From: Mesorhizobium tianshanense
Lineage (GTDB): Bacteria > Pseudomonadota > Alphaproteobacteria > Rhizobiales > Rhizobiaceae
Direction of reading: 5' to 3'
Assembly (NCBI RefSeq): GCF_007830515.1
Contig: NZ_VLKT01000032.1
Location: forward strand, 1 to 64,000
DNA: 64,000 bases
Below the pieces are notes generated by a model. The model saw only the letters and a program-made list of their open reading frames with translations. It made no database searches and had not been told where the DNA came from. The translations under genes were made by a program, and so were the position numbers. This document shows, piece by piece, positions 1-64,000 of this stretch; within the stretch, counting starts at the first letter, position 1, and every line of letters starts with the position of its first letter.

Positions 1-262
1 AAAATATCGGTCACGCATCAAGCCATTGATGCGGAGCTGGTATCGAGCGCCGGAGGCAGGCAAGGCAAAGACCTGGCTTGTTTATGAACGAAGTGACCGT
101 GGAGACCGCGTCGGCAAGGCGCTGCGCCGAATGGTATCCAGTCCCAAGGCGCAGTTCCGGTGGCGGAATCCGGAGGCCAATCCATACATCTTCCGGAGCG
201 AATCTCGCAGCACCGTCACCTCAAACTATCATGATGTTGCTATGGCCATGGGCCAAGATTGA
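1..262 (+). CDS. C-terminal end of group II intron-encoded protein (partial)
   Basis: An open frame enters from the window start and stops 2 bases before intron domain V. It contains a basic stretch and the motif FRWRNPEANPY. I infer that it is the tail of the intron reverse transcriptase/maturase, because such ORFs lie in domain IV just upstream of domain V. The catalytic RT domains would lie outside the window, so the family assignment rests on position and general resemblance only. Confidence 0.5.
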   Translation, partial: KYRSRIKPLMRSWYRAPEAGKAKTWLVYERSDRGDRVGKALRRMVSSPKAQFRWRNPEANPYIFRSESRSTVTSNYHDVAMAMGQD

Positions 263-264
263 AT

Positions 265-336
265 AGAGAGCCGTATGCGCTGAAAGGTGCACGTACGGTT
301 CGGGGAGGAGAAGCGCATCCGCGCTTCTTACTCCAC
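265..336 (+). ncRNA. Group II intron 3' end (domains V and VI)
   Basis: Bases 265-300 fold into a textbook domain V. The outer stem GAGCCGTA pairs with TACGGTTC, a short upper stem is capped by a GAAA-type loop, and the catalytic AGC lies in the 5' strand. Bases 301-336 form a domain VI hairpin (ggagaagcg with cgcttcttactcc) that offers a bulged branch-point A. The 3' splice site is placed at about 336, because joining there restores the expected Ile-Pro-Met reading of the interrupted IS3 transposase. Confidence 0.85.
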
Positions 337-794
337 TCCCGATGGCGCGCGGCTTTGTCTATCTGGCCGCCGTCGTCGACTGGTTCAGCCGGCGCGTGCT
401 CAGCTATCGCGTGTCGATCACGATGGAAGCGGACTTCTGTGTCGGGGCGCTGGAGGAAGCCCTGACAAAATATGGCGCGCCCGGCATTTTCAACACCGAT
501 CAGGGTAGCCAGTTCACCAGCGAGCCCTTCACCGACGTTCTGATCGCCAACGAAATCGCGATCAGCATGGATGGTAAGGGCGCATGGCGCGACAATGTCT
601 TCGTCGAGCGCATCTGGAAATCGGTCAAGTATGAAGAAGTCTATCTGCATGCCTACGACAGCGTCGGCGTGGCGCGCGCCTCGCTTGGCCGATATCTGGA
701 TTTTTATAATCGACTGCGCCCCCATTCCAGCCTTGACCGGCGCACGCCCGACGAGGCCTACTTCGATCCGACGCCCTTCATGGCGGCGGCATGA
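337..794 (+). pseudogene. IS3-family transposase OrfB, C-terminal exon after intron insertion
   Basis: This is the 3' part of an IS3-family DDE transposase (integrase catalytic domain). It opens with MARGFVYLAAVVDWFSRRVL, has the second catalytic Asp in FNTDQGSQFTS, and the final Glu region in NVFVERIWKSVKYEEVY. It ends with the NRLRPHSSLDRRTPDEAY signature common to this family. The 5' part of the gene lies on the far side of the intron, outside the window. Precise splicing could in principle restore a full transposase mRNA. The right end of the IS probably lies between 795 and 960 but I could not define it. Confidence 0.85.
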
Positions 795-1098
795 GTTTTC
801 CGCCGCCGGGTGTTGGATGCGACTACGGTCGGGCTATCGCCCTCCCTGCGTCACACCCAACACCCGGCGCAATCGAATGAACGAAACCCGGCGGAACGCC
901 ACTTATCATTCGCGGGAAACTGTTCAGACAACCGGAACCAGCGCTCATCAACTGGATGAGCACGAACTCTTGGTACGCGATTAGGATACGTTGACCAAGA
1001 ACGAAGCCGCTAGCAGGGGCGTGAAGGGCGAGTCGACTAAGGCGCCTCCTGGCTGAAAAAGATCGTGGGCATTCACCTCTCAGACAGGAGATCGGCCA

Positions 1099-1430
1099 AT
1101 GGCCGAGATGAGCCCTCTTCATCGACGCATGATCGGAACATTTTTGCACCGTTCGCCGGGCCGGCTCGACTGGAGGACGTGCGCACCTGCCAAGGTATAG
1201 ATCTGGTCTCCATCGGCATCTCATGGCCGGCACTGAACCAGGTCGTGTGCGCCCTCCGGTTCTGGTACGACGTGACGCAGGGGAAGTCGATGATTCGGGA
1301 GAGGATCCGTTACGCGCGCGAACCGCGCAAGATTCCGGTCGTGCTGAGCGTCGACGAGGTTGGCCGGACACGCCGCAGCCGGGGCGCGCGACCGCAAAGG
1401 AGGCAGGAAATTCGCGCTCATCAAAACTGA
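1099..1430 (+). pseudogene. Tyrosine site-specific recombinase, broken N-terminal fragment
   Basis: The reading begins MAEMSPLHRRMI, as in rhizobial phage-integrase-type recombinases. After an apparent deletion or frameshift it continues with RLEDVRTCQG, WPALNQVVCALRFWYDVT and REPRKIPVVLSVDEV, typical of the SAM-like N-terminal core-binding domain. It then falls out of frame, and the catalytic Arg-His-Tyr domain is missing. No function is expected. Confidence 0.6.
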
Positions 1431-1679
1431 GATTCGCCCCGCGCAGTCCGCTATGGCTCAAGGCGGCACTTCCGACTCTGATCTCTGCTACTAAGAACTC
1501 GGGATTGAGCGCGTCATCCTAAACCGAAATGTCGACTCCAAGGGTGAACTTTAGAGCATGCGGAAGCGGGTACTCGGTCATGCCTGGAAGTACTGACCCA
1601 TTGCTCAACATCGCAAGAACAAACTGGCAGTAGTGGCAGCCGTGAATTGAATAATCGGCTCGTTGAAGGTAAAATACGT

Positions 1680-3323
1680 ATGCAGCACGAAGATCCTCAT
1701 CCGTCCGTTCCAACGACGCTTGTCCCGCTTCGGAACCAGGTGTTTCGTTCGATCTGGATATCTACACAGATATCCAGCCTCGGATGGCTCGTGCAAACAG
1801 TTGCCATCAGTTGGCTCATGGTCACCATTTCGGCTTCCGACCTGATGGTCGCACTCGTTCAGGCCGCATCCACATTACCGGTGTTCCTCCTCTCAATTCT
1901 CGCCGGCGCCATCGCCGATAACTTCAGCCGCCGATGGGTGATGTTTACGGGGCACTGCTTGATAGCATTGGCATCAACGACGCTGATGATTTCGGTGGGT
2001 CTAGGATTTGTCCATCCTTGGCTGATACTCGGACTGGGTTTCCTGGCCGGCTGCGGATTCGCTTTGAATGATCCGGCCTGGCATGCTTCCGTTGGCGATA
2101 TCCTTCACAAGCGCGACATTCCGGCTGCGGTGACGCTTTTGTCTGTCGGGTACAACATTGTGCGTAGCGTTGGTCCGGCTTTGGGGGGCGTAATCCTGGC
2201 ATTCTTTGGACCCCTGGCCGCTTTCGCCTTGGCCGCGCTGAGTGATCTGGCGCCGCTAAGCGCAATATGGCGCACCAAATGGAAAGTTCGCTCTTCGCCT
2301 CTCCCTCGCGAGAGAATGGCGACGGCGATTCACGACGGAGTCCGCTTCACGGCGATGTCCTTGGAGATCAGGGCGGCGATCGCCCGTGCAACCCTTTTCG
2401 GGTTGGCCAGCATCTCCATCCTCGCGCTGCTCCCTCTCGTCGTCCGGGATCAGTTGAAAAGCGGGCCAATCGTCTACGGCATTCTGCTGGCCGGCTTCGG
2501 CATGGGTGCTTTCATCGCGGGCATGAGCAACGGCTTCCTGAGGCGGATCACGTCTCAAAACAGGCTGGTGGCGTTTGCCTCTGTCGCTTGTGCAACATGT
2601 TGCCTTTCCCTTGCATTTACATCGTCGGTCGCTGTGGCGGCCATTTCGCTAGCACTCGGTGGCGCGGGTTGGCTTATCACCTGGACGGGCATTGACGTAT
2701 CGGTGCAGCTGGCAAGCCCAAGGTGGGTTGTCGGCCGCACGCTCTCGATCTACTACGCCTTGAGCGCTGGCGGTATGGCTGCCGGCAGCTGGATTTGGGG
2801 TTCTGTCGCCCAGAACTACTCGTTGACCTGGGCATTGATGGGTGCCGCAGGGGCTCTGTTGCTGGTTGCGGCGGTGGGGATAGTTTTGCCCATACGTCCT
2901 TGGGAAGAATCAGATCAAGAAAGTTCGGATTTTCGGGCACCGGAACTGGCACTCGATCTGAAGCCCAGGAGTGGCCCGATCGTTGCCAAGGTCGAGTATC
3001 TTATATCCGATAAGAATATCGACGCCTTTCTCGGCTGCATGCGCGCAAAGCGCCACGCTCTTAGCCGTGCCGGTGCACGAAACTGGACGCTCCAGCGCAA
3101 CCTTCAAACGCCTTCACTTTGGACAGAGACATTCCGCACGCCGACCTGGATGGACTTTCTTCGCCTGAATCATCGGCTCACGGCAGCGGACAAGGAAGTA
3201 GGCCAGCACCTTCTCGCCTTGCATGATGGAGAGCTTTCTCCTCACACAGTGCTTTCGATCGAACGAACCACCGAGGCAGCTCGTACCCGTGCCTCAACAA
3301 TCTTTTCTCGTCCTCCGAGGTGA
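1680..3323 (+). CDS. MFS transporter with C-terminal soluble domain (MFS_3 type)
   Basis: This 547-residue integral membrane protein has about 12 hydrophobic helices in residues 20-415. The extra C-terminal soluble part (about 440-540) is the layout of the MFS_3/enterobactin-exporter-like branch, in which the tail resembles antibiotic-monooxygenase-type folds. I chose ATG 1680 over the in-frame 1647 because GAAGG lies about 10 bases upstream. The substrate is unknown and export is more likely than import. It lies just upstream of the phosphonate operon on the same strand, but a separate control region begins after it, so a role in exporting the phosphonate product is only a possibility. Confidence 0.8.
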   Translation: MQHEDPHPSVPTTLVPLRNQVFRSIWISTQISSLGWLVQTVAISWLMVTISASDLMVALVQAASTLPVFLLSILAGAIADNFSRRWVMFTGHCLIALASTTLMISVGLGFVHPWLILGLGFLAGCGFALNDPAWHASVGDILHKRDIPAAVTLLSVGYNIVRSVGPALGGVILAFFGPLAAFALAALSDLAPLSAIWRTKWKVRSSPLPRERMATAIHDGVRFTAMSLEIRAAIARATLFGLASISILALLPLVVRDQLKSGPIVYGILLAGFGMGAFIAGMSNGFLRRITSQNRLVAFASVACATCCLSLAFTSSVAVAAISLALGGAGWLITWTGIDVSVQLASPRWVVGRTLSIYYALSAGGMAAGSWIWGSVAQNYSLTWALMGAAGALLLVAAVGIVLPIRPWEESDQESSDFRAPELALDLKPRSGPIVAKVEYLISDKNIDAFLGCMRAKRHALSRAGARNWTLQRNLQTPSLWTETFRTPTWMDFLRLNHRLTAADKEVGQHLLALHDGELSPHTVLSIERTTEAARTRASTIFSRPPR

Positions 3324-3580
3324 CGTCATGATGAAGCTGTTAGCCGATGAACAGGCGCAATACCCCTGGGCTGCCAGAGCACAAGGTTCGCACGGTGCCC
3401 TCTCTGCAGGAACAGATCTGTAGACTGACGTTCCACACTGCAATCTTGTGCGAATTTGGCAAAAAAAGCCGAATAACACTACAAAGACTCCTCACATTAT
3501 ACGGAATCAGAGGTAGTCTCCAAAATTTCTAACGAACATATCCACGTAAAAGGACCGCGCAAATCAGGTAGCTTGTCCAC

Positions 3581-3616
3581 TGTCGCGATCCCGACAGAAT
3601 TGTATCGTCGCTAACA
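3581..3616 (+). promoter_or_regulatory. Two tandem NifA-type upstream activator sites
   Basis: Two exact TGT-N10-ACA sites lie at 3581-3596 (TGTCGCGATCCCGACA) and 3601-3616 (TGTATCGTCGCTAACA). Their starts are 20 bp apart, about two helical turns, so both face the same side of the DNA. They centre at roughly -106 and -86 from the predicted start of the sigma-54 promoter downstream, the usual distance for NifA binding. The first site is also a near-perfect dyad. Confidence 0.8.
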
Positions 3617-3668
3617 AACGGACCAGCCGCGCAAAGCCAACCTATTGCAATAACAACGGCTTTTTAGC

Positions 3669-3684
3669 TGGCATGGTTCTTGCC
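3669..3684 (+). promoter_or_regulatory. Sigma-54 (-24/-12) promoter of the phosphonate operon
   Basis: TGGCATGGTTCTTGCC fits the consensus TGGCAYG-N4-TTGCW except for the last base, with GG and GC separated by exactly 10 bases. The predicted start is near 3695, leaving a leader of about 158 nt before pepM. With the two NifA-type sites upstream, this predicts expression in nitrogen-fixing nodules or under low oxygen. Confidence 0.82.
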
Positions 3685-3852
3685 ACTTGAACTGTAACAT
3701 GCGCTCCGGCACAGAGCCGCTTCCAGCGGATCTCACGACCATTGTGCATGTGTAGGCCAAAGGACTTTTCTGCAGCGAGGTCAGGGCGACGATGAGTAAT
3801 CGTCCCGTTTCACCGAGTTCATTGGACCTGAGTTTATGGAGGAGGTCATACA

Positions 3853-4836
3853 ATGAGCAAGGCGATTTCGTTCGGGGCGGAAGTCTTGCCGGTGACGGCG
3901 TCATCGACGACCCTTCGCGAGCTCATTCTTTCCAACGACCTGACATTTTTGATGGAAGCGCATGATGGGCTTTCAGCAGCGATTGCCGAGCGTGCCGGCT
4001 TTCGCGGGCTCTGGGCCTCTGGTCTTTCCATCGCCTCGGCGCTTGGCTATCGGGACGCCAACGAAGCGAGCTGGACGCAAGTCGTCGACGTCGTCGAGCG
4101 CATGGTCGATGCGACGCACGTCCCTGTTCTTGTCGACGGTGACAGCGGCTTCGGAAATTTCAACAATGCTCGCTTGGTCGCGCGGAAGCTTGAGCAACGA
4201 GGCGCCAGCGGCGTCTGCCTTGAAGACAAGGGATTCCCGAAAATGAACTCCTTCGTCGGCGATCGGCATCTGCTCGCTGACATTGACGAATTCTGCGGCC
4301 GGCTCAAGGCCGTGAAAGACACGACGGGACCGGATTTCGTCGTCGTCGCGCGGATCGAGGCGCTGATCGCCGGTCACGGTCTCGATGAGGCGCTGTCCCG
4401 GGCCGAAGCTTATGCAGAAGCCGGCGCCGACGCAATTCTCATCCACTCCCGCGAGGCCGTCGCAGACGAGATCCTGACCTTCGCCAAGGAATGGAACAAC
4501 AAGCTGCCGGTCGTCATCGTCCCCACCAAATACTACAAAACACCGGCTTCGGTCTATCGTGGCGCCGGCATTTCGGCCGTCATCTGGGCCAACCATTCGA
4601 TGCGGGCGGCGATCGCTGGCATGCGAGACATCTGCGTCCGCATCTGGTCGGAAGAAAGCATCGCCGGGATCGAGGACCAGGTTGCCGGCCTCGACGAGTT
4701 GTTCAGCCTGATCGGCTACGACGAACTGGCTCAGGCGGAAGGGCGGTATCTGCCGAAGCACATCACACAGCCCCAGGCATTGAAAGAACCAACCAAACTT
4801 GGTTGCGGAGGGTGCACATGCTTGCGCGACGGATGA
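3853..4836 (+). CDS. pepM: Phosphoenolpyruvate mutase
   Basis: PEP mutase rearranges phosphoenolpyruvate to phosphonopyruvate, the C-P bond-forming step of nearly all phosphonate biosynthesis. The 327-aa protein is an isocitrate lyase/PEP mutase superfamily barrel. It carries the diagnostic EDKGFPKMNS (residues 124-133), matching the EDKxxxKxNS mutase signature, with Asn132 where hydrolases have Thr. DGDSGFGN (about 95-102) supplies metal-binding Asp residues. The start is set by TGGAGGAGG upstream of ATG 3853. It is the first gene after the NifA/sigma-54 control region and overlaps the next gene by 19 bp. No phosphonopyruvate decarboxylase is encoded nearby, so the usual route to phosphonoacetaldehyde seems absent. 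The C-terminal tail (GCGGCTCL) is Cys-rich. Confidence 0.95.
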   Translation: MSKAISFGAEVLPVTASSTTLRELILSNDLTFLMEAHDGLSAAIAERAGFRGLWASGLSIASALGYRDANEASWTQVVDVVERMVDATHVPVLVDGDSGFGNFNNARLVARKLEQRGASGVCLEDKGFPKMNSFVGDRHLLADIDEFCGRLKAVKDTTGPDFVVVARIEALIAGHGLDEALSRAEAYAEAGADAILIHSREAVADEILTFAKEWNNKLPVVIVPTKYYKTPASVYRGAGISAVIWANHSMRAAIAGMRDICVRIWSEESIAGIEDQVAGLDELFSLIGYDELAQAEGRYLPKHITQPQALKEPTKLGCGGCTCLRDG

Positions 4837-6047
4837 GCTTGTTCGGCTCAAGCGGCACGGCAGCAGCGCGCGCTGCAGCAAAGGCGGCTGCTGATGCCGG
4901 GATAGAGATTGTTGATCTCACGGCCGGCGAGATCTGGAGCGATCTGGCACCGACGATCCGGGACGGAGCGATCGAGGCGATTCGACAAGGCCTGAACCGC
5001 TACACTGACACCATCGGTTTGATGGAGTTGCGCGAGGCGCTGGCACGGAAGGTATCGGTCGAGACAGGGCAGCTCTGGCGGGCCGACGAGCTCGCCGTGA
5101 CGAACGGCGCCAAGCAGGCTCTTTTCAACGTGGCGATGACGCTGATCAATCCCGGCGACCAGGTCATCATTCCCGCACCCTACTGGACGACATTCCCAGC
5201 GCAGGTCCAGATCGCCGGCGGCACCCCAGTCCATATCGACACGCGAGGAAACGGCTACGTTCCACAGATCGACGACATCCAACGCGTCATCACGCCGATG
5301 ACCCGGGCCATCGTCGTCAACACGCCCGCCAACCCCAGCGGCGCCGTCTACGACGCGGAGACTCTTTCGGGCATCGCCCAGCTGGCGATGGATCGGGACC
5401 TCTGGATCATCTTCGATGAATGTTACGGCCCCTTCACCCATGATGGCCATCGGCATCATCCGGTCGTGTCACTGGCCCCGGAGGTCCGAGCTCGGACGGT
5501 GATCGTCAATGCCTTCTCCAAAAGCCTGGCCCTCACCGGCTGGCGCATCGGGTATCTCGCTGCGCCGAAGGAACTGATCTCGGCTGTCAAGGCGCTTCAG
5601 TCGCACACGACATCGAACCCGAATGTCGTTGCCCAGCACGCCGTGCTGCACCACCTCCGTGAGGGAGATGGCGCCTTTGAAGCCCGGCTCAAGGGTCAAT
5701 TGACGGCGGCGCGGCAGGCTGGGCTCACCGCCCTCTCCGAGCTGCGGCGCGTGCCGATACCTGAAGCACAGGGCGGGATCTATTTCTATCTCGATCTGTC
5801 CGGCCTGTTGCGGCCGACGCTCGCCAATGGTCGCGCCAGGACGGCCGACGACATCGTGGCCGCACTGCTCGCGCAGGCCGGCGTGGCCGGCGTGTCAGGC
5901 ACTGCCTTCGGCGATCCCATGGGGCTCAGGCTCTCCTATGGCATTCCGCCGGAGCAACTCGAGCCGGGCCTTGAGCGTGTGGTCAGCGTCCTTAACGCCT
6001 GGAACCGAAGGAATCGTCGCAGCAACCAAAAAGGCTTAGACCCATGA
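4818..6047 (+). CDS. Class I aminotransferase, probable phosphonopyruvate transaminase
   Basis: This 409-aa fold-type I PLP enzyme belongs to the aspartate aminotransferase branch. The PLP lysine is Lys235 in NAFSKSLALTGWRIGY, the NTPANPSGAVYD stretch carries the conserved Asn, and LWIIFDECYG the conserved Asp. ATG 4818 has GGAGGG eight bases upstream and lies inside the end of pepM, so the two are translationally coupled. Phosphonoalanine is an aspartate analogue, so I infer that this enzyme converts phosphonopyruvate to L-phosphonoalanine and pulls the unfavourable mutase equilibrium. Transamination of another keto acid in the pathway cannot be excluded. The next gene overlaps by 4 bp (ATGA). 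Confidence 0.85.
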   Translation: MLARRMSLFGSSGTAAARAAAKAAADAGIEIVDLTAGEIWSDLAPTIRDGAIEAIRQGLNRYTDTIGLMELREALARKVSVETGQLWRADELAVTNGAKQALFNVAMTLINPGDQVIIPAPYWTTFPAQVQIAGGTPVHIDTRGNGYVPQIDDIQRVITPMTRAIVVNTPANPSGAVYDAETLSGIAQLAMDRDLWIIFDECYGPFTHDGHRHHPVVSLAPEVRARTVIVNAFSKSLALTGWRIGYLAAPKELISAVKALQSHTTSNPNVVAQHAVLHHLREGDGAFEARLKGQLTAARQAGLTALSELRRVPIPEAQGGIYFYLDLSGLLRPTLANGRARTADDIVAALLAQAGVAGVSGTAFGDPMGLRLSYGIPPEQLEPGLERVVSVLNAWNRRNRRSNQKGLDP

Positions 6048-6844
6048 CTGCAATTGCTCCGAGAAAGGCGGTGATTCTTGCCGCCGGGTTTGGCTCGCGC
6101 CTGCGTCCGCTCACCGATCTGAGGCCGAAGCCGCTGGTCGAAGTCAATGGCACGCCGATCCTTCACAACGCCTTGCGGAACCTCGAGGCAGTCGGCGTGC
6201 GGGAGGTGACGATCGTCGTCGGCTATCGCAAAGACGCGATCCAATATTCCTGCGGCCGACGCTTCGGTGGGCTCGATATCAATTATGTCGAGTCGACGGT
6301 CTTCGACCGCACGGGCAGCGCCTATTCGCTCTGGCTGGCACGCGACGCGTTACTATCGGGAGACTGCTATCTTCTCGAGGGCGACGTCTTCTTTGAGGAG
6401 GACGCGCTTCGGCGCTTGACAATAGATGACGCGGCGAATTCAGCCGCAGTAGCGCCTTTCCATCGGTCGATGGAGGGCTCTGCAGTAATCTTGTCCGAAG
6501 GCGGATTTATTTCCGAGGTTCGGCTTACACAAACAGCTGCGGACCTAGTTTCCGGCGGCCCGCCTCTCTTCAAGACAATGAATCTCATTCGCTTCTCCGA
6601 CGCCACGCTGCGCACGATAATCGTGCCTGCCCTTGATGATCTCATCGGTTCCGGTGCGATCAAGGCTTACATGGAGGAGCTTCTTGCTCATCTCATCGAA
6701 AGCCGCGGCCTCCGGCTTGCGGCTGCCCGCTGCGATGAGCTGCGATGGTACGAGATAGACAGCGAGGCCGATCTAAGAACTGCAGAAGACATATTTTCAC
6801 CTTATGCGGATCCCCTTTTCCGGCATCAAATCGTGTCGAGATAG
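6044..6844 (+). CDS. Nucleotidyltransferase, LicC/PntC-like phosphonate cytidylyltransferase
   Basis: This 266-aa NTP-transferase starts with the nucleotide-binding signature LAAGFGSRLRPLTDLRPKPL (residues 12-31). It has a metal-binding acid in LLEGDVFFE and ends with the WYEIDSEADL motif of choline-phosphate and phosphonate cytidylyltransferases. Known relatives couple CTP to phosphocholine (LicC) or 2-aminoethylphosphonate (PntC). Here, between PEP mutase and a CDP-alcohol transferase, it most likely makes a CMP-activated phosphonate. Whether the substrate is phosphonoalanine or a later intermediate is inference. ATG 6044 overlaps the preceding stop as ATGA. Confidence 0.85.
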   Translation: MTAIAPRKAVILAAGFGSRLRPLTDLRPKPLVEVNGTPILHNALRNLEAVGVREVTIVVGYRKDAIQYSCGRRFGGLDINYVESTVFDRTGSAYSLWLARDALLSGDCYLLEGDVFFEEDALRRLTIDDAANSAAVAPFHRSMEGSAVILSEGGFISEVRLTQTAADLVSGGPPLFKTMNLIRFSDATLRTIIVPALDDLIGSGAIKAYMEELLAHLIESRGLRLAAARCDELRWYEIDSEADLRTAEDIFSPYADPLFRHQIVSR

Positions 6845-6860
6845 GATCGGAGGGCTTCCA

Positions 6861-7475
6861 ATGTTCATCTATCTCTCAGACCGCGCGAACCAGATCACGA
6901 TGCTTGGCCTCCTGGCATCAGGAACCGCGCTCTATTTTGCGCAATCGGGCAAACCGGAGCTTGCCATCGCGGCAGCGCTCTGGGCGGTCTTAGCAGACCA
7001 TTTCGACGGAGTGGTCGCGAAGCGAACGAAAAACCGGTCGGCAGAGACGGCCAATATGGGGAAGAGTCTGGATGGATTTGCTGACCTCCTGTACGGCGCC
7101 GTCATTCCGGCTGCGGTACTAATGCAAATCGGAACAGGCGGTGTCTTGCCGTTTGTAACGGGGCTCGCTCTAATACTCGCTGGTGCTTTGCGATTGAGTT
7201 ATTTCAGCAATTTCGGGATGTCCGCAAAAGGGTATTTCACCGGCGTTCCGCTTTCTTACGACGTTCCGCTCATGGCAGTTCTTATGCTTATCTCAGCGTG
7301 GATTCCTGTCCCACTGTGGAACACTGCTACATGCGGACTCTTCTTGTTGCTTGCAGTTCTGCACGTGCTGCCCATCGCCGTGCCAAGTATGAATCGCACA
7401 ATGTATGCAGCGGTCACCGTCTTCGCGGTCGTGGCATCAATATTCCTAGCTTATCGCGGCTTTTCTGCGGGGTAG
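6861..7475 (+). CDS. CDP-alcohol phosphatidyltransferase family protein (phosphonate transferase)
   Basis: This 204-aa membrane enzyme has about six hydrophobic segments. Its catalytic signature is D46-x2-D49-G50-x2-A53, then G67-x3-D71-x3-D75. The four aspartates that bind the metal pair are all present; the usual Arg after Ala is Lys54. The spacing is closest to phosphatidylserine-synthase-like members. The family moves a phosphoryl or phosphonyl group from a CDP- or CMP-linked donor onto an alcohol with loss of CMP. In this operon it should attach the activated phosphonate to an alcohol acceptor, giving a phosphonate ester, perhaps a lipid or polyol. ATG 6861 has GGAGGG upstream. Confidence 0.85.
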   Translation: MFIYLSDRANQITMLGLLASGTALYFAQSGKPELAIAAALWAVLADHFDGVVAKRTKNRSAETANMGKSLDGFADLLYGAVIPAAVLMQIGTGGVLPFVTGLALILAGALRLSYFSNFGMSAKGYFTGVPLSYDVPLMAVLMLISAWIPVPLWNTATCGLFLLLAVLHVLPIAVPSMNRTMYAAVTVFAVVASIFLAYRGFSAG

Positions 7476-7522
7476 CCAGCCGAAGCAGTCCGTCTCTCAC
7501 CTCACGGTAAAGGGGCTCGCAA

Positions 7523-7975
7523 ATGGGCGATCTAGGCGCTGTCGCCGAACACTATGTTAGCTGCCCTCTTTATGCGGCGGTAGCGCTCGATGTGATCTCC
7601 TCTTTCATCCTGGCAAGACGACCGGGCGCAGTCGTTGCAGATGTCGGGGCGGGAAGCTCACCGGCATGTTGGCCCAACGGGGTTTGCATGGTTACGCAAT
7701 CGAACCGAGCAAGGGAATGTCGGATCAGATAGTGCACACTAAACCGGGCGGATTCGGCAAGTGCTTTCGATTGCCATGCCGCATTATGAGGCGAGGAGGG
7801 CGGCCACCTACTTGGACATGTGGAGGTCCTACCACGATGTCCCGAGCCAATCGGCTGCGAACGCTGGGGCGAGATCCTTAAAACCTGTGCTGGATCGCGT
7901 AGCTGGGAAAGTCATCACACTCTATCACACCCATGCGTGGACGGGTCGGTCAATCTGGACCGAACCAAAATTGGA
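7523..7975 (+). pseudogene. SAM-dependent methyltransferase, decayed
   Basis: One frame gives a start followed by a SAM-binding motif I (AVVADVGAG). A small deletion shifts the frame to KLTGMLAQRGLHGYAIEPS (motif I end and motif II). Most of the central domain is then missing, and a third frame carries the tail (YEARRAATYLDMWRSYHDVPSQ, LDRVAGKVITLYHT). All three pieces fit one class I methyltransferase of about 250 residues that has lost about 60 residues and two frames. Its place inside the operon suggests that the ancestral product was methylated. Confidence 0.65.
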
Positions 7976-7995
7976 TAGATATGGAGGCCTAGATT

Positions 7996-9096
7996 ATGCA
8001 ACCTACACCTTTGCCTAGCGAGCCCCTCAGTCGTTCACTCGTTCATGATTTTCCCGGCGGATATTGGCGCTATGGTATCACCGATCATGTTCTGCTGGTA
8101 AATCTATACTTTCCGCCCCATGGTTTCTATACCGCGCTTGGCGAGCGGCTTCCCGAGCTCATCAGTTGCTATCCGTCACCGCAGCCACATCTTGCTGAGC
8201 AGTTGGGCAGCTTGATTTCCCAAGATCCGCGGAACCTCGCTGTTGGCAATGGCGTTGCGGAACTGATTCATGCGAGCATCCAAGCGCTAAACTGGCGCTT
8301 AGCCGTTCCGACACCGACCTTCAATCCATACGAGCAGGTGGTGTCGCCCGAACGACTGGCGCGGTTTCCTTTACCTGCTCCGGACTTCGAGCTCGATGTC
8401 GAGAAGTTCGCCTGGCATGCAATAGCGCATAACGCCGACGCGGTCGTTGTCATTTCGCCGAACAATCCAACCTCTAGGGGAGTTTTGCGGCAGGAGCTTC
8501 TCGACCTCACAAAAATACTTTTAGCGCGAAATATTCGAATCATCGTCGATGAATCGTTCGTCGAATTCACCCCAGAGGGTGCATCCGGAAGTATCGAGGA
8601 CAGAGTCCAAGAATATCCAAACCTGGTGATATTCAAAAGCCTCGGGAAGATATTCGGCGTTTGCGGACTACGTCTCGGTTACATGCTCGCAAGCGATCAA
8701 AAGCTGATATCATCCGTGCGGAGAAATTTGCCAGCTTGGAATGTAAGTACTTTAGGAGAGTTTTTCCTCCACGCTCTGCCGAGCTACCAGCGCGAAGCGG
8801 AGGAAAGCTGGACTCAGGTGCGCCGGGATCGCGACCAGCTCTATTCAGAACTCGCAAAGATCCCTGATATGCATGTACTTCGGCCCGATGCAAACTTCGT
8901 CTTCTGCCGCCTTCCAGATGATTGGCCAGATGGAGCCGCGCTCGCGGAAAAGCTCCTTGCGCACCATCGGGTCCTGATTCGCCACAGCGGGGCTAAAACG
9001 CTCAGCAATGGAACTCGGTACCTGCGTATTGCTGCGCGGACGTTCGACGAAAACAGGCTTCTTGTAGAGCGCCTTCAGGAGGTCGCCGAAACGTAG
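7996..9096 (+). CDS. HisC/CobD-like PLP-dependent enzyme
   Basis: This 366-aa fold-type I PLP protein is nearest to histidinol-phosphate aminotransferase and threonine-phosphate decarboxylase (CobD). SPNNPTSRG and IIVDESFVEF carry the cofactor-contacting Asn and Asp. Lys218 in FKSLGKIFGVCGLRLGY binds PLP. ATG 7996 follows ATGGAGGCC at a good distance. CobD-type enzymes decarboxylate a phosphorylated amino acid, so this protein could decarboxylate phosphonoalanine (giving 2-aminoethylphosphonate) or transaminate a phosphonate aldehyde or an acceptor. The sequence does not settle which. It is the last intact plus-strand gene of the NifA-controlled operon. Confidence 0.75.
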   Translation: MQPTPLPSEPLSRSLVHDFPGGYWRYGITDHVLLVNLYFPPHGFYTALGERLPELISCYPSPQPHLAEQLGSLISQDPRNLAVGNGVAELIHASIQALNWRLAVPTPTFNPYEQVVSPERLARFPLPAPDFELDVEKFAWHAIAHNADAVVVISPNNPTSRGVLRQELLDLTKILLARNIRIIVDESFVEFTPEGASGSIEDRVQEYPNLVIFKSLGKIFGVCGLRLGYMLASDQKLISSVRRNLPAWNVSTLGEFFLHALPSYQREAEESWTQVRRDRDQLYSELAKIPDMHVLRPDANFVFCRLPDDWPDGAALAEKLLAHHRVLIRHSGAKTLSNGTRYLRIAARTFDENRLLVERLQEVAET

Positions 9097-9122
9097 TGTC
9101 GGTACGAAACGGAGAAAGAAAA

Positions 9123-9296
9123 ATGGCAATCCAATGGAAAATCCAGCGTGTCCCAGGTGTGGCCCCGGGGGAGAAGCTCGGGATCGGCTTTTGGTCCCGC
9201 TGACAGCGGTCGCGACCGCCGGCGTATACAACGGCGACATCGCCGAGCAAACAGGGCTGGATCGATAGTTGCAGGAACAAGGGACTGGCAAGTAGA
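9123..9296 (+). pseudogene. Short frameshifted ORF at the end of the phosphonate operon
   Basis: ATG 9123 follows GGAGAAAGAAAA and opens a 26-residue peptide ending GEKLGIGFWSR-stop. Removing one base would extend it through LTAVATAGVYNGDIAEQTG to a stop near 9266. This looks like a small decayed gene whose family I do not recognise. I see no convincing gene from there to 9529. Confidence 0.25.
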
Positions 9297-9529
9297 ATCT
9301 CCTTTCCATCTCAATCTATCTCAGCGACGTCAAAGAGAAGCTTTCGACGATATCTGGGTGGAGTGGAGTGGAACCTGCCCATTGGCCTCAGCGCGCATGC
9401 GTCCAAGCCGAGCTGGAACATGGCATACGAGTGGTTGTCGCGTTGGAAAGGCGCAACAGGCATCGGCGCATCACGCTCATGGTCGCCTTTTCCTTCGTCG
9501 AAGGCTTGCCTCCGCCCAAACATGTGGCC

Positions 9530-11002
9530 CTACCATTCCGCCGTTCCGCTCTCGATGTAGGTCGAGGCTCCGACCTGGACACGCCGAAGAACCTGCCTGA
9601 AACGGCCAAGCCCCGCATCAAAAGCTTCACTGCGACTTTCGGGGGCGGCCTTCTGACCTGGCTCCACAACTTCGGTCAGAACCCGGCCGGTCATGCTTTC
9701 CGGCTGCGCTATCTCCAAGAGGTGCAGAATGGTCGGTGCGAAATCGCAGATCCCAGATGGGACCACGGAAACGGCCCCCTGCCCGGGGAAAGCCGAACCG
9801 GCAACAACACCGAGGGCGACCAGTTCCCTAGGATGAAGACCACCATGAACGCCGAGGCCTGCACGGCGGCTGTTTTCGTAGAACGTGCCGCCGACAAGGC
9901 CGAATGGATCGACACTGTCATTCGCGCGGAAGCAAAAGGACACGTCCGGCGCGCGGACATGATCGATGAAAACAAGGTGGCTGCCGAGACTGCCGAGGGC
10001 GATGCCCTCGATATCATTCTTAGCGCGGGTAAAGACCGGCCCGCACCACGGCTCGCCGGTGATCGTGGCCACGATCCGAGCGATCCGTTCGTCGCTTGGG
10101 TCAGGGAGATAGAGCGCGCCGACCTGCCCGGGCACCACCACGACATCGACATCCGGTGCGGGTGCCGTACCGGGTCGGTAGCCCGCATCGCGCAGGCGCT
10201 CGACGACCGAAACCTGGGTATGACCCGTGATGTGTCCGTGGTCGGAGATCGCGATGATCTGTACGCCTTCAGCACGTCCCTCCGCTTCCCACCAGTCGAG
10301 CACCCGGCCAAACTGGCGGTCGCAATGCGCGATGATGGCCCGAGTCACCTCAGCGCCTGTGCCGTGGAAGTGCGAGCTGAGGTCTGGCTCGCCGTAGGAG
10401 AGGACCGTGACGTCCGACCGATATTTCGGCCAAATGACATCGAGAAATGCTGAAGTGATCCAGTCTTGGCCGGCCTTGTCAGGCTTAGTGCTGGGCGGTT
10501 TCGGCGGCAACGGCCCCACAAGCTCTTCGGCTTCAGCCAGCAGATCGTCCGGCGTGCAGGCCTCGCGGAAATGCCCCGAGAGCCGAACATGCCCGAAATC
10601 CTCCGCCTTGTGGTGGAAAAAGCGCGTTGTGCCGGGCGAGTTGGTGGCCAAGACGGCAAGACTCCGACCGGCCGAAGCGAGGATTTCCCCCAGTGTCTGT
10701 GTGGACATCAGCCGCCCACCGCTTTCCAGGTCAAGCTTGCGCAGGAGAACCGCGTCTGCTGTGTCGATGTAGCGGGACGGAGTGACTGAACGGTCGACAT
10801 ATATGTTCCCAACCATGCCGTGCCGGCTCGTGGTCGAACCGGTCACCAAGCTGGGAAAGGCCGAGCGGGTTTCGCTTGGATAGACCGTGCGATGGTTCGA
10901 CAGAGTGATGCCTTGGGCCTGTAGACGGCAGAGGTTCGGCGTCAGGTCGGGTGCGACTAGGTCAGGGCGCAGGCCGTCGAAACTGACGATGAGGAAGCGC
11001 AT
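9530..11002 (-). CDS. Alkaline phosphatase superfamily phosphodiesterase / phosphonate ester hydrolase
   Basis: This 490-aa hydrolase belongs to the nucleotide pyrophosphatase/phosphodiesterase and phosphonoacetate hydrolase group. The metal ligand and nucleophile regions are MRFLIVSFDG (Asp9) and YPSETRSAFPSLVTG (candidate nucleophile Thr45). Further metal sites are EPDLSSHFHG, AISDHGH and a late VHGGLHPREL. I place the start at ATG 11002, where homology begins, rather than at the longer in-frame start 11056. There is no clear signal peptide, so it is probably cytosolic. As the last gene of the uptake operon it probably releases a free phosphonate from an imported ester. Direct C-P cleavage of the phosphonoacetate hydrolase kind is the alternative. 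Confidence 0.8.
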   Translation of the reverse strand: MRFLIVSFDGLRPDLVAPDLTPNLCRLQAQGITLSNHRTVYPSETRSAFPSLVTGSTTSRHGMVGNIYVDRSVTPSRYIDTADAVLLRKLDLESGGRLMSTQTLGEILASAGRSLAVLATNSPGTTRFFHHKAEDFGHVRLSGHFREACTPDDLLAEAEELVGPLPPKPPSTKPDKAGQDWITSAFLDVIWPKYRSDVTVLSYGEPDLSSHFHGTGAEVTRAIIAHCDRQFGRVLDWWEAEGRAEGVQIIAISDHGHITGHTQVSVVERLRDAGYRPGTAPAPDVDVVVVPGQVGALYLPDPSDERIARIVATITGEPWCGPVFTRAKNDIEGIALGSLGSHLVFIDHVRAPDVSFCFRANDSVDPFGLVGGTFYENSRRAGLGVHGGLHPRELVALGVVAGSAFPGQGAVSVVPSGICDFAPTILHLLEIAQPESMTGRVLTEVVEPGQKAAPESRSEAFDAGLGRFRQVLRRVQVGASTYIESGTAEW

Positions 11003-11019
11003 ACCGTGTATCTCGCAGT

Positions 11020-11265
11020 TCACGTTGACAAAGACGCCATTTCGCAGCAGTCGCATATCGCGAGGTCACGCGACAAAGACCAGAATGGTTCGGAAGACTC
11101 GGCGCCGATAATGAATTGATTTTCCAACATGAACGCTCCGAGACCGCGGACATACCAGGGCCACTCATATGGGAGCACCATGCCGGGCTCAATTTCCGTC
11201 GTTTCGTTCGAGCAACCGATTGCCCCACGCTCCAATACAATCGTTTCATTTGTGAAACCTTGCAT
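11020..11265 (-). CDS. Small unknown protein in the phosphonate uptake operon
   Basis: This 81-residue ORF starts at ATG 11265, with AGAGGA about 12 bases upstream. It fills the gap between the permease and the hydrolase genes. It is acidic and Trp/Cys-containing (EWPWYVRGLGAF, CDCCEMAS) with no transmembrane segment or recognised domain. Its good ribosome site and tight fit in the operon argue that it is translated. Confidence 0.5.
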   Translation of the reverse strand: MQGFTNETIVLERGAIGCSNETTEIEPGMVLPYEWPWYVRGLGAFMLENQFIIGAESSEPFWSLSRDLAICDCCEMASLST

Positions 11266-11318
11266 CTGTTTGATCCTCTTGTCCCTGATGAGGCGGCAGC
11301 CTTCGCTGCGTTCCCACG

Positions 11319-12188
11319 TTACTGCAGTCCCTTGTCCAACCGGTCGCGCAGCCAGTCGCCCAACAGGCTGATGGAGAGGGTCGTCGTAACGATCAGCGCA
11401 GCTGGCGCAAACATGATCCATGGCGCACGTGTCATATACTCCCGGCCATAGCCGAGCATGTTTCCGAGGCTCGTCATCGGGGGCTGAACGCCAAGGCCCA
11501 GAAAGGACAGGCTGCTTTCCATGAGGATGATCTCCGGGAAGGTCAGTGTCATGGAAACAATGAGCGTCGATGAGATATTCGGGAGGATGTGCCGCAGATA
11601 TACCTGCATTGGGCTCGCACCCAATTGACGGGCGGCGCCGGCGTAGCCTTGCGCACTGGCGGCGATCGCAAGCCCGCGTGCGATACGGGCATAGCGCTCC
11701 CAGCCGTAAAGCCCCATCAGTCCAATGAACAACGGCAAAGCGTTCCCGAAAAACGCAAGGACCGACAGGGAAAGGATGAGGAATGGCATGGCTGCCTGGA
11801 AGTCAGCGAGCATCAGGATGAACTGTTCGACCCGACCTCGAAAGTGGGCCGCCGCAAAGCCCATGGTCGTGCCGAAGCACGCCGAAATCAGCGTTGCCGC
11901 CAGAGCGACCAGAACTGAGATACGAACGGACACGATCAATCGCGATAGAATATCGCGTCCCAGTTCGTCCGTTCCAAGCAGATGCTGCGGATGGAATGGC
12001 GAAGCCAACCGGTTTGGCAGATCAAGAGCGGTGTATCGGTACGGAGCGATTTGATCGGCGAGCAGCGCTATACCAATGACAAAAACAATCCAGAGCAGGC
12101 TGGCGATGACGGTGAATGGGATTGGTTGGTGTTCGGTGTTCTTCCGCGTGCCAGCTGCCGTTTCGCTCACTTTTTCCATCATGTTCAT
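11319..12188 (-). CDS. ABC transporter permease, dipeptide type (DppC-like)
   Basis: This 289-aa inner-membrane permease has an N-terminal helix followed by a BPD_transp_1 domain with about five more helices. LLGTDELGRDILSRL is the DppC/OppC landmark, and the EAA loop reads ARQLGASPMQVYLRHILPN. The start follows CCGGAGGAC and lies 2 bp after the preceding gene. It pairs with the DppB-like permease to import the operon's ligand, probably a polar phosphonate derivative rather than a peptide. Confidence 0.9.
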   Translation of the reverse strand: MNMMEKVSETAAGTRKNTEHQPIPFTVIASLLWIVFVIGIALLADQIAPYRYTALDLPNRLASPFHPQHLLGTDELGRDILSRLIVSVRISVLVALAATLISACFGTTMGFAAAHFRGRVEQFILMLADFQAAMPFLILSLSVLAFFGNALPLFIGLMGLYGWERYARIARGLAIAASAQGYAGAARQLGASPMQVYLRHILPNISSTLIVSMTLTFPEIILMESSLSFLGLGVQPPMTSLGNMLGYGREYMTRAPWIMFAPAALIVTTTLSISLLGDWLRDRLDKGLQ

Positions 12189-12190
12189 TC

Positions 12191-13126
12191 TCAGTGTCCT
12201 CCGGAGGAGTTGGCTTCGGCCAGGCGCGGGTCGAGGAAGCCGTAGAGGAAGTCCACGATGAGATTGGAAAGCACCATTGCGACGGCGACCAGCAGGAGAA
12301 TGCATTGCACGACCGCCAGATCGCGGGCTGTCACCGACACGACCAGCAGATTGCCGACACCCGGCCAGGAGAACACGCTCTCGACCACAACCGAACCCGC
12401 AATCAGATTGCCAACCATGAAGCCGACAATGGTAACGGTTGGAATCGCGGCGTTCGGCAGCGCGTGACCACGCACAACCGCGGCCCAGGGGATTCCCTTT
12501 GCGCTGGCGGTACGGATGTAGGGCTGCCCCAGCACCTCCAGCATTGCACTTCGAACGAATCGGGCAAGCACCGCGGCGCCGCCAACGCCTAGAGTGATGA
12601 TCGGCAGGATGAGATGCTGCAAACTGCCGGTGCCGCCGGTCGGCAGCCAGGCAAACCAGATTGCAAGGACTTGAACCAATACGAGGCCGAGGACAAAGCT
12701 TGGTACCGTATAACCTGCGACCGCCGTGACCATGACGGCGCGGTCAATGGCGCTGTCCCTATGCAAAGCGGCATAGATACCGGCTGGAATGCCAATCGCC
12801 AACTTCATCAGGAGCGCAGGCAGGGTCAGCATGAGGGTCGCCGGGATACGTCCCAGGACAAGATCAAGCGCGGGCCCGCCTCCACGCATCGAACGGCCGA
12901 ACTCGCCTTGAAAGATTGCTGCGAAGTAATGGAGATACTGCATCCAAAGTGGCTGATCCAGATCCCACTCCCGGCGAAAGGCGGCCATGGCCTCGGGCGA
13001 GGCGTCGTCCCCCATGATGCTGCGGGCCGGATCTCCCGAGAGCCTGAGCACGATGAAGGCGAACGTGACCACCAGCGCGACTGTCAGAACGGCACGTAAG
13101 ACACGGATAGCAAAAAACCGAAACAT
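12191..13126 (-). CDS. ABC transporter permease, dipeptide type (DppB-like)
   Basis: This 311-aa membrane permease starts MFRFFAIRVLRAVLTV, a typical DppB/OppB N-terminus. It has a periplasmic loop with DPARSIMG and LDQPLWMQYLHY, then six helices. The EAA motif is RTASAKGIPWAAVVRGHALPN. ATG 13126 overlaps the stop of the ATPase gene (ATGA), which fixes the start. Confidence 0.92.
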   Translation of the reverse strand: MFRFFAIRVLRAVLTVALVVTFAFIVLRLSGDPARSIMGDDASPEAMAAFRREWDLDQPLWMQYLHYFAAIFQGEFGRSMRGGGPALDLVLGRIPATLMLTLPALLMKLAIGIPAGIYAALHRDSAIDRAVMVTAVAGYTVPSFVLGLVLVQVLAIWFAWLPTGGTGSLQHLILPIITLGVGGAAVLARFVRSAMLEVLGQPYIRTASAKGIPWAAVVRGHALPNAAIPTVTIVGFMVGNLIAGSVVVESVFSWPGVGNLLVVSVTARDLAVVQCILLLVAVAMVLSNLIVDFLYGFLDPRLAEANSSGGH

Positions 13127-14118
13127 CAGGATCCAACCTCCTTGGTCGGCGGGTTGGTATGCACGGCATGACAGGCAACGGAGCGTCCGTCCGGCAGAGT
13201 TGAGAATGTGGGGGAGACCCTCACGCACTCCGGCCGCGCGATGGCACAGCGAGGGTGGAACGCGCAGCCGGTCGGACGGGCTGCAGGGTTGGGTGGTTCA
13301 CCTTTGAGTATGATGCGCTCGCGGGTGCGCCGGCCTGCAACAGGTACCGCTGAGACAAGCGCCTTAGTATAGGGGTGGGTGGGGCTCGAGAGCAGAAGAT
13401 GTGTCTCGCCAAATTCGACGATACGGCCGAGATACATCACAGCCATACGCTGACTGACCTGGCGAACCACTTTCAGATCATGACTGATGAAGAGGAGACT
13501 GAGACGCAATTCCTTCTGAAGGTCCATGAGGACGTTCACGACCTGGGCCTGGATCGAAACGTCGAGAGCCGAGACCGGCTCGTCGCAGACCAGCAACGCC
13601 GGTTGCATGATCAGCGCCCGAGCAAGAACAGCACGCTGACGCTGCCCACCCGACAGTTGATAAGGCAGGCTCGTGGCATGACTCGCATTCAGGCCAACCG
13701 CGTCGAGCATAGCCAGCGCTTTGTTGTTACGCTTCGATGCAGACCCGATGTCATGGATGTCCAGTGGTTCCCGGACCTGATCAATGATCGACAGTCGGCG
13801 GTCCAGCGCAGCGAGCGGATCCTGGTAGATCATTTGCATTTGCGCTCGCATACGGCGCCACGCTGGTGTATCGGCGGCCGGCAGTTCAGTACCGCGGAAG
13901 AGCACATATCCGCTGTTCGGCCGTTCAAGGCCGAGCGCGATCCGTCCTGTGGTTGATTTTCCCGAACCGGATTCGCCGACGAGAGCCAGCGTCTGCCCCT
14001 CTTTCAGAGACAGTGAGACTTCATCGACAGCATGGACAGGCACTTTTTTTCCGAAGAGACCCTGCCGCGTCGAATAGCTGCGCGAAATGCCGTGCAGGTC
14101 AAGAATGCTTGCAGTCAT
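13126..14118 (-). CDS. ABC transporter ATP-binding protein (DppF-like)
   Basis: This 330-aa cytosolic ATPase contains Walker A GESGSGKST (about 49-57), Q-loop MIYQDP, signature LSGGQRQR, Walker B LLVCDEPVSALD and switch His ISHDL. It also has the oligopeptide-transporter C-terminal domain with GCAFHPRC. It overlaps the upstream ATPase gene by 4 bp and the downstream permease by 3 bp. Confidence 0.93.
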   Translation of the reverse strand: MTASILDLHGISRSYSTRQGLFGKKVPVHAVDEVSLSLKEGQTLALVGESGSGKSTTGRIALGLERPNSGYVLFRGTELPAADTPAWRRMRAQMQMIYQDPLAALDRRLSIIDQVREPLDIHDIGSASKRNNKALAMLDAVGLNASHATSLPYQLSGGQRQRAVLARALIMQPALLVCDEPVSALDVSIQAQVVNVLMDLQKELRLSLLFISHDLKVVRQVSQRMAVMYLGRIVEFGETHLLLSSPTHPYTKALVSAVPVAGRRTRERIILKGEPPNPAARPTGCAFHPRCAIARPECVRVSPTFSTLPDGRSVACHAVHTNPPTKEVGS

Positions 14119-15188
14119 GCCAGCACGCTTGTCTTGAGTTTTAAGGGCTGCTGGGCCTCCGTGGCGGGCCCTGCTATGCAGGCGGAGAAGCGGCCGGCTT
14201 CGGTTTGCGCGAGTGGCGGAATGGTTACTTCACAAACCGCCATACGTTGCGGACAACGGGGCGCAAACGGGCACCCCGGAGGCATGGTTGCCGGCTCCGG
14301 CACCTGCCCCTCGATGGGAATGAGCCGTCGCAACGCGCCTTCGAAAGGCGGCAAGGCCGCAAGAAGCCCCTGCGTATAGGGATGCCGCGGACTTGCAAAA
14401 ATCGATTCTGACGGCGCCGTCTCGACGACGAGGCCGCCATACATGACCATAATGCGTTCGCAGGTTTCGGAAACGACGCCGAGATCGTGGCTGATGAGAA
14501 CAAGAGCCATGCCCGTCTCGCGCCGAACGGTGGTCAAGAGGTCCAGTATCTGGGCCTGGATTGTCGCGTCGAGCGCGGTGGTCGGCTCGTCGGCAACCAG
14601 GACGTCCGGCTTCCCGGCGAGCGCCGTGGCGATCATGACCCGCTGGTTCTGACCGCCGGACAGTTCATGGGGATAGGCGTCGAAGCGACGTCCCGCGTCC
14701 GGCAGGCCAACGAGCTCAAAAAGACGTTTTGCCTCGGCCCGGATGCTCGATCCTGACAGCCCCTGATGTCGAGCGAGAACTTCGCCAACCTGCCGACCAA
14801 TTCGGATGACAGGATTGAGCGCGCTCGACGGATCCTGGAAGATCATCGCCACGCGTCCGCCCCTGATCCGGTCGAGCCGCATCGCTGCTGCGCCACGTAG
14901 TTCTTCCCCGTCCAGCCGAATGCTTCCCGACACGGTAGCCGTGCGAGGCAGAAGCCCGAGCGCGGCAAGCCAGGTAACGGACTTGCCGCTACCTGATTCG
15001 CCTACAATGCCGATTGACTCGCCCCGTGCGACCGTGAGGTCGATCCCCCGAATTACCTGGACGCCGCTGAAGTCGACGGTGAGGCCTTCGATCGTGAGCA
15101 ACGGTTGCGACGACCAAGCCGCCGGCAAAGCGGATGCTGGTGCGGTGCCGGCGAGATTTGCCATCGCCGTCCCTGCTCGCGTGGTCAT
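14115..15188 (-). CDS. ABC transporter ATP-binding protein (DppD-like)
   Basis: This 357-aa ATPase has Walker A GESGSGKSV, Q-loop MIFQDPSSALNP, signature LSGGQNQRV, Walker B VLVADEPTTALD and the C-terminal oligopeptide domain (PPGCPFAPRCPQ). In Walker A the usual Thr after Ser is Val, as in many DppD proteins. ATG 15188 overlaps the stop of the binding-protein gene, so I chose it over a longer in-frame start. Confidence 0.92.
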   Translation of the reverse strand: MTTRAGTAMANLAGTAPASALPAAWSSQPLLTIEGLTVDFSGVQVIRGIDLTVARGESIGIVGESGSGKSVTWLAALGLLPRTATVSGSIRLDGEELRGAAAMRLDRIRGGRVAMIFQDPSSALNPVIRIGRQVGEVLARHQGLSGSSIRAEAKRLFELVGLPDAGRRFDAYPHELSGGQNQRVMIATALAGKPDVLVADEPTTALDATIQAQILDLLTTVRRETGMALVLISHDLGVVSETCERIMVMYGGLVVETAPSESIFASPRHPYTQGLLAALPPFEGALRRLIPIEGQVPEPATMPPGCPFAPRCPQRMAVCEVTIPPLAQTEAGRFSACIAGPATEAQQPLKLKTSVLA

Positions 15189-16753
15189 CAGTTTTGCGTG
15201 TGGGCGGCGTTGAAGGGACCGAAGTTCAGGTCGAGTGTCTGCCCCGGGACCCAGGCGATATCCTTGCGCTTGCCATAGAACTGACCGGAACCGTGGAGGA
15301 TCACGCAAGGTGGATCTTCCCGGTCGACGATCTCGAGCATCCGGCGGATGATCGACCGGCGCGCCTGTGGATCGGCGGTTTCCTTGAGCTTTTCGCCAAG
15401 TCCGAAATATTCTTCATTGCTCCAGATACCCTCTTTGACGTTCCCCCCAGATGATCCGAAGACGCGCCAAGCGTGGCCGAGCGGGTCCGGGAAGGTAGCG
15501 GTGTTTGAACTGTCGAAGATTGCGTTTATCGGCTTGCTCCCGATCTGGGCGAAGTTCTCCATCATCTGGAGTTCGACATTGATGCCGACGGCCCGCCACA
15601 TCTCGACCATGACCTGAGCGCCGGCCACCTGATTGGGATAATAGTTGTTGAGCAATCGGTAGGTGATTGTTTCACCATTGTAGCCGCTCTCGCGTAGGAG
15701 TTGACGCGCCAAGTCGGGGTCGTATGCGAGACCGGGGAAGTCCTCGATATACGCATCGCCGAAGCTGGGGAGTTGGTAGCCGTTGGGAATGAGCAGCTTG
15801 TCTTGCCAGAGCGCCTGGACGATAGCCTCTCTGTCGATCGCGAGGCTGAGGGCGCGGCGCACGCCTACCTTGCCGAGGATCGGACCGGTCGTATCGATAT
15901 TCAGTGCGCGGATATTCTGAACGGGGCCGCCGGAGACTTCGAGTTCGGGGTGCTTCTCGATCTCCGAGAACATGTCGGGAGAGAGATCCGTGATGAAGTC
16001 CACTTCGCCTGCGATGAGCGCGTTCACCCGTGAAGCCAGTTCCGGGATGATCCTGAAATGAATCCCTTCTAAGGGCGGCAGCCCACCCCAGTAGTCATCG
16101 TGAGCAGCCAGAACGACTTCGACATCAAGAGATTGGCTGACGATCCGGTACGGGCCCGTTCCGACCGGCGCAGCCGTCCAGGCATCCCAGGAACCCGCCG
16201 CTCCGAAAGCACGCTTGCTGACGATTTCCGAGCCCCACGAGGCCAGCCGTTTCTCGAGCAATGCATCATCGCCTTTGGCATGAACGATGACGGTGTGGCT
16301 GTCGATGATCTCGACCTTTTCGATGGTGTCCAGAGTCTCCATGGCGGTGACCTTTCCTGCCATGTCTGGCCCAAGCAGGTGCTCAGGACTTAAAGTGAAG
16401 GCGACATCCTCAGCGGTGAACTCACCGTCATCATGGAACTTCACACCCTTGCGCAGGAAAAGACGAACTGACTTGGCGTTCACCCGTTCCCAACGCTCCG
16501 CAAGGGCCGGACGTAACGTCATAGCGGACGTCTGGTCGAAGGCGAGCAATGTGTCGAACATCTGCGGCGCTAGGCGCCGTGTCGCGGTGTGAGCGTACAA
16601 AACAGGCTCGACGGCGGGAGGGAAGCCGGACATGCCGATTCTAAGTGTCCGGCGAGCGGCGCCCTGGGCCTTCGCTGAAGGTACTCCAGTCATTGCCAGA
16701 AGACTGCTTGCCGCCCCGGCTACCAATAGATTGCGTCGCGTTATCGAAAACAT
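15188..16753 (-). CDS. Periplasmic solute-binding protein, family 5, Tat-exported
   Basis: This 521-aa extracytoplasmic binding protein of the dipeptide/oligopeptide (SBP_bac_5) family is the first gene of the leftward operon. The N-terminus ITRRNLLVAGAASSLLAM is a twin-arginine signal, with cleavage near AKAQGA. Family landmarks include LFLRKGVKFHDDGEFTAEDV and VGTGPYRIV. The start follows AGGAGCC. It should decide what the transporter takes up. Next to phosphonate-degrading enzymes, that is likely to be the exported phosphonate conjugate. Confidence 0.9.
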   Translation of the reverse strand: MFSITRRNLLVAGAASSLLAMTGVPSAKAQGAARRTLRIGMSGFPPAVEPVLYAHTATRRLAPQMFDTLLAFDQTSAMTLRPALAERWERVNAKSVRLFLRKGVKFHDDGEFTAEDVAFTLSPEHLLGPDMAGKVTAMETLDTIEKVEIIDSHTVIVHAKGDDALLEKRLASWGSEIVSKRAFGAAGSWDAWTAAPVGTGPYRIVSQSLDVEVVLAAHDDYWGGLPPLEGIHFRIIPELASRVNALIAGEVDFITDLSPDMFSEIEKHPELEVSGGPVQNIRALNIDTTGPILGKVGVRRALSLAIDREAIVQALWQDKLLIPNGYQLPSFGDAYIEDFPGLAYDPDLARQLLRESGYNGETITYRLLNNYYPNQVAGAQVMVEMWRAVGINVELQMMENFAQIGSKPINAIFDSSNTATFPDPLGHAWRVFGSSGGNVKEGIWSNEEYFGLGEKLKETADPQARRSIIRRMLEIVDREDPPCVILHGSGQFYGKRKDIAWVPGQTLDLNFGPFNAAHTQN

Positions 16754-16964
16754 GTGAGTACCTGGCTCCTGTGTAGCTTCGCGAAGCACGATGTCGCTTC
16801 GGGCTGTGGGATCTCTTTGTTTACGGCCATCGGCACTTCTCGGTGCCCGGCGAGAACGAGCGGGAGTACTCACTCTGATTGCTACAACAGCATGACAATC
16901 ATCGAATAATGCGATAACAAACACGCTCCTTTGGATGAATCCAGGAAGGCGGCTAAAACCGACC
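16754..16964. promoter_or_regulatory. Divergent control region between transporter operon and LysR gene
   Basis: This 211-bp intergenic region separates the leftward uptake operon from the rightward regulator/palBA genes. It holds GATTG-N14-CAATC at about 16877-16900, an interrupted dyad of the size LysR-type regulators use. I see no TGT-N10-ACA or -24/-12 element here, so this side seems to be controlled by the regulator and not by NifA. Confidence 0.4.
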
Positions 16965-17876
16965 ATGTCAGACGGCAAAGATCTTTCGCTCAATGCTGTT
17001 CGGGCTTTCCTGCAGGTCGCACGCGACAACAGCGTCACCCGGGCTTCGAAAACCCTTGGCATCACCCAGAGCTCGGTGAGCCGCCACCTCGCGGTATTGG
17101 AAGAGTATTTCGGCGCCAAGCTGCTCGAACGGCACGGACGCCAGAGTCAGTTGACGGATTTCGGGCGGCTATTCGCCGATGCCGTTGCCGAGCCGCTCGA
17201 CACGATTTTCTTTACGGCAAAGCGGATGCGCCGCGGTGACGGGAAAGATGCCAAGCGGCTCGTCGTCAGGACCTCGCTCTCGACCTTTGCCTATACGCTG
17301 CTCATTCCCAATTTGAACGACTTCTCGAAGGAAATGGGCGGCGTCACGGTCGACGTCATCAGCACCCTGTCGGCCCCCGCCTCAACCGACAGCTTCGACG
17401 TGCTTCTGACCCGAGACCTGACGCTGACCGAACCGGGAGATCGATGGGATTTCTACGACGAACAACTCGTCTGCGTCGGGGCGCCCGACTGTGTCGCCGG
17501 CCGCGGGCTCGAAGCGCTGCGCACCACACCGGTGATTGCCGTCACGTCGCGGCCGGACATCCTGCCGACCTGGCTTCGCGGCATGGACCTGAAGACGTCG
17601 GACATCATCTCCGGGGCACGCTACGACCACCACTACCTGGCCCTGTCGGCGGTAACGACCGGTCAGACCTTGCTGGTCACACCCAATATCATCGTCGCGG
17701 ATCTGATCAGGCAGGGCCTCCTGGACGTGCTGCCCGGCTCGCGCGCGCCGAGCGGCATGCAGTACCGGGCCTATGCGGTCGATCGCAGTGGCAATCCGGA
17801 TCTCGCCCGCGCCTTCTGCCGTTGGCTCATTAGGCTTTGCCGGAAAAAGACCGAGGAGGAGAACACCGGGAAATAA
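16965..17876 (+). CDS. LysR-type transcriptional regulator (PalR-like position)
   Basis: This 303-aa regulator has an N-terminal winged helix-turn-helix (NAVRAFLQVARDNSVTRASK, then TQSSVSRHLAVLEEYFGAKL). The LysR substrate-binding domain starts near residue 95. The overall look is GcvA-like. I prefer ATG 16965 with AGGAAGG upstream; 16935 is an in-frame alternative. It is divergent from the uptake operon and just upstream of palB-palA, so it probably senses phosphonoalanine or its ester and activates both transcripts. A LysR-type gene also accompanies palAB in Variovorax as I recall. Confidence 0.85.
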   Translation: MSDGKDLSLNAVRAFLQVARDNSVTRASKTLGITQSSVSRHLAVLEEYFGAKLLERHGRQSQLTDFGRLFADAVAEPLDTIFFTAKRMRRGDGKDAKRLVVRTSLSTFAYTLLIPNLNDFSKEMGGVTVDVISTLSAPASTDSFDVLLTRDLTLTEPGDRWDFYDEQLVCVGAPDCVAGRGLEALRTTPVIAVTSRPDILPTWLRGMDLKTSDIISGARYDHHYLALSAVTTGQTLLVTPNIIVADLIRQGLLDVLPGSRAPSGMQYRAYAVDRSGNPDLARAFCRWLIRLCRKKTEEENTGK

Positions 17877-17998
17877 TTGCTGACCGCAACATCGCAAAAC
17901 GCGATCCTTTTGGCCGCTTTTCGCGATGCCAAAACTGGCGAGCTAAGGGCGCCTCATCTAGCTCTGGGCATAAACTCCCCTGCTTTGAGGAAAGTCCA

Positions 17999-19237
17999 TT
18001 GCCGCTACTCGCCAAAAGACTGCAGGCCGTCCGCCCCTCCCAGACAAAAGCCATGACCGCCAAGGCGAGCGCCTTGCGCGAACAAGGCGTCGATATCGTC
18101 ACACTGAGCCAGGGCGAACCGGACTTCGACACGCCAGAATCCGTCCAGCAGGCCGGCATCGCCGCCATCCTCGATGGCAAGACGCGCTATACGCCGGTCG
18201 CCGGCGTCAAGCCGCTGCGCGAGGCGATTCGGGAGAAGCTCTCGCGCGACAACGGGCTCGATTATGACATCGACCAGATCACCGTCGGCTGTGGCGCCAA
18301 GCAGATCGTCTTCAACGGCCTCTTCGCCACCCTCGATGCCGGGGACGAGGTCATCGTCCCCACGCCCTGCTGGGTGTCTTATCCGGACATGGTGCGGCTC
18401 GCCGGCGGCCAACCGGTGCTCGTCGCCTGCCACGAGCGGTCGGGTTTCAAGCTGAAGCCGGAACACCTGGAAACGGCTATCACGCCGCGCACCAAATGGC
18501 TGATGCTGAATTCGCCGAACAATCCCACCGGCGCGGTCTATTCCAAGGCCGATCTGGCCGCTCTGGCCGAGGTCCTGCGCCGACACAGCCATGTCCACGT
18601 CCTTTCCGACGATATCTATGAAAAGCTCGTCTATGACGTGCCTTTCGCGACGATGGCCGAGGCCGCGCCGGACCTCATCGACAGGGTGCTGACGGTCAAC
18701 GGCGTTTCCAAGTCCAGCGCCATGACGGGCTGGCGCCTTGGCTACGGGGCCGGTCCGAAAGACCTCATCAAGGCCATGAACACGATCGAGGGCCAGACGT
18801 CGTCGCACACCAGTTCGATCTCGCAATATGCGGCGATCGAGGCCATTGCGGGCAACCAGGACCACATCGTCGATTTCGTATCCGCCTTCCGCAAGCGCCG
18901 CGATCTCGTCGTCGAGCAGATCAATCAAGCAGAGGGCCTGAAGTGTCGCGTGCCGGACGGCGCCTTCTATGTCTTCGTCTCCTGCGTCGGTGTCATCGGC
19001 AAAGTGACCGGCAAGGGCAAGGTGATCGAGAACGACTTGGATTTCGCCATGCATCTGCTGGAAGAGTTCGGCGTCGCGGTCGTGCCCGGCAGCGGCTTCA
19101 TGGCCTCACCCTATATCCGCATTTCCTATGCCGCATCAGAGGACGAGTTGAAGCGCGCCTGTGGCCGCATTCTCGCCGCCTGCACCGCCCTGTCCGAAAG
19201 CGAGAAGACGTATGAGCAAAGCGAAGCAACTGCGTGA
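17999..19237 (+). CDS. palB: Class I aminotransferase, probable phosphonoalanine transaminase
   Basis: This 412-aa fold-type I PLP enzyme of the aspartate aminotransferase family has NSPNNPTGAVYS, VLSDDIYEKLVYD and Lys238 in NGVSKSSAMTGWRLGY. The proposed start is TTG 17999, eight bases after AGGAAAG; the frame stays open upstream but without a good ribosome site. It overlaps the hydrolase gene by 26 bp. By position it should convert phosphonoalanine to phosphonopyruvate for the next enzyme, as PalB does in Variovorax. It differs clearly from the aminotransferase at 4818, which suggests one enzyme for each direction. Confidence 0.85.
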   Translation: MPLLAKRLQAVRPSQTKAMTAKASALREQGVDIVTLSQGEPDFDTPESVQQAGIAAILDGKTRYTPVAGVKPLREAIREKLSRDNGLDYDIDQITVGCGAKQIVFNGLFATLDAGDEVIVPTPCWVSYPDMVRLAGGQPVLVACHERSGFKLKPEHLETAITPRTKWLMLNSPNNPTGAVYSKADLAALAEVLRRHSHVHVLSDDIYEKLVYDVPFATMAEAAPDLIDRVLTVNGVSKSSAMTGWRLGYGAGPKDLIKAMNTIEGQTSSHTSSISQYAAIEAIAGNQDHIVDFVSAFRKRRDLVVEQINQAEGLKCRVPDGAFYVFVSCVGVIGKVTGKGKVIENDLDFAMHLLEEFGVAVVPGSGFMASPYIRISYAASEDELKRACGRILAACTALSESEKTYEQSEATA

Positions 19238-20084
19238 CCGCATGGCCGAACTCGGCCTCGTCCACATCATGGCGGCCCATAGCCCGCTTTCGGCCGTCTT
19301 GGCCGAGGAAGCCGGGTTCGACGGGATCTGGGCCTCAGGCTTCGAGCTCTCCGCCCTCTACGGTCTGGGGGACATGAGCCTCATCTCGATGACGCAGCAC
19401 CTCGACATGCTGCGGGCGATCGCCGGCCGGTCGTCGCTGCCGATCGTCGCCGATATCGACACAGGCTACGGCAATGCGATCAATGTCATCCATGCCATCT
19501 CCGAATATGAACGCGCCGGCGCCTCGGCGGTTGTCATCGAAGACAAGACCTTCCCGAAGGTCACCAGCCTCGCCGCCGGCGGCCGCCAGGAACTCCTTCG
19601 GGTCGAGGAGTTTCAGGGCAAGATCGAGGCGGCCATCAGCACCCGCACCGACCCTAACTTCCTCGTCATCGCCCGGACAGAAGCGCTGATCGCCGGTCTC
19701 GGCGAAGAGGAGGCGCTGAAGCGCGCCAGGGCCTATGTGCAGGCCGGGGCCGACATGATCCTGATCCATTCGAAGAAAAAGGATCCGTCCGAGATCGAAA
19801 GCTTCGCGCGGGCCTGGGATGGCCATGTGCCGCTCACCATAGTGCCGAATGCCTATCCGGATCTCGACGCAACCCGCATAAATGCGCTCGGCAATATCCG
19901 CATGGTGATCTACGGCAACTACGGCATCCGCGCCGCCACGACCGCCATGCAGGACGCCTTTCGCCGCATCGTCACCGAGGGTGGCGTGCAGAACGTCCAT
20001 AAGGACATCGTCCCGGTTGAAGAAATCTTTCGGCTTCAGGGCATGGAGAGGACCGAGGCGGACGAGAAACGTTTCCTGCGGTAG
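19212..20084 (+). CDS. palA: Phosphonopyruvate hydrolase
   Basis: The enzyme cleaves the C-P bond of phosphonopyruvate to pyruvate and phosphate. At 290 aa it has the length of the Variovorax enzyme. It shares the PEP mutase fold (ADIDTGYGN for metal binding) but the active-site stretch reads EDKTFPKVTS (110-119). Thr118 stands where mutases have Asn, the known marker of hydrolases. The following GRQELLRVEEFQGKI also matches my memory of PalA. ATG 19212 lies inside palB, so the pair is coupled. This is a catabolic counterpart of the mutase at 3853 and should not be annotated as a second mutase. Confidence 0.9.
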   Translation: MSKAKQLRDRMAELGLVHIMAAHSPLSAVLAEEAGFDGIWASGFELSALYGLGDMSLISMTQHLDMLRAIAGRSSLPIVADIDTGYGNAINVIHAISEYERAGASAVVIEDKTFPKVTSLAAGGRQELLRVEEFQGKIEAAISTRTDPNFLVIARTEALIAGLGEEEALKRARAYVQAGADMILIHSKKKDPSEIESFARAWDGHVPLTIVPNAYPDLDATRINALGNIRMVIYGNYGIRAATTAMQDAFRRIVTEGGVQNVHKDIVPVEEIFRLQGMERTEADEKRFLR

Positions 20085-20256
20085 GTCGACTTCTGGAAGG
20101 GGGAAGCGCGGATGATACGGCAATGGTCGAAACGAGGATTATTGCGGGTGGGCGGCCCAGCCTGGCCGAGGTGACGAACAAACACATGCGGCGCAAAAGG
20201 CCGCTGTCGACTGCGTTCAACGCGGTCGTTAGCACATACTCCAAGGAGGAACCGAT

Positions 20257-20758
20257 ATGGAAATCATGAAATTGTCTGAGCAACTGATCGAGAAATCTCC
20301 GGAAACACTCCAATGGCTGCTTCTTATTGCGGTTATTGCCCCATTTATCAATAACAGCGATAAAAGGGGCCGCGTTTGTTTTGACCGATCCGAGGGTTCA
20401 TGAAGCCGGCCGGATCGTCAAGAATGTAGTTCGAATCATTTTTGTTGAAATGAAGAGAAAGACAGTTTCCAAATTTGACGACTCGCGCAGGCCACCATCA
20501 GGAATTCAACGTGTTGTATCGACATTTTGGTTGTTTGTCGGTTCATTCAGCTTACTAATTATGTCTATTTACTTTATCACCTTTGCGGTGTCTCTCGGGG
20601 TTCTAATGGCATTGAAGCCCGACATTCCGCTTTCTGCGATGAGTACCGGTCTTGTGATCGTGCTGTTTTTGTGCTGGCTAGGCCGGGCCTTGTGGGTTCA
20701 CGGCGCCGATGAAATTCGCGGATGGCTTCTGTCCAGGAACGGAAGGGACAAACCGTAA
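20257..20758 (+). pseudogene. Small membrane protein, apparently frameshifted
   Basis: ATG 20257 has an excellent AAGGAGGAACC ribosome site and opens MEIMKLSEQLIEKSPETL with a hydrophobic helix. The frame soon ends near 20403. An overlapping frame (20327-20758) carries a basic segment, two hydrophobic helices and VHGADEIRGWLLSRNG. The two together look like one small membrane protein broken by a frameshift. I do not recognise the family. Confidence 0.4.
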
Positions 20759-20895
20759 TTTGTGAAATCAGAGAAATGAGAAAAGAGATTGCGGGACGAG
20801 AGGCGGCCGCGGGGAAGGGTCCAGAAGGGCTGAAGATGATAGTGACATCGAGAGGATGAGCCGCCCTCCAGCCCGACGAGGCTCAAGGAGCCCGC

Positions 20896-21325
20896 CATGA
20901 ACCTCTCCACCCCCGATCCGCAAGATTTATCAAGGCGTCGCCGACCGGCATCAGATGTTCCGCATGTTCGATCGTCATGCCCAGCGCCCGAATCGCTGGC
21001 ACGACGATGCCGGCCCGCTCTATGCGGGCGAAGGGATTTCGCCCGATCCGGGACATGACTACATGCAGGAAATCCTGCCGCCGCTCTGGATGCGCCACGA
21101 CATGTTCGCCGTGCGCGAGTTCCTCACCGGCTCGATCACCAGCATCTTCTTCACGCTGACGATCGATGGGCGCGTCCGCCATTTCCACGGTTATTGCGGC
21201 CTGTTCGAGCGGGGTTCCCCCGATCGCAGAAGGCGGCGATCATCGAGCGCGAGTCCAGGCCCGTGAAGGCGATGACACGCGCGGAGCGCCTCGAGCACAT
21301 TTGGTCGAGCACGCATGACGACTAT
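20896..21325 (+). pseudogene. DUF1419 family protein, frameshifted
   Basis: After a frameshift close to ATG 20896, the frame reads MFRMFDRHAQRPNRWHDDAG, then PPLWMRHDMFAVREFLTG and HGYCGLF. It shifts again to IERESRPVKAMTRAERLEHIW. I recognise this as a DUF1419 protein, a family seen mainly on rhizobial plasmids and of unknown function. At least two frameshifts make it a pseudogene. Confidence 0.6.
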
Positions 21326-21469
21326 CGTGGCCGGCACACGATCGCCGTGCTCTTTTACGGAGGCCGGCAAGGCACGGTACTGAAGATGCTCAAAACTGGC
21401 TCACGGACGCGGAGATCGCCGCCAAGCTGCCGGTGCATCTGCGCTACCTCCCCGACGCGATCGCGGCCT

Positions 21470-21690
21470 GACCTGGCCACACTCCGATTACAACACTGCG
21501 CGGCCGCACTCGCAGATCGCCTGGCAGACGCCGGACGACTTCGCCAGCACCTTCACCCCGCGACGGTCGCTCGCGCTGCGCTACGCCAACGGCTCCGCGC
21601 AAGCGCCCGTCGCTTCACCCGCCCAGCAGGGCAAAACCAACGCCGGAAACGAACTCAGAACTGGATAGAAACTGGGGGCAACGTCAGGGC
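21470..21690 (+). pseudogene. IS3-family transposase OrfB, C-terminal remnant
   Basis: The reading YNTARPHSQIAWQTPDDFA, then FTPRRSLALRYANGSA and a stop at about 21667 is the conserved tail of an IS3-family OrfB. Only the last 65-70 codons remain. The GGGGGCAACGTCAGGG just after the stop resembles the end of such elements. Confidence 0.65.
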
Positions 21691-21739
21691 CAATCGCCGT
21701 CCGGAGACCGTACCACGACTTTTTCAATAATATCGGCAC

Positions 21740-22297
21740 CATAGGGGGGCAATCGAGTCGTCCTGCCTATCGGTCAGGAGCTGCCGTGGCTGGGAACGAG
21801 CTCTGGATCGAAGTAACCGTATTAGTGGGATTGAGCAAGCGAGCGGTGGCCTCACATACAGGCTCGCCGCCGCAGCGGGCGTGGCCTGACCCAGAAGAAG
21901 CGCTTGGATGTATCTGTGCGGCGCTTTGAGGTAAGCAGGAACCCGGTTACCTTAAACTCATGATAACCAATTGATTTCGCGAAGCAATTTCTTTTTCGCT
22001 CGAAACATCTACCGTCAGACATACCGTCAAAAATTCGGGCTTTGATTTCATCGATAATTTCGTAGTTCGCGGATTCGTTGCCGTCGCAGACTATCGATAG
22101 GATCGGTCGACATTTGGTGGGCCGATCAACTGGTTTCTGACAATGCCACCCCTTGATCCTACTGAGAAAATGTTCTGACTGAGTGCATAGAAGGCGCGCC
22201 CGAGGCGCATGTGCTCAATGATCAACACCCCGTCTTGACGGGACGCGAGAACAAAGCGAATACATTCAAAGAAAGTTTGGGGAGGCAGCGATTGCCT
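21740..22297. other. Gene-free stretch upstream of the Wadjet operon
   Basis: About 560 bp with no convincing reading frame. Part of it is more AT-rich than its surroundings (around 21950-22090). It must contain the Wadjet promoter, but I could not pick a clear -35/-10 pair, and there is no NifA-type site. Confidence 0.4.
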
Positions 22298-23815
22298 ATG
22301 TACATTGCGAATGACCCGGCGGATCTATTTCGTCACGTGAGCGCCGAGAAGGCCGCATTCTACCGCTGCATCATGGATGTCTTCGCGGCGGCCAAGCGGC
22401 AATATCGTTTGCAGTTGAGGTCGGACGAAGTGCTTGCCGAAGCTCGGTGGCCGGACGGGCCGCCACGCATCGAGGAAGTCAACACGGCGCTCGGCCAGCT
22501 TGCGGAATGGGGCAATCTCGAATCGCATCCGGATACCGCGCGGGTTTCCAGCCTCAGCGACTTCTATCGCGCGCGCTTCCTCTACCGGCTGTCGCAGGGC
22601 GGCGAGGCCGTGGAATCGGCCTTGGCGGTGTTTGTACAGACCTTGCAGCGCCGCGCTGAGCTGCAAACGGTGGCGCTCGAGGACATAGCGAGCCGACTGC
22701 AGGCACTTCAGGCGCTGGCCGAAGCAACCGAACCCGACGCGGCCAAGATCCATGAAACACTGCGGGACCTTGTGCGTGTCTTCGAAAGTCTGGCCGAGAA
22801 CGCGCAGGCGTTCATGGCCGGCGTCGCGCGCAGCATCGAGCTGCAGCAAGCCGATGCAGGGGCGGTCGCAAACTACAAGAAGCGGCTGATCGACTATCTG
22901 GAGCGCTTCATGGGTGATCTGGTGCGCCGTTCCGACACCATCGCACGCCTCATCCTGGCTTTGGAGCAGGGCATCGACGCCCTGCTTGGACAGGTGGCCG
23001 AGCGCGAATCGCGGGACGCGGCTCCCGGCGGCGCGCAGGATCAGGCCGATGCGCGGAAAGCCTACCTGCAAGCCTGGCGAGAACGCTGGAAGGGTCTGCG
23101 CGGCTGGTTTCTCAGCACCGGCCACGAGCCGCCGCAAGCCGAGCTGTTGCGGGCGCGGGCACGATCGGCCATCCCCCAGCTTCTGGCTGCTATCGCTGCG
23201 CTCAACGAGCGGCGCAGCGGCCGCAGCGATCGCTCTGCCGACTTCCGCCTGCTCGCCGGCTGGTTTGCCGCCTGCGCAGACAACGGCGAGGCGCACCGGC
23301 TTGCGCGGGCTGCCTTCGCTCTCAATCCGGCGCGGCATTTCTCGCTCAACGCCAGCGCGGAAGAGCTGCCGGCCAGCACCTCCTGGGCCGACGCCCCGCC
23401 GCTCAGGATTCACCCGCGTTTGCGCGAATATGGCGAAGCGGCCCCGCGCGGACCGCTGCCGCGCGTGCGAGACCGCGCCGAAGAGCGCGCGTTCCTGGCG
23501 CTTCAGCTCGCGGAGGAATCACAGCAGGTGGAAGCGGCGCGCAAGCGTCTCGCCACTAGCCGCCCGGCGCGGCTTTCGGATCTGGGGGAACTCGACATGC
23601 ATGCCTTCGGTCTGTTCCTTGGCCTGCTCGGGGAGACACTGGCCGAACAAGCCGGGCCGGAGACGCCGGTGGAACGTCAGACCAGCGACGGCTTGCTGCA
23701 CATCCACCTGAAGCCGCTTGCCCCCGACAGCCGCGCCACGATCGACACGCCGCATGGGGTCTTTGCCGGGCGCGACCATCTGATCACCATCACCCCCTTG
23801 CAGGACGGTCGATGA
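22298..23815 (+). CDS. jetA: Wadjet protein JetA (DUF2397 / TIGR02677)
   Basis: This 505-aa kleisin-like subunit of the Wadjet anti-plasmid complex corresponds to MukF. It is mostly helical with coiled-coil stretches (for example the LQALQALAEATEP region). The start MYIANDPADLFRHVSAEKA is characteristic, and GGGAGG precedes ATG 22298. It forms a four-gene unit with the next three genes, each overlapping by 4 bp. In the complex it should bridge the SMC heads. Confidence 0.85.
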   Translation: MYIANDPADLFRHVSAEKAAFYRCIMDVFAAAKRQYRLQLRSDEVLAEARWPDGPPRIEEVNTALGQLAEWGNLESHPDTARVSSLSDFYRARFLYRLSQGGEAVESALAVFVQTLQRRAELQTVALEDIASRLQALQALAEATEPDAAKIHETLRDLVRVFESLAENAQAFMAGVARSIELQQADAGAVANYKKRLIDYLERFMGDLVRRSDTIARLILALEQGIDALLGQVAERESRDAAPGGAQDQADARKAYLQAWRERWKGLRGWFLSTGHEPPQAELLRARARSAIPQLLAAIAALNERRSGRSDRSADFRLLAGWFAACADNGEAHRLARAAFALNPARHFSLNASAEELPASTSWADAPPLRIHPRLREYGEAAPRGPLPRVRDRAEERAFLALQLAEESQQVEAARKRLATSRPARLSDLGELDMHAFGLFLGLLGETLAEQAGPETPVERQTSDGLLHIHLKPLAPDSRATIDTPHGVFAGRDHLITITPLQDGR

Positions 23816-25101
23816 AGGCGGCGAATGGTTCCAACGACAGTCGCGGCATCGGCCTCCTGCAGCAGCGCTTCCAGCGCGAGGAGTTTTGCGTCTGCGTGCG
23901 CGCCCTGCTGATGACGCCGTTGATAGGCCCGGCGCATGAGGATTTCGCCGCCATACGCCGCCAGGCCGAAGCATTGCGCGAATGGTTTTCTCGCGAGACG
24001 GGCTGGATACTGCAGGTCGAGCGGGAGGGCGCGCGCCTCTACAAGCGGCCCGGAAACCTGACCGACGCCATGCGCGGCATCCCTGGCTACGATCGCCGGC
24101 GCTACGTGCTGCTTTGCCTGGCCTGCGCGGTTCTCGAACGCGCCGACCCGCAGATCACTTTGCGCCTGCTGGGAGAGAGGCTGCTTGAACTCGCCGCCGA
24201 GCCGACGCTCGACTTCACCTTCGCGCTCGAGGCGCAACACGAGCGGCGCGAACTCGTTTCGGTGTGCCGGACATTGCTGAGCCTCGGAGTGTTGCACCGC
24301 GTGGCCGGCGACGAAGACACGTTCGTGCAGGCCGGAGGCGATCAGGCGGATGCGCTCTACGACGTGCAGCGCCGCATGCTTGCCGGCATGCTGGCGTCGG
24401 TGCGTGGCCCCTCCACCTGGACGCCGGAAGAGGCGCCGGCAACGCTCGAAGAGCGGCTGTGCGCCCTGGTCGGCGAACATGTGGCGGACAGCGAGGAAGG
24501 TCGGCGCACGGCGCTGCGCCACCAGCTCGCACGCCGGCTTCTCGACGATCCGGTTGTCTATGTCGAGACGTTGGACCCGGAAGCCCGTGCGTACTTCTTC
24601 AACCAGCGCGGAGCGATGGCCGCTCGCCTGTGCGACGCCGCCGGCCTGGTGGCGGAACAGCGCGCGGAAGGGCTGGCGCTGGTCGACGAGGCCGGTCTGC
24701 TGACCGACGTGGCAATGCCGGCCGAAGGCACCGACGCCCATGTAACACTGCTTGTCGCAGAGTATCTGGCCGCCGGGCAAAGGCAGCGGCGAGCCGATGG
24801 CGGCGACACGGCGCAGGCCTTCGCCCGGGATATCCACGAGCATGATATTGCCGGCTTCCTGCACGAGGCCAAGGCGCAGTACGGCCGTTACTGGCGCAAA
24901 TCGGCACGCGAGCCAGGCGCCGAACGCGAACTCGCCGCCATCGCGATCGAGCGATTGGAAAAACTGCAGCTGGCGGTGCGGGAAGCCGGTGCCGTACATC
25001 CACTGCCGGCGCTCGCGCGCTTCGCGTTGGGTGAAGCTGAGATCCGCGAAACTCGCAATGCACCGACAGCAGACGTCGGCTTTCGGTTCGAACCGACATG
25101 A
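23812..25101 (+). CDS. jetB: Wadjet protein JetB (DUF2398 / TIGR02678)
   Basis: This 429-aa MukE-like winged-helix subunit starts by ATGA overlap with jetA. It contains the family stretch RPGNLTDAMRGIPGYDRRRY followed by helical repeats, and GFLHEAKAQYGRYWRK near the end. It should bind the kleisin and DNA within the SMC complex. Confidence 0.85.
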   Translation: MKAANGSNDSRGIGLLQQRFQREEFCVCVRALLMTPLIGPAHEDFAAIRRQAEALREWFSRETGWILQVEREGARLYKRPGNLTDAMRGIPGYDRRRYVLLCLACAVLERADPQITLRLLGERLLELAAEPTLDFTFALEAQHERRELVSVCRTLLSLGVLHRVAGDEDTFVQAGGDQADALYDVQRRMLAGMLASVRGPSTWTPEEAPATLEERLCALVGEHVADSEEGRRTALRHQLARRLLDDPVVYVETLDPEARAYFFNQRGAMAARLCDAAGLVAEQRAEGLALVDEAGLLTDVAMPAEGTDAHVTLLVAEYLAAGQRQRRADGGDTAQAFARDIHEHDIAGFLHEAKAQYGRYWRKSAREPGAERELAAIAIERLEKLQLAVREAGAVHPLPALARFALGEAEIRETRNAPTADVGFRFEPT

Positions 25102-28100
25102 ACGACCGCTTGAACCTGCTCGCCTCGACGCCGGAAAAACCGCCTTTGCCGATGCCCACGCGGCAGCGCTGGCAACCTCTGCGCCTGGGCTTGGTGGAGC
25201 TCTTTCACTACGACAGCGAGGAATTCTGGTTCCGCGACGGTCATCTGTTGCTGCGCGGCAATAACGGCACGGGCAAGTCCAAGGTGTTGTCGCTCACACT
25301 GCCGCTGCTGTTCGACGCACAGCTCAAGTCTTCGCGCGTCGAGCCCGATGGCGACGGCGGCAAGAAGATGGCCTGGAACCTGCTGATGAACAGCCACGAC
25401 CGGCGCATCGGCTATGCGTGGATCGAGTTTGGTCGCGTTGCGGAAGACGGCACGCCACGTTTTCTTTCGCTCGGCGCCGGCCTTTTTGCGACAGCGGCTC
25501 GTCCGCAGGTCGACAGTTGGTTCTTCCTGCTGGAAGACACCGACGAAGCGCCGCGTATCAACCGCGATCTGTGGTTGATGAGTCCGCAGCGGGTAGTGCA
25601 CACCAAGGAGCGCCTGCGCGACGCGCTCGATGGCCGTGGCCAGGTGTTCGACACCGCGGCCGGCTACCGTCGCGCCGTCGACGAGCGCCTGTTCCATCTG
25701 GGCGCCAAGCGCTACGACGCGTTGATGGACACGCTGATCCAGCTTCGCCAGCCCCAGCTTTCCAGAAAGCCGGACGAAACCGCGCTTTCGAATGCCCTGA
25801 CCGAGGCCCTGCCGCCGCTGGCGCCCGAATTGCTTGGCGACGTCGCTGAAGCGCTCGGACAGCTGGAGGAAGACCGCCGTCAGCTCGACGAATATCAAGC
25901 CCTGGCCAAGGCCGTCGGCCGTTTCGAGGAGCGTTATCGCGTCTATGCTGGCACGCAGACCCGCCGGCAGGCACGCTTGTTGCGCCAGGCCCAGACGGAA
26001 TTCGACAATGCCAGCCGAGCACGAGGTGAGGCCCAGGCTCGCTTCGACGAAGCGCAAAGGCAGGAAGCGCTGGAGCGGACAGCTTACGATAGTGCCGAGA
26101 TCGCTCTGGCGCGCGGGCGTGCGCGGCTCGACACCCTGCGCTCCGACCCGACGATGCAGGACGCCAATCGCCTCGAGAATGCCGAAAAGGAGAGCGCGGC
26201 GCGACTGCAGGCGATGCAGAGGGCCACATTGGCCGTCGAAGAGGCGGGCCGACGACTTGAGCTCAGCACCGAAGAAGCCGGACGCGCAACCCGACGCGTG
26301 GAGCAGGCGGAACGCGCATTGGTCGATCTGCGCCGGGAAAGCGCCGTTCACGCCGATGCGGCGGGCATCGCCGGCCAGCACGCCGGAAACCTCCTCGCCA
26401 AAATGGAGGCTTCCGCGCTGGCCGAACTGACGCAGGATGCTCTCGACAGGGCCTGCGCCGAGCTTCGCAACGTCGTTGCCGGCCGGCGTGAACAGATCGC
26501 GTTGCTGCGTCGCCGCCACGGCGAAGTCGCTCAGGCCGACGCCGCCTACATGCGACGCCGCGAAATCCGGGATGAACGGCAGGTCGAAGCCGAAGAGGCT
26601 GCCGAGCGTCGGACCCGAGCTGACGCCGAGGTCGAACGGCAAGGCCGGGACCTGGTGGAAAGCTGGGACCGCCATTTCATCGGCCTGAAGCAATTGCAGA
26701 TCGATCCCGACAGCAGGCCCGCGGCACTGACGGCCCTGGCGGAATGGACAGCGTCGCTGCAAGGCGACAACCCTGCCCGCCACCTCCTGCAATCGGGGTA
26801 TCAAGCAGCCAGTCTCTCTCTGACACAGCATCGCGTGGCGCTCGACGGCCAGCGACAGGCGCTGGAGATGGAATACGGCATCCTCGAAGACGAACGCGGA
26901 CGCCTGGAAGCTGGCGACGACATGGCGCCGCCCCTGCCCTACACGCGCGACGCCTCTGTCCGGGACGCGCGTCAGGGTGCGCCTCTCTGGCAAGTGATCG
27001 ACTTTCGCGACGCGGTGGCTGCCCCGCAACGCGCCGGCCTTGAAGCCGCACTCGAAGCCGCCGGGTTGCTCGACGCCTGGATATCGCCTGACGGACGCCT
27101 CCAGGCCGGCGACGGCGGCGCGTTGCCATACGACACCCAGGTGATGGAGCGGCAAAAGCATTCTCCGTCGCTCGTCGACTGGCTGGAAGCCACCGTGCCG
27201 GCCGGCTGCGCCGTGCCGGCCAATATCGTCGAGCGGGTGCTGTCGGGCATCGCCTGTGCGGATGACGATCCGATCGACAGCGAGGCCTGGATCGCCCCCG
27301 ACGGCCGCTTTCGCCTCGGCACGCTGTCCGGCGCGTGGGGCAAGCCGGAGGCGGTCTACATCGGCCACGCGGCCCGCGCCGCAGCCCGCGAGCGGCGGTT
27401 GGCCGAGATTGCTGGCCGCCTTGCGCAACTCTCCAATGAATTGACGGCCGTGCGGTTCAAAGCGGAGCAGCTCGCGGTGGATCGCGAACAGGCCGACGAA
27501 GAATGGCGCCTTGCGCCTTCCGACGAGATATTGCGGGGCGCTCATTTGGCCGCCACCGCAGCCGCCCACGCCGCGCGTCTCGCCAGCGAAAAGCTGACCG
27601 AAGCAGACACACGGTGTCGCGAGGCCGAACAGGCGCTCAAGGTCTTGCGTGAACAGCGCGCCGTGGATGCCATGGACCTGCGCCTGCCCGAAACGCCCGA
27701 TGCACTGCCTGCCGTCGAAACGGCGCTGGATCATTATCGCGACGCCCAGGCCCGGCTCGAGCAAGCAGCTCACGAGTTTTGTCTGGCACTGCCCGAGTCG
27801 CAACGGCAGCTTGCCCGCGAGCGTGAGGCGCACAGCGACGTGCAGCAGCGCGAAGAGGAACTCGTGGCAGCCCGCATTGAAACGGAAGACGCTACTGCTC
27901 GGCTCGAGCTGCTGCGGGAAACGGTCGGCGCCAAGGTCGAGGAACTGCAGCGAGGGCTGACCGATGCCCGCCGCGCCGTCGAAACCGGCGAAGCCGTGCT
28001 AAAGCTCGCCGGCGATACACTGCGCAAAGCGGGTGAGGCACGCGCGGTCGCCGGGCAACAGGCCGAGACAGCGAACGTCGTCCTTCAGGAACGCGGCGAA

Positions 28101-29276
28101 GCACGCGCCCAGACGATCTCCAGATTGCAGCAGTTTGCAGGCACCGGCCTGCTGTCGGCAGGGCTGCCGTATATCGAACTGCCTGACATCGGCAGCCGGT
28201 GGACGATCGACCCCGCGCTGACGCTGGCCAGACGCGCGGAACAGGAGTTGTCGAACCTCAAGGACGACGACGAGGCGTGGGCGCGCGTCCAGCGGCAGAT
28301 AGCCGAAGAGCTGACCGAGCTGCAGCGCGCACTCGGCGCGTTGGGCCACCAGGCCCAGGCCGACCCCAGCGACTGGGGTTTCAGGGTGGATATCGTCTAT
28401 CAGAACCGGCGCGAACGGCCGGACCGCCTCGCCATGCGGCTGGCCGAAGAGATCGCCCAGCGCGGCGAACTGCTCAGCGCGAACGAACGCACCGTTCTGG
28501 AGAACCATCTGCAGGCCGAAATCGCCGCGGAAATCCAGCGCTTGCTGCAGGCCGCCGAACGCCAGGTCGATGCCATCAACTGCGAACTGCACAAGCGTCC
28601 GACCTCCACCGGCGTGCGCTATCGCCTGTTGTGGCAGCCGCTGTCCGAAGAGGAAGGCGCGCCGGTGGGCCTCGACATGGCGCGCAAGCGCCTGCTCAAC
28701 ACCAGCGCGGACCTTTGGTCGGCAGACGACCGGCGCGTCGTCGGGGCGATGCTGCAGCAGCGCATCTCCGCCGAGCGGGAGCGCGCTGATTCCAGCGGTG
28801 CAAAAGACAGCGGCGGCACCTTGCTCGACCAGCTCGCCCGCGCCCTGGATTATCGCCATTGGCACCGCTTCCGCGTCGAACGCTGGCAGGACGGCCATTG
28901 GCGCAAGCTTTCCGGACCCGCTTCGAGCGGCGAGCGGGCGCTCGGCCTCACGGTGCCGCTCTTTGCCGCAGTCGCCAGCTTCTACAGCCAGAGCAGCTAT
29001 GCCTTGGCCCCACGGCTGATGCTGCTCGACGAAGCCTTTGCCGGCATCGATGATACAGCGCGAGCGCATTGCATGGGGCTGATCCGCGAGTTCGATCTGG
29101 ACTTCGTCATCACCAGCGAACGCGAGTGGGCTTGTTATGCCGAACTGCCGGGTGTCGCCATCTGCCAGTTGCAGCGGCGCGAAGGCATCGATGCCGTATT
29201 CGTCTCGCGATGGACCTGGGACGGACGAGAGAAGAAGCCCGAGCCCGATCCCGATCGCAGATTTGCGCCGGCATGA
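25098..29276 (+). CDS. jetC: Wadjet SMC-like ATPase JetC (TIGR02680)
   Basis: This 1392-aa SMC/MukB-type ATPase has Walker A RGNNGTGKSK at residues 53-62. Long heptad-rich coiled coils occupy about 280-480 and 780-1000, around a hinge-like middle. The C-terminal half-ATPase has signature SSGERAL (about 1275) and Walker B LMLLDEAFAGID (about 1307). It drives loop extrusion that marks small circular DNA for cleavage. It overlaps jetB and jetD by 4 bp. A very long open frame on the opposite strand is a high-GC shadow. Confidence 0.93.
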   Translation: MNDRLNLLASTPEKPPLPMPTRQRWQPLRLGLVELFHYDSEEFWFRDGHLLLRGNNGTGKSKVLSLTLPLLFDAQLKSSRVEPDGDGGKKMAWNLLMNSHDRRIGYAWIEFGRVAEDGTPRFLSLGAGLFATAARPQVDSWFFLLEDTDEAPRINRDLWLMSPQRVVHTKERLRDALDGRGQVFDTAAGYRRAVDERLFHLGAKRYDALMDTLIQLRQPQLSRKPDETALSNALTEALPPLAPELLGDVAEALGQLEEDRRQLDEYQALAKAVGRFEERYRVYAGTQTRRQARLLRQAQTEFDNASRARGEAQARFDEAQRQEALERTAYDSAEIALARGRARLDTLRSDPTMQDANRLENAEKESAARLQAMQRATLAVEEAGRRLELSTEEAGRATRRVEQAERALVDLRRESAVHADAAGIAGQHAGNLLAKMEASALAELTQDALDRACAELRNVVAGRREQIALLRRRHGEVAQADAAYMRRREIRDERQVEAEEAAERRTRADAEVERQGRDLVESWDRHFIGLKQLQIDPDSRPAALTALAEWTASLQGDNPARHLLQSGYQAASLSLTQHRVALDGQRQALEMEYGILEDERGRLEAGDDMAPPLPYTRDASVRDARQGAPLWQVIDFRDAVAAPQRAGLEAALEAAGLLDAWISPDGRLQAGDGGALPYDTQVMERQKHSPSLVDWLEATVPAGCAVPANIVERVLSGIACADDDPIDSEAWIAPDGRFRLGTLSGAWGKPEAVYIGHAARAAARERRLAEIAGRLAQLSNELTAVRFKAEQLAVDREQADEEWRLAPSDEILRGAHLAATAAAHAARLASEKLTEADTRCREAEQALKVLREQRAVDAMDLRLPETPDALPAVETALDHYRDAQARLEQAAHEFCLALPESQRQLAREREAHSDVQQREEELVAARIETEDATARLELLRETVGAKVEELQRGLTDARRAVETGEAVLKLAGDTLRKAGEARAVAGQQAETANVVLQERGEARAQTISRLQQFAGTGLLSAGLPYIELPDIGSRWTIDPALTLARRAEQELSNLKDDDEAWARVQRQIAEELTELQRALGALGHQAQADPSDWGFRVDIVYQNRRERPDRLAMRLAEEIAQRGELLSANERTVLENHLQAEIAAEIQRLLQAAERQVDAINCELHKRPTSTGVRYRLLWQPLSEEEGAPVGLDMARKRLLNTSADLWSADDRRVVGAMLQQRISAERERADSSGAKDSGGTLLDQLARALDYRHWHRFRVERWQDGHWRKLSGPASSGERALGLTVPLFAAVASFYSQSSYALAPRLMLLDEAFAGIDDTARAHCMGLIREFDLDFVITSEREWACYAELPGVAICQLQRREGIDAVFVSRWTWDGREKKPEPDPDRRFAPA

Positions 29277-30574
29277 GCAATCAAGTCGACCCGCGTCTTC
29301 AGCGCCTGCTCGGCGGTGACCATCTTGCCTCTTTGCGCAAGCGGCTGCGTCAACGTTTCGAGCGCGCGCCGCTCGAAGGCGCCGTCGATCACATTCGTGT
29401 CGTCGGACTCAGTGCAGAGGAGCACGCGTCACTGGCCGCGCTGCTCGGCCGCGCGCAGCGCCGCTCCAAATCCCTGCAGATCGACGTTCACCGCGTCGAT
29501 GCCGACCTGCGGCGCGCCGGCATCGCCACGTCCCTGCGCGATGCCTTGGAAAAGCTCGACGGCCCCATCCTTCATCTCGCCGGGGTGCGCCTTCGATTGC
29601 AAGGATTGTGGTCGGGCGTCGTCAACGGTTGCAGCCATCCCGGCTTGGCCCGCCTGCTCCTGACACCGGAGGGCATCGGCCTGCTCAAGAGGCTCGCTCG
29701 GCAGGATGCGATCGCTGCAGCGAAGCTTTGCCGGTGTGCCGAAGAGGTGCTGAGGCGCCTGCCGGCAAAAGGCATCACGCGGTCGCAATTGGCCGCGGAC
29801 GTGCTGGGCGATGCCCATGCGCTTGACAACGGTCGCGGGGCCGCGGCACTCGTGCTGGCGGTCTTGCGCCAGACCGCCACGCCCGCTCTTGACGCTGCAG
29901 CACCCATTGCCGACGAAGATGGCGAGACGGTACGGAAATCGAGAGGGGACGTCGTTCTGGAACCGGCCGCCAGCGCGGAGCGGATACGCGAGACATGGGC
30001 CAGAGCAGGCGTTCTGGTCAACGAGCTGGCACGCCCTGCCCTCTTCCTGAACCTGCCGACAAACGGGACCGAGAGCGATCGTTGGCCCCTGGGAGAACCG
30101 GCCTATGCATCGCTGCGATCGCTGCTGCGCTCGCCGCCGCGATGGGATGTAGCAGGCCGCGACGTTTACGTGTGCGAAAATCCCAACCTGCTCGCCATCG
30201 CCGCGGACCGATGGGCGGCTGGCTGCGCCCCGCTGGTCTGCACCGACGGGATGCCAGCCGCCGCGCAACGATGCGTTCTGGCTCAACTCGCACTGGCGGG
30301 CGCGCGCCTCCGCTATCACGGCGATTTCGACTGGCCCGGATTGCGTATCGGCAACCAAGTCATGCGAGAACACGGTGCGGAACCATGGCGCTTCGGCGCC
30401 CTGGACTATATTGCCGCCGTGCGGACGGCGTCAGGCCTGACACACCCGCTTGGAGGAAATCCGGTCGAAGCATCATGGGACGGAGCGCTGACGCTCGCGA
30501 TGCGAGAGCATCGCGTGGCCATCGCCGAAGAGGCCCTGGCCGCCTCGTTGTTGCAGGATCTCGATGATCGATGA
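29273..30574 (+). CDS. jetD: Wadjet nuclease JetD (DUF2399 / TIGR02679)
   Basis: This 433-aa protein ends in a TOPRIM-like catalytic domain. The invariant Glu is in CENPNLLAIA (about residue 301) and the paired Asp in YHGDFDWPG (about 347-355). It is the DNA-cutting subunit recruited by JetABC and is related to the topoisomerase VI/Spo11 A subunit. ATG 29273 overlaps jetC. With both catalytic acids and all three partners intact, the system looks functional. Confidence 0.88.
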   Translation: MSNQVDPRLQRLLGGDHLASLRKRLRQRFERAPLEGAVDHIRVVGLSAEEHASLAALLGRAQRRSKSLQIDVHRVDADLRRAGIATSLRDALEKLDGPILHLAGVRLRLQGLWSGVVNGCSHPGLARLLLTPEGIGLLKRLARQDAIAAAKLCRCAEEVLRRLPAKGITRSQLAADVLGDAHALDNGRGAAALVLAVLRQTATPALDAAAPIADEDGETVRKSRGDVVLEPAASAERIRETWARAGVLVNELARPALFLNLPTNGTESDRWPLGEPAYASLRSLLRSPPRWDVAGRDVYVCENPNLLAIAADRWAAGCAPLVCTDGMPAAAQRCVLAQLALAGARLRYHGDFDWPGLRIGNQVMREHGAEPWRFGALDYIAAVRTASGLTHPLGGNPVEASWDGALTLAMREHRVAIAEEALAASLLQDLDDR

Positions 30575-30635
30575 AGCTGCCTTCTTCAAAGAAGGACGCA
30601 TTTTCGCCGCGACAAGAGAAGCAAGCTATCAGTCT

Positions 30636-31030
30636 CTAATCGGCCCCGCTGCCAGGCAGAGGCAGATCGTATCGCGTGACGACGGCAACGCCGTTCTCGA
30701 TCTCTATTTCAATGATCTCATTGATGAGAAATTCCTCCGGTCCGAGGTCGGCGAGAAGACTATCCAAGAGCTCCCTCTGTTTATCGGGAGCGACCTGAGG
30801 GACGACGATGACGAGGCCGGCGTGACCCGGCTCTTTGGCATAGAGCTTTCTGAAGTCCTTGGCATTGTTTGTGACAAAGGTGAAATCCCCCTCGATGATG
30901 CGGGGCATCAAAGCCCCAGTCGGTTTCGCCGCTCAGCCCGAGCCAGTTGACGTGGCTTGCTTCATGTCCGCGTTCCTGCGCTACCGCAACGAGGGACGTG
31001 GCAAGCACTCATCGATCAGAAATCTCACGA
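30636..31030 (-). pseudogene. DUF5615/PIN-like toxin, frameshifted
   Basis: A GTG near 31029 opens VRFLIDECL, the start of DUF5615 PIN-like proteins. One base is missing, and the frame shifts to ATSLVAVAQERGHEASHVNWLG. An extra T near 30908 returns it to the first frame at MPRIIEGDFTFVTNNAKDF, which runs to the stop at 30636. The two compensating indels leave a conserved sequence but a stop in the original frame between them. It lies just downstream of the DUF433 gene, its usual partner. Confidence 0.6.
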
Positions 31031-31032
31031 GG

Positions 31033-31677
31033 TTACACGCGTCTGGTCGACTGACGTGGATCGCCCTTCAAGACCATGCGCTTCAACGACTTTATTTTCA
31101 CGCCCTGCTCGGAGAGCTTCTTGGGCCGCCCGCGCACCGGGTGAGCGGCACCCCAGATCCTGGCGAGATCGATCATCCGCGACGTTAGCTTGGGATACCC
31201 CTCAAGAACCTCCGCTTCGTCTGCGCCCTGCGCCAGCATCGCCGCGATCATCCGCACAGGGATGCGGGTTCCTCTGAAGACCGGCTCTCCGCCCATAACT
31301 CCCTTAACGCGACCAATTGCAGCCTCTGCTTCATCGAGATCGACGATGCGGGCCTTCAGCTGTTTGCGCGCCTCGGCGACGTCGATTATCAGCAGGTCGT
31401 CAGCCCTTACCGTCTTGGCAGTTGGGGCAGCTTTGATTTCCTCGAACAGGCGGCGGCGGCGATCAGCGGGGAGTGTCGCACCCACGCCGTACCAGAGCTT
31501 GAGCCGCAACAAATCGTCACCGGTCAGTGCCCGTCGGACGATCCCGCCGGCGCGTCGGACGGCGCTTGGCACGGTGTCGACAATGCGTTTGTCGATCGCG
31601 TTGTGAACGGCCTTGATGCCGATTCCGCTTACGGCGGCTGCCTCTGCAGGGGTGTAGGTGCGAGCGAGTGCGCCCAT
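31033..31677 (-). CDS. DUF433 domain antitoxin-like protein
   Basis: This 214-aa protein has an N-terminal MerR-like helix-turn-helix segment (YTPAEAAAVSGIGIKAVHNAI) and a C-terminal DUF433 domain (GEPVFRGTRIPVRMIAAML, then YPKLTSRMIDLARIWGA). DUF433 proteins usually pair with DUF5615 PIN-like toxins, as here. ATG 31677 follows AAGGAGAAT. It is intact although its partner is broken. Confidence 0.75.
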   Translation of the reverse strand: MGALARTYTPAEAAAVSGIGIKAVHNAIDKRIVDTVPSAVRRAGGIVRRALTGDDLLRLKLWYGVGATLPADRRRRLFEEIKAAPTAKTVRADDLLIIDVAEARKQLKARIVDLDEAEAAIGRVKGVMGGEPVFRGTRIPVRMIAAMLAQGADEAEVLEGYPKLTSRMIDLARIWGAAHPVRGRPKKLSEQGVKIKSLKRMVLKGDPRQSTRRV

Positions 31678-31871
31678 AATTATTCTCCTTATAAAGAACA
31701 ATATAGACTCGTAGCCTCCCATCGTAAAGACACCTGCCTTTGGGCACTAGGCATAGCCGGCAGGCTCGCGCATTCACACGAACGCATGAACCTTGGCGAA
31801 CCAATTTCGGGTTCCTCCCCTTCGTCGTCGCCAGCGAACGCCGGCATGATGTCTACTGCGAGCGCTTATCC

Positions 31872-32510
<639 letters not shown>

Positions 32511-32511
<1 letters not shown>

Positions 32512-32936
32512 TGCTCTATCTCGACACGTCGCTGATCGTCGCGGCACTCTCCAATGAAGCGATGACCCCGCGCGCGCAGGTCTGGCTCGCGGACCAGGAT
32601 CCGGCGCAGCTTCTTATCAGCGACTGGACGATCACCGAGATGTCCTCTGCCATGGCGATCAAGCTACGGACCGGGCAGATCGACCTGGAGCAGCGTGCGT
32701 CGGCGCTCGCGATGTTCAACAATCTGGTCGCCGAGAGCTTCACCGTGCTGCTGGTCACGGGCAGGCATTTCCGGGCGGCAGCGAGGTTCGTCGATCAGCA
32801 CATGCTCAGGCTGCGCGCCGGCGACGCGCTGCATCTCGCGACAGCGTCGGAACATGGCGCCACGGTCCACACTCTGGACCAGCGTCTTGCTGAGGCCGGT
32901 CCGGTGCTCGGCGTGCCGACGCAACTTCTGGCATAA
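32511..32936 (+). CDS. vapC: PIN-domain ribonuclease toxin VapC
   Basis: This 141-aa PIN domain has its acidic site in [13 protein letters not shown] (Asp5), [11 protein letters not shown] (Glu), [11 protein letters not shown] (Asp) and [11 protein letters not shown]-like [12 protein letters not shown] (Asp). All four acids are present, so the RNase toxin should be active. Coupling with the antitoxin is by TGATG. Confidence 0.88.
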
Positions 32937-32937
32937 T

Positions 32938-33380
32938 CATGGCCTTCACCAATGTCGATCGTCAGGCTGATCCGGGCACCGCTGATAGAGGCTATGGTCC
33001 GCAGCCGCAGCCCGCCATATTCTAGCTCTTCTCGAATACGATCGACGCGAAGTGCGTCGACATCGAATTCCACGCCATCGTCTGCGGCCTGTGCCAGGAT
33101 TTCTCGAAACGTCGCGAGCATCGGTTTCGGGCTCGGGTCACCGAAGCCCAACAGGTCAAGGTCGCGCGTGCCGCGATGCGGATCATCGAACCAGCTCATC
33201 ATCAGAAATCGCGCCCCTGAGCACGAAGCGGTCGGCATGGCGTGACCGGGCTGAGCCGGAACAATGGCCGCTCAAGGGCGAAGCGGTCAGCACCAGTTCG
33301 AAACTCTGGCCGCTTGCCTTGGCAAGCAGCAGCAGGCGAGCGTGCACCGAAGCGCCGATATTCTTGATCTCCTTAGCCAT
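32938..33380 (-). pseudogene. AbiEii-type nucleotidyltransferase toxin, broken
   Basis: The N-terminus MAKEIKNIGASVHARLLLLA (from 33380) belongs to type IV AbiEii/AbiGii toxins. After a frameshift the other frame gives WFDDPHRGTRDLDLLGFGDP, the nucleotidyltransferase acidic motif, and GVEFDVDALRVDRIREE. The sequence stops at about residue 145 of an expected 250 or more, next to vapC. It is truncated and frameshifted. Confidence 0.65.
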
Positions 33381-33710
33381 TGGCGGTGAGCGCTTCGAGA
33401 TAGGGCCGGATCACGGTGGCAACACCGCCCTTCTCAGCCTGTCGGGCCATTTCAGCGGGAGTGGACTTGCGTTGGCGTAGCGCTTCCTGGAGCCCCTTGA
33501 TCGCGACCGACAGGCCGATTGCGATAGCGGAAGCAATCCGCTATCGTCTTGGCGATCCCGAAGACCTTTACGGACACGCCCTCCACGATGCGAGTTTCGA
33601 CGTTCTCATTGAGCAGGCTTTCGGTGAAGCGGACGATGCGAATGGGCGTACCGTCGGATTTCGGAAGCCAATCCTTCCCGGCCTATGGCGAGCCACACCT
33701 GCTTTGGAGA
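33371..33710 (-). pseudogene. AbiEi antitoxin C-terminal remnant, cut by IS
   Basis: Pieces in shifting frames match the C-terminal half of AbiEi antitoxins: VSVKVFGIAKTIADCFRYRN, IGLSVAIKGLQEALRQRKST and a final GVATVIRPYLEALTANG whose stop overlaps the abiEii start. The homology ends at the IS5-type element near 33711, which has removed the N-terminal part. Confidence 0.55.
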
Positions 33711-34884
33711 GAGCTTTGCACGGGGAGCGAAGTTTCGTTTGGTGGGTTGATGGGCCTTTTTGAAGGCCTGCGGACGGTTTCGGCGGCCTTGCGAGGCATT
33801 TTCCGGTTCAGGCGGCCGATCCTCCGGATTTTGGACAGACTCCTGCCCGCCTCTCATCGGATAGAGGGCGCCGATCATGGTCCGCAGATTGTAGGCGCAG
33901 GCGGCTAGCATGCACTGCGTGCGGTTGGTGGCGAGGTTGAAGAAGCGCAAGCGCCGCATGCCGTAGCGTTCCTTGAACACGGCGAAAGGCAGCTCGACCG
34001 CCGCCCCGCACCTTGGCGATCATCCGGTTCCGCAGTTTGTGGCGAGGCGGCAACTCGGGATGGTGCTTGTTGGGCCGCCGCATCAGGCGGTCCTTGATGC
34101 CTGCGCCGACCAGCCGGGCATGCCTGGCGTGGGTATAATAGGCCTGATCGCCATAGGCCGCCTTTTCATCGCCGCTGATCAGGGCGTCGGCCGGTTCGGT
34201 GTCGGTGACCGAGGCGTCGCTCGCCTCGACACGCCCGATCAAGGTGTGTTCCTGGTCGACGCCGATGTGCATCTTGTAGCCGAAGGTGCTCTTCCTGCCC
34301 TTCTTGCCCCAGCACGCATCCTTGTCGGCCGCCGGCTTGATCGGGCCTTGGTGGCCTTTCTTCGGCTGCTTGGGCGCACAGCTGCCCGCCTGCACGAACG
34401 TGGCATCGATCAGCGTGCCGCGCTTGACGATCAGGCCCTTCTCTCCAGTTGACGGTTGATCTCCTCGAACACCTTGTCGATCAGCCGTTCGCGCGTCAGC
34501 TCTTCGCGCAAGCGCCACAGTGTCGAATGGTCGGGCGTGCGATCCGAAAGGCTGAAACCGGCAAAGCGGCGGAACGACAACCGGTCACGGATCTGCGCCT
34601 CAAGCGCCGGATCGCTCAGCCCATGCCACATGCCCAGCAAAAGACAGCGCACCAGTGGTTCCGCCGGATACTGGTGTTGCCCGAGCCGGGACCGCTGCGA
34701 TGATCCAGCAATGTTCGGATCGGTGCCCAGTCCAGTTCCTTCGATACCAGGTCGAAAATCGTCTTATCCGACGCCGCAAGACCGTCCGCCAGACTCAACT
34801 GACCCAAAACACGATCCGCCATCCCGAACTCCCTGCTTCGACCATCACCACAGAATCACCGTTCGGCTTCTGTGCAAAGACCTC
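33711..34884 (-). mobile_element. IS5-family insertion sequence, decayed
   Basis: The element is bounded by imperfect inverted ends, GAGCTTTGCACGGGG at 33711 and the complement of TGTGCAAAGACCTC at 34871-34884. It is about 1174 bp long. It carries one transposase gene on the minus strand and interrupts the AbiE antitoxin remnant. I could not confirm a target duplication. Confidence 0.6.
33720..34822 (-). pseudogene. IS5-family transposase, multiple frameshifts
   Basis: The frame begins MADRVLGQLSLADGL (34822) and shifts to IRDRLSFRRFAGFSLSD and TLWRLREELTRERLIDKVF. It shifts again to RGTLIDATFVQAG, KMHIGVDQEHTLIGRVEASDAS (DDE region) and YGDQAYYTHARHARL. A last shift gives VFKERYGMRRLRFFNLA and NRTQCMLAACAYNLR. 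At least three frameshifts make it inactive. The gene reads through the IS end into the flanking remnant. Confidence 0.75.
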
Positions 34885-35029
34885 TTTGAGGGGAGATGGC
34901 CGGCAGGCCAGAGGGGTCGTCTCGCGTGGAGCGCCAGCCTCCCTGTCGGTGATAGGAGGTCGCGCAAGGTCGCACGGCCCCCCTCTGTCGCCTTCGGCGA
35001 CACTCACCCTCAAGGGGGGAGATTGGCTG
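34885..35029. repeat. Intergenic palindromic repeat of the rhizobial type
   Basis: This GC-rich stretch has GGGGAGATGGCCGGCAGGCC followed by AGAGGGG, then CCCCCCTCTGTCGCCTTCGG and CCCTCAAGGGGGGAGATTGG. The halves are inverted versions of one another. Short repeats with these words are frequent between genes of Mesorhizobium and related genomes. It lies just 3' of the methyltransferase gene. Confidence 0.5.
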
Positions 35030-35647
35030 TCACCCCGGCTTGCGCGCGAACGCCCAGACCATCAGCGGGTATTCCTCGTCGTTGGAGAGGTCGCGCCACA
35101 TGCCGTAGGAGCGTACTGGGCCGCCGATATGGGCCTTTGCGCAGGCTTTGTTGCCCCAGCTGAACGCCTCTATGCCGGCTTCCGGAAAGCCGCTTTCGAC
35201 CAGCAGCTGCTTCAGGCCGGCGGGGGTCCAGCGGTTGTAATCGTGCGGCCGGGCATGCACCCTGAACAGGAACGGCGTCGCCACCATCGCCCAGCCGCCC
35301 GGCCTTGTCATGGCGTGGATATTCTCAGCCGCGGCCAGCGGCCGCTGCACATGCTCCAGCACCTGATCGGCGATGACGATCGCATATTGCTTCTCGGTGC
35401 GGTCCTTGCAGATGTCGAATTCGGGAAAATCGACCGACGTATAGTTGGAGCACATCGTCTTCCAGTAGCGGTTCCAGCCGGGCGAAACCTCGATCACAGG
35501 GGAAGATTTCCGGCCGTCCGCTTCAAGGAACGCGGTGAATGCCTCGATCTGCCTGATGCGCAGCCAGTTGCGGGAGTCGTAGCCGAGCAGCCGCTTTGCA
35601 GCCTGTTTGCTGCGTCTCTTCAAGGTACCGGGCAGGCTTTCCGTCAT
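35030..35647 (-). CDS. Class I SAM-dependent methyltransferase
   Basis: This 205-aa methyltransferase has motif I region PVIEVSPGWNRYWK, the acidic strand TSVDFPEFDI and IVIADQVLEHVQRP. It ends with a PGGWAMVATPF strand and HDYNRWTPAGLKQLL. ATG 35647 follows TTAAGGAG. The substrate is unknown. Relatives with this length often sit in polysaccharide or glycan clusters, but the neighbours here are remnants. Confidence 0.75.
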   Translation of the reverse strand: MTESLPGTLKRRSKQAAKRLLGYDSRNWLRIRQIEAFTAFLEADGRKSSPVIEVSPGWNRYWKTMCSNYTSVDFPEFDICKDRTEKQYAIVIADQVLEHVQRPLAAAENIHAMTRPGGWAMVATPFLFRVHARPHDYNRWTPAGLKQLLVESGFPEAGIEAFSWGNKACAKAHIGGPVRSYGMWRDLSNDEEYPLMVWAFARKPG

Positions 35648-36383
35648 TGTCACATCGATCTCCTTAAGGCCCGCCGCGCCTGCCTTGAATAGCGAATTCG
35701 ACCTGCCCGTCAATGACATCCGGGCTTCGAGCAAAGCGACACCTTCAACTGGCGGCGCTACGAGGGCGACCTTTATGGCGTGTCGCCGATCATCGAGGCG
35801 CTGACGACGGTGCGCGAGGAAAACGCCGTGCGCCGTTCCGGCCTCCGGGCGCTGCAGCAGATCACCGATCCGGTGACCGCGTCGAAGGCTCGGCTGGACT
35901 ATGTGCCGGTGCTCAATCCCGGCGCCCTTCGCGCTCACCCCGTCCACGATGACCCGAGATACCCCAGATTACCGCGAGGTTGATTCCTTCGACCGCCATT
36001 ATGAAGACGGCGATGGCTGCCAGCACGCCGCGGAACATGCGTGCGAAATGCGGAAGCAGCGCCAAGGGGCCTGTCGCCAGCAACGGCGCGTAGTTTCCAG
36101 CGGGCAGATAAGCGTCTCGAAGTCTCGAAGGGTCGAAAGATGACATCCAAAAACGACATGGCGGCTCAAACCCGCTGATCGGAAGAATGGGTGCGGCGGA
36201 TCGGGGTGGGGCGGGAGTGCTCGCGCCATCCAAACGGCCAAGCGCGCTTTTCGTCCACACATCATGCGTTCCTGGCCCGCATCGAGCGGACCAGGCATGG
36301 CAGAGGGACGCCCTTGGTGCTACATGCGCGCTGATTAGAGCGCAGCATAAAATCAGCGCAACGCGAACTCGGACCGCAGAACT
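35648..36383. other. Remnant-rich stretch without an intact gene
   Basis: On the plus strand, 35705-35940 reads without a stop as NWRRYEGDLYGVSPIIEAL, TVREENAVRRSGLRALQQI and LDYVPVLNPGALRAHP. On the minus strand, 35930-36130 encodes a hydrophobic segment (LAAIAVFIMAVEGINLAVIW). Both look like pieces of former genes that I do not recognise. No intact start, ribosome site and stop combination fits. Confidence 0.35.
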
Positions 36384-37763
36384 TTAGTCGCAGCAGTCAC
36401 ATTCATCTTCTTCGGGATTTTGTCTTCTTGAGGCTTTCTCGCTGAGGCCGACAAGGCGTCTGTTGAGACGGCTGGACAATGCTCGGGTGTCGCCGAAGAC
36501 CATCTCCACATCCTCGCGCGAGACGACATCACCGCCATCGCGCGCGAGGCTCCGTTGAGCCAGACGACGGACCATCTCCTTGACATAAGCCGCGCTGCTG
36601 TCCTCCGAGCGCGCGACGGCATCCGCCACTGCTCCGTCCTCGAAGACGAGCGCACGACCATACAGCGCGATCAGCCGCTCGCGGCAACCGGCGTCGGGAA
36701 GCGGGATCTCAATTGCTTCGTCCACGCGGCCGGGGCGCGAGGCGAGCGCGTCCTCAATGTCCTCCGGCCGGTTCGTCGTCAGGATGAAGAGGATATCTGC
36801 ATCTGGTTCAAGACCATCCATCTCGTTCAACAGACGGTTGAGGAGGCGTTCGGCTTTTTGGCCATAAGTATTTTCTCGCGACCGGCCCACCAGGTCAACG
36901 TCCTCAAGCACGACGATGCTCGGCTGCAGGGTGCGGGCCAGCGCGATGTAGAACCCGATCGCAATTGTCTGCTCAGCCGTAACCAGAACGGTAGTGCGTC
37001 CGGGTAGGTTGGCAGAAACATAACGGATGACGTGCGTCTTGCCTGTGCCAGGTGGCCCGTAAAGTAGAACACCCTTTTGCGTCGATTGGCAGAGGCGCTT
37101 TAGCCCCTCTCGGTGTCGATCAAAATCGAAGATGTGAGCATCAAGACGCGCCATAGTTGCCTCGGAAAGCACCACGTCATTCCGGGGTACGGCAGGAAGG
37201 CGATGAACCCGCATCGTTCCCGGCATGCCGGAGTTTCGTGCATCGGGTTCGAAAGAGAGAACCTTGTTGCGGTAGTATCGTGAGCTTTCGCCTGCCGCCT
37301 GGATCTTGCCGAGAAATTTGCGTGAGAAAGCGGATGCCTGCTCGCCATGCAGATAAGCGATTTCCACTTGAACCGTTCGCCCGCCAAAGTAGTCAAAAAA
37401 CTGCGAAAGCAAGATCGCGACAGGCTCTTCGCCGACATGGAATAACCATAGGCCATTGTGCAGAGACGCATAAGGCACATCTTCGCCGATATCGATGTCC
37501 TGATATTGCAAGGGTGTCAGCGCAACGACGGCTTCTCCCTCGCGAATGACCATGTCCGACAGCTTCATGGCGTCGAACTCGTGCCGCTGGTGGACGCCGA
37601 CGAGCTTGGGAGACAGAGGTGCAGTCTGATCTTCAATCACGGTTTGAAGGTCCGGCAGGAGATATGGAGCAAACTTTCTGCGCGAGCTAGCGAGACCCGT
37701 CAAATCATCGTTTTTGAAATGCCGACACAGTGCCTGCCAGGCAAAGGGAACGATATCGGTCAT
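36384..37763 (-). CDS. AAA+ ATPase, CDC48/FtsH-like
   Basis: This 459-aa protein has an N-terminal domain of unknown fold (residues 1-200) and a AAA module. Walker A is LLYGPPGTGKTHV, Walker B SIVVLEDVDLV, sensor 1 FILTTNRPEDIE and the arginine finger region ASRPGRVDEAIEIP. The tail ends DECDCCD. AGGATGTT precedes ATG 37763. It lies about 100 bp downstream of a NifA/sigma-54 module reading in its direction, so it is probably expressed in symbiosis. Its remodelling target is unknown. Confidence 0.8.
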   Translation of the reverse strand: MTDIVPFAWQALCRHFKNDDLTGLASSRRKFAPYLLPDLQTVIEDQTAPLSPKLVGVHQRHEFDAMKLSDMVIREGEAVVALTPLQYQDIDIGEDVPYASLHNGLWLFHVGEEPVAILLSQFFDYFGGRTVQVEIAYLHGEQASAFSRKFLGKIQAAGESSRYYRNKVLSFEPDARNSGMPGTMRVHRLPAVPRNDVVLSEATMARLDAHIFDFDRHREGLKRLCQSTQKGVLLYGPPGTGKTHVIRYVSANLPGRTTVLVTAEQTIAIGFYIALARTLQPSIVVLEDVDLVGRSRENTYGQKAERLLNRLLNEMDGLEPDADILFILTTNRPEDIEDALASRPGRVDEAIEIPLPDAGCRERLIALYGRALVFEDGAVADAVARSEDSSAAYVKEMVRRLAQRSLARDGGDVVSREDVEMVFGDTRALSSRLNRRLVGLSEKASRRQNPEEDECDCCD

Positions 37764-37875
37764 AGCAACATCCTATTGCGAGTTGAGTTGAGCGGAAGAT
37801 CAACGCGATCCTGCATCACACGGCGCCGCTGAGCTCCGCGACGCATTGCTGACGTCCCACTGACAAGATAGTCGG

Positions 37876-37891
37876 AGCAATTTGCGTGCCG
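37876..37891 (-). promoter_or_regulatory. Sigma-54 promoter, module copy A
   Basis: Read leftward the element is CGGCACGCAAATTGCT, matching TGGCACG-N4-TTGCT except at the first base, with exact GG-N10-GC spacing. The predicted start is near 37866, about 100 nt before the AAA+ ATPase gene. Confidence 0.78.
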
Positions 37892-37976
37892 GATTGGCGC
37901 TCCGTTTGTGTTACATCGTTTGCCTGCTAACCGGTGGCCGGCCTTGGCGGCCTTTCGGTCGGGCTTGCGACATTCT

Positions 37977-37992
37977 TGTCCAGTTTCGGACA
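37977..37992 (-). promoter_or_regulatory. NifA-type upstream site, module copy A
   Basis: TGTCCAGTTTCGGACA is an exact TGT-N10-ACA dyad centred about 119 bp upstream of the predicted leftward start. The same site and spacing recur in copies B and C. Confidence 0.75.
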
Positions 37993-38292
37993 TAAGAAGG
38001 TTGCCGATAGACACGCTCGGGGGGACCAAATGAACCTCAAGCATGTAAACGTCGCACCCGAGCCGAATTCTATCCTCATCGAATCCGGACCAGAGCGCTT
38101 GCTGAAGAGCGCGCAATCATGGTCGTTGCGACGGGCGTGCCTTCACGATAGCCGTACCTGCGCACGCAAGAACATGCTAGCGGCAGACGCTATGCAATCG
38201 CTGCTGTGCCCGCCGGTGTGCGGTAGTGCGGCTCGGTCTGTCCGGTTCGGCTCTCCCGAGCCAGCGCTGAATATGCGAACCTACAGCACCTT

Positions 38293-38309
38293 TGTTCAGT
38301 GTGGTGACA
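38293..38309 (+). promoter_or_regulatory. Variant NifA-type site upstream of prxS-rpoN (TGT-N11-ACA)
   Basis: TGTTCAGTGTGGTGACA has an 11-base spacer instead of 10. It centres about 120 bp upstream of the predicted start of the promoter at 38395, the same distance as in the three repeat modules. Confidence 0.5.
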
Positions 38310-38394
38310 AGCGGTTATAGCGCGCGCCCGGACTTGGCGAAGACGGAGTCCTCCCGAAGCTAAAACGGGTCGCTCAAAAGCACTTCATTTGAAA

Positions 38395-38410
38395 TGGCAT
38401 GCCGCTTGCT
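38395..38410 (+). promoter_or_regulatory. Sigma-54 promoter upstream of prxS-rpoN
   Basis: TGGCATGCCGCTTGCT is a perfect match to TGGCAYG-N4-TTGCW with GG-N10-GC. The predicted start is near 38421. The first recognised gene, prxS, begins at 39089, leaving 670 nt that either encode the weak ORF at 38460 or form a long leader. Confidence 0.8.
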
Positions 38411-38459
38411 CCTCGTGGTTTAGAGCCCATCAAAGCACGAAGAAAGCAACTACCGAACC

Positions 38460-39089
38460 ATGGCCGATACGCGAAGCTCCATACGATCGCCCGAGGCGAC
38501 GGTGCCCATTCCCGCTGAAGATCGGGACATCGTCTGCTTCAGAGATCCGTGCTTGATAGCTGCTTTGAGCATGGCTGGTCCGATGCCGACACGCCAACAT
38601 GTGGCACTCGCGCAATTGCCGTTTACCGGCTCTGATCAGCATGTGAGCGCCCAAGAGCCCCATCAAAGGGTCGCCCAAGCCAAGGTCAGCGCGTCACTGG
38701 CAAGTCTCGACGATACGCTGAACCAGTTCAGTGACGCGGGTCTCTTGTGTGAAAACACATTTGCGGCTTCACACGCTTATTTCGATACTGGCTGCTTCCG
38801 GGTGCTATCACTTTTTCCAGGGCACGAGCAGCGGGTGATCGATGCCGCTTCCGGCGCCATAGCCGTAGAAAGATTGCCCAAGCCGCTCGGAGGCTTCCAG
38901 CTCACTCATATCGATGGCGTTCGGGCAACGAAGACCAGGAGCCAGGACGTTCTCATACATCCGGATGGAAAAAGGAGGTTGAGAGCCGCGAGGACCTCAT
39001 CTCATGCCTGGCACGCGGGCCGTAGCTCGCTATTGCGCCAGCCCCAGCTGAAATCCAGTGCGCCAGTTTTTTCTAGAGGAGCAAGTTGA
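38460..39089 (+). CDS. Hypothetical ORF between sigma-54 promoter and prxS
   Basis: This 209-codon open frame starts just after the promoter and ends as TGATG with the prxS start. That arrangement suggests coupling. However, the start lacks a good ribosome site, the composition is unlike a typical folded protein, and I recognise no domain. It may be a decayed gene or a chance frame. Confidence 0.3.
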   Translation: MADTRSSIRSPEATVPIPAEDRDIVCFRDPCLIAALSMAGPMPTRQHVALAQLPFTGSDQHVSAQEPHQRVAQAKVSASLASLDDTLNQFSDAGLLCENTFAASHAYFDTGCFRVLSLFPGHEQRVIDAASGAIAVERLPKPLGGFQLTHIDGVRATKTRSQDVLIHPDGKRRLRAARTSSHAWHAGRSSLLRQPQLKSSAPVFSRGAS

Positions 39090-39622
39090 TGACCGTTCAA
39101 AAGAAGGTTCCCTTCGTTACCTTTCTCACGCGTGTTCGCGACGAGTCAGTCCAGGGGCCAAATCCATATCGCTGGGAAGAAAGAACATCCGACGACTACT
39201 TTGCCGGCAAGCGCGTCATACTGTTCTCGCTGCCTGGCGCCTTCACCCCGACCTGCTCGACCTACCAACTGCCCAATTTCGAAGAGCTCTATGACGAGTT
39301 TGAGAAGCAGGGAATTGACGCGATCTACTGCGTCTCCGTCAACGATGCCTTCGTCATGAATGCGTGGGGGAAGTCCTTGGCTCTGCAGAAGGTCGAGCTC
39401 ATCCCGGATGGGTCAGGCGAGTTCACGCGCAAAATGGGCATGCTGGTCGCCAAGGACAATCTCGGCTTCGGTATGCGCTCCTGGCGCTACGCCGCCCTGA
39501 TCAACAATGGTGTGGTGGAGCGGTGGTTCGAGGAGGAAGGTTTTTCCGACAACTGCGAGACCGACCCCTATGGCGTCTCATCCCCGCAGAACGTTCTTGA
39601 AACGCTGAAGGCCGCCGCTTGA
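39089..39622 (+). CDS. prxS: Peroxiredoxin (Prx5-like, symbiotic PrxS)
   Basis: This 177-aa thiol peroxidase has active-site segment SLPGAFTPTCSTYQLP with the peroxidatic Cys, and DPYGVSSPQNVLETL at the end. It reduces hydrogen and organic peroxides with thioredoxin or glutaredoxin. AGAGGAG precedes ATG 39089. In Rhizobium etli a peroxiredoxin gene of this kind is co-transcribed with rpoN2 under NifA control. The same order here, behind a perfect sigma-54 promoter, supports that arrangement. It should protect bacteroids from oxidants. Confidence 0.9.
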   Translation: MTVQKKVPFVTFLTRVRDESVQGPNPYRWEERTSDDYFAGKRVILFSLPGAFTPTCSTYQLPNFEELYDEFEKQGIDAIYCVSVNDAFVMNAWGKSLALQKVELIPDGSGEFTRKMGMLVAKDNLGFGMRSWRYAALINNGVVERWFEEEGFSDNCETDPYGVSSPQNVLETLKAAA

Positions 39623-39678
39623 CCTAGTTCCCATTACGCACGGCCAAGAGCCTCCTCGACAGGATTATCGAGCTCACC

Positions 39679-41145
39679 ATGCAATCATCAGCAAGCCTGC
39701 TTCAGCGCCAGAAGCAATCTATGGTCGCCTCGCCTCAACTCATTGAGTCGATACGCTTGCTGCAACTGGCGCATGCCGAACTGCATCAGTTCGTGGAGCA
39801 GGAACTCGAGAAGAATCCGCTTTTGGAGCCTGCTTCAAACGATGGCGAGGCTTTTGGCGACGTTTTGCCGAATTCGGGGGAGGATCAGTACATCGGCGCA
39901 CGCGAAAACGACGTTGCCAGGCCGACCATGGCCGGATCCCCCGAACGGCTCGGGGAAAGAAAATCACTTCGTAACACAGCCAACAACCCGCCGGGCAATC
40001 GCCCTGCCTTCGACGAGTTTGTCGCCCTCACCGAAACATTGCACGACCATGTCGCTCGCCAGATCGCCCTCACTGCGCTCACACCACAGGAGCGGCTGAT
40101 TGCTGGCCAGCTTGCCGCTCATCTGGAAGACACTGGCTATCTTCGGGCAAACCTTTTGGAGCTGGCAGAGAGCCTAAACATCCGGGAGGCTGATGTGGAA
40201 CGGGTTCTCGGAACCCTGCAGCACTTTGATCCACCGGGAATCTTCGCGCGGACGCTCAGCGAATGCCTTGAGATCCAGTTGCGCCAGCGAGACCGGTTCG
40301 ACCCGGCGATGGCAACTTTGGTTGCCAATCTTGAAATGCTTGCGCGACGCGATTTTCAGCCATTAAAGCAGCGTTGCGGTGTCGATGAAGAAGACCTTCT
40401 CGACATGTTGCAGGAAATCCGTGCGCTCGATCCCAAGCCTGGAAACCGATTCCAATCCGGAGCGTCGGAATCAATCATACCCGACGTCTGGGTCATGCCC
40501 TCGCCCGGCGGCGGATGGCAAATCGAACTTGATCCGGACACGCTACCCAAGCTGCTGATCAACCAAACCTACTTCGCCGAAGTCTCGCGCCACACGGTCC
40601 AGAATTCGAAAGATCAGGCATTTCTCAACGAATGCTTGCAAAACGCGAACTGGCTAATCCGCAGCCTCGATCAGCGCGCCAAGACGATCCTCAAGGTTGC
40701 GACTGAAATCGTGCGCCAGCAGGAGGCATTTTTGGAACATGGCGTCGCCCACCTGAGGCCTCTCAATCTCAGGACTGTCGCTGACGCGATCAACGTGCAC
40801 GAGTCGACGGTAAGCCGGGTGACGTCGAACAAGTACATGCTTACCCCACGCGGGGTGTTCGAACTGAAGTATTTTTTCACTGTCGCGATCGCCTCCTGCG
40901 AAGGCGGTGACGCGCACTCCGCCGAAGCTGTCCGCCATCGGATCAAGGCGATAGTCGCCGAAGAATCGCTTGATGACGTGCTTTCCGACGATGACATTGC
41001 TGTCCGGCTCAAGGAAACCGGTATCGATGTTGCTCGCCGCACCGTTACAAAATATCGCGAGGCGATGAACATCCCCTCCTCCATACAGCGGCGCCGGGAA
41101 AAGCGCTTATGGCTCAACGGCGATGAAGGCCTGAAGGCCTCGTAA
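39679..41145 (+). CDS. rpoN: RNA polymerase sigma-54 factor (symbiotic RpoN copy)
   Basis: This 488-aa sigma factor has a Gln/Leu-rich region I (SLLQRQKQSMVASPQLIESI), an acidic region II, the core-binding domain and a helix-turn-helix. It ends with the RpoN box ARRTVTKYREAMNIP near residue 460. It directs polymerase to -24/-12 promoters with activators such as NifA. It lies 57 bp after prxS on the same strand, so a NifA/sigma-54 promoter appears to control it, which would give positive feedback. It can serve the several -24/-12 promoters in this window. Confidence 0.95.
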   Translation: MQSSASLLQRQKQSMVASPQLIESIRLLQLAHAELHQFVEQELEKNPLLEPASNDGEAFGDVLPNSGEDQYIGARENDVARPTMAGSPERLGERKSLRNTANNPPGNRPAFDEFVALTETLHDHVARQIALTALTPQERLIAGQLAAHLEDTGYLRANLLELAESLNIREADVERVLGTLQHFDPPGIFARTLSECLEIQLRQRDRFDPAMATLVANLEMLARRDFQPLKQRCGVDEEDLLDMLQEIRALDPKPGNRFQSGASESIIPDVWVMPSPGGGWQIELDPDTLPKLLINQTYFAEVSRHTVQNSKDQAFLNECLQNANWLIRSLDQRAKTILKVATEIVRQQEAFLEHGVAHLRPLNLRTVADAINVHESTVSRVTSNKYMLTPRGVFELKYFFTVAIASCEGGDAHSAEAVRHRIKAIVAEESLDDVLSDDDIAVRLKETGIDVARRTVTKYREAMNIPSSIQRRREKRLWLNGDEGLKAS

Positions 41146-41163
41146 CGCTGACGAAAGCGGCCC

Positions 41164-41817
41164 TTAATCCAACGCGATCCCGTTCTTGGTCTGCGTGAGG
41201 CGACTTTCGCCTTCCTCCGGGCCGAAGCAGCTTTCGAAATCATTGCATGCCCGGCAACTGGGCGCGGTGCACAGCGAAAAACCTTCAGCCTCGCAGAGCT
41301 TGCGGTAAAAGTACTTCTTCCATTTCATGTTTTGGGTGTTGCCGGCCGCCAGCGTCGGAAAATGCGTGGCAAGCAGGCGGCTGAGCTCGGTGCGATTGAA
41401 AAGGCCAAGGTCCTGCCAGAGATGGTCATCGCGCATGGCACGCCGCGCGATGATCTTGGCGAAGCGGGCGCTCGTCGGGTCACCCGGCCGGGCATGCGCC
41501 AGCAGCAGGCCGTGCAGAAGTTCTTCCTCCATCTCTGGCTCGGGGTCGCTCACCTCTTCGAAGGCGAAGGCGTTGACAGCAGCAGCGGGGAAACCGCGGG
41601 GCAAGACGTCGCGCAGCTCGGCGCGCGAAAGGCCGGTCGCCTCTGTCGCCGTCGCCTCGCCGGCCTCGACCTCCTCGAGCGCACGCGAAAGCACGCAGGC
41701 AAGCACATGCTGGTCGAACCTCCTCTCCAGCTCGATGCGCGGCCATCGGCAGGCGCTGAGCCGGCAATTGTGATTGGCGAATATGGTGGCGTTCTCCTGG
41801 TTTGTCTGCCACATCAT
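41164..41817 (-). CDS. nifQ: NifQ, molybdenum donor for FeMo-cofactor synthesis
   Basis: This 217-aa protein carries the C-x4-C-x2-C-x5-C signature at the C-terminus (CTAPSCRACNDFESCF), which binds an iron-sulfur-molybdenum cluster. Other NifQ stretches are HLWQDLGLFNRTELSRLL and HFPTLAAGN. It supplies molybdenum to NifEN during cofactor assembly. It overlaps fdxB by 4 bp and converges on rpoN with a 19-bp gap. Confidence 0.93.
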   Translation of the reverse strand: MMWQTNQENATIFANHNCRLSACRWPRIELERRFDQHVLACVLSRALEEVEAGEATATEATGLSRAELRDVLPRGFPAAAVNAFAFEEVSDPEPEMEEELLHGLLLAHARPGDPTSARFAKIIARRAMRDDHLWQDLGLFNRTELSRLLATHFPTLAAGNTQNMKWKKYFYRKLCEAEGFSLCTAPSCRACNDFESCFGPEEGESRLTQTKNGIALD

Positions 41818-42128
41818 GCAGCGACCTTGTCGGCCTCAACATGCGTCTGGCAGTTCTTCGGGCAGACGCGGGCGCAGGCCCCGCAGCCAATGCAACGGCC
41901 GGCTTGGTCGACGACCATGATCATGCGATTGAGCTCGCCGTCGAAGTCATCGTCCTCGCCGTCGCAGGCGCCGAGGATTTCACCCGCGTCATCGATGCCG
42001 TAAAGATGCATGACCTCGCGCGAGCAGACCTTGAGGCAGCGGCCGCAGCCGATGCGGGTCGTGCCGTCTATAGCGGTGAGACACTCCGGTATCCATCTGG
42101 AGCCGTCGCGGGTGATGAAACCGCTCAT
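41814..42128 (-). CDS. fdxB: Nif-specific ferredoxin III
   Basis: This 104-aa protein has two Cys clusters, CGRCLKVC and CIGCGACARVCPKNC, with the acidic insert between them that marks nif-specific ferredoxin III. It probably donates electrons in nitrogenase cofactor assembly. It usually follows nifENX and precedes nifQ; here nifENX are absent and a monooxygenase gene lies upstream. ATG 42128 is chosen by homology. Confidence 0.9.
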   Translation of the reverse strand: MSGFITRDGSRWIPECLTAIDGTTRIGCGRCLKVCSREVMHLYGIDDAGEILGACDGEDDDFDGELNRMIMVVDQAGRCIGCGACARVCPKNCQTHVEADKVAA

Positions 42129-42424
42129 CGGGAATTCTCCAACGCAGCGAGCTTTCTTGCAGCTGCTGGGCGCACGTCGTGCCGCCGCCATGCTGAAGCC
42201 GCGTCGTCACTGTGCGTGCGGCACGGTGAACGCTGTGTTCCGGCCGGAGGCCGTAGCAACGGCGATGGAAGCCGAGGCAAGGCATTCGTTTGACAGACCT
42301 TCGACATAGGTCCCCTGAACCTGTCGCTGCGAGCGACCTCGGCTCCGTCCCTGCTGTTGACCGCGCGCTTCTGCCTTTCGAAACGACCAGCCAGCCGAGG
42401 TGAGAGTTCAAGCCGTTGCGGATT
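42129..42424. other. Gap upstream of fdxB
   Basis: About 300 bp with no intact gene. A weak leftward sigma-54-like element (CGGCACGACGTGCGCC, complement of 42168-42183) has a good -24 half but a poor -12 half. No TGT-N10-ACA site is seen, so fdxB-nifQ may depend on read-through from the P450 transcript. Confidence 0.35.
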
Positions 42425-43477
42425 TCAAACCCTCGCATGAGCGAGCGACTTGTTGACCGCCGGGATGATCTTGTCTCCCCAGAGCTCGATCTGGCGCAGC
42501 ATCGTCTTTTGGTCGAAATCCCCCAATTGGGTCTGAATTGCGATCTGGTCCGGTTTCAAGATATCCACCTCTTCCAATAGGCGATCAATCACGCGATTCA
42601 CGCCGCCGATCGGCAGGTTCGCGCGCATGGTCTCGAATGACAGATCCTGCTGCGTCGGCGTTTCCTGCAGCAGATAGCCGTCCAGGCTCTGCTGGCGGCG
42701 CTGATGCAGTGCTTCAGACAGCCGGCGCTGGAAGCGGGCATTGTCGAGATAGCTGTTGATCTCTGCCTCGTCGTCGCTGGCATAGCAGCAGCGCAGCAGC
42801 GATATCTTGGCGTCCGTCACATTCTTACCTGCGGAAGCCGCCGCCCTCTTGATGGATTCGCGCAGCGTGCTCAAAGTCTCCAAGCCGTCGTGGAATGCTG
42901 TGACAAAGAAATTGTGTCCCTCACGATAGGCCCGTCGCATGCGCGCCGACCCGCCGGCGATCCAGATCGGCGGTGTCGGCTTCTGGACGGTGCGCACCGA
43001 AATCGCCGTCGGGGGTATGTTCTCATACTGGCCGTCGTGCTCGAAGATGTCTTGGTTGAGGCCTTTCAGAAGGATGTCCAGGTATTCCGAGAAGACGGCC
43101 GGCGCCTCATCGACATTTACACCGAAGCGCTCGAACTCGAATTGCTGGTATCCCAAGCCGACGCCGAGCTCGAGACGGCCGTTCGCAACGATGTCGGCGA
43201 AGCCGATCTCGGAAAGCAGGCGCTGCGGTTGATATAGCGGCAGCACACAGACGGCGGTGCCAAGACGAATGGTGCTCGTCACGCCGGCGCAGTGCGCCAC
43301 CATCATCAAGGGCGAGGGAATCAGGCTGTAATTGTTGAAGTGGTGCTCCGCGAACCACGCGGTATCGAAGCCAGCCTGCTCGGACACAACAGCCTGTTCA
43401 ATGGAGTTGCGGATGACGCTATCGGACGATTGATGATAGCCGCGCTGGGCGGCCAGGATGAAGGTCGCGAATTCCAT
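42425..43477 (-). CDS. LLM-class flavin-dependent monooxygenase
   Basis: This 350-aa bacterial luciferase-like protein starts MEFATFILAAQRGYH and has FDTAWFAEHHFNNY, GTAVCVLPLYQPQRL and GRLELGVGLGYQQFEFERFG, the classic family path. Such enzymes use reduced FMN from a separate reductase to insert oxygen. A flavin reductase remnant lies in the same run at 45400-45750. It is part of the leftward run that starts at the P450 gene. Confidence 0.85.
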   Translation of the reverse strand: MEFATFILAAQRGYHQSSDSVIRNSIEQAVVSEQAGFDTAWFAEHHFNNYSLIPSPLMMVAHCAGVTSTIRLGTAVCVLPLYQPQRLLSEIGFADIVANGRLELGVGLGYQQFEFERFGVNVDEAPAVFSEYLDILLKGLNQDIFEHDGQYENIPPTAISVRTVQKPTPPIWIAGGSARMRRAYREGHNFFVTAFHDGLETLSTLRESIKRAAASAGKNVTDAKISLLRCCYASDDEAEINSYLDNARFQRRLSEALHQRRQQSLDGYLLQETPTQQDLSFETMRANLPIGGVNRVIDRLLEEVDILKPDQIAIQTQLGDFDQKTMLRQIELWGDKIIPAVNKSLAHARV

Positions 43478-43489
43478 GGTGCTTCCTTG

Positions 43490-43800
43490 TTTACAGAGGG
43501 AGTTTGCCGGTCAGGGGGCAGCGCCCGGCATGCGCACAGAAGGCATTGGCCGCAGCGTCGATCCAGCCCTTGGCGGCGGCGTAGTCTTGCGGCAAACCGC
43601 TCGCCATTCGGCGGTTGCAGGCCCGCCCCGAGCGGTTGGAACCGCTTCGACCGCGATGAGGACGTTTTCGTCATGGCCGAAGATGACATGCTCGATTGCA
43701 GGAAGCGTTGCGGGCGCGCGCGCAGCCGAAGCCTGAAGCCCTGGACGTCCTCGGCTTCGATGAGCCGCAGCCCGTCGGCTGGCGATTGGTCGATAATCAA
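43490..43800 (-). pseudogene. Small conserved-looking protein, frameshifted
   Basis: A TTG overlapping the SDR stop opens LIIDQSPADGLRLIEAEDV and QGFRLRLRAR. A second frame continues ATLPAIEHVIFGHDENVLIA, and a third ends LPQDYAAAKGWIDAAANAFC plus AHAGRCPLTGKLPL and a stop. It would be about 104 residues. I do not know the family. Two frameshifts suggest decay. Confidence 0.45.
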
Positions 43801-45377
43801 CCCACGGCCTCCGCAAAACATTCGTCATAGAGTTCACAGGCGTTTCCCGCATCACCGAACGAGGTCCAGCCGCCGTCCACGTAGAGGATCGAGCCGTTGA
43901 TGTATGAGGCGTCAGACGAAGCAAGGAAGAACGCTGCATCTGCGACGTCTTCTGGCCGTCCCGTCGTGCTCGTAGGGATGCGTCGTCCGATTGCTGTCGA
44001 GTCGATGCGGCCGGCTTTCGCCAACTGAGCAAGTGCAGGCGTGCGGATGTAGCCGGGAGCGACGGTGGCTGTTCGAATCCCCACCGGTCCGAGTTCGGCG
44101 GCCATGCATCGGGTCAGAATGTCCATCCCCGCCTTGGAGGCGCCGTAGGCATGGCGCGGCGCGAACGGCAGAAAGCTGTTGATCGATCCGAGGTTGAGGA
44201 TCACGCCGCCAGGGCCCATCGCCTTGATCGCCTCGCGCGCACAGGTGAAGGCTCCGGTGAGATTGACCTCCAGAACGTGTTCGATCTGTTCCGGTGCTTG
44301 TTCGATCCCCGAGGCACCGTTGACAAGGACATCGATGCGCCCGAAACGTCCCCGCAGCTCCTCGAACAGCGCCACCACCTCGCTCTCAACGGCCACGTCC
44401 ACGGATTTGGCCGGGGTCCTGCCGTCGAGCAATCCAGCGAGCTCTGCCGCTGCAGCGCCATCTCTATCAGCAATCACGACGGTATCGCCGTTGGCGGCAA
44501 AGCGGCGAACGACGGCCGCGCCTATGCCGTTCGCGCCGCCCGTGACGAGCACGATTCGCGCGTTGGTGCGTTCGGCCGGACAAGAGAGTTCGGCTCGGGG
44601 CGTCCCATCCACCGGTGGGTGCGCATCCCCCGGCTGGTTGAATGACATCCAGCCGCCGTCGACCGCGAGCACCGATCCTGTGATGTAGCGCGCCTGCGTG
44701 CTGGCCAGAAAACGCACGGGGCGGGCGATCTCGTCGGGCCGCGCCAAGCGCCCCATCGGCACACGGCGGCGCACCGCGGCGAGGTCCACTTTGCCCGCGC
44801 GTTCCAGTTCTGCGACCATCGGCGTGCGCACGTAGCCCGGCGCTACCGCCGTCACGCGGATGCCACGAGACGCCCACTCGCATGCAAGCGACCTCGTCAA
44901 CGAGATCAGGCCTGCCTTCGAGGCTGCGTAGGCATTGCGCCTGGGATTGCCGACCATGCCTGCCATGGAAGCGACGTTGACGATGGCACCGCCTCGCCTC
45001 ATGCGTCTCGCCGCTTCGCGAGCCATGACGAACGGCCCAATTAGGTTTACTGCCAGGCGGCGTCGGAAGGCGTCGACGCCGGTGTCGACAGTCGCAGCCA
45101 TGGTGGGTCCCACCGCTGCGTTGTTGATGAGGACGCCGATCTCAGCGAACTGTGCTTCGACCCGGCCGTAAAGCGCGAGAATATCCTCCTCTCGCGAGAC
45201 ATCGCACTCGAGGCCGAGATGCGGGTAGCCGAGACCACGAGCCAATTCAACGACGCCGCTGCCCGGAAGGTCCACCGCAACAACAGTGTGTCCGTCCCCG
45301 GCAAGAATATCGACCAGGGCTCGGCCGATCCCGCCTGCGGCGCCTGTAATGATGACGATGCGTCCTGCCTGCTTCAT
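43797..45377 (-). CDS. Tandem short-chain dehydrogenase/reductase fusion
   Basis: This 526-aa protein contains two complete SDR domains in one chain. Domain 1 (about 1-250) has TGAAGGIG, NNAA and YAASK. Domain 2 (about 270-515) has TGGANGIG, a variant NGAS and YGASK. Both keep the Tyr-x3-Lys pair, so both could be active NAD(P)H oxidoreductases acting on hydroxyl or keto groups. The linker (PGDAHPPVDGTPRAELSCP) is Pro-rich. It probably oxidises alcohols made by the neighbouring P450 or monooxygenase. Confidence 0.85.
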   Translation of the reverse strand: MKQAGRIVIITGAAGGIGRALVDILAGDGHTVVAVDLPGSGVVELARGLGYPHLGLECDVSREEDILALYGRVEAQFAEIGVLINNAAVGPTMAATVDTGVDAFRRRLAVNLIGPFVMAREAARRMRRGGAIVNVASMAGMVGNPRRNAYAASKAGLISLTRSLACEWASRGIRVTAVAPGYVRTPMVAELERAGKVDLAAVRRRVPMGRLARPDEIARPVRFLASTQARYITGSVLAVDGGWMSFNQPGDAHPPVDGTPRAELSCPAERTNARIVLVTGGANGIGAAVVRRFAANGDTVVIADRDGAAAAELAGLLDGRTPAKSVDVAVESEVVALFEELRGRFGRIDVLVNGASGIEQAPEQIEHVLEVNLTGAFTCAREAIKAMGPGGVILNLGSINSFLPFAPRHAYGASKAGMDILTRCMAAELGPVGIRTATVAPGYIRTPALAQLAKAGRIDSTAIGRRIPTSTTGRPEDVADAAFFLASSDASYINGSILYVDGGWTSFGDAGNACELYDECFAEAVG

Positions 45378-45399
45378 GAGCTTCTCCGCGACGAGCCTC

Positions 45400-45750
45400 A
45401 GCGATCTCAGCCCGTCACCCGTTGGGCGGCGGAATGAGGTAAAGCAGCACGCCCGGGTGACAGACAGTTGCGACCCCAGATAGACGTCGTGCGTTTCGGC
45501 AGCGGTCCAACTCTCGATTTGGCAGTCGAAGCTGGTGAGGGACCCGCCGAGGACAGGCGCTTACCTTGATGAACGGCTCTGCCGGAATCCCGCAAATCGA
45601 TGCACACCGGCGTCGTCAGCAGGCTCGTGGCGACAGAGCTGATCGCTGTCACGGTCAAGCCTTCGCGGGCGGAAAGGCAATCCTACCGGCCGCATCTTCA
45701 CCGGGCAGGCTCTCGCCGGGCGCGCTGTAACATTGCAAAGTTGTCATAGT
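45400..45750 (-). pseudogene. Flavin reductase (HpaC/NtaB-like) remnant
   Basis: One frame gives REGLTVTAISSVATSLLTTP and VCIDL, the FMN-binding start of this family. Another gives FDCQIESWTAAETHDVYLG, the C-terminal part. The central region and the reading frame are lost. It would have been the natural partner of the LLM monooxygenase, whose reduced flavin must now come from elsewhere. Confidence 0.5.
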
Positions 45751-45800
45751 CTCTTGTCCCCTCGGCCGACGCGGATCTCCCTTCGAAATCTCTGAAGGCA

Positions 45801-46340
45801 TCATGGCGAAAAAGGAATGCGACGCTTCCCGAGCGCGTAGACCGGATCGTGCGGATGAGGTGCTCCAATCGGCTGTCGCGGGCCGAACCGTTCTGCCTCA
45901 AGGACCGCTGGTGGGATCTGCTCCTCGAGCCAATCGTAGACCACCGTCCGTTCGGCAATCCGCCATTCCCCTTCCCTCTTCTGAAACAGATCGCAGTAGC
46001 GGCCGCAGAGGAGCGTCTGGCGTACTTCTCCGTCTTTGTCAGGTCCGTGTTGCAGCGCGGTGAAATAGCTCTCGACCGCGGCCGTTGCCGAGCTGATGAA
46101 TTCGATCAGGATGTTCGTGATCTGATGGATGTTGCGAGGCTCGGTCTTGAAGACACCGAGCGCAAACCGGATGAAGCCTTCTGCCGAGCCGCAATAGGGC
46201 CCGTGAGTGTCATGCGCATCGGGCCAGTACACGCTGCGCAACGCCGCCGCATCCGCGCGGTCTATCCCCCGGCAGTATCGATAGAGGCAGTCGCGGATCG
46301 CCTCACGGTCGAGTAATTCGTTAATTTTTGCCTGGTCCAT
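45801..46340 (-). CDS. SnoaL/NTF2-like protein
   Basis: This 179-aa protein starts [20 protein letters not shown] and [10 protein letters not shown], with [12 protein letters not shown] and [12 protein letters not shown], the SnoaL_4/NTF2-like cone fold. Family members act as cyclases, dehydratases or isomerases, or as small dioxygenase subunits. It lies between the ferredoxin and SDR genes of the same run and may shape the P450 product. Confidence 0.75.
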
Positions 46341-46517
46341 CGTCTCTGCCGCAAGTTCGCTGATAGGGAAAAGATGTTTCGCAAAGCCCCGCCCGCCGGT
46401 CGCGCATCATGGGAGCACCTCGACGCCGCAGATGCCTCCTGCGCAGTTCGACGAGGAGGAGGTGGGACAGAGGCCGCCTGCCGTCTTTCAGTATGCGGCC
46501 ACAGGGTCGATCCCCAT

Positions 46518-46763
46518 TCAAGCCCGCCAGACTCTGGGTTCAATGGCGTCCGGTACAACCCGCGCAGCGGGTGTAGGGTCGAGTTCTAGCGCACGTTCGG
46601 GGCAGGATCGCGCACCGCGTGACGCAAGCAGTTGCTCCCCCTCCGCAACCTCAATGTCACCGGGCAGGATGTAGCCCTCGTCATCAAGCTTGAAGACGTC
46701 CGGCGCTTGCGCCGAGCATCGCGCGTGACCCTGGCATTTGGCTTTGTGAACAATAATGCGCAT
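46518..46763 (-). CDS. 3Fe-4S ferredoxin, P450 partner
   Basis: This 81-aa ferredoxin has CQGHARC near the start and a third Cys in RSCPERAL, the pattern of single 3Fe-4S ferredoxins that pass electrons to bacterial P450s. It lies 45 bp after the P450 gene. No ferredoxin reductase is encoded nearby, so a chromosomal one must serve. Confidence 0.85.
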   Translation of the reverse strand: MRIIVHKAKCQGHARCSAQAPDVFKLDDEGYILPGDIEVAEGEQLLASRGARSCPERALELDPTPAARVVPDAIEPRVWRA

Positions 46764-46807
46764 AGCGCTACCTCCAATGTCTGTGCCCCGGCTCGAGACG
46801 GGCTTGG

Positions 46808-48025
46808 TCAGGACCAGTCCAGGATCAGATTTTCGATCCCGAATAGATGGCCGCCGGAGGTAATGGGTGCCGTAGCGTTCTGGATCCGGAAAGCCGGGAT
46901 GCGCGCCAGCCACTCCTCCAGGCCAATGACAATCTCCCGCCGGGCAAGGTGTGAGCCAAGGCAACGATGGGGACCAAAGCCAAAGGCGGCGTGGCGGTTG
47001 TCCTCTCGCGCCAGATCGACCGTGTTGGGGCATTCGAATTCCGCTGGGTCACGATTGGCAATCATCGCGGCGCAGGAAACATAGTCCCCCTTGCGGATCG
47101 GCGCGCCTTCGAAGTCTATATCTTTGGTTGCCACTCGGATTATCTGAACGCTTGGATAGGCGCGCAGCAATTCTTCGGCTGCGAGCACGATCCGGTCCGG
47201 TTCGCGCCGCAGCAAATCTTGATCTTTGATGTTGCGCGCGAGATAAGCCAAGCCAAAGCCTATAGCTGCCGCGACCGTGTCGAGGCCCGCAATGAACACG
47301 AGTACGCCGATACCACGGACTTCCTCCTCGGTCAGCCGGCGGCCCTCGACCTGTGCCTGGACGATGAAAGTCATGAAATCGTCGACCGGTTCCTTGCGGC
47401 GCTTGGTTGCAAGTTCGTCGATGAAGGCCACAATCGTCCGGGCCGCCGCCGGTCGCTTCACATTGTCGCCGTGGAGCAGATCTTTCGCCCAGCCGACAAA
47501 TGTATCGAGTCGGTGATCCGGAAGCCCCAGAAGGCGAAGGAAGATGCTGACCGTGAAAGGAAAGGCAAAATCCTTCATGACGTCGCAGCTTGTGCCCGAT
47601 GCGGCGATCCTAAGGATCAGCGTGATCGCTCGCTCGCGGACCTTCGGCTCCAATACCACCAACCGCTTTGGCGAAAGCAGCGGATTGAGCAGTGAGCGAA
47701 AGACGCCATGGGCCGGTGGATCGAGTTCAAGCGGGATCATCGGCCAGTTTTCGCCCAGCGCGGATGAGAAGATGCTGCGATGGCTGGAAAAGGTTTCGGC
47801 GTCCTGCAGCACACGGCGCTGGTCTGCGGCGCGAGTGATGACCCAGGTACCCCGGCCATCGCGCGTGTTGTAGGGCGAATAAAAGATCGGCGGCCCGGCA
47901 TGGACGCAAGCGACAGCTGCGTGCGGATCTCCGTTGGGCGTCGGCGCCATGCCAGGCGACGTAAACAGACTGAAGTCCCTCACCATTTCGGGCGGGACAT
48001 GATCTGGAACCGCATTAATCGTCAT
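46808..48025 (-). CDS. Cytochrome P450 (CYP101-like)
   Basis: This 405-aa soluble bacterial P450 has haem loop FGFGPHRCLGSHLARRE (Cys about 355), I-helix VFIAGLDTVAAAI and ExxR in EELLRAYP. The N-terminus (VPDHVPPEMVRDFSLF) resembles camphor and linalool hydroxylases, which suggests a terpenoid-type substrate. ATG 48025 follows AGGAGAAACC. It is the first gene of the leftward run below module copy B, so NifA and sigma-54 should switch it on in nodules. It is not the gibberellin P450 set of rhizobia, since the cyclase genes are missing. Confidence 0.88.
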   Translation of the reverse strand: MTINAVPDHVPPEMVRDFSLFTSPGMAPTPNGDPHAAVACVHAGPPIFYSPYNTRDGRGTWVITRAADQRRVLQDAETFSSHRSIFSSALGENWPMIPLELDPPAHGVFRSLLNPLLSPKRLVVLEPKVRERAITLILRIAASGTSCDVMKDFAFPFTVSIFLRLLGLPDHRLDTFVGWAKDLLHGDNVKRPAAARTIVAFIDELATKRRKEPVDDFMTFIVQAQVEGRRLTEEEVRGIGVLVFIAGLDTVAAAIGFGLAYLARNIKDQDLLRREPDRIVLAAEELLRAYPSVQIIRVATKDIDFEGAPIRKGDYVSCAAMIANRDPAEFECPNTVDLAREDNRHAAFGFGPHRCLGSHLARREIVIGLEEWLARIPAFRIQNATAPITSGGHLFGIENLILDWS

Positions 48026-48189
48026 TTGGTTTCTCCTGAACGTCAGGCGTTCTTGCGCTCGATTGGATCGCACGGCTGGTCACAAGGTCGGTTGCCAGCA
48101 CGGGACACGTCCCGGATCAGGCGCCGTACAGATTGGTCAATCCGCTGAGCTCCATCACGCACTGCTCGCCACCCTGACAAAACTGTCGG

Positions 48190-48205
48190 AGCAAGTTGCG
48201 TGCCG
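48190..48205 (-). promoter_or_regulatory. Sigma-54 promoter, module copy B (P450 run)
   Basis: Read leftward, CGGCACGCAACTTGCT matches the -24/-12 consensus except at the first base. The predicted start is near 48179, giving a 150-nt leader before the P450 gene. Confidence 0.8.
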
Positions 48206-48289
48206 GTTAGCGCACCGTTTGCGTTGCACCACTTGCCCGGTAACGGTGGCCGAGCCTTGGCGGCCTTTTGGTCGGGCTTGCGACATTCT

Positions 48290-48305
48290 TGTTCAGCTTC
48301 GGACA
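48290..48305 (-). promoter_or_regulatory. NifA-type upstream site, module copy B
   Basis: TGTTCAGCTTCGGACA is an exact TGT-N10-ACA site centred about 118 bp upstream of the predicted start. Confidence 0.78.
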
Positions 48306-48524
48306 TTTCTCGGTTCTGGTGACCGAGCGTTCCCGCCGAACGTCAGGACATTGTCCCGTCCTCGACGACAGCGTCTCCGACCCAAGGAAACGGCATCGAT
48401 ATTGCACGCCGCACTGTCACAACATGTCGCTGAGCGCCGCCGGGAAAGGCGGCGCTTCTGGCTTTAATGCGGGTCGACCCATCCACCCCCATGTTGCAGC
48501 GCATTCAAACTGAAGAGCTTATTC

Positions 48525-49742
48525 ATGGCCGAATCGGCGACAGGCTTCACGGACGCTGCTCTGCACGACCCAGAAAAGCCCGATCAAGGGTCTTGTCCCG
48601 CATGGGGTGCGGTCATTTCGCTTGCATTGGGCACCTTCGGACTGGTGACGGCAGAGTTTCTGCCTGCCAGCGTGCTGACGCCACTCGCGCATGATCTCGG
48701 TATCACCAAGGGTGCGGCTGGCCAGGCGCTGACAGCGACCGCAATCGCCGGGGCGATCTCGGCGCCGACGATGGCCATCATTACAAGGCGCCTGGACCGC
48801 AAGATCGTCATATGGGCGATGACGCTGCTGCAGATCCTGTCCAACGTTCTGGCGGAGGTCGCCTGGTCACTGCCAGTTTTCCTGACGGCACGTGTCGTGC
48901 TCGGCATAGCGCTCGGAGGCTTCTGGTCGATTTCGGCAGCGCTGGCGATGCGGCTCGTTCCAAGTCACCTCCTGCCGCGCGCCATGTCGATCATCATCAC
49001 CGGCGTTTCCGTCGCTATCGTTTGCGCGCCTCCTGTCGGCGCTTATGTCGGAGAGATCTGGGGATGGCGAGCCGCCTTCATGATCGCCGTATTCGTTAAT
49101 GCCATTACATTGCTGGTCCAACTCATAACCATTCCGACGCTGCCTCCGATTGAAGTGGCTACATTCCGCAGTCTGCTGGATGCGGCCAAGAATCCAACGA
49201 CCAGGATCGCGTATTTGGTCGTCCTGCTGGTCGCTTCTGGGCACTTCGCCAGCTTCACCTACATCCGTGCCTTTCTCGAGAAGGTTCCCGCGCTCGATAT
49301 CGAGACGATCTCGCTGGTCTTGCTCGCTTCTGGCATCGGCGGTTTCTTCGGTAATTTGGCCGGCGCATTCCTGGGCAAGCACAGCCTCAAGGCAGTCGCG
49401 GCTCTGCCGCCCCTGCTCATAGCGATAGCCGCTGTCTCGCTGCTGACGGTGGGAGCATCGGCCTCGGCCTCGGCTATTGCGGTTGCCGTATGGGGCTTTG
49501 CCTTCGGCGCGGTGCCGGTGGGGTTACAGACGTGGATGGTGCTGCGCGCCGCTCCCGAGCAGGCCGAAAGCGCCGGTGCGCTAATGACCGTAACGTTCCA
49601 GTTGGCCATCGCAGCCGGCGCGATTTTCGGCGGACTACTGGTGGATAATGCCGGCGTTGCTAGCGTCTTTGCCTACAGCGCGGCTGCCACGTTCCTCGCC
49701 GTCCTGACAGTGTTCGTGCTCGGCCCGAAGCGCGAAACCTAG
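48525..49742 (+). CDS. MFS transporter, DHA1 family (NepI/YdhP-like)
   Basis: This 405-aa membrane protein has 12 predicted helices and the DHA1 landmarks FGLVTAEFLPASVLTPLAHD and ARVVLGIALGGFWSISAALA. Relatives export purine nucleosides or sugars and drugs. It starts at ATG 48525 and diverges from the P450 run. A thymidine phosphorylase fragment lies 1.6 kb away, but I see no functional link to the intact genes. Confidence 0.8.
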   Translation: MAESATGFTDAALHDPEKPDQGSCPAWGAVISLALGTFGLVTAEFLPASVLTPLAHDLGITKGAAGQALTATAIAGAISAPTMAIITRRLDRKIVIWAMTLLQILSNVLAEVAWSLPVFLTARVVLGIALGGFWSISAALAMRLVPSHLLPRAMSIIITGVSVAIVCAPPVGAYVGEIWGWRAAFMIAVFVNAITLLVQLITIPTLPPIEVATFRSLLDAAKNPTTRIAYLVVLLVASGHFASFTYIRAFLEKVPALDIETISLVLLASGIGGFFGNLAGAFLGKHSLKAVAALPPLLIAIAAVSLLTVGASASASAIAVAVWGFAFGAVPVGLQTWMVLRAAPEQAESAGALMTVTFQLAIAAGAIFGGLLVDNAGVASVFAYSAAATFLAVLTVFVLGPKRET

Positions 49743-49941
49743 ACCGCCTGACAGACGAAGCCCTCAGCGCTGTGCGGCGAGAGATGCAATCGCATCAGCC
49801 GCGCGGCGCGATCCTGCGCACGTTTACTTTGGCGGTTGCAGGCTTCGTCTCGCCAATCGCATAGCCGCCTGGATCGCGGCTACTGTCTCTTCCGCGGCTT
49901 TCCGATCGGGCATGACCCAGCACCGGCGCCTCGCCGGCCTT

Positions 49942-50225
49942 TTAGATCGAGACCGGCATCGTATGGAACCCGTCGAAGGAACTGCGGTATTCAACCAGCT
50001 TGCCGCGCCACTCCTCGAACACGTTCGAGATCGTACGTTCCGGCTGCTCTACGTAACTATGCGTCTTGGCGTAGGCGATACACTTGTCATGCAGGCAGGC
50101 GTTCAGCTTCTCGTGGGTGTTGAAGCGCAGCCACGGCGTGAAGAAGCGCACCAGCCCGACCTTGTTCTCGACCTGACCCTTCTCCCAGCCCGAGGCTGCG
50201 TACAGACGAACGGCTGTACCGGGCT
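49942..50225 (-). pseudogene. IS21-family transposase IstA, fragment
   Basis: The reading ASGWEKGQVENKVGLVRFFT, then KTHSYVEQPERTISNVFEEW and RSSFDGFHTMPVS is the central-to-late part of IS21-type IstA. No start, C-terminal domain or istB is present. Confidence 0.7.
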
Positions 50226-50237
50226 GATTGATCGCTC

Positions 50238-51106
50238 TTACTCACCGTTGAACGCGCGATAGGCGCGGATCACCTGGCTGTCGTCGACTTGGCCGTCGCC
50301 GCGGCCGGAAACGGAAAGGAAGAGCTGGTGGGCTAGAGCGGCGAACGGCAGCGCCGCCTTGGTTTCTCGGCCCGCCTCGAGCACGATGCCGAGATCCTTG
50401 ACGAAAATATCGACTGTGGTGAAGGCCTCCGGGTTGTCCATGATCATGCGCGGCCCGCGATCTTTCAGCATCCAACTCGAGGCTGATGTGCCCGATAGAA
50501 TGTCGAGCATGCCCGCAGCGTCGACACCCGCCTTCTCAGCGAGCGAAAAGGCCTCGGCCGCTACAGCGGATGTGAACGCCGCAGAGGAGCTGGTTGACGA
50601 CTGCCCCCTGCCCGGGGCGCTCGCCTATGTGGAAGACCTTGTCACCCCATCCCCTTGAAGATCGGCTGGGCTGGCTCGAAGATGCTCTGCGGCGCAGCCG
50701 CCATGATCGTCAGCGTCCCGGCTATTGCCCCAGCAGTGCCGCCCGAGACCGGCGCGTCGATGAATCCTCGCCCGGTCGCGGTAACGCGCGCGGCGATAGA
50801 TTCGACCGATTTCGGCGGACAGGTCGCCATCAGACAGACGGTCGCGTCAGAAGGCGCTGCCGCAAGCGCTCCATCGGTGAAGAGCACCGTTTGCGCCTGC
50901 GTCGCATCGACCACCATAAGCAAGACAAAATTCGCACCCGCGCAGGCTCCGGCAGCCGACGCGGCCGGCGTGCCTCCCGCCGCTTGTAGATCCGCGAGGC
51001 TCTTTGCGGCGATATCGAAGCCCTGAACTTCAAAGCTGCGCTTGAGAAGATTTCGGGCCATGGGCCCGCCCATCGAACCGAGTCCGATGAAGGCGATCTT
51101 TGTCAT
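50238..51106 (-). pseudogene. 3-hydroxyacid dehydrogenase (LtnD/HIBADH-like), frameshifted
   Basis: The N-terminal Rossmann domain MTKIAFIGLGSMGGPMARNL and FIDAPVSGGTAGA are intact. One extra base after FKGMG moves the frame to DKVFHIGERPGQGAVVNQLL, and another extra C moves it to MLDILSGTSASSWMLKDRG and the C-terminus at 50238. The catalytic Lys region survives but the chain cannot be made in one piece. It is the first substantial gene downstream of module copy C. L-threonate or a similar hydroxyacid would have been the substrate. Confidence 0.75.
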
Positions 51107-51319
51107 GCTGCCATCCTCCTTGGCGGCTAGTCGCAGCGAAGCCACCTTCTAAGATTGTCGTTTGGACAGGGCGCGTCGGACAAGTGCCCTGAGCCGTTGC
51201 GTCTTGGCTTCGAAGCCAGCAAATACTCGGAAGACCTCTATGATCACGCGCAAGGGAATGCAGGGATGCTCACCATAGGCGGCTTCGCGGCGCTGGCCGT
51301 CAGCGGCGCCGACAGGCGA

Positions 51320-51418
51320 GCATCCGGGTGATGCCGACCAATGGTCGAAGCTGTCTTCCGGCCGTGCGCCGCCGCCGAGCGTAACGACGGCGAGGCCGAT
51401 CTCGCGCGTCGAAATCAT
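51320..51418 (-). pseudogene. Thymidine phosphorylase (DeoA) C-terminal fragment
   Basis: About 32 codons read MISTREIGLAVVTLGGGARP and EDSFDHWSASPG, the conserved region near the end of DeoA-type pyrimidine phosphorylases. The rest is missing. It lies right at the predicted start of module copy C. Confidence 0.5.
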
Positions 51419-51421
51419 CGA

Positions 51422-51437
51422 AGCAAGTTGCGTGCCG
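51422..51437 (-). promoter_or_regulatory. Sigma-54 promoter, module copy C
   Basis: Read leftward it is CGGCACGCAACTTGCT, identical to copy B. The predicted start is near 51412 and downstream genes are decayed. Confidence 0.75.
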
Positions 51438-51523
51438 ACTCGGCGCTCCGTCTGCGTTACACAGCTTGCTCGATAAGCGGTGGCCCGGCCCTAGCGACCT
51501 TTTGGCCGGGCTTGCGACATTCT

Positions 51524-51539
51524 TGTTCAGCTTCGGACA
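51524..51539 (-). promoter_or_regulatory. NifA-type upstream site, module copy C
   Basis: TGTTCAGCTTCGGACA is identical to the site in copy B and sits about 120 bp upstream of the predicted start. Confidence 0.75.
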
Positions 51540-51812
51540 CAAGTAGGTTTGCGGTAGAAACCCCCACGGAGGCGGCAGGCGAGATCGCGTTCTTGGCGCG
51601 GAACCAATAGCCTTCGCGCTTGGTGCCGCCGCAATTGTCGAAATGGAAAGGGTGCTGTGCGCGATCAAGGTGGGGTCTGGACCGCCCCTTGACCGACTGG
51701 AAGACTGTGGCCGCAACGGCTGCTCGAAACCGATGCCTCGCTCGCCGCCGTTAATAAGCACCTATTCAGCATTCCCAGGACAACGTCTGACAACCGACAT
51801 TTACGGTCGCTT

Positions 51813-51926
51813 TGTCGGGTCCGCGACGCAGGACTATTCGACCTCCCGCACCTAGTTAAGTCATTGAATAATACAGGGAACGCTCTTTTTGAGCTTCTTA
51901 GTGCGATGTCGGCATGATTTTTGAGG
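51813..51926 (+). promoter_or_regulatory. Weak NifA/sigma-54-like arrangement upstream of the decarboxylase operon
   Basis: TGTCGGGTCCGCGACG (51813-51828) is one base from TGT-N10-ACA. TCGGCATGATTTTTGAGG (51909-51926) has a good -24 half, but GA replaces the nearly invariant GC of the -12 half. The spacing (about -116) matches the real modules. I regard it as a degenerate or chance site. Confidence 0.3.
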
Positions 51927-52164
51927 CTTCCTCGTCGCGAGGCGTCAGGAGTTGCCGAACCGATATTCTCGTCGTGGTGACAATTCCGTCGTTCCCGGAG
52001 CACCGATGCCCCAACGGCCGTGGACAGCTATCTCGCCGAAGTCGCCACCCGGCCTACCGGATCAGTGACGCCGAGCCGGAGGCGGGGTGGCGGCGGGCTG
52101 ATAGGAGCGGGTCTTGAGTCACCCTGCCTGCCGTTTCCCTGGGCGGCTATAGCGGAGCATATGC

Positions 52165-53358
52165 GTGAAGATTACGTGCGATATATTGGACACTCGTCTC
52201 AGTACACCGGCCGTTATCAATGCGACTCTGGATAAACTTAGCAATAAATTCGCCGATAGGCGCGCAAAACACTTGGGATATCCGTACAATCTCGACTTTG
52301 ATGCTTGGCCAATCTCTCAGTTCGGAAAGTTTTTTATCAATAACTTGGGAGACCCTTATGTCGGTTCACACTATGCGACTGAGGTCTGTGGCGTAGAGCG
52401 CGAGGTGGTCGACTGGTTCGCTCGGGTCTGGGAATGTGCCGATCCAGAAGAATACTGGGGAGCTGTGGGTGCGAGCGGAACTGAGGGCAATCTGTGGGCC
52501 CTATATCTTGCGCGAGAGACTCTTGGTAATCCGGTTCTGATACACTCCACAGAGGCGCATTATTCGGTTCCAAAGGCGGCGAAAATCCTCCGGGTCGAGG
52601 CTTTGACGTGCGAGGCCGACCATACCGGCGCCATCTGTCCGGATGCTTTGCGGGAGGTTGTCCAGGCAAATCGCCATCGCTGCGTCATTCTCGCATTGAC
52701 CTGTGGAACGACCATGAAAGGGGCGCACGATGATATCGCGTCCTGCATCAGCGTTCTGGACCAAGTCGGGATCGATCCCAGTCGGCGCTTCGTCCACGTC
52801 GATGGCGCCCTGAATGCAATGGTCCTTCCCTTCGTCGATGGCTTACCGAGTGGTATCCGTCCCTCCTTCCGGCACGGCATCGATAGTATGTCAACCTCGG
52901 GTCACAAGATGATCGGCACGCCGATGCCCTGCGGCGTCCTCGTAGTCCGACGCGAACATGTCCGTCGAGTGGCCTCCACCGTGAGCTACTTGCGCTCTGA
53001 TGATACTACCTTGATGGGATCGCGAAACGGCCACGCCGTTCTCGCGATATGGAACCGGCTGACGCGCCTCGGTATCGCCGGTTTCCGTCATTTTGCCCGA
53101 ACCTGCATCGAGCGTGCGGATGGCTTTGCGGGAGCACTACGCTCAGCCAGTGTACCGGTATTGCTCAATCCGTGCTCCTTGACGGTTGTGTTTCCGAAAC
53201 CGTCCGAGAGGCTCGTTAACGAATACCAGCTCGCATGTCATGGCAACTGTGCTCATGCGATTGTCATGCCAAACGTCAAAGCTGATCTCATTGACCGCTT
53301 CGTCGGCGACTATACCGCCGAGTGGCCCTGCAATTCTCGGCAAAAGGTGTTTTCATGA
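52165..53358 (+). CDS. PLP-dependent histidine decarboxylase-like enzyme
   Basis: This 397-aa group II PLP decarboxylase is of the Morganella histidine decarboxylase type. It shows GYPYNLDFD, the IHSTEAHYSVPKAA stretch, FVHVDGALNAM with the cofactor Asp, and STSGHKMIGTPMPCG with the PLP Lys. GTG 52165 follows GGAG. The family makes histamine from histidine, but serine and other amino acid substrates occur among relatives. It is the first of five tightly packed genes, so the amine probably feeds a small-molecule pathway. Confidence 0.8.
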   Translation: MKITCDILDTRLSTPAVINATLDKLSNKFADRRAKHLGYPYNLDFDAWPISQFGKFFINNLGDPYVGSHYATEVCGVEREVVDWFARVWECADPEEYWGAVGASGTEGNLWALYLARETLGNPVLIHSTEAHYSVPKAAKILRVEALTCEADHTGAICPDALREVVQANRHRCVILALTCGTTMKGAHDDIASCISVLDQVGIDPSRRFVHVDGALNAMVLPFVDGLPSGIRPSFRHGIDSMSTSGHKMIGTPMPCGVLVVRREHVRRVASTVSYLRSDDTTLMGSRNGHAVLAIWNRLTRLGIAGFRHFARTCIERADGFAGALRSASVPVLLNPCSLTVVFPKPSERLVNEYQLACHGNCAHAIVMPNVKADLIDRFVGDYTAEWPCNSRQKVFS

Positions 53359-54440
53359 ACGCTCATGTACAGCCCCAGTATCACGGCATCGAAGCACCAA
53401 GGCGCTACATCCACTACCGCTTCGATCGATCCATTACTCACGAGATCAAGGCACTTGAGACTGACAATTGGCATGGGCCTCTTTACATCATAAAGGACTA
53501 TGCGGTGATCGCCGCCTTCGCGTGGCTGGTCATCGGAGCAAGCTGGTGGTTCTATCCCCTGGCTGTGATAGTCATCGGAGCGCGTCAGCGAGGCATCTCC
53601 ACCATTTTGCACGATTGTGCGCACGGTGTGCTGACAAAGAATCGTGGGCTGAACTTCCTGCTCGGCACGCTGCTGACGGCTTGGCCCCTGTTTCAACGCC
53701 ACTTCGCCTACAAGGAGTCCCACGTCCACAGCCATCACCCCTACCTCGGGAGAGCAGATGCCGATCCTGACCTCGGGTTTTTCATCGCGGAAGGTGTCTT
53801 CACACCCCAAACGGACCGCTCCTTCGTTTGGAAGATCATCATCTTGCCGCTGCTTGGATCGAAAACCTACGCATATCTGAAGTATCTGCTCCGCAACAGA
53901 TACCGGATGATCCTAGACACCCTCTCTCGCAAGGAGAGCTCAACGCGGGTGAAACGCGAAGAGACATGGCGTTACGTGTTCGATTGCTGGGGCTTTTACG
54001 CGTTCTGGGCTTGTGTCGTAACGCTAGCTCTGGCCTACGGCTCCTTCCAGGAGCTTGTCCTTCTCTGGGTTGTTCCGTACCTCACCTCGTTTCACATCAT
54101 CGGCTGGTTCATCGAGATGTCTGAGCATTGCAGCTCCATTGACCGCCGAACCGTGGATCTGGAAATGACCCGGAATCGCCGCAGCCGTCATATCGAGAAG
54201 TGGCTGACCGCGATCAACGGCGACAACTATCATCTCGATCATCATCTCGATCCAGCGACCCCGCTCTGGCGCTTGCCCGAAGCACATGCGATCCGCATGA
54301 GGGACCCCGTCTATGCGGCGCACTGTTCCGAAGCGGGCGGGATCTTCCAGTCTGGCCCAAATGGCGAGCCTTCGATCCTGAAGCTGATCCGCGATCAGAA
54401 CCGGAAGCGCTTCGCCGCAAGCGTGGGATTGCGGGCCTGA
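53355..54440 (+). CDS. Membrane fatty acid desaturase/hydroxylase family protein
   Basis: This 361-aa di-iron membrane enzyme has three His boxes, HDCAHG, HVHSHHP and HLDHHLD, and hydrophobic hairpins between them. It overlaps the decarboxylase gene by 4 bp. Family members desaturate or hydroxylate acyl chains and small molecules; the rhizopine-catabolic MocD belongs to this superfamily. In this operon it probably oxidises a small amine derivative or an acyl group attached to it. No dedicated electron donor is encoded. Confidence 0.85.
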   Translation: MNAHVQPQYHGIEAPRRYIHYRFDRSITHEIKALETDNWHGPLYIIKDYAVIAAFAWLVIGASWWFYPLAVIVIGARQRGISTILHDCAHGVLTKNRGLNFLLGTLLTAWPLFQRHFAYKESHVHSHHPYLGRADADPDLGFFIAEGVFTPQTDRSFVWKIIILPLLGSKTYAYLKYLLRNRYRMILDTLSRKESSTRVKREETWRYVFDCWGFYAFWACVVTLALAYGSFQELVLLWVVPYLTSFHIIGWFIEMSEHCSSIDRRTVDLEMTRNRRSRHIEKWLTAINGDNYHLDHHLDPATPLWRLPEAHAIRMRDPVYAAHCSEAGGIFQSGPNGEPSILKLIRDQNRKRFAASVGLRA

Positions 54441-54460
54441 ACGCTACCATCGAGAAGAAT

Positions 54461-55825
54461 GTGTCTCCGGAGCACTCGAAGTTGACCAAAATCCAAAAAG
54501 ATGGCCCTGCAACACGATTGGAGCCAACGCCGGCCCTTCATGCGGAAACGACAGTTCTGCATGGGGGCTATCGCTGTGATCCGGCGACCCTGGCGACGAC
54601 TGTCCCGATCTATCTCTCGAACGCCTATGCGTTCGAATCCATTGACCACGCATCGGACGTCTTCGATCTCCGCCGGCAGGGGCGCACCTATTCGCGGTTG
54701 ATGAACCCGACGACGGATATATTCGAACAACGTGTCGCGGCTCTCGAGGGTGGCGTCGCCGCCTTGGCAACCTCCTCGGGACAGGCCGCGATAATGCTTG
54801 CGATCCTGAACATTGCCGTTACCGGGGACAATATCGTGAGCTCCGCGCACCTGTATGGCGGGACAATCAATCTGCTCGCCAGCACGTTTCAGCGGCTTGG
54901 GATTGAAACGCGCTTCGTCGATCCGAGCGATCCCGAGCGCTTCCGCGAAGCCTCGGACCACCGCACGCGCTGTTGGTTTGCGGAAGGGCTTCCCAATCCG
55001 AAGCTCAGCCCCTTCCCGATCGTCGAAGTGGGGGCGATCGCGCATGAAGTCGGGATTCCGCTGATCATCGACAACACGATGACCCCCCTCATTTCATGCC
55101 CTCTTAAGCTTGGCGCACATCTAACCGTGCAGTCCACTTCCAAATATATTTGCGGCCACGGCACCACGATTGGCGGCATTGTCGTCGACGGCGGCACCTT
55201 CGACTGGGCTGCTTATTCCGAGCGCTTTCCGTTGATGACGCGTCCTGATGTCTCCCATGGCAACATCCTCTGGCTCGATGCGGCGCGCGGTCTGCCAGGC
55301 CCCTATGGGGCCAGCCCGTTTCTGCTCAAGATGCGCAACACGCTCATGCGCGACTTTGGACCCTGCCCGTCGCCGTTCGCATCTTTTCTCTGCATCCAAG
55401 GCTTGGAAACGCTACCTCTGCGAATGCCACGACATTGCTCCAATGCCCGGCAGCTCGCCGACTATCTCAAGGCGCATCCTGGTGTTGTCGACGTGACCTA
55501 TCCGCCTTTTGGCGGAACGGCTGAACGGCAGCGCGCCGTGCAGAACATGGGCGATCATGGCGGCCCCATGATCGTGTTCGAGATCGCTGGAGGCATCGAG
55601 GCCGGGGGCCGTTTTATCGAGCGCTTGCGACTCGCCTACCACGTCTCAAATATTGGCGACGCGAGAACGCTCGCCACACATCCAGCCTCGACAACACATG
55701 CTTCGGTCCCGCGCGAGGCGCGCCTTGCTGCCGGGGTTCGCGATGGAACAATCCGGATCTCCGTCGGACTTGAGCATATTGACGATATCATCGCCGATCT
55801 CCGGCAAGCCCTTGAGGGCGCCTGA
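54461..55825 (+). CDS. Cys/Met-metabolism PLP enzyme (cystathionine gamma-synthase/lyase family)
   Basis: This 454-aa PLP enzyme of the trans-sulfuration family has YSRLMNPTTDIFEQRVAALE, SSAHLYGGTINLL, IIDNTMTPLISCP and the PLP Lys in TVQSTSKYICGHGTTIGG. The TGA 20 bp upstream and the frame favour GTG 54461 as start. Relatives are O-acetylhomoserine sulfhydrylases and methionine gamma-lyases. It may add or remove a sulfur group on the operon's product. Confidence 0.8.
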   Translation: MSPEHSKLTKIQKDGPATRLEPTPALHAETTVLHGGYRCDPATLATTVPIYLSNAYAFESIDHASDVFDLRRQGRTYSRLMNPTTDIFEQRVAALEGGVAALATSSGQAAIMLAILNIAVTGDNIVSSAHLYGGTINLLASTFQRLGIETRFVDPSDPERFREASDHRTRCWFAEGLPNPKLSPFPIVEVGAIAHEVGIPLIIDNTMTPLISCPLKLGAHLTVQSTSKYICGHGTTIGGIVVDGGTFDWAAYSERFPLMTRPDVSHGNILWLDAARGLPGPYGASPFLLKMRNTLMRDFGPCPSPFASFLCIQGLETLPLRMPRHCSNARQLADYLKAHPGVVDVTYPPFGGTAERQRAVQNMGDHGGPMIVFEIAGGIEAGGRFIERLRLAYHVSNIGDARTLATHPASTTHASVPREARLAAGVRDGTIRISVGLEHIDDIIADLRQALEGA

Positions 55826-55827
55826 TT

Positions 55828-56613
55828 GTGGTCGCGATGGTAGACAGCAGTCCGGCGATCGTTGGTGTCGTTTCCAACCGCCAGACAGTGGACGGCGTCG
55901 GCTATGAGACCGTGCGCGTCCGTTATCTCGAAGCCCTGCGTTCGACCGCGCGTGTTTTACCGCTCGTAATCCCAGGGGGACTTGAGCAAGAGAATTTGCG
56001 AGCCTGCCTTTCGGTCCTCAATGGGGTGCTGCTGACCGGGGCGGAGTCGAATGTCTCGCCCTCACTTTATGGGGGGCCAGAAGCTTGTCCAGAGACGCTC
56101 GATCTCGACCGGGACCGGACAAGCATTGCTGCGATCAAGATTGCTCTATCGTCGGGCATTCCGCTGTTAGGGATCTGCCGTGGGTTGCAGGAACTCAATG
56201 TTGCGCTTGGTGGCACCCTCTCAAGTGACCTTTCGGAAGGTGAAGGTCTGATCACCCATGTGGAAAACCTTGCAATCCCGCGCGACCTTCAATACGCCCG
56301 CTCGCATGCAGTCCTAGCCGAAGGCCACGGTTACATCGCCCAGTGCATCCGTCACTCGCAACAGAATCCAGTCCTGGTCAACACCCTGCATCGGCAGGGG
56401 ATCGCGCGTTTGGCTGATGGCCTTGAGGTTGATGCGCGATGCGTGGACGGCGTCATCGAAGCCGTATCCGTAAAGGACGCGGCGACGTTTGCCGCCGCCG
56501 TGCAATGGCATCCTGAATGGTTTCACAAAGAGGATCCACTCAGCGTCGAGATCTTCCGTGCATTCGGCGAAGCCTGCCGCTTGCACATGATAGGAACAAA
56601 GTTACAGCCATGA
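55828..56613 (+). CDS. Class I glutamine amidotransferase-like hydrolase (PuuD-like)
   Basis: This 261-aa protein is of the gamma-glutamyl-GABA hydrolase (peptidase C26) type. The nucleophile Cys is in LGICRGLQELNVALGG and the His/Glu pair in QWHPEWF. It starts at GTG 55828 or ATG 55837, directly after the preceding stop. Relatives hydrolyse gamma-glutamyl amides. With an amine-forming decarboxylase in the operon, it could remove a gamma-glutamyl protecting group, though no matching ligase is present in the window. Confidence 0.8.
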   Translation: MVAMVDSSPAIVGVVSNRQTVDGVGYETVRVRYLEALRSTARVLPLVIPGGLEQENLRACLSVLNGVLLTGAESNVSPSLYGGPEACPETLDLDRDRTSIAAIKIALSSGIPLLGICRGLQELNVALGGTLSSDLSEGEGLITHVENLAIPRDLQYARSHAVLAEGHGYIAQCIRHSQQNPVLVNTLHRQGIARLADGLEVDARCVDGVIEAVSVKDAATFAAAVQWHPEWFHKEDPLSVEIFRAFGEACRLHMIGTKLQP

Positions 56614-57533
56614 AGAATGCTTATCTGTCGTCGATCCTTGGAGCCGGTTTCGCCCTCCTCGCAGCTCTGTCCAATGGAACCGTCGGGGTGCTTTCACGGT
56701 CCGCCTTTAATGAAGGGCTCGACCCCACTGCGGTCGCATTCTGGCGTTGCGGCATTGCGCTTTCGCTACTCTCGATCGTCATCCTTTTGAGGTCTGGGGG
56801 CTTGGTTCGACTCCTCGCCGCTTTCACCGGATCATGGAAGATCGCCGTCTGCTCTACGCTTGGCATCTTCACGCTTTATCATTTCGAAACCCAAGCTTTC
56901 GCCTACGCGCCGCTCCCACTTGTTGCCATCCTTGTTTTTACTGGCGGCCTTGGTGCAATCGCGCTCGACATCCTCATACTTAAGGAAAGGGTGACCACGC
57001 GAAAGGCGTTCGCCATGACCATGGTTGTCCTTGGAGGCTACTTCCTGATCGCCGGCGACGGCATGATGGCTGGAAGCATTATCGGCGTCAGCCTCGCCCT
57101 TATTGCAGGGCTAGGCTACGCCAGCTTTATTTTCGCTTGGAAGTTCTTCAAGCTTCGCTCGTCGCTAGAAACCTTCTGGTGGTTCCTGGCTTATGGCTTT
57201 GTCATGCTCGCTGTTCCCTATGCCTGGAGCGGCGCGCCAATCCCGTCAGCGAACACGCTTCCAACCTTGCTATCGCTGGGGATTATCCCGTCGTTCTGCG
57301 GTTTCTACTGCACAATCCTCGCCCTTCAGCATATCGAGGCTTACAAGACGCAGGTCATCGAATCGAGCGAGCCGTTCTTTTCCGCCCTCTTCGCAGCGGT
57401 GTTCTTCGGCGAATGGCTGACGGGTCCAGGAATGCTCGCGGCATTGGCCATCATTGTCGGTGCGTTGATCACATCCATGCCTGAGCGCGGTGTCATCTCC
57501 ATCCAAGTACACCCAATTGGCGAAGGGGAGTAG
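56610..57533 (+). CDS. EamA/DMT-family exporter
   Basis: This 307-aa membrane protein has ten hydrophobic helices in two EamA repeats. It overlaps the previous gene as ATGA. DMT exporters move metabolites or amino acid derivatives out of the cell. As last gene of the operon it probably exports the product made by the four upstream enzymes. Confidence 0.85.
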   Translation: MKNAYLSSILGAGFALLAALSNGTVGVLSRSAFNEGLDPTAVAFWRCGIALSLLSIVILLRSGGLVRLLAAFTGSWKIAVCSTLGIFTLYHFETQAFAYAPLPLVAILVFTGGLGAIALDILILKERVTTRKAFAMTMVVLGGYFLIAGDGMMAGSIIGVSLALIAGLGYASFIFAWKFFKLRSSLETFWWFLAYGFVMLAVPYAWSGAPIPSANTLPTLLSLGIIPSFCGFYCTILALQHIEAYKTQVIESSEPFFSALFAAVFFGEWLTGPGMLAALAIIVGALITSMPERGVISIQVHPIGEGE

Positions 57534-57539
57534 GGCTAT

Positions 57540-57850
57540 TTCCAAAGGCCAATATGCCTATGGACCGCGGGAGTGCTATTGCGTGGACAAATGGTCAAGA
57601 TCGAGGTCGACACGCCGGAGCAACTGGACAGTGTGTTGGCACCGGCGTCGACGGGGTCTCCTGGACAACCTTTCGATCGAGGAGCTAGTGGGTGGCGATG
57701 GTCGGCGGCCGCGCGGTAAACGAGGCGTCCTGGCATGTAACACCCAGGACAGCGCCAGCGATTGCCGCGACCGGGTCGACCTCACCTCGGTCGGATGGAT
57801 CACGCAAAGGTGCCGATTCTCGCTATCGGGCTGGACACATGCTGGGAGGA
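57540..57850 (+). pseudogene. Nicotinate-nucleotide pyrophosphorylase (NadC) C-terminal remnant
   Basis: Pieces in shifting frames read IEVDTPEQLDSVL, LLDNLSIEELV, AMVGGRAV and DLTSVGWITQ, the well-known end of NadC. Several frameshifts rule out function. NadC copies occur on rhizobial symbiotic plasmids. Confidence 0.6.
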
Positions 57851-58010
57851 GGGTAGTTCGTGTTGGTAGATCATCTGTCGACTTCAAAAGGGAAGTCGCC
57901 CCGACAATGCCGAGCCCTCTTAGTTCACTACTTAGCTCAGGCCAGCAGCGCCAGTCCCAAACTCGAACGTTAAGCGGCTACCGCGCTAAATCCTGCTCTC
58001 GAAATCACCC

Positions 58011-58214
58011 ATGACCCGACGATACGACATTGAGAAGACGCCCGAAGGCTCGTGGGACATCATCGACGTGTTCACCGGGCAGCCGGTTGTCGAGGTAGGC
58101 GTCCCTTTGATCGACATGTCCATCGACGAAGCCGACGATCTAGTCAACCTTCTCAACTACCGCGACAGGGAACAGCGGTCGGACGTTAGAGGGCTTCCAC
58201 GGCCGCCGCTTTAG
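58011..58214 (+). CDS. Small conserved hypothetical protein
   Basis: This 67-aa acidic protein (MTRRYDIEKTPEGSWDIIDV, then IDEADDLVNLLNYRD) has coding-like composition and no membrane segment or known domain. Similar short proteins are common on rhizobial replicons as I recall. The ribosome site is weak. Confidence 0.5.
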   Translation: MTRRYDIEKTPEGSWDIIDVFTGQPVVEVGVPLIDMSIDEADDLVNLLNYRDREQRSDVRGLPRPPL

Positions 58215-58452
58215 TGCGTTTCGGTTGCGGCAGGGCGGCTTTGCGATTCACGGTGCGAGTTGCGGGCTCCCTTTATTGCTGGCGACCCGGGACTAGGTCT
58301 TGACCTCCGCCCGGCGCCTCCTGCCGCACCAGGGTGTGACCGGGCATGATCACGAATATCACCAATCCGTGGGCGGATTCTCTCTGCACGGAACCGCAGG
58401 GTCCCCTCCGCCCCTTGCCATCGAAGCTGCGAAAACCAGCGGGAGAGGCACG

Positions 58453-60186
58453 ATGACCTCTCCGCTCACCCACATTCCTAAAGGGTCGCGCCGACGTCCC
58501 CTGACGATCTGGGACATTGTCGCAGTTCTGCTTGTGCTCGGCGCCCTGGTCCTGCTGGCAGAGGGGAGCCGCGCGCTGGTGCAGCCTCTGCCAGAGCCGG
58601 GCTTGGTCCAGATCAGTCTCGACCCGTCCGCCTTGCCGGAATACGCGCTCCGCACCTCGCTGCGCATGCTCGCGGCAATGGGGCTGTCGCTTCTCTTCAC
58701 TTTCACCTATGCGACATGGGCGGCCAAGAGCCGCCGCGCCGAGCTCGTCCTGGTTCCCTTGCTGGACATCCTCCAGTCGGTGCCGATTCTCGGCTTCATC
58801 TCGGTCACCGTTGTTTTCTTCACGTCGCTGACGCCCGGACGCGTTCTGGGCGCAGAGTTCGCCGCCATCTTCGCCATCTTCACCAGCCAGGCCTGGAACA
58901 TGGCATTCAGCTTCTACCAGTCGCTGCGCACCGTCCCTTCGGAACTCTCCGAAGCCTCGCGGTCCTTCCGCCTCAATCCCTGGATGCGCTTCTGGAAACT
59001 TGAGGCGCCATTCGCCATGCCCGCGCTCGTCTGGAACATGATGATGTCGATGTCGGGCGGATGGTTCTTTGTGGTGGCCTCCGAGGCGATCACCGTCGGC
59101 GACACAACCGTCACGCTGCCCGGAATCGGCTCCTACATCGCGCTGGCCATCCAGCGGCGGGAGCTCGGTGCCATCGGCTGGGCGATTGGCGCCATGCTCG
59201 TGGTAATTCTGATCTACGACCAGCTTCTGTTTCGGCCTCTGGTCGCCTGGTCTGACCGGTTCCGCTTCGAACAGGAGACAGGCGCAGCCGCACCACGCTC
59301 CTGGGTCCTGACGACGTTGCGCCGTTCCCGCCTCGTGTCACTCGCGACCGCGCCGCTGGCCGCGTCGTGGCGCTGGACGTACAGGGCTTTTCCAGTATCG
59401 ATCGGCAGGGCTGGCGCCATCCAGGCGACCGAGGGCACCGCGCGCGTGCTCGACCGCCTGTGGTACGTGGTGATTGTGCTGGTCACGGGTGCGGCCATCT
59501 GGAAGATCACCGACTTCATATTGACCGGCGTCACGCTTTCGGAGGTCGCAACCGCTGCCCTCCTGGGCCTTGCGACCATGGTGCGTGTCTTCGTTCTAAT
59601 CGCCCTTGCCAGTGTCATCTGGGTGCCAATCGGGGTGTGGGTGGGCCTGCGTCCCGAAGCCGCCCGGATTGCCCAGCCGATTGCCCAGTTCATGGCAGCC
59701 TTCCCCGCCAATCTGATGTTCCCGCTCGCTGTTGGGGCCATCGTCGCCCTGAACCTCGATCCGGATGTCTGGCTGAGCCCGCTCATGATCCTCGGCACCC
59801 AGTGGTATATCCTGTTCAATGTTGTCGCCGGCGCCTCGATGATCCCCAGCGAGCTGCGCGATATCGGCTCCAGCCTACGCATCCGCGGCTGGCTCTGGTG
59901 GCGCCGCATCGCACTGCCGGCGGTGTTCCCATTCTACATGACCGGCGCCATTACCGCCTCGGGCGGTTCGTGGAACGCTAGCATCGTCGCCGAGTTCGCG
60001 AGCTGGGGCGATACCACGCTCAAGGCGCACGGCCTCGGCGCCTATATCGCCGAGGCGACCGAGGCGGGCGACTTTCATCGCATCGTGCTCGGCATCGCTG
60101 TGATGAGCACCTTCGTCGTCGTCATCAACCGTGCGTTCTGGCGTCCGCTCTATCGCTACGCCGCACGCAAGTTCCGGCTGGGTTGA
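58453..60186 (+). CDS. ABC transporter permease, duplicated domain (NitT/TauT-like)
   Basis: This 577-aa membrane protein has two BPD_transp_1 permease domains in tandem (about 60-285 and 360-570). EAA loops are LSEASRSFRLNPWMRFWKLEAPF and its second-domain counterpart near IPSELRDIGSSLRIRGWLWW. GGGAGAGG precedes ATG 58453. One chain therefore replaces the usual permease dimer. The substrate type may be an anion or organic acid, by family only. Confidence 0.85.
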   Translation: MTSPLTHIPKGSRRRPLTIWDIVAVLLVLGALVLLAEGSRALVQPLPEPGLVQISLDPSALPEYALRTSLRMLAAMGLSLLFTFTYATWAAKSRRAELVLVPLLDILQSVPILGFISVTVVFFTSLTPGRVLGAEFAAIFAIFTSQAWNMAFSFYQSLRTVPSELSEASRSFRLNPWMRFWKLEAPFAMPALVWNMMMSMSGGWFFVVASEAITVGDTTVTLPGIGSYIALAIQRRELGAIGWAIGAMLVVILIYDQLLFRPLVAWSDRFRFEQETGAAAPRSWVLTTLRRSRLVSLATAPLAASWRWTYRAFPVSIGRAGAIQATEGTARVLDRLWYVVIVLVTGAAIWKITDFILTGVTLSEVATAALLGLATMVRVFVLIALASVIWVPIGVWVGLRPEAARIAQPIAQFMAAFPANLMFPLAVGAIVALNLDPDVWLSPLMILGTQWYILFNVVAGASMIPSELRDIGSSLRIRGWLWWRRIALPAVFPFYMTGAITASGGSWNASIVAEFASWGDTTLKAHGLGAYIAEATEAGDFHRIVLGIAVMSTFVVVINRAFWRPLYRYAARKFRLG

Positions 60187-60198
60187 AGGGAGATCGTC

Positions 60199-61500
60199 AT
60201 GGACACTGCACCACTGCTCGACATTCAGGCCGTTCGTAAATCTTTCCCCAAGCCTGACGGTGGCGAACTGCTCGTCCTCGAGGGAGTCGACCTGAAGCTT
60301 CAGGAAGGCGAAATCGTCGGCCTGCTCGGCCGGTCGGGATCTGGCAAGTCGACGCTGCTCAGACTGATCGCGGGGCTTTCATTTCCCGCAGCCGGCTCGA
60401 TCAGCTATCTGGGGCAGGCCGTGACCGAACCCCCTTCCGGCATCGCCATGGTCTTTCAGAGTTTCGCGCTGTTCCCCTGGCTGACGGTGCACGAAAATGT
60501 CGAAATCGGGCTCGAGGCGCTTGGCCTGCCAAGAGAGGAGATCCATCGCCGATCGCTCGAAGCCATTGACCTGATCGGGCTCGACGGCTTCGAATCAGCT
60601 TATCCGCGAGAGTTGTCGGGGGGTATGCGCCAACGCGTCGGTTTCGCCCGCGCGCTCGTCGTTAATCCCAACATCCTCCTCATGGACGAGCCGTTCTCGG
60701 CGCTCGACGTGCTGACCGCCGAGACTCTGCGCACCGACTTCCTCGACCTCTGGTCGGAGGGGCAGCTTCCCATCAAGGGCGTGATCCTGGTCACCCACAA
60801 CATCGAGGAAGCGGTTCTGATGTGCGATCGGATTCTCGTCTTCGGCAGCAATCCGGGACGCATACTCAACGATATCAGGGTCGACCTGCCGCAGCCCCGC
60901 GATCGTCTTGATCCTGGTTTTCGCGACCTCGTGGAGCGTATCTATGTCGAGATGACGGCCAAGCCCCCCGCGGAAGGGTCGGGCACGCGAGCCGAGCGGT
61001 TTCCGGGGGCCGGCATCGGGACCATCCTGCCGCGGGTGTCATCGAACCTGCTGTCCGGCTTGCTCGAAGCGGTCGCCGGCGCGCCCTACGCCGGGGAGGC
61101 CGACCTTCCCGTCATTGCGGCATCGCTGCACATGGAGATCGACGATCTGTTCCCGGTCGCCGAAACGCTTCAGATGCTCCGGTTCGCCGAACTGGTCGGG
61201 GGAGACATCCGGCTGATCCCGGAAGGCAAGCGCTTCGCCCAAGCCGACGTCGACGAACGCAAGCAGCTCTTTGCAAAGCACCTGCTGACCTATGTGGCTC
61301 TCGCCGCGCACATACGCCGTATCCTGGACGAGAGGCCAACCCACCGGGCGCCCTGGAGCCGGTTCTCGGACGAGCTCGAGGACCACATGTCGCCGGACGC
61401 AGCCGAAAAGACGCTGAGGGCTATCATCAGTTGGGGCCGCTATGGGGAAGTGTTTGCCTACAATGACGAAACGCAAAACTTCAATCTGGAAAATCCCTGA
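60199..61500 (+). CDS. ABC transporter ATP-binding protein with C-terminal AAA-associated domain
   Basis: This 433-aa ATPase has Walker A GLLGRSGSGKSTLL, Q-loop MVFQSFALFPWL, signature LSGGMRQRVGF, Walker B ILLMDEPFSALD and switch THNIEEA. Residues about 280-420 form the AAA-associated domain (DUF2000-range helical region with LPEGKRFAQADVDERKQLFA-like text). It lies 12 bp after the permease gene. No substrate-binding protein is encoded beside the pair. Confidence 0.85.
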   Translation: MDTAPLLDIQAVRKSFPKPDGGELLVLEGVDLKLQEGEIVGLLGRSGSGKSTLLRLIAGLSFPAAGSISYLGQAVTEPPSGIAMVFQSFALFPWLTVHENVEIGLEALGLPREEIHRRSLEAIDLIGLDGFESAYPRELSGGMRQRVGFARALVVNPNILLMDEPFSALDVLTAETLRTDFLDLWSEGQLPIKGVILVTHNIEEAVLMCDRILVFGSNPGRILNDIRVDLPQPRDRLDPGFRDLVERIYVEMTAKPPAEGSGTRAERFPGAGIGTILPRVSSNLLSGLLEAVAGAPYAGEADLPVIAASLHMEIDDLFPVAETLQMLRFAELVGGDIRLIPEGKRFAQADVDERKQLFAKHLLTYVALAAHIRRILDERPTHRAPWSRFSDELEDHMSPDAAEKTLRAIISWGRYGEVFAYNDETQNFNLENP

Positions 61501-61756
61501 GGAGCGGTAATTTCCAGAATAGCGGTGTATTGTGAATTGAGGACGCGGCGATTGGAAGAGACTCAACATTAAAAACTTATTTGGTGACACTGGATTTAAT
61601 TTAGGCTCCCGTCGATCAAAGTTCCGACCAAGCACCCCCTGCATATCTGGGCTGGGTCGCCTTGACCGGTTTCGTACGGTTTCAATCATCGATTGATGTC
61701 TTGTCGCGAGACGCGCAATATCGAATTCCGTTGGCGCCTTTGGGTACGAGGGTAGC

Positions 61757-61981
61757 ATGAGCGTCATCCGTAAAGCCGGCCCAATTTCTACGGCAGAGCA
61801 GGTGGTTGCCTTACTTCTCGACAGGGCGGATCATGAGGACATTGTATCGGTCAAAGCTACAATGAAAGAAGCTCGCGATGCTGCACCATATCTGCTGGAA
61901 AGCGACGAAGAACCAACCGAGGTTGTCGTGACGGTTGCAACCGTCCGCGGCCTGTTCGTTGCCTTTGACAGCCGAGAGTAG
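61757..61981 (+). CDS. Small hypothetical protein
   Basis: This 74-aa acidic protein starts MSVIRKAGPISTAEQVVALL after GAGGGTAGC. It has helical and beta propensity but no recognised domain. It is adjacent to a DUF982 gene with a 4-bp gap, so the two may be co-expressed. Confidence 0.5.
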   Translation: MSVIRKAGPISTAEQVVALLLDRADHEDIVSVKATMKEARDAAPYLLESDEEPTEVVVTVATVRGLFVAFDSRE

Positions 61982-61985
61982 CCTC

Positions 61986-62231
61986 ATGGCTCTCCATTGG
62001 TTCAACCCTCCCGTCTACGTTAGGACCCACCGCCCCGGAGTTCGGTTTGGGGTCAGCCACGTCGAGGGTGCCGCCGAGCAGCTCCTAAAGTGGAGCAACA
62101 AGGGGCCTAAGTGGGATTACGCGGTGCGCGTTTGTATGGCCGCTCTTGAGGGTGAGATGCCTACGCAAGAAGCCCGTAAGGCATTCAAGGCCGCTGCCAA
62201 GGAGGAGAAGATGTTTTTGCCATCTGACTAG
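61986..62231 (+). CDS. DUF982 family protein
   Basis: This 81-aa protein contains VEGAAEQLLKWSNKGPKWDY and VCMAALEGEMPTQEARKAF, the DUF982 pattern of small proteins expanded in rhizobia and of unknown role. Confidence 0.7.
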   Translation: MALHWFNPPVYVRTHRPGVRFGVSHVEGAAEQLLKWSNKGPKWDYAVRVCMAALEGEMPTQEARKAFKAAAKEEKMFLPSD

Positions 62232-62256
62232 CGAGCAACGGTCAGCCGGTCACTGC

Positions 62257-62500
62257 ATGTCCGACACGTAGCCACCGACAAAGAGTGTTGTGGGTCCCCT
62301 TATTCGCCTGGAAGGGTTGGCATCACGCGACCCAGCAATGACGCCAGCATGTCCCAGCTAGCCCTTCGCCGTCCCTATGGCTCGATCCTCGGTCTGCTGC
62401 TCGGCTGGCCCAAAGACAGGCTGAAGGTCGCCGGTCTCATCGCGATCAAAGGCGGAGACGACGATTAGCTTCGGTGCTTTCCGATGAAGTCTTCGATTTC
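62257..62500 (-). pseudogene. Conserved rhizobial small protein, frameshifted
   Basis: One frame reads KLIVVSAFDRDETGDLQPVF and EQQTEDRAIGTAKG. After a frameshift another gives HAGVIAGSRDANPS and RGPTTLFVGGYVSDMQ to a stop. I recognise the pattern from short conserved proteins in Mesorhizobium-like genomes, of unknown function. The single chain is broken. Confidence 0.5.
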
Positions 62501-62764
62501 GGCCTTGGTCGCCTTGGTTGCCCCAAGCGCGAACGCCGTCGAGCGTGCCGCTGCATCCGGCATAGCTGCCCATATGATGCCAATCGGCAACGCCGTGCAC
62601 TTCCTTCAGGCGATCCCTTTTCCTCCACCCAACTCCCGGCGCGCCAAAAAACGCCTCTCGGCCAAGTTTGCCGACGTCGGATATAGATCGGGACAGTCTG
62701 CCCGCCGCGGGTTGCCCTGTTTCGCGGATTTTCGACCTGGTGCGGCACCGCTGATCGAATGAGC

Positions 62765-63067
62765 CTATAGCGCTTCCGTTCCACTGCCCGATTTAGGGGG
62801 TGAGATCCAACGCATTACAGCAGCCGGGTCTTCCAGTATGCAAGCCCGCCTGGCGAAGCTGATGAACGCCTGACGGACCACGCTGACCGGCTTGTAACCG
62901 TCGTGCGCATCGTAGCACGCTTTGAGTGCAGTCTTGTGGATCAAATCTCGACGACTTTCGGGCCATTCTTCGAGAAAATCAATGGCGCCATCGACGCTGA
63001 CAATTTCTCGCACAATGCAATTCCCGTCCTTCACGAAAATGGGGCTGCTGAATGTGGTGGCGTTCAT
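62765..63067 (-). CDS. DUF982 family protein
   Basis: This 100-aa protein has VDGAIDFLEEWPESRRDLIH and KACYDAHDGYKPVSVVRQAF, a full DUF982 domain. ATG 63067 is the start at which homology begins. It is the second DUF982 gene within 1 kb, on the opposite strand. Confidence 0.7.
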   Translation of the reverse strand: MNATTFSSPIFVKDGNCIVREIVSVDGAIDFLEEWPESRRDLIHKTALKACYDAHDGYKPVSVVRQAFISFARRACILEDPAAVMRWISPPKSGSGTEAL

Positions 63068-63602
63068 CAAATCCCTCGAATTTTTTGAACGGCTCAATTT
63101 CGTGAGAAGGCCGCTTCAGCAACCATCGCAGAACGTGATGTCATGCTGATGACGGTGAGAGGACGCTCGATGCTCATCCTCAGCCTTCGCACCGTCACCG
63201 ACTTCACCTGGCATGAGCCAGGTTCATCGCAAAGGATCCCGCTCCCACCATGACGCTTTTACAGAACGACGCACACTACTACAGCCGCCAGCGTGGGTGG
63301 GCAAGGCGACGGCGGCCGTGGTATTCGCCTCGTTCAGGCCCGTCCACAGGCTGGAGTAAAAGGCGCTTAAATGCGAGGCCTTCAAAAAGCTCGGGCGCTC
63401 CATGCTTATACTCCGCTATCCCCTCGACAGTCCTGGAGGCAAATCGAGCTTCGTCGCTCCAGGAAGGGTAGCAAGAACATCGCGAAGCAGCGCTGACGCG
63501 GTCCATGCACGGTGCCCCTCGTTCTCAGCTGAGTATTCGGCCGAGAGGCTCGGCCGATCTGGGGCCGAGCAATTCGACGCACTCCTTCTAAAAAGTGTTG
63601 CT
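63068..63602. other. Gap without a recognised gene
   Basis: About 535 bp between two leftward genes. Open frames on both strands are short, overlapping and low in quality. The only clear structure is the hairpin at 63537-63557. Confidence 0.4.
63537..63557. terminator. Strong hairpin downstream of the last leftward gene
   Basis: TCGGCCGAG-AGG-CTCGGCCGA is a perfect 9-bp stem with a 3-base loop, 46 bp beyond the stop of the leftward gene at 63603. There is no T-run, so it may act as an RNA stabiliser or a weak terminator. Confidence 0.35.
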
Positions 63603-64000
63603 TCAGCTAACGCATGCTGCGTTGCAGCCGCTGCAGCCGTCGCAGGAAGCATCTGTGTTGTGGGGTGAGCGCTTCGGGTTGGGCCAATACGCTGGGGGCG
63701 GCTCTTGCCCGTAGACCGTTGTGTAGTCCCCCAGGAAGGCGAGGTACCGGTCGATGGTACCCTGCGTAGCTACGCCATCGGGTTCGGGAATATGGTGCAG
63801 GAACCTGCCCGCCACCTCTTCGCAAAATCGAGCGTAGTCTCTAGTGAAGATGATGAACATGTGCCACAATTCATCGACTGCGCCCATCATCCCGTATGAG
63901 CGGCCATACTGTCGGGCGGTCGCGAAGAGTGCCAAGAAACGGACGAGTTCGCGTCTATGGTCCTCTGCGACGGCTTGTGAGAAGCCGTGCTGTCGCCGGT
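63603..64000 (-). CDS. Glycine-rich-domain-like protein with Cys-rich tail (partial)
   Basis: The frame is open to the window end, so the N-terminus is missing. The visible 132 residues include VDELWHMFIIFTRDYARFCE and GRFLHHIPEPDG, as in glycine-rich domain-containing (GRDP-like, DUF1399-type) proteins. The C-terminus is a short Cys cluster (CDGCSGCNAACVS) that could bind metal or be modified. Function unknown. Confidence 0.55.
   Translation of the reverse strand, partial: RRQHGFSQAVAEDHRRELVRFLALFATARQYGRSYGMMGAVDELWHMFIIFTRDYARFCEEVAGRFLHHIPEPDGVATQGTIDRYLAFLGDYTTVYGQEPPPAYWPNPKRSPHNTDASCDGCSGCNAACVS

Follow-up and report, generated by a model that had tools for sequence, protein, structure and literature searches.

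What question does a locus raise at which one promoter stands in several copies before genes that have nothing in common? The window, the whole stretch of 64,000 nucleotides of Mesorhizobium tianshanense DNA that was analysed, carries three such copies, A, B and C (Table 1). In each of them, as an earlier note on this DNA had described, a strict TGT-N10-ACA stands upstream of a -24/-12 element, CGGCACGCAAnTTGC. The distance is 84 to 86 bp, and the element, with its GG and GC at the standard spacing, occurs three times in the window versus 0.01 expected from shuffles. A second, degenerate UAS-like dyad lies 20 bp from the strict one in all three copies, and a spacer of about 85 bp separates the dyads from the -24/-12 element. 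With its C at -26, GC at -12 and tandem UAS, the module is conserved best in the UAS and the -24/-12 element, and it gave no Rfam match at the gathering threshold. The copies had been called near-identical and of one orientation; all are indeed homologous and on the minus strand, but identity from the UAS to -12 is just 82 to 86% (A-B, 86% over all 118 columns; A-C, 82%; B-C, 85%). With A as the query against the whole genome, B was found with an E value of 4e-34 and C with 4e-31.

Table 1. Copies of the promoter module and neighboring features in the window
Feature	Position	Strand	Basis or detail
Module copy A	37873..38013	-	UAS (strict TGT-N10-ACA) 37992-37977, second dyad from 37972, -24/-12 37891-37877
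Module copy B	48187..48312	-	UAS 48305-48290, second dyad from 48285, -24/-12 48205-48191
Module copy C	51419..51560	-	UAS 51539-51524, second dyad from 51519, -24/-12 51437-51423
Leader of A, common to B until about +51	37826..37876	-	A-B alignment ends at +51/+49
AAA ATPase gene downstream of A, intact, 459 aa	36384..37763	-	PF00004, 80 bits
P450 operon downstream of B	42425..48073	-	P450, SDR and monooxygenase assigned by Pfam; order follows the M. amorphae annotation
P450 of the operon	46808-48073	-	Pfam
Ferredoxin, then NTF2-like, within the operon	between P450 and double SDR	-	Placed by the M. amorphae annotation
Double SDR of the operon	43797-45377	-	Pfam
Luciferase-like monooxygenase of the operon	42425-43477	-	Pfam
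Pyrimidine-nucleoside-phosphorylase (PYNP)-like fragment right behind the C promoter	51308..51418	-	Homology
3-Hydroxyisobutyrate-dehydrogenase-like gene behind C (NAD_binding_2), broken here	50642..51145	-	
prxS (peroxiredoxin), divergent from A	39086-39622	+	Matches genes annotated as peroxiredoxin
rpoN2, divergent from A	39679-41145	+	Sigma54 domains
Candidate promoter for prxS-rpoN2, TGGCATGCCGCTTGC	38395..38409	+	

The genes behind the three copies (AAA, P450 and NAD_binding_2) belong to separate families, bearing out the claim that they differ completely. No homologous coding sequence lies behind A, B and C, and the different Pfam families rule out duplication of a single gene as the source of the repeats. 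A and B form the two ends of a prxS-rpoN2-nifQ-P450 block. On the prxS side of this block, the candidate promoter resembles the prxS promoter of strain R7A, ATGGCACGGCGCTTGCG, and in this window no strict UAS was found within 250 bp upstream of it. The PYNP-like fragment behind C shows 58% identity over 36 aa (E = 5e-5) to a 439-aa open reading frame with a PYNP_C domain on contig C31, and the dehydrogenase-like gene that is broken here is open in two other genomes of the genus (G141 and G046). No nifH fragment was found behind A, B or C.

As had been noted, A and B share leader sequence, which runs to about +50, whereas C resembles either of them no further than +5. Across the copies, the 3' ends of homology range from about 0 to about +270, and leaders are common to copies with unrelated downstream genes. 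Stops and frame changes among homologues ruled out that the leader is a conserved small gene, and one leader peptide, searched against plasmids, matched only its own record. To the eye, the leader is not a piece of nifQ either.

With A as the query, three further copies (D, E and F) were found on other contigs of this genome; their downstream genes are different ones, and their likeness to the block is confined to the module and a leader. A model search gave six matches in this genome, neither the nifH promoter nor other NifA-type promoters being among them, six each in G046 and G048, and five each in G141 and G026; one marginal match, in G315 (E = 8e-4), was disbelieved. The window and the 100 stretches around the listed model matches held at least 126 matches, from which trees of 107 and 115 copies were built after partial and identical ones had been left out. 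GG and GC at -24/-12 are kept in 100 of 107 distinct copies, and a simple scan found a strict UAS in 72 of the 107. Across the genus, the genes downstream, a list of which the earlier note had proposed, are of at least 10 kinds, from different protein families. RpiR is counted among them on one clear copy (G134; Pfam), GntR is left out of the count, and the label "Crp?" is doubtful, as the gene annotated there points the other way. The ABC class was judged not to be exsA, since it is 39% identical to the ABC transporter that adjoins nifQ in Mesorhizobium 131-3-5. A copy also precedes pepM in one genome of the genus, which we take to be that of M. japonicum MAFF303099.

The module closely tracks the nif genes. 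Among 146 genomes of the genus, 99 of the 100 that carry the module have nifH, and 99 of the 100 with nifH carry the module, the exceptions being G007 (module without nifH) and G044 (nifH without module). In 14 genomes of two to five contigs, 29 of the 32 listed copies lay on the nifH contig by hand count and three lay on another, so that occurrence outside symbiotic replicons, which would speak against a symbiotic module, was seen to this small extent. Two nifA genes above the family cut-off lie on the same contig as the window (C32), and rpoN2 lies in the window itself. A, B and C are predicted to be under NifA control.

The copies cluster by downstream gene, with 22 label changes on the tree compared with a minimum of 17 and a mean of 63 after shuffling, on an unrooted tree of few columns in which 14 of 115 rows have no gene label. 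The labels GntR (3 changes) and RpiR (2) are weak, each changing as often as when shuffled. Each copy falls together with those of other species that precede the same gene, and this clustering across species rules out a recent duplication inside this genome. The comparison of copies therefore argues firmly that they are old and were inherited with their genes across species.

Copies divergent from prxS occur in 35 of 80 genomes and also on Rhizobium and Sinorhizobium plasmids. Different genes occupy this site: R. tropici has pepM there, R. gallicum GDPD and S. mexicanum methyltransferase-asnB, where the window has AAA. The order prxS-module-P450 is found in G291, G308 and G368, and a P450 gene is also divergent from prxS in Mesorhizobium 131-3-5. 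In S. fredii GR64 the module and the prxS promoter have a UAS in common, as do a module remnant and the prxS promoter in 131-3-5. Upstream homology does not cleanly separate copies at this site from dispersed ones, since that of A reaches -237 with a dispersed copy before an ABC gene and -189 with the P450 copy of M. amorphae, but only -134 with the S. mexicanum copy divergent from prxS. Argued from position, the module likely had its home in the prxS-rpoN2 divergent space, next to the P450 operon, and it appears to have originated in this prxS/P450 region rather than as the promoter of a nif gene. A thus occupies an apparently ancestral site, at which the promoter may have been first and the gene a later arrival. 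The proposal that promoter capture rewired unrelated genes into the regulon is partly supported, by the repeated promoter, the unrelated neighbors and the tracking of nif, but not as a recent event; A possibly represents the reverse movement, and the gene that C would serve is broken here.

Could block rearrangement alone have produced this arrangement? A tandem duplication of P450 operon-module-prxS-rpoN2-nifQ, after which every gene went back to a single copy, would leave A and B flanking the block as they do, with new genes joining the freed promoter, which itself never moved alone. Both the P450 genes divergent from prxS in the four genomes named above and the genes at the prxS-divergent site, which differ between species, fit this account. 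It fails, however, for D, E and F, which lie on other contigs and have only module and leader in common with the block, and it sits poorly with the five or six matches in each of G046, G048, G141 and G026; we regard it as unlikely overall, though the strongest of the competitors.

The many copies in different places would also suit a small MITE-like transposable element with the module inside it, but the 3' homology ends vary, and a search of positions 35000 to 54000 for inverted repeats of at least 30 bp found none; such an element seems very improbable. Least credible of all is convergence of ordinary NifA promoters through selection on the same sites. It would account for the UAS and the -24/-12 element being the best-conserved parts, but not for an 85-bp spacer that is alignable too, for leaders shared before unrelated genes, or for the failure of other NifA-type promoters of this genome to match the model. 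Judged by these alignments, the common origin and dispersal of the copies can be regarded as established.

We therefore think it probable that A, B and C all descend from one NifA/sigma-54 promoter, whose home is divergent from prxS-rpoN2 and which was dispersed and then inherited with the genes it reached. As anatomy and established sigma-54 biology suggest, NifA in nodules would bind the tandem array, whose dyads lie about two helical turns apart, and reach RpoN2 polymerase at -24/-12 through a DNA loop. From the prxS-rpoN2 divergent space, where it faces a P450 operon in several genera, the module may have spread both through rearrangement of that block and through the copying of segments that were, as a very rough estimate, 130 to 400 bp long, landing before many unrelated genes. 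A would then represent the home site with another neighbor, B the copy before the P450 operon, and C a copy fused to a gene fragment before the dehydrogenase gene.

In R7A, NifA2 is needed for pepM, aatA and asnB, before which no NifA promoters were reported (PMC3538637). NifA2 is needed there for prxS and the P450 gene msi332 too (PMC3538637, Table 4); msi332 has a promoter of another type in that strain. An overlooked direct promoter before pepM would explain the NifA2 dependence of pepM, aatA and asnB, a puzzle in the literature for which the module offers an answer that can be tested. More broadly, and with about as much to be said for it as against it, much of the accessory NifA regulon of Mesorhizobium may have arisen from copies of two promoters, one of the nifH type and one of an overlooked prxS/P450 type. 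NifA would then act directly on pepM, aatA and asnB through a module copy before them, and the prxS-rpoN2 space would be a two-way NifA enhancer that seeded regulon growth in several rhizobial genera. The second type was perhaps overlooked because C replaces T at -26. One class of NifA promoters may be missed by searches that demand a strict TGGCAC consensus. A copied switch before unrelated genes would be a way for the nitrogen-fixation program to expand, and the module is a natural, well-sampled example of regulon growth through promoter copying, with a plausible source site and relatives in other genera.

Duplicated NifA promoters ahead of different operons are known from Sinorhizobium meliloti (P1, P2 and P3) and Rhizobium trifolii. 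A search of open-licence PMC papers returned nothing on the present module. In R7A, nifHDKENX, msi071 (diterpenoid synthesis) and msi321 (with a nifH fragment) share the NifA/sigma-54 promoter TTGGCACGAGTTTTGAA, and the nifH promoter has matches at four further places in the genome studied here. The module resembles these nifH-promoter copies as a single NifA/sigma-54 promoter ahead of unrelated genes, but differs from them in sequence, in its seemingly prxS/P450-derived origin and in a leader without a conserved reading frame in place of a nifH fragment. The prxS-rpoN2 region of R. etli and M. loti is comparable in that the module UAS of GR64, and that of the remnant in 131-3-5, doubles as the opposite-strand UAS of prxS; unlike the module, the prxS promoter points the opposite way, and in this window its -24 element lacks the nearby strict UAS. 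Movement of a regulator-promoter unit to a new gene is also seen in R7A, where nifA2 came under FixV by a translocation that left fragments of the former downstream gene in between (PMC3538637), in that case through a single event, with LacI/GalR-type control and no NifA promoter. Dispersed nif promoters are thus already known from the nifH copies of R7A, and the module adds a new promoter to them.

Searching the whole M. tianshanense genome with copy A of the putative NifA/sigma-54 promoter module, which comprises an array of upstream activator sequences (UAS), a spacer and a -24/-12 promoter, we recovered copies B and C in the window and three further copies, D, E and F, on other contigs, the best remaining match after F having an E value of 0.04. 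From the UAS to -12, identity was 86% for A and B, 85% for B and C and 82% for A and C, and the window holds three occurrences of CGGCACGCAAnTTGC, where chance would give 0.01.

Module copies and other features in this genome (A to C: homologous regions in the window; E values: A as query, whole genome; C-numbers: contigs, the window being bases 1-64000 of C32)
Feature	Position	Strand	Match	Downstream
Module A	window 37873-38013	minus		AAA ATPase gene, intact
Module B	window 48187-48312	minus	4e-34	P450 gene, then ferredoxin, NTF2-like, double SDR, luciferase-like (order as annotated in M. amorphae)
Module C	window 51419-51560	minus	4e-31	nucleoside-phosphorylase-like fragment, fused to C, then dehydrogenase gene
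Module D	C86		8e-18	class I aminotransferase gene
Module E	C46		4e-12	LysR-like gene, degenerate
Module F	C64		9e-11	outer-membrane protein gene (Pfam basis limited to its G048 relative)
NifA-type promoter, TGGCATGGTTCTTGC at 3669, two strict UAS 20 bp apart	window 3581-3683	plus		PEP mutase gene, 3853-4836
nifH-promoter match	C72:14115-14365		70-81% range	nifH fragment
nifH-promoter match	C7:171012-171248		70-81% range	P450-like gene
nifH-promoter match	C32:66326-66576		70-81% range	
42-bp nifH-promoter match, then CGGCATGATTTTTGA at 51910	window 51791-51924	plus	84%	pyridoxal decarboxylase-like gene, 52165
Group II intron match (Rfam RF00029)	window 266-336	plus	67.9 bits	

A strict TGT-N10-ACA is present in A, B and C, 84 to 86 bp upstream of the -24 element. 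A second dyad starts 20 bases past the first; both A and B have TGTCGCAAGCCCGACC here, while C has TGTCGCAAGCCCGGCC, with the final A missing; in some copies before pepM, the strict site is the second dyad. Among 107 distinct full-length copies drawn from the matches listed, the GG and GC of the -24/-12 element were kept in 100, and a simple scan found a strict UAS in 72. All three window copies carry a C at -26. By the established mechanism of sigma-54 activation, NifA bound to the tandem sites would contact RpoN2 polymerase through a DNA loop and bring about promoter opening in nodules. The contig with modules A to C carries two nifA genes, and rpoN2 lies inside the window. The 3' ends of homology spread from about 0 to about +270 among copies, a spread that argues against a mobile unit whose ends are fixed.

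A search model based on sequence only and built from five copies matched 100 of 146 genomes of the genus, and nifH (E below 1e-90) was found in 100 as well. Both were present in 99 and neither in 45 (Fisher p = 2e-35), leaving one genome with nifH alone (G044) and one with the module alone (G007). The latter has two module copies, both near contig ends, and prxS, so that either nif gene loss or an assembly gap may explain the missing nifH. By hand count among the matches listed for 14 genomes of two to five contigs, 29 of 32 copies were on the nifH contig, the exceptions being in G017, G029 and G019, the last of which we take to be M. japonicum MAFF303099. Family-wide, 13 of 394 genomes matched, 11 of them outside the genus; eight of these 11 have full nifH and two (G174 and G337) only short pieces of it, and the match in G315 is marginal. 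Matching plasmid records numbered 18 (Rhizobium 8, Mesorhizobium 7, Sinorhizobium 3).

Across the genus, at least ten kinds of gene start within about 400 bp of a module copy, the neighbours of some copies being broken or of uncertain identity: AAA ATPase, P450, dehydrogenase, class I aminotransferase, LysR regulator, Omptin-like protein, PEP mutase, ABC transporter, RpiR regulator and asparagine synthase. The dehydrogenase gene behind C is broken here and in G048 and open in G141 and G046. In unrooted trees of 107 and 115 copies, built on a short alignment, grouping followed the downstream gene and not the genome: gene labels changed 22 times (minimum possible 17, shuffled mean 63), and genome labels, as a raw count for genomes with several copies, 60 times. 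The P450 copy of G003 has the same sequence as B; A clusters with the AAA copies of G003 and G048, and C with the dehydrogenase copies of G048, G141 and G046. P450 copies and PEP mutase copies each fell into more than one group, indicating that promoters were also swapped between genes or acquired anew. Divergence among the copies of this genome is 11 to 28%. Between genomes, B differed by 0 to 10% at P450 dS of 0.03 to 0.30 (20% at dS 0.26 from the M. amorphae copy) and A by 4 to 5% at dS of about 0.19 and 16% at dS 0.25; the copies thus predate the split from the nearest species.

We argue from position that the space divergent from prxS is the probable home site of the module. In the 80 genomes with module and prxS listed on one contig, a module lay within 15 kb of prxS in 79 and was divergent from it at 0.4 to 1.2 kb in 35. 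This position is also occupied, with differing downstream genes, in R. gallicum, R. acidisoli, R. tropici, Rhizobium CB3090, CB3060 and C104 and S. mexicanum, and by a partial copy in R. etli CFN42; three genomes of two other genera (G291, G308 and G368) have the order prxS, module, P450. In S. fredii GR64, the module UAS doubles, on the opposite strand, as a UAS of prxS, as does that of a module remnant in Mesorhizobium 131-3-5. Upstream homology to A ended at -116 to -137 for B to F; home-site copies reached -233 (R. gallicum), -634 (G046) and only -134 (S. mexicanum), and two copies away from prxS reached -189 and -237, so that its extent does not uniformly separate home from other copies. 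Since these extents are mixed and the tree is unrooted, the home site rests on the argument from position. In G140, the prxS-site module is split (L064:9449-11192), positions 1-77 and 68-141 lying about 1.6 kb apart; between them, inspection by eye suggests a reading frame for a reverse transcriptase.

In Mesorhizobium strain R7A, a nifA2 mutation lowered fusion activity from 204 to 18 Miller units for prxS and from 447 to 15 for the P450 gene msi332 (PMC3538637). The msi332 promoter there is of a type other than the module (PMC3538637), and its NifA2 dependence therefore concerns the gene, not the module. Without nifA2, pepM (msi327) fell from 827 to 8 units, aatA (msi326) from 2456 to 16 and asnB (msi323) from 862 to 22; that paper lists all three without NifA promoters and considers direct activation highly unlikely (PMC3538637). 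In G019, pepM stands behind a full module, CGGCACGCGCCTTGC, whose strict UAS lies 65 bp further upstream. Downstream of pepM and in its orientation come genes for a class I aminotransferase, a nucleotidyl transferase, a methyltransferase and an asparagine synthase. Over 30 kb of this region of G019, a relaxed pattern found five combinations of UAS and -24/-12, where simulated sequence gives an expectation of 0.01; three correspond to entries in Table 1 of PMC3538637 (nifS, fixA and msi332), and the other two lie before pepM and before the nifQ cluster. The C at -26 may be why the pepM promoter was overlooked. The candidate before the nifQ cluster is CGGCACGGCGCTTGA, which has a strict UAS at a distance of 91 bp on its upstream side (retrieved stretches L202:8474, plus, G019:C1:4740473, and L165:8669, minus); nifQ of R7A is NifA2-dependent, yet reported without a NifA promoter (PMC3538637). 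In the window, the TGGCATGGTTCTTGC promoter gave no match to the module profile, so that pepM here may be under NifA control from a different promoter.

Besides nifH itself, nifH-promoter matches in this genome lie on C72, on C7 and twice on C32; the stretch with CGGCATGATTTTTGA, close to module C, is possibly a decayed nifH-type promoter copy. Partial module copies that keep the UAS half occur in L123 and L126 (G052 and G055), L165 and L200:2071-2142, where a nifH-type -24/-12, either TTGGCACGAGTTTTGAA or TTGGCACGACTTTTGAA, comes next; core promoters may have been replaced. A literature search of open-licence PMC articles turned up nothing on this module. In some Rhizobiales, genes for P450 and for alkyl hydroperoxide reductase were predicted by a regulon survey to be targets of NifA (PMC4999443), and R7A has nifH-type promoter copies before msi071 and msi321 (PMC3538637). 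Dispersed NifA promoters are already known as a kind, and the present module adds to them.
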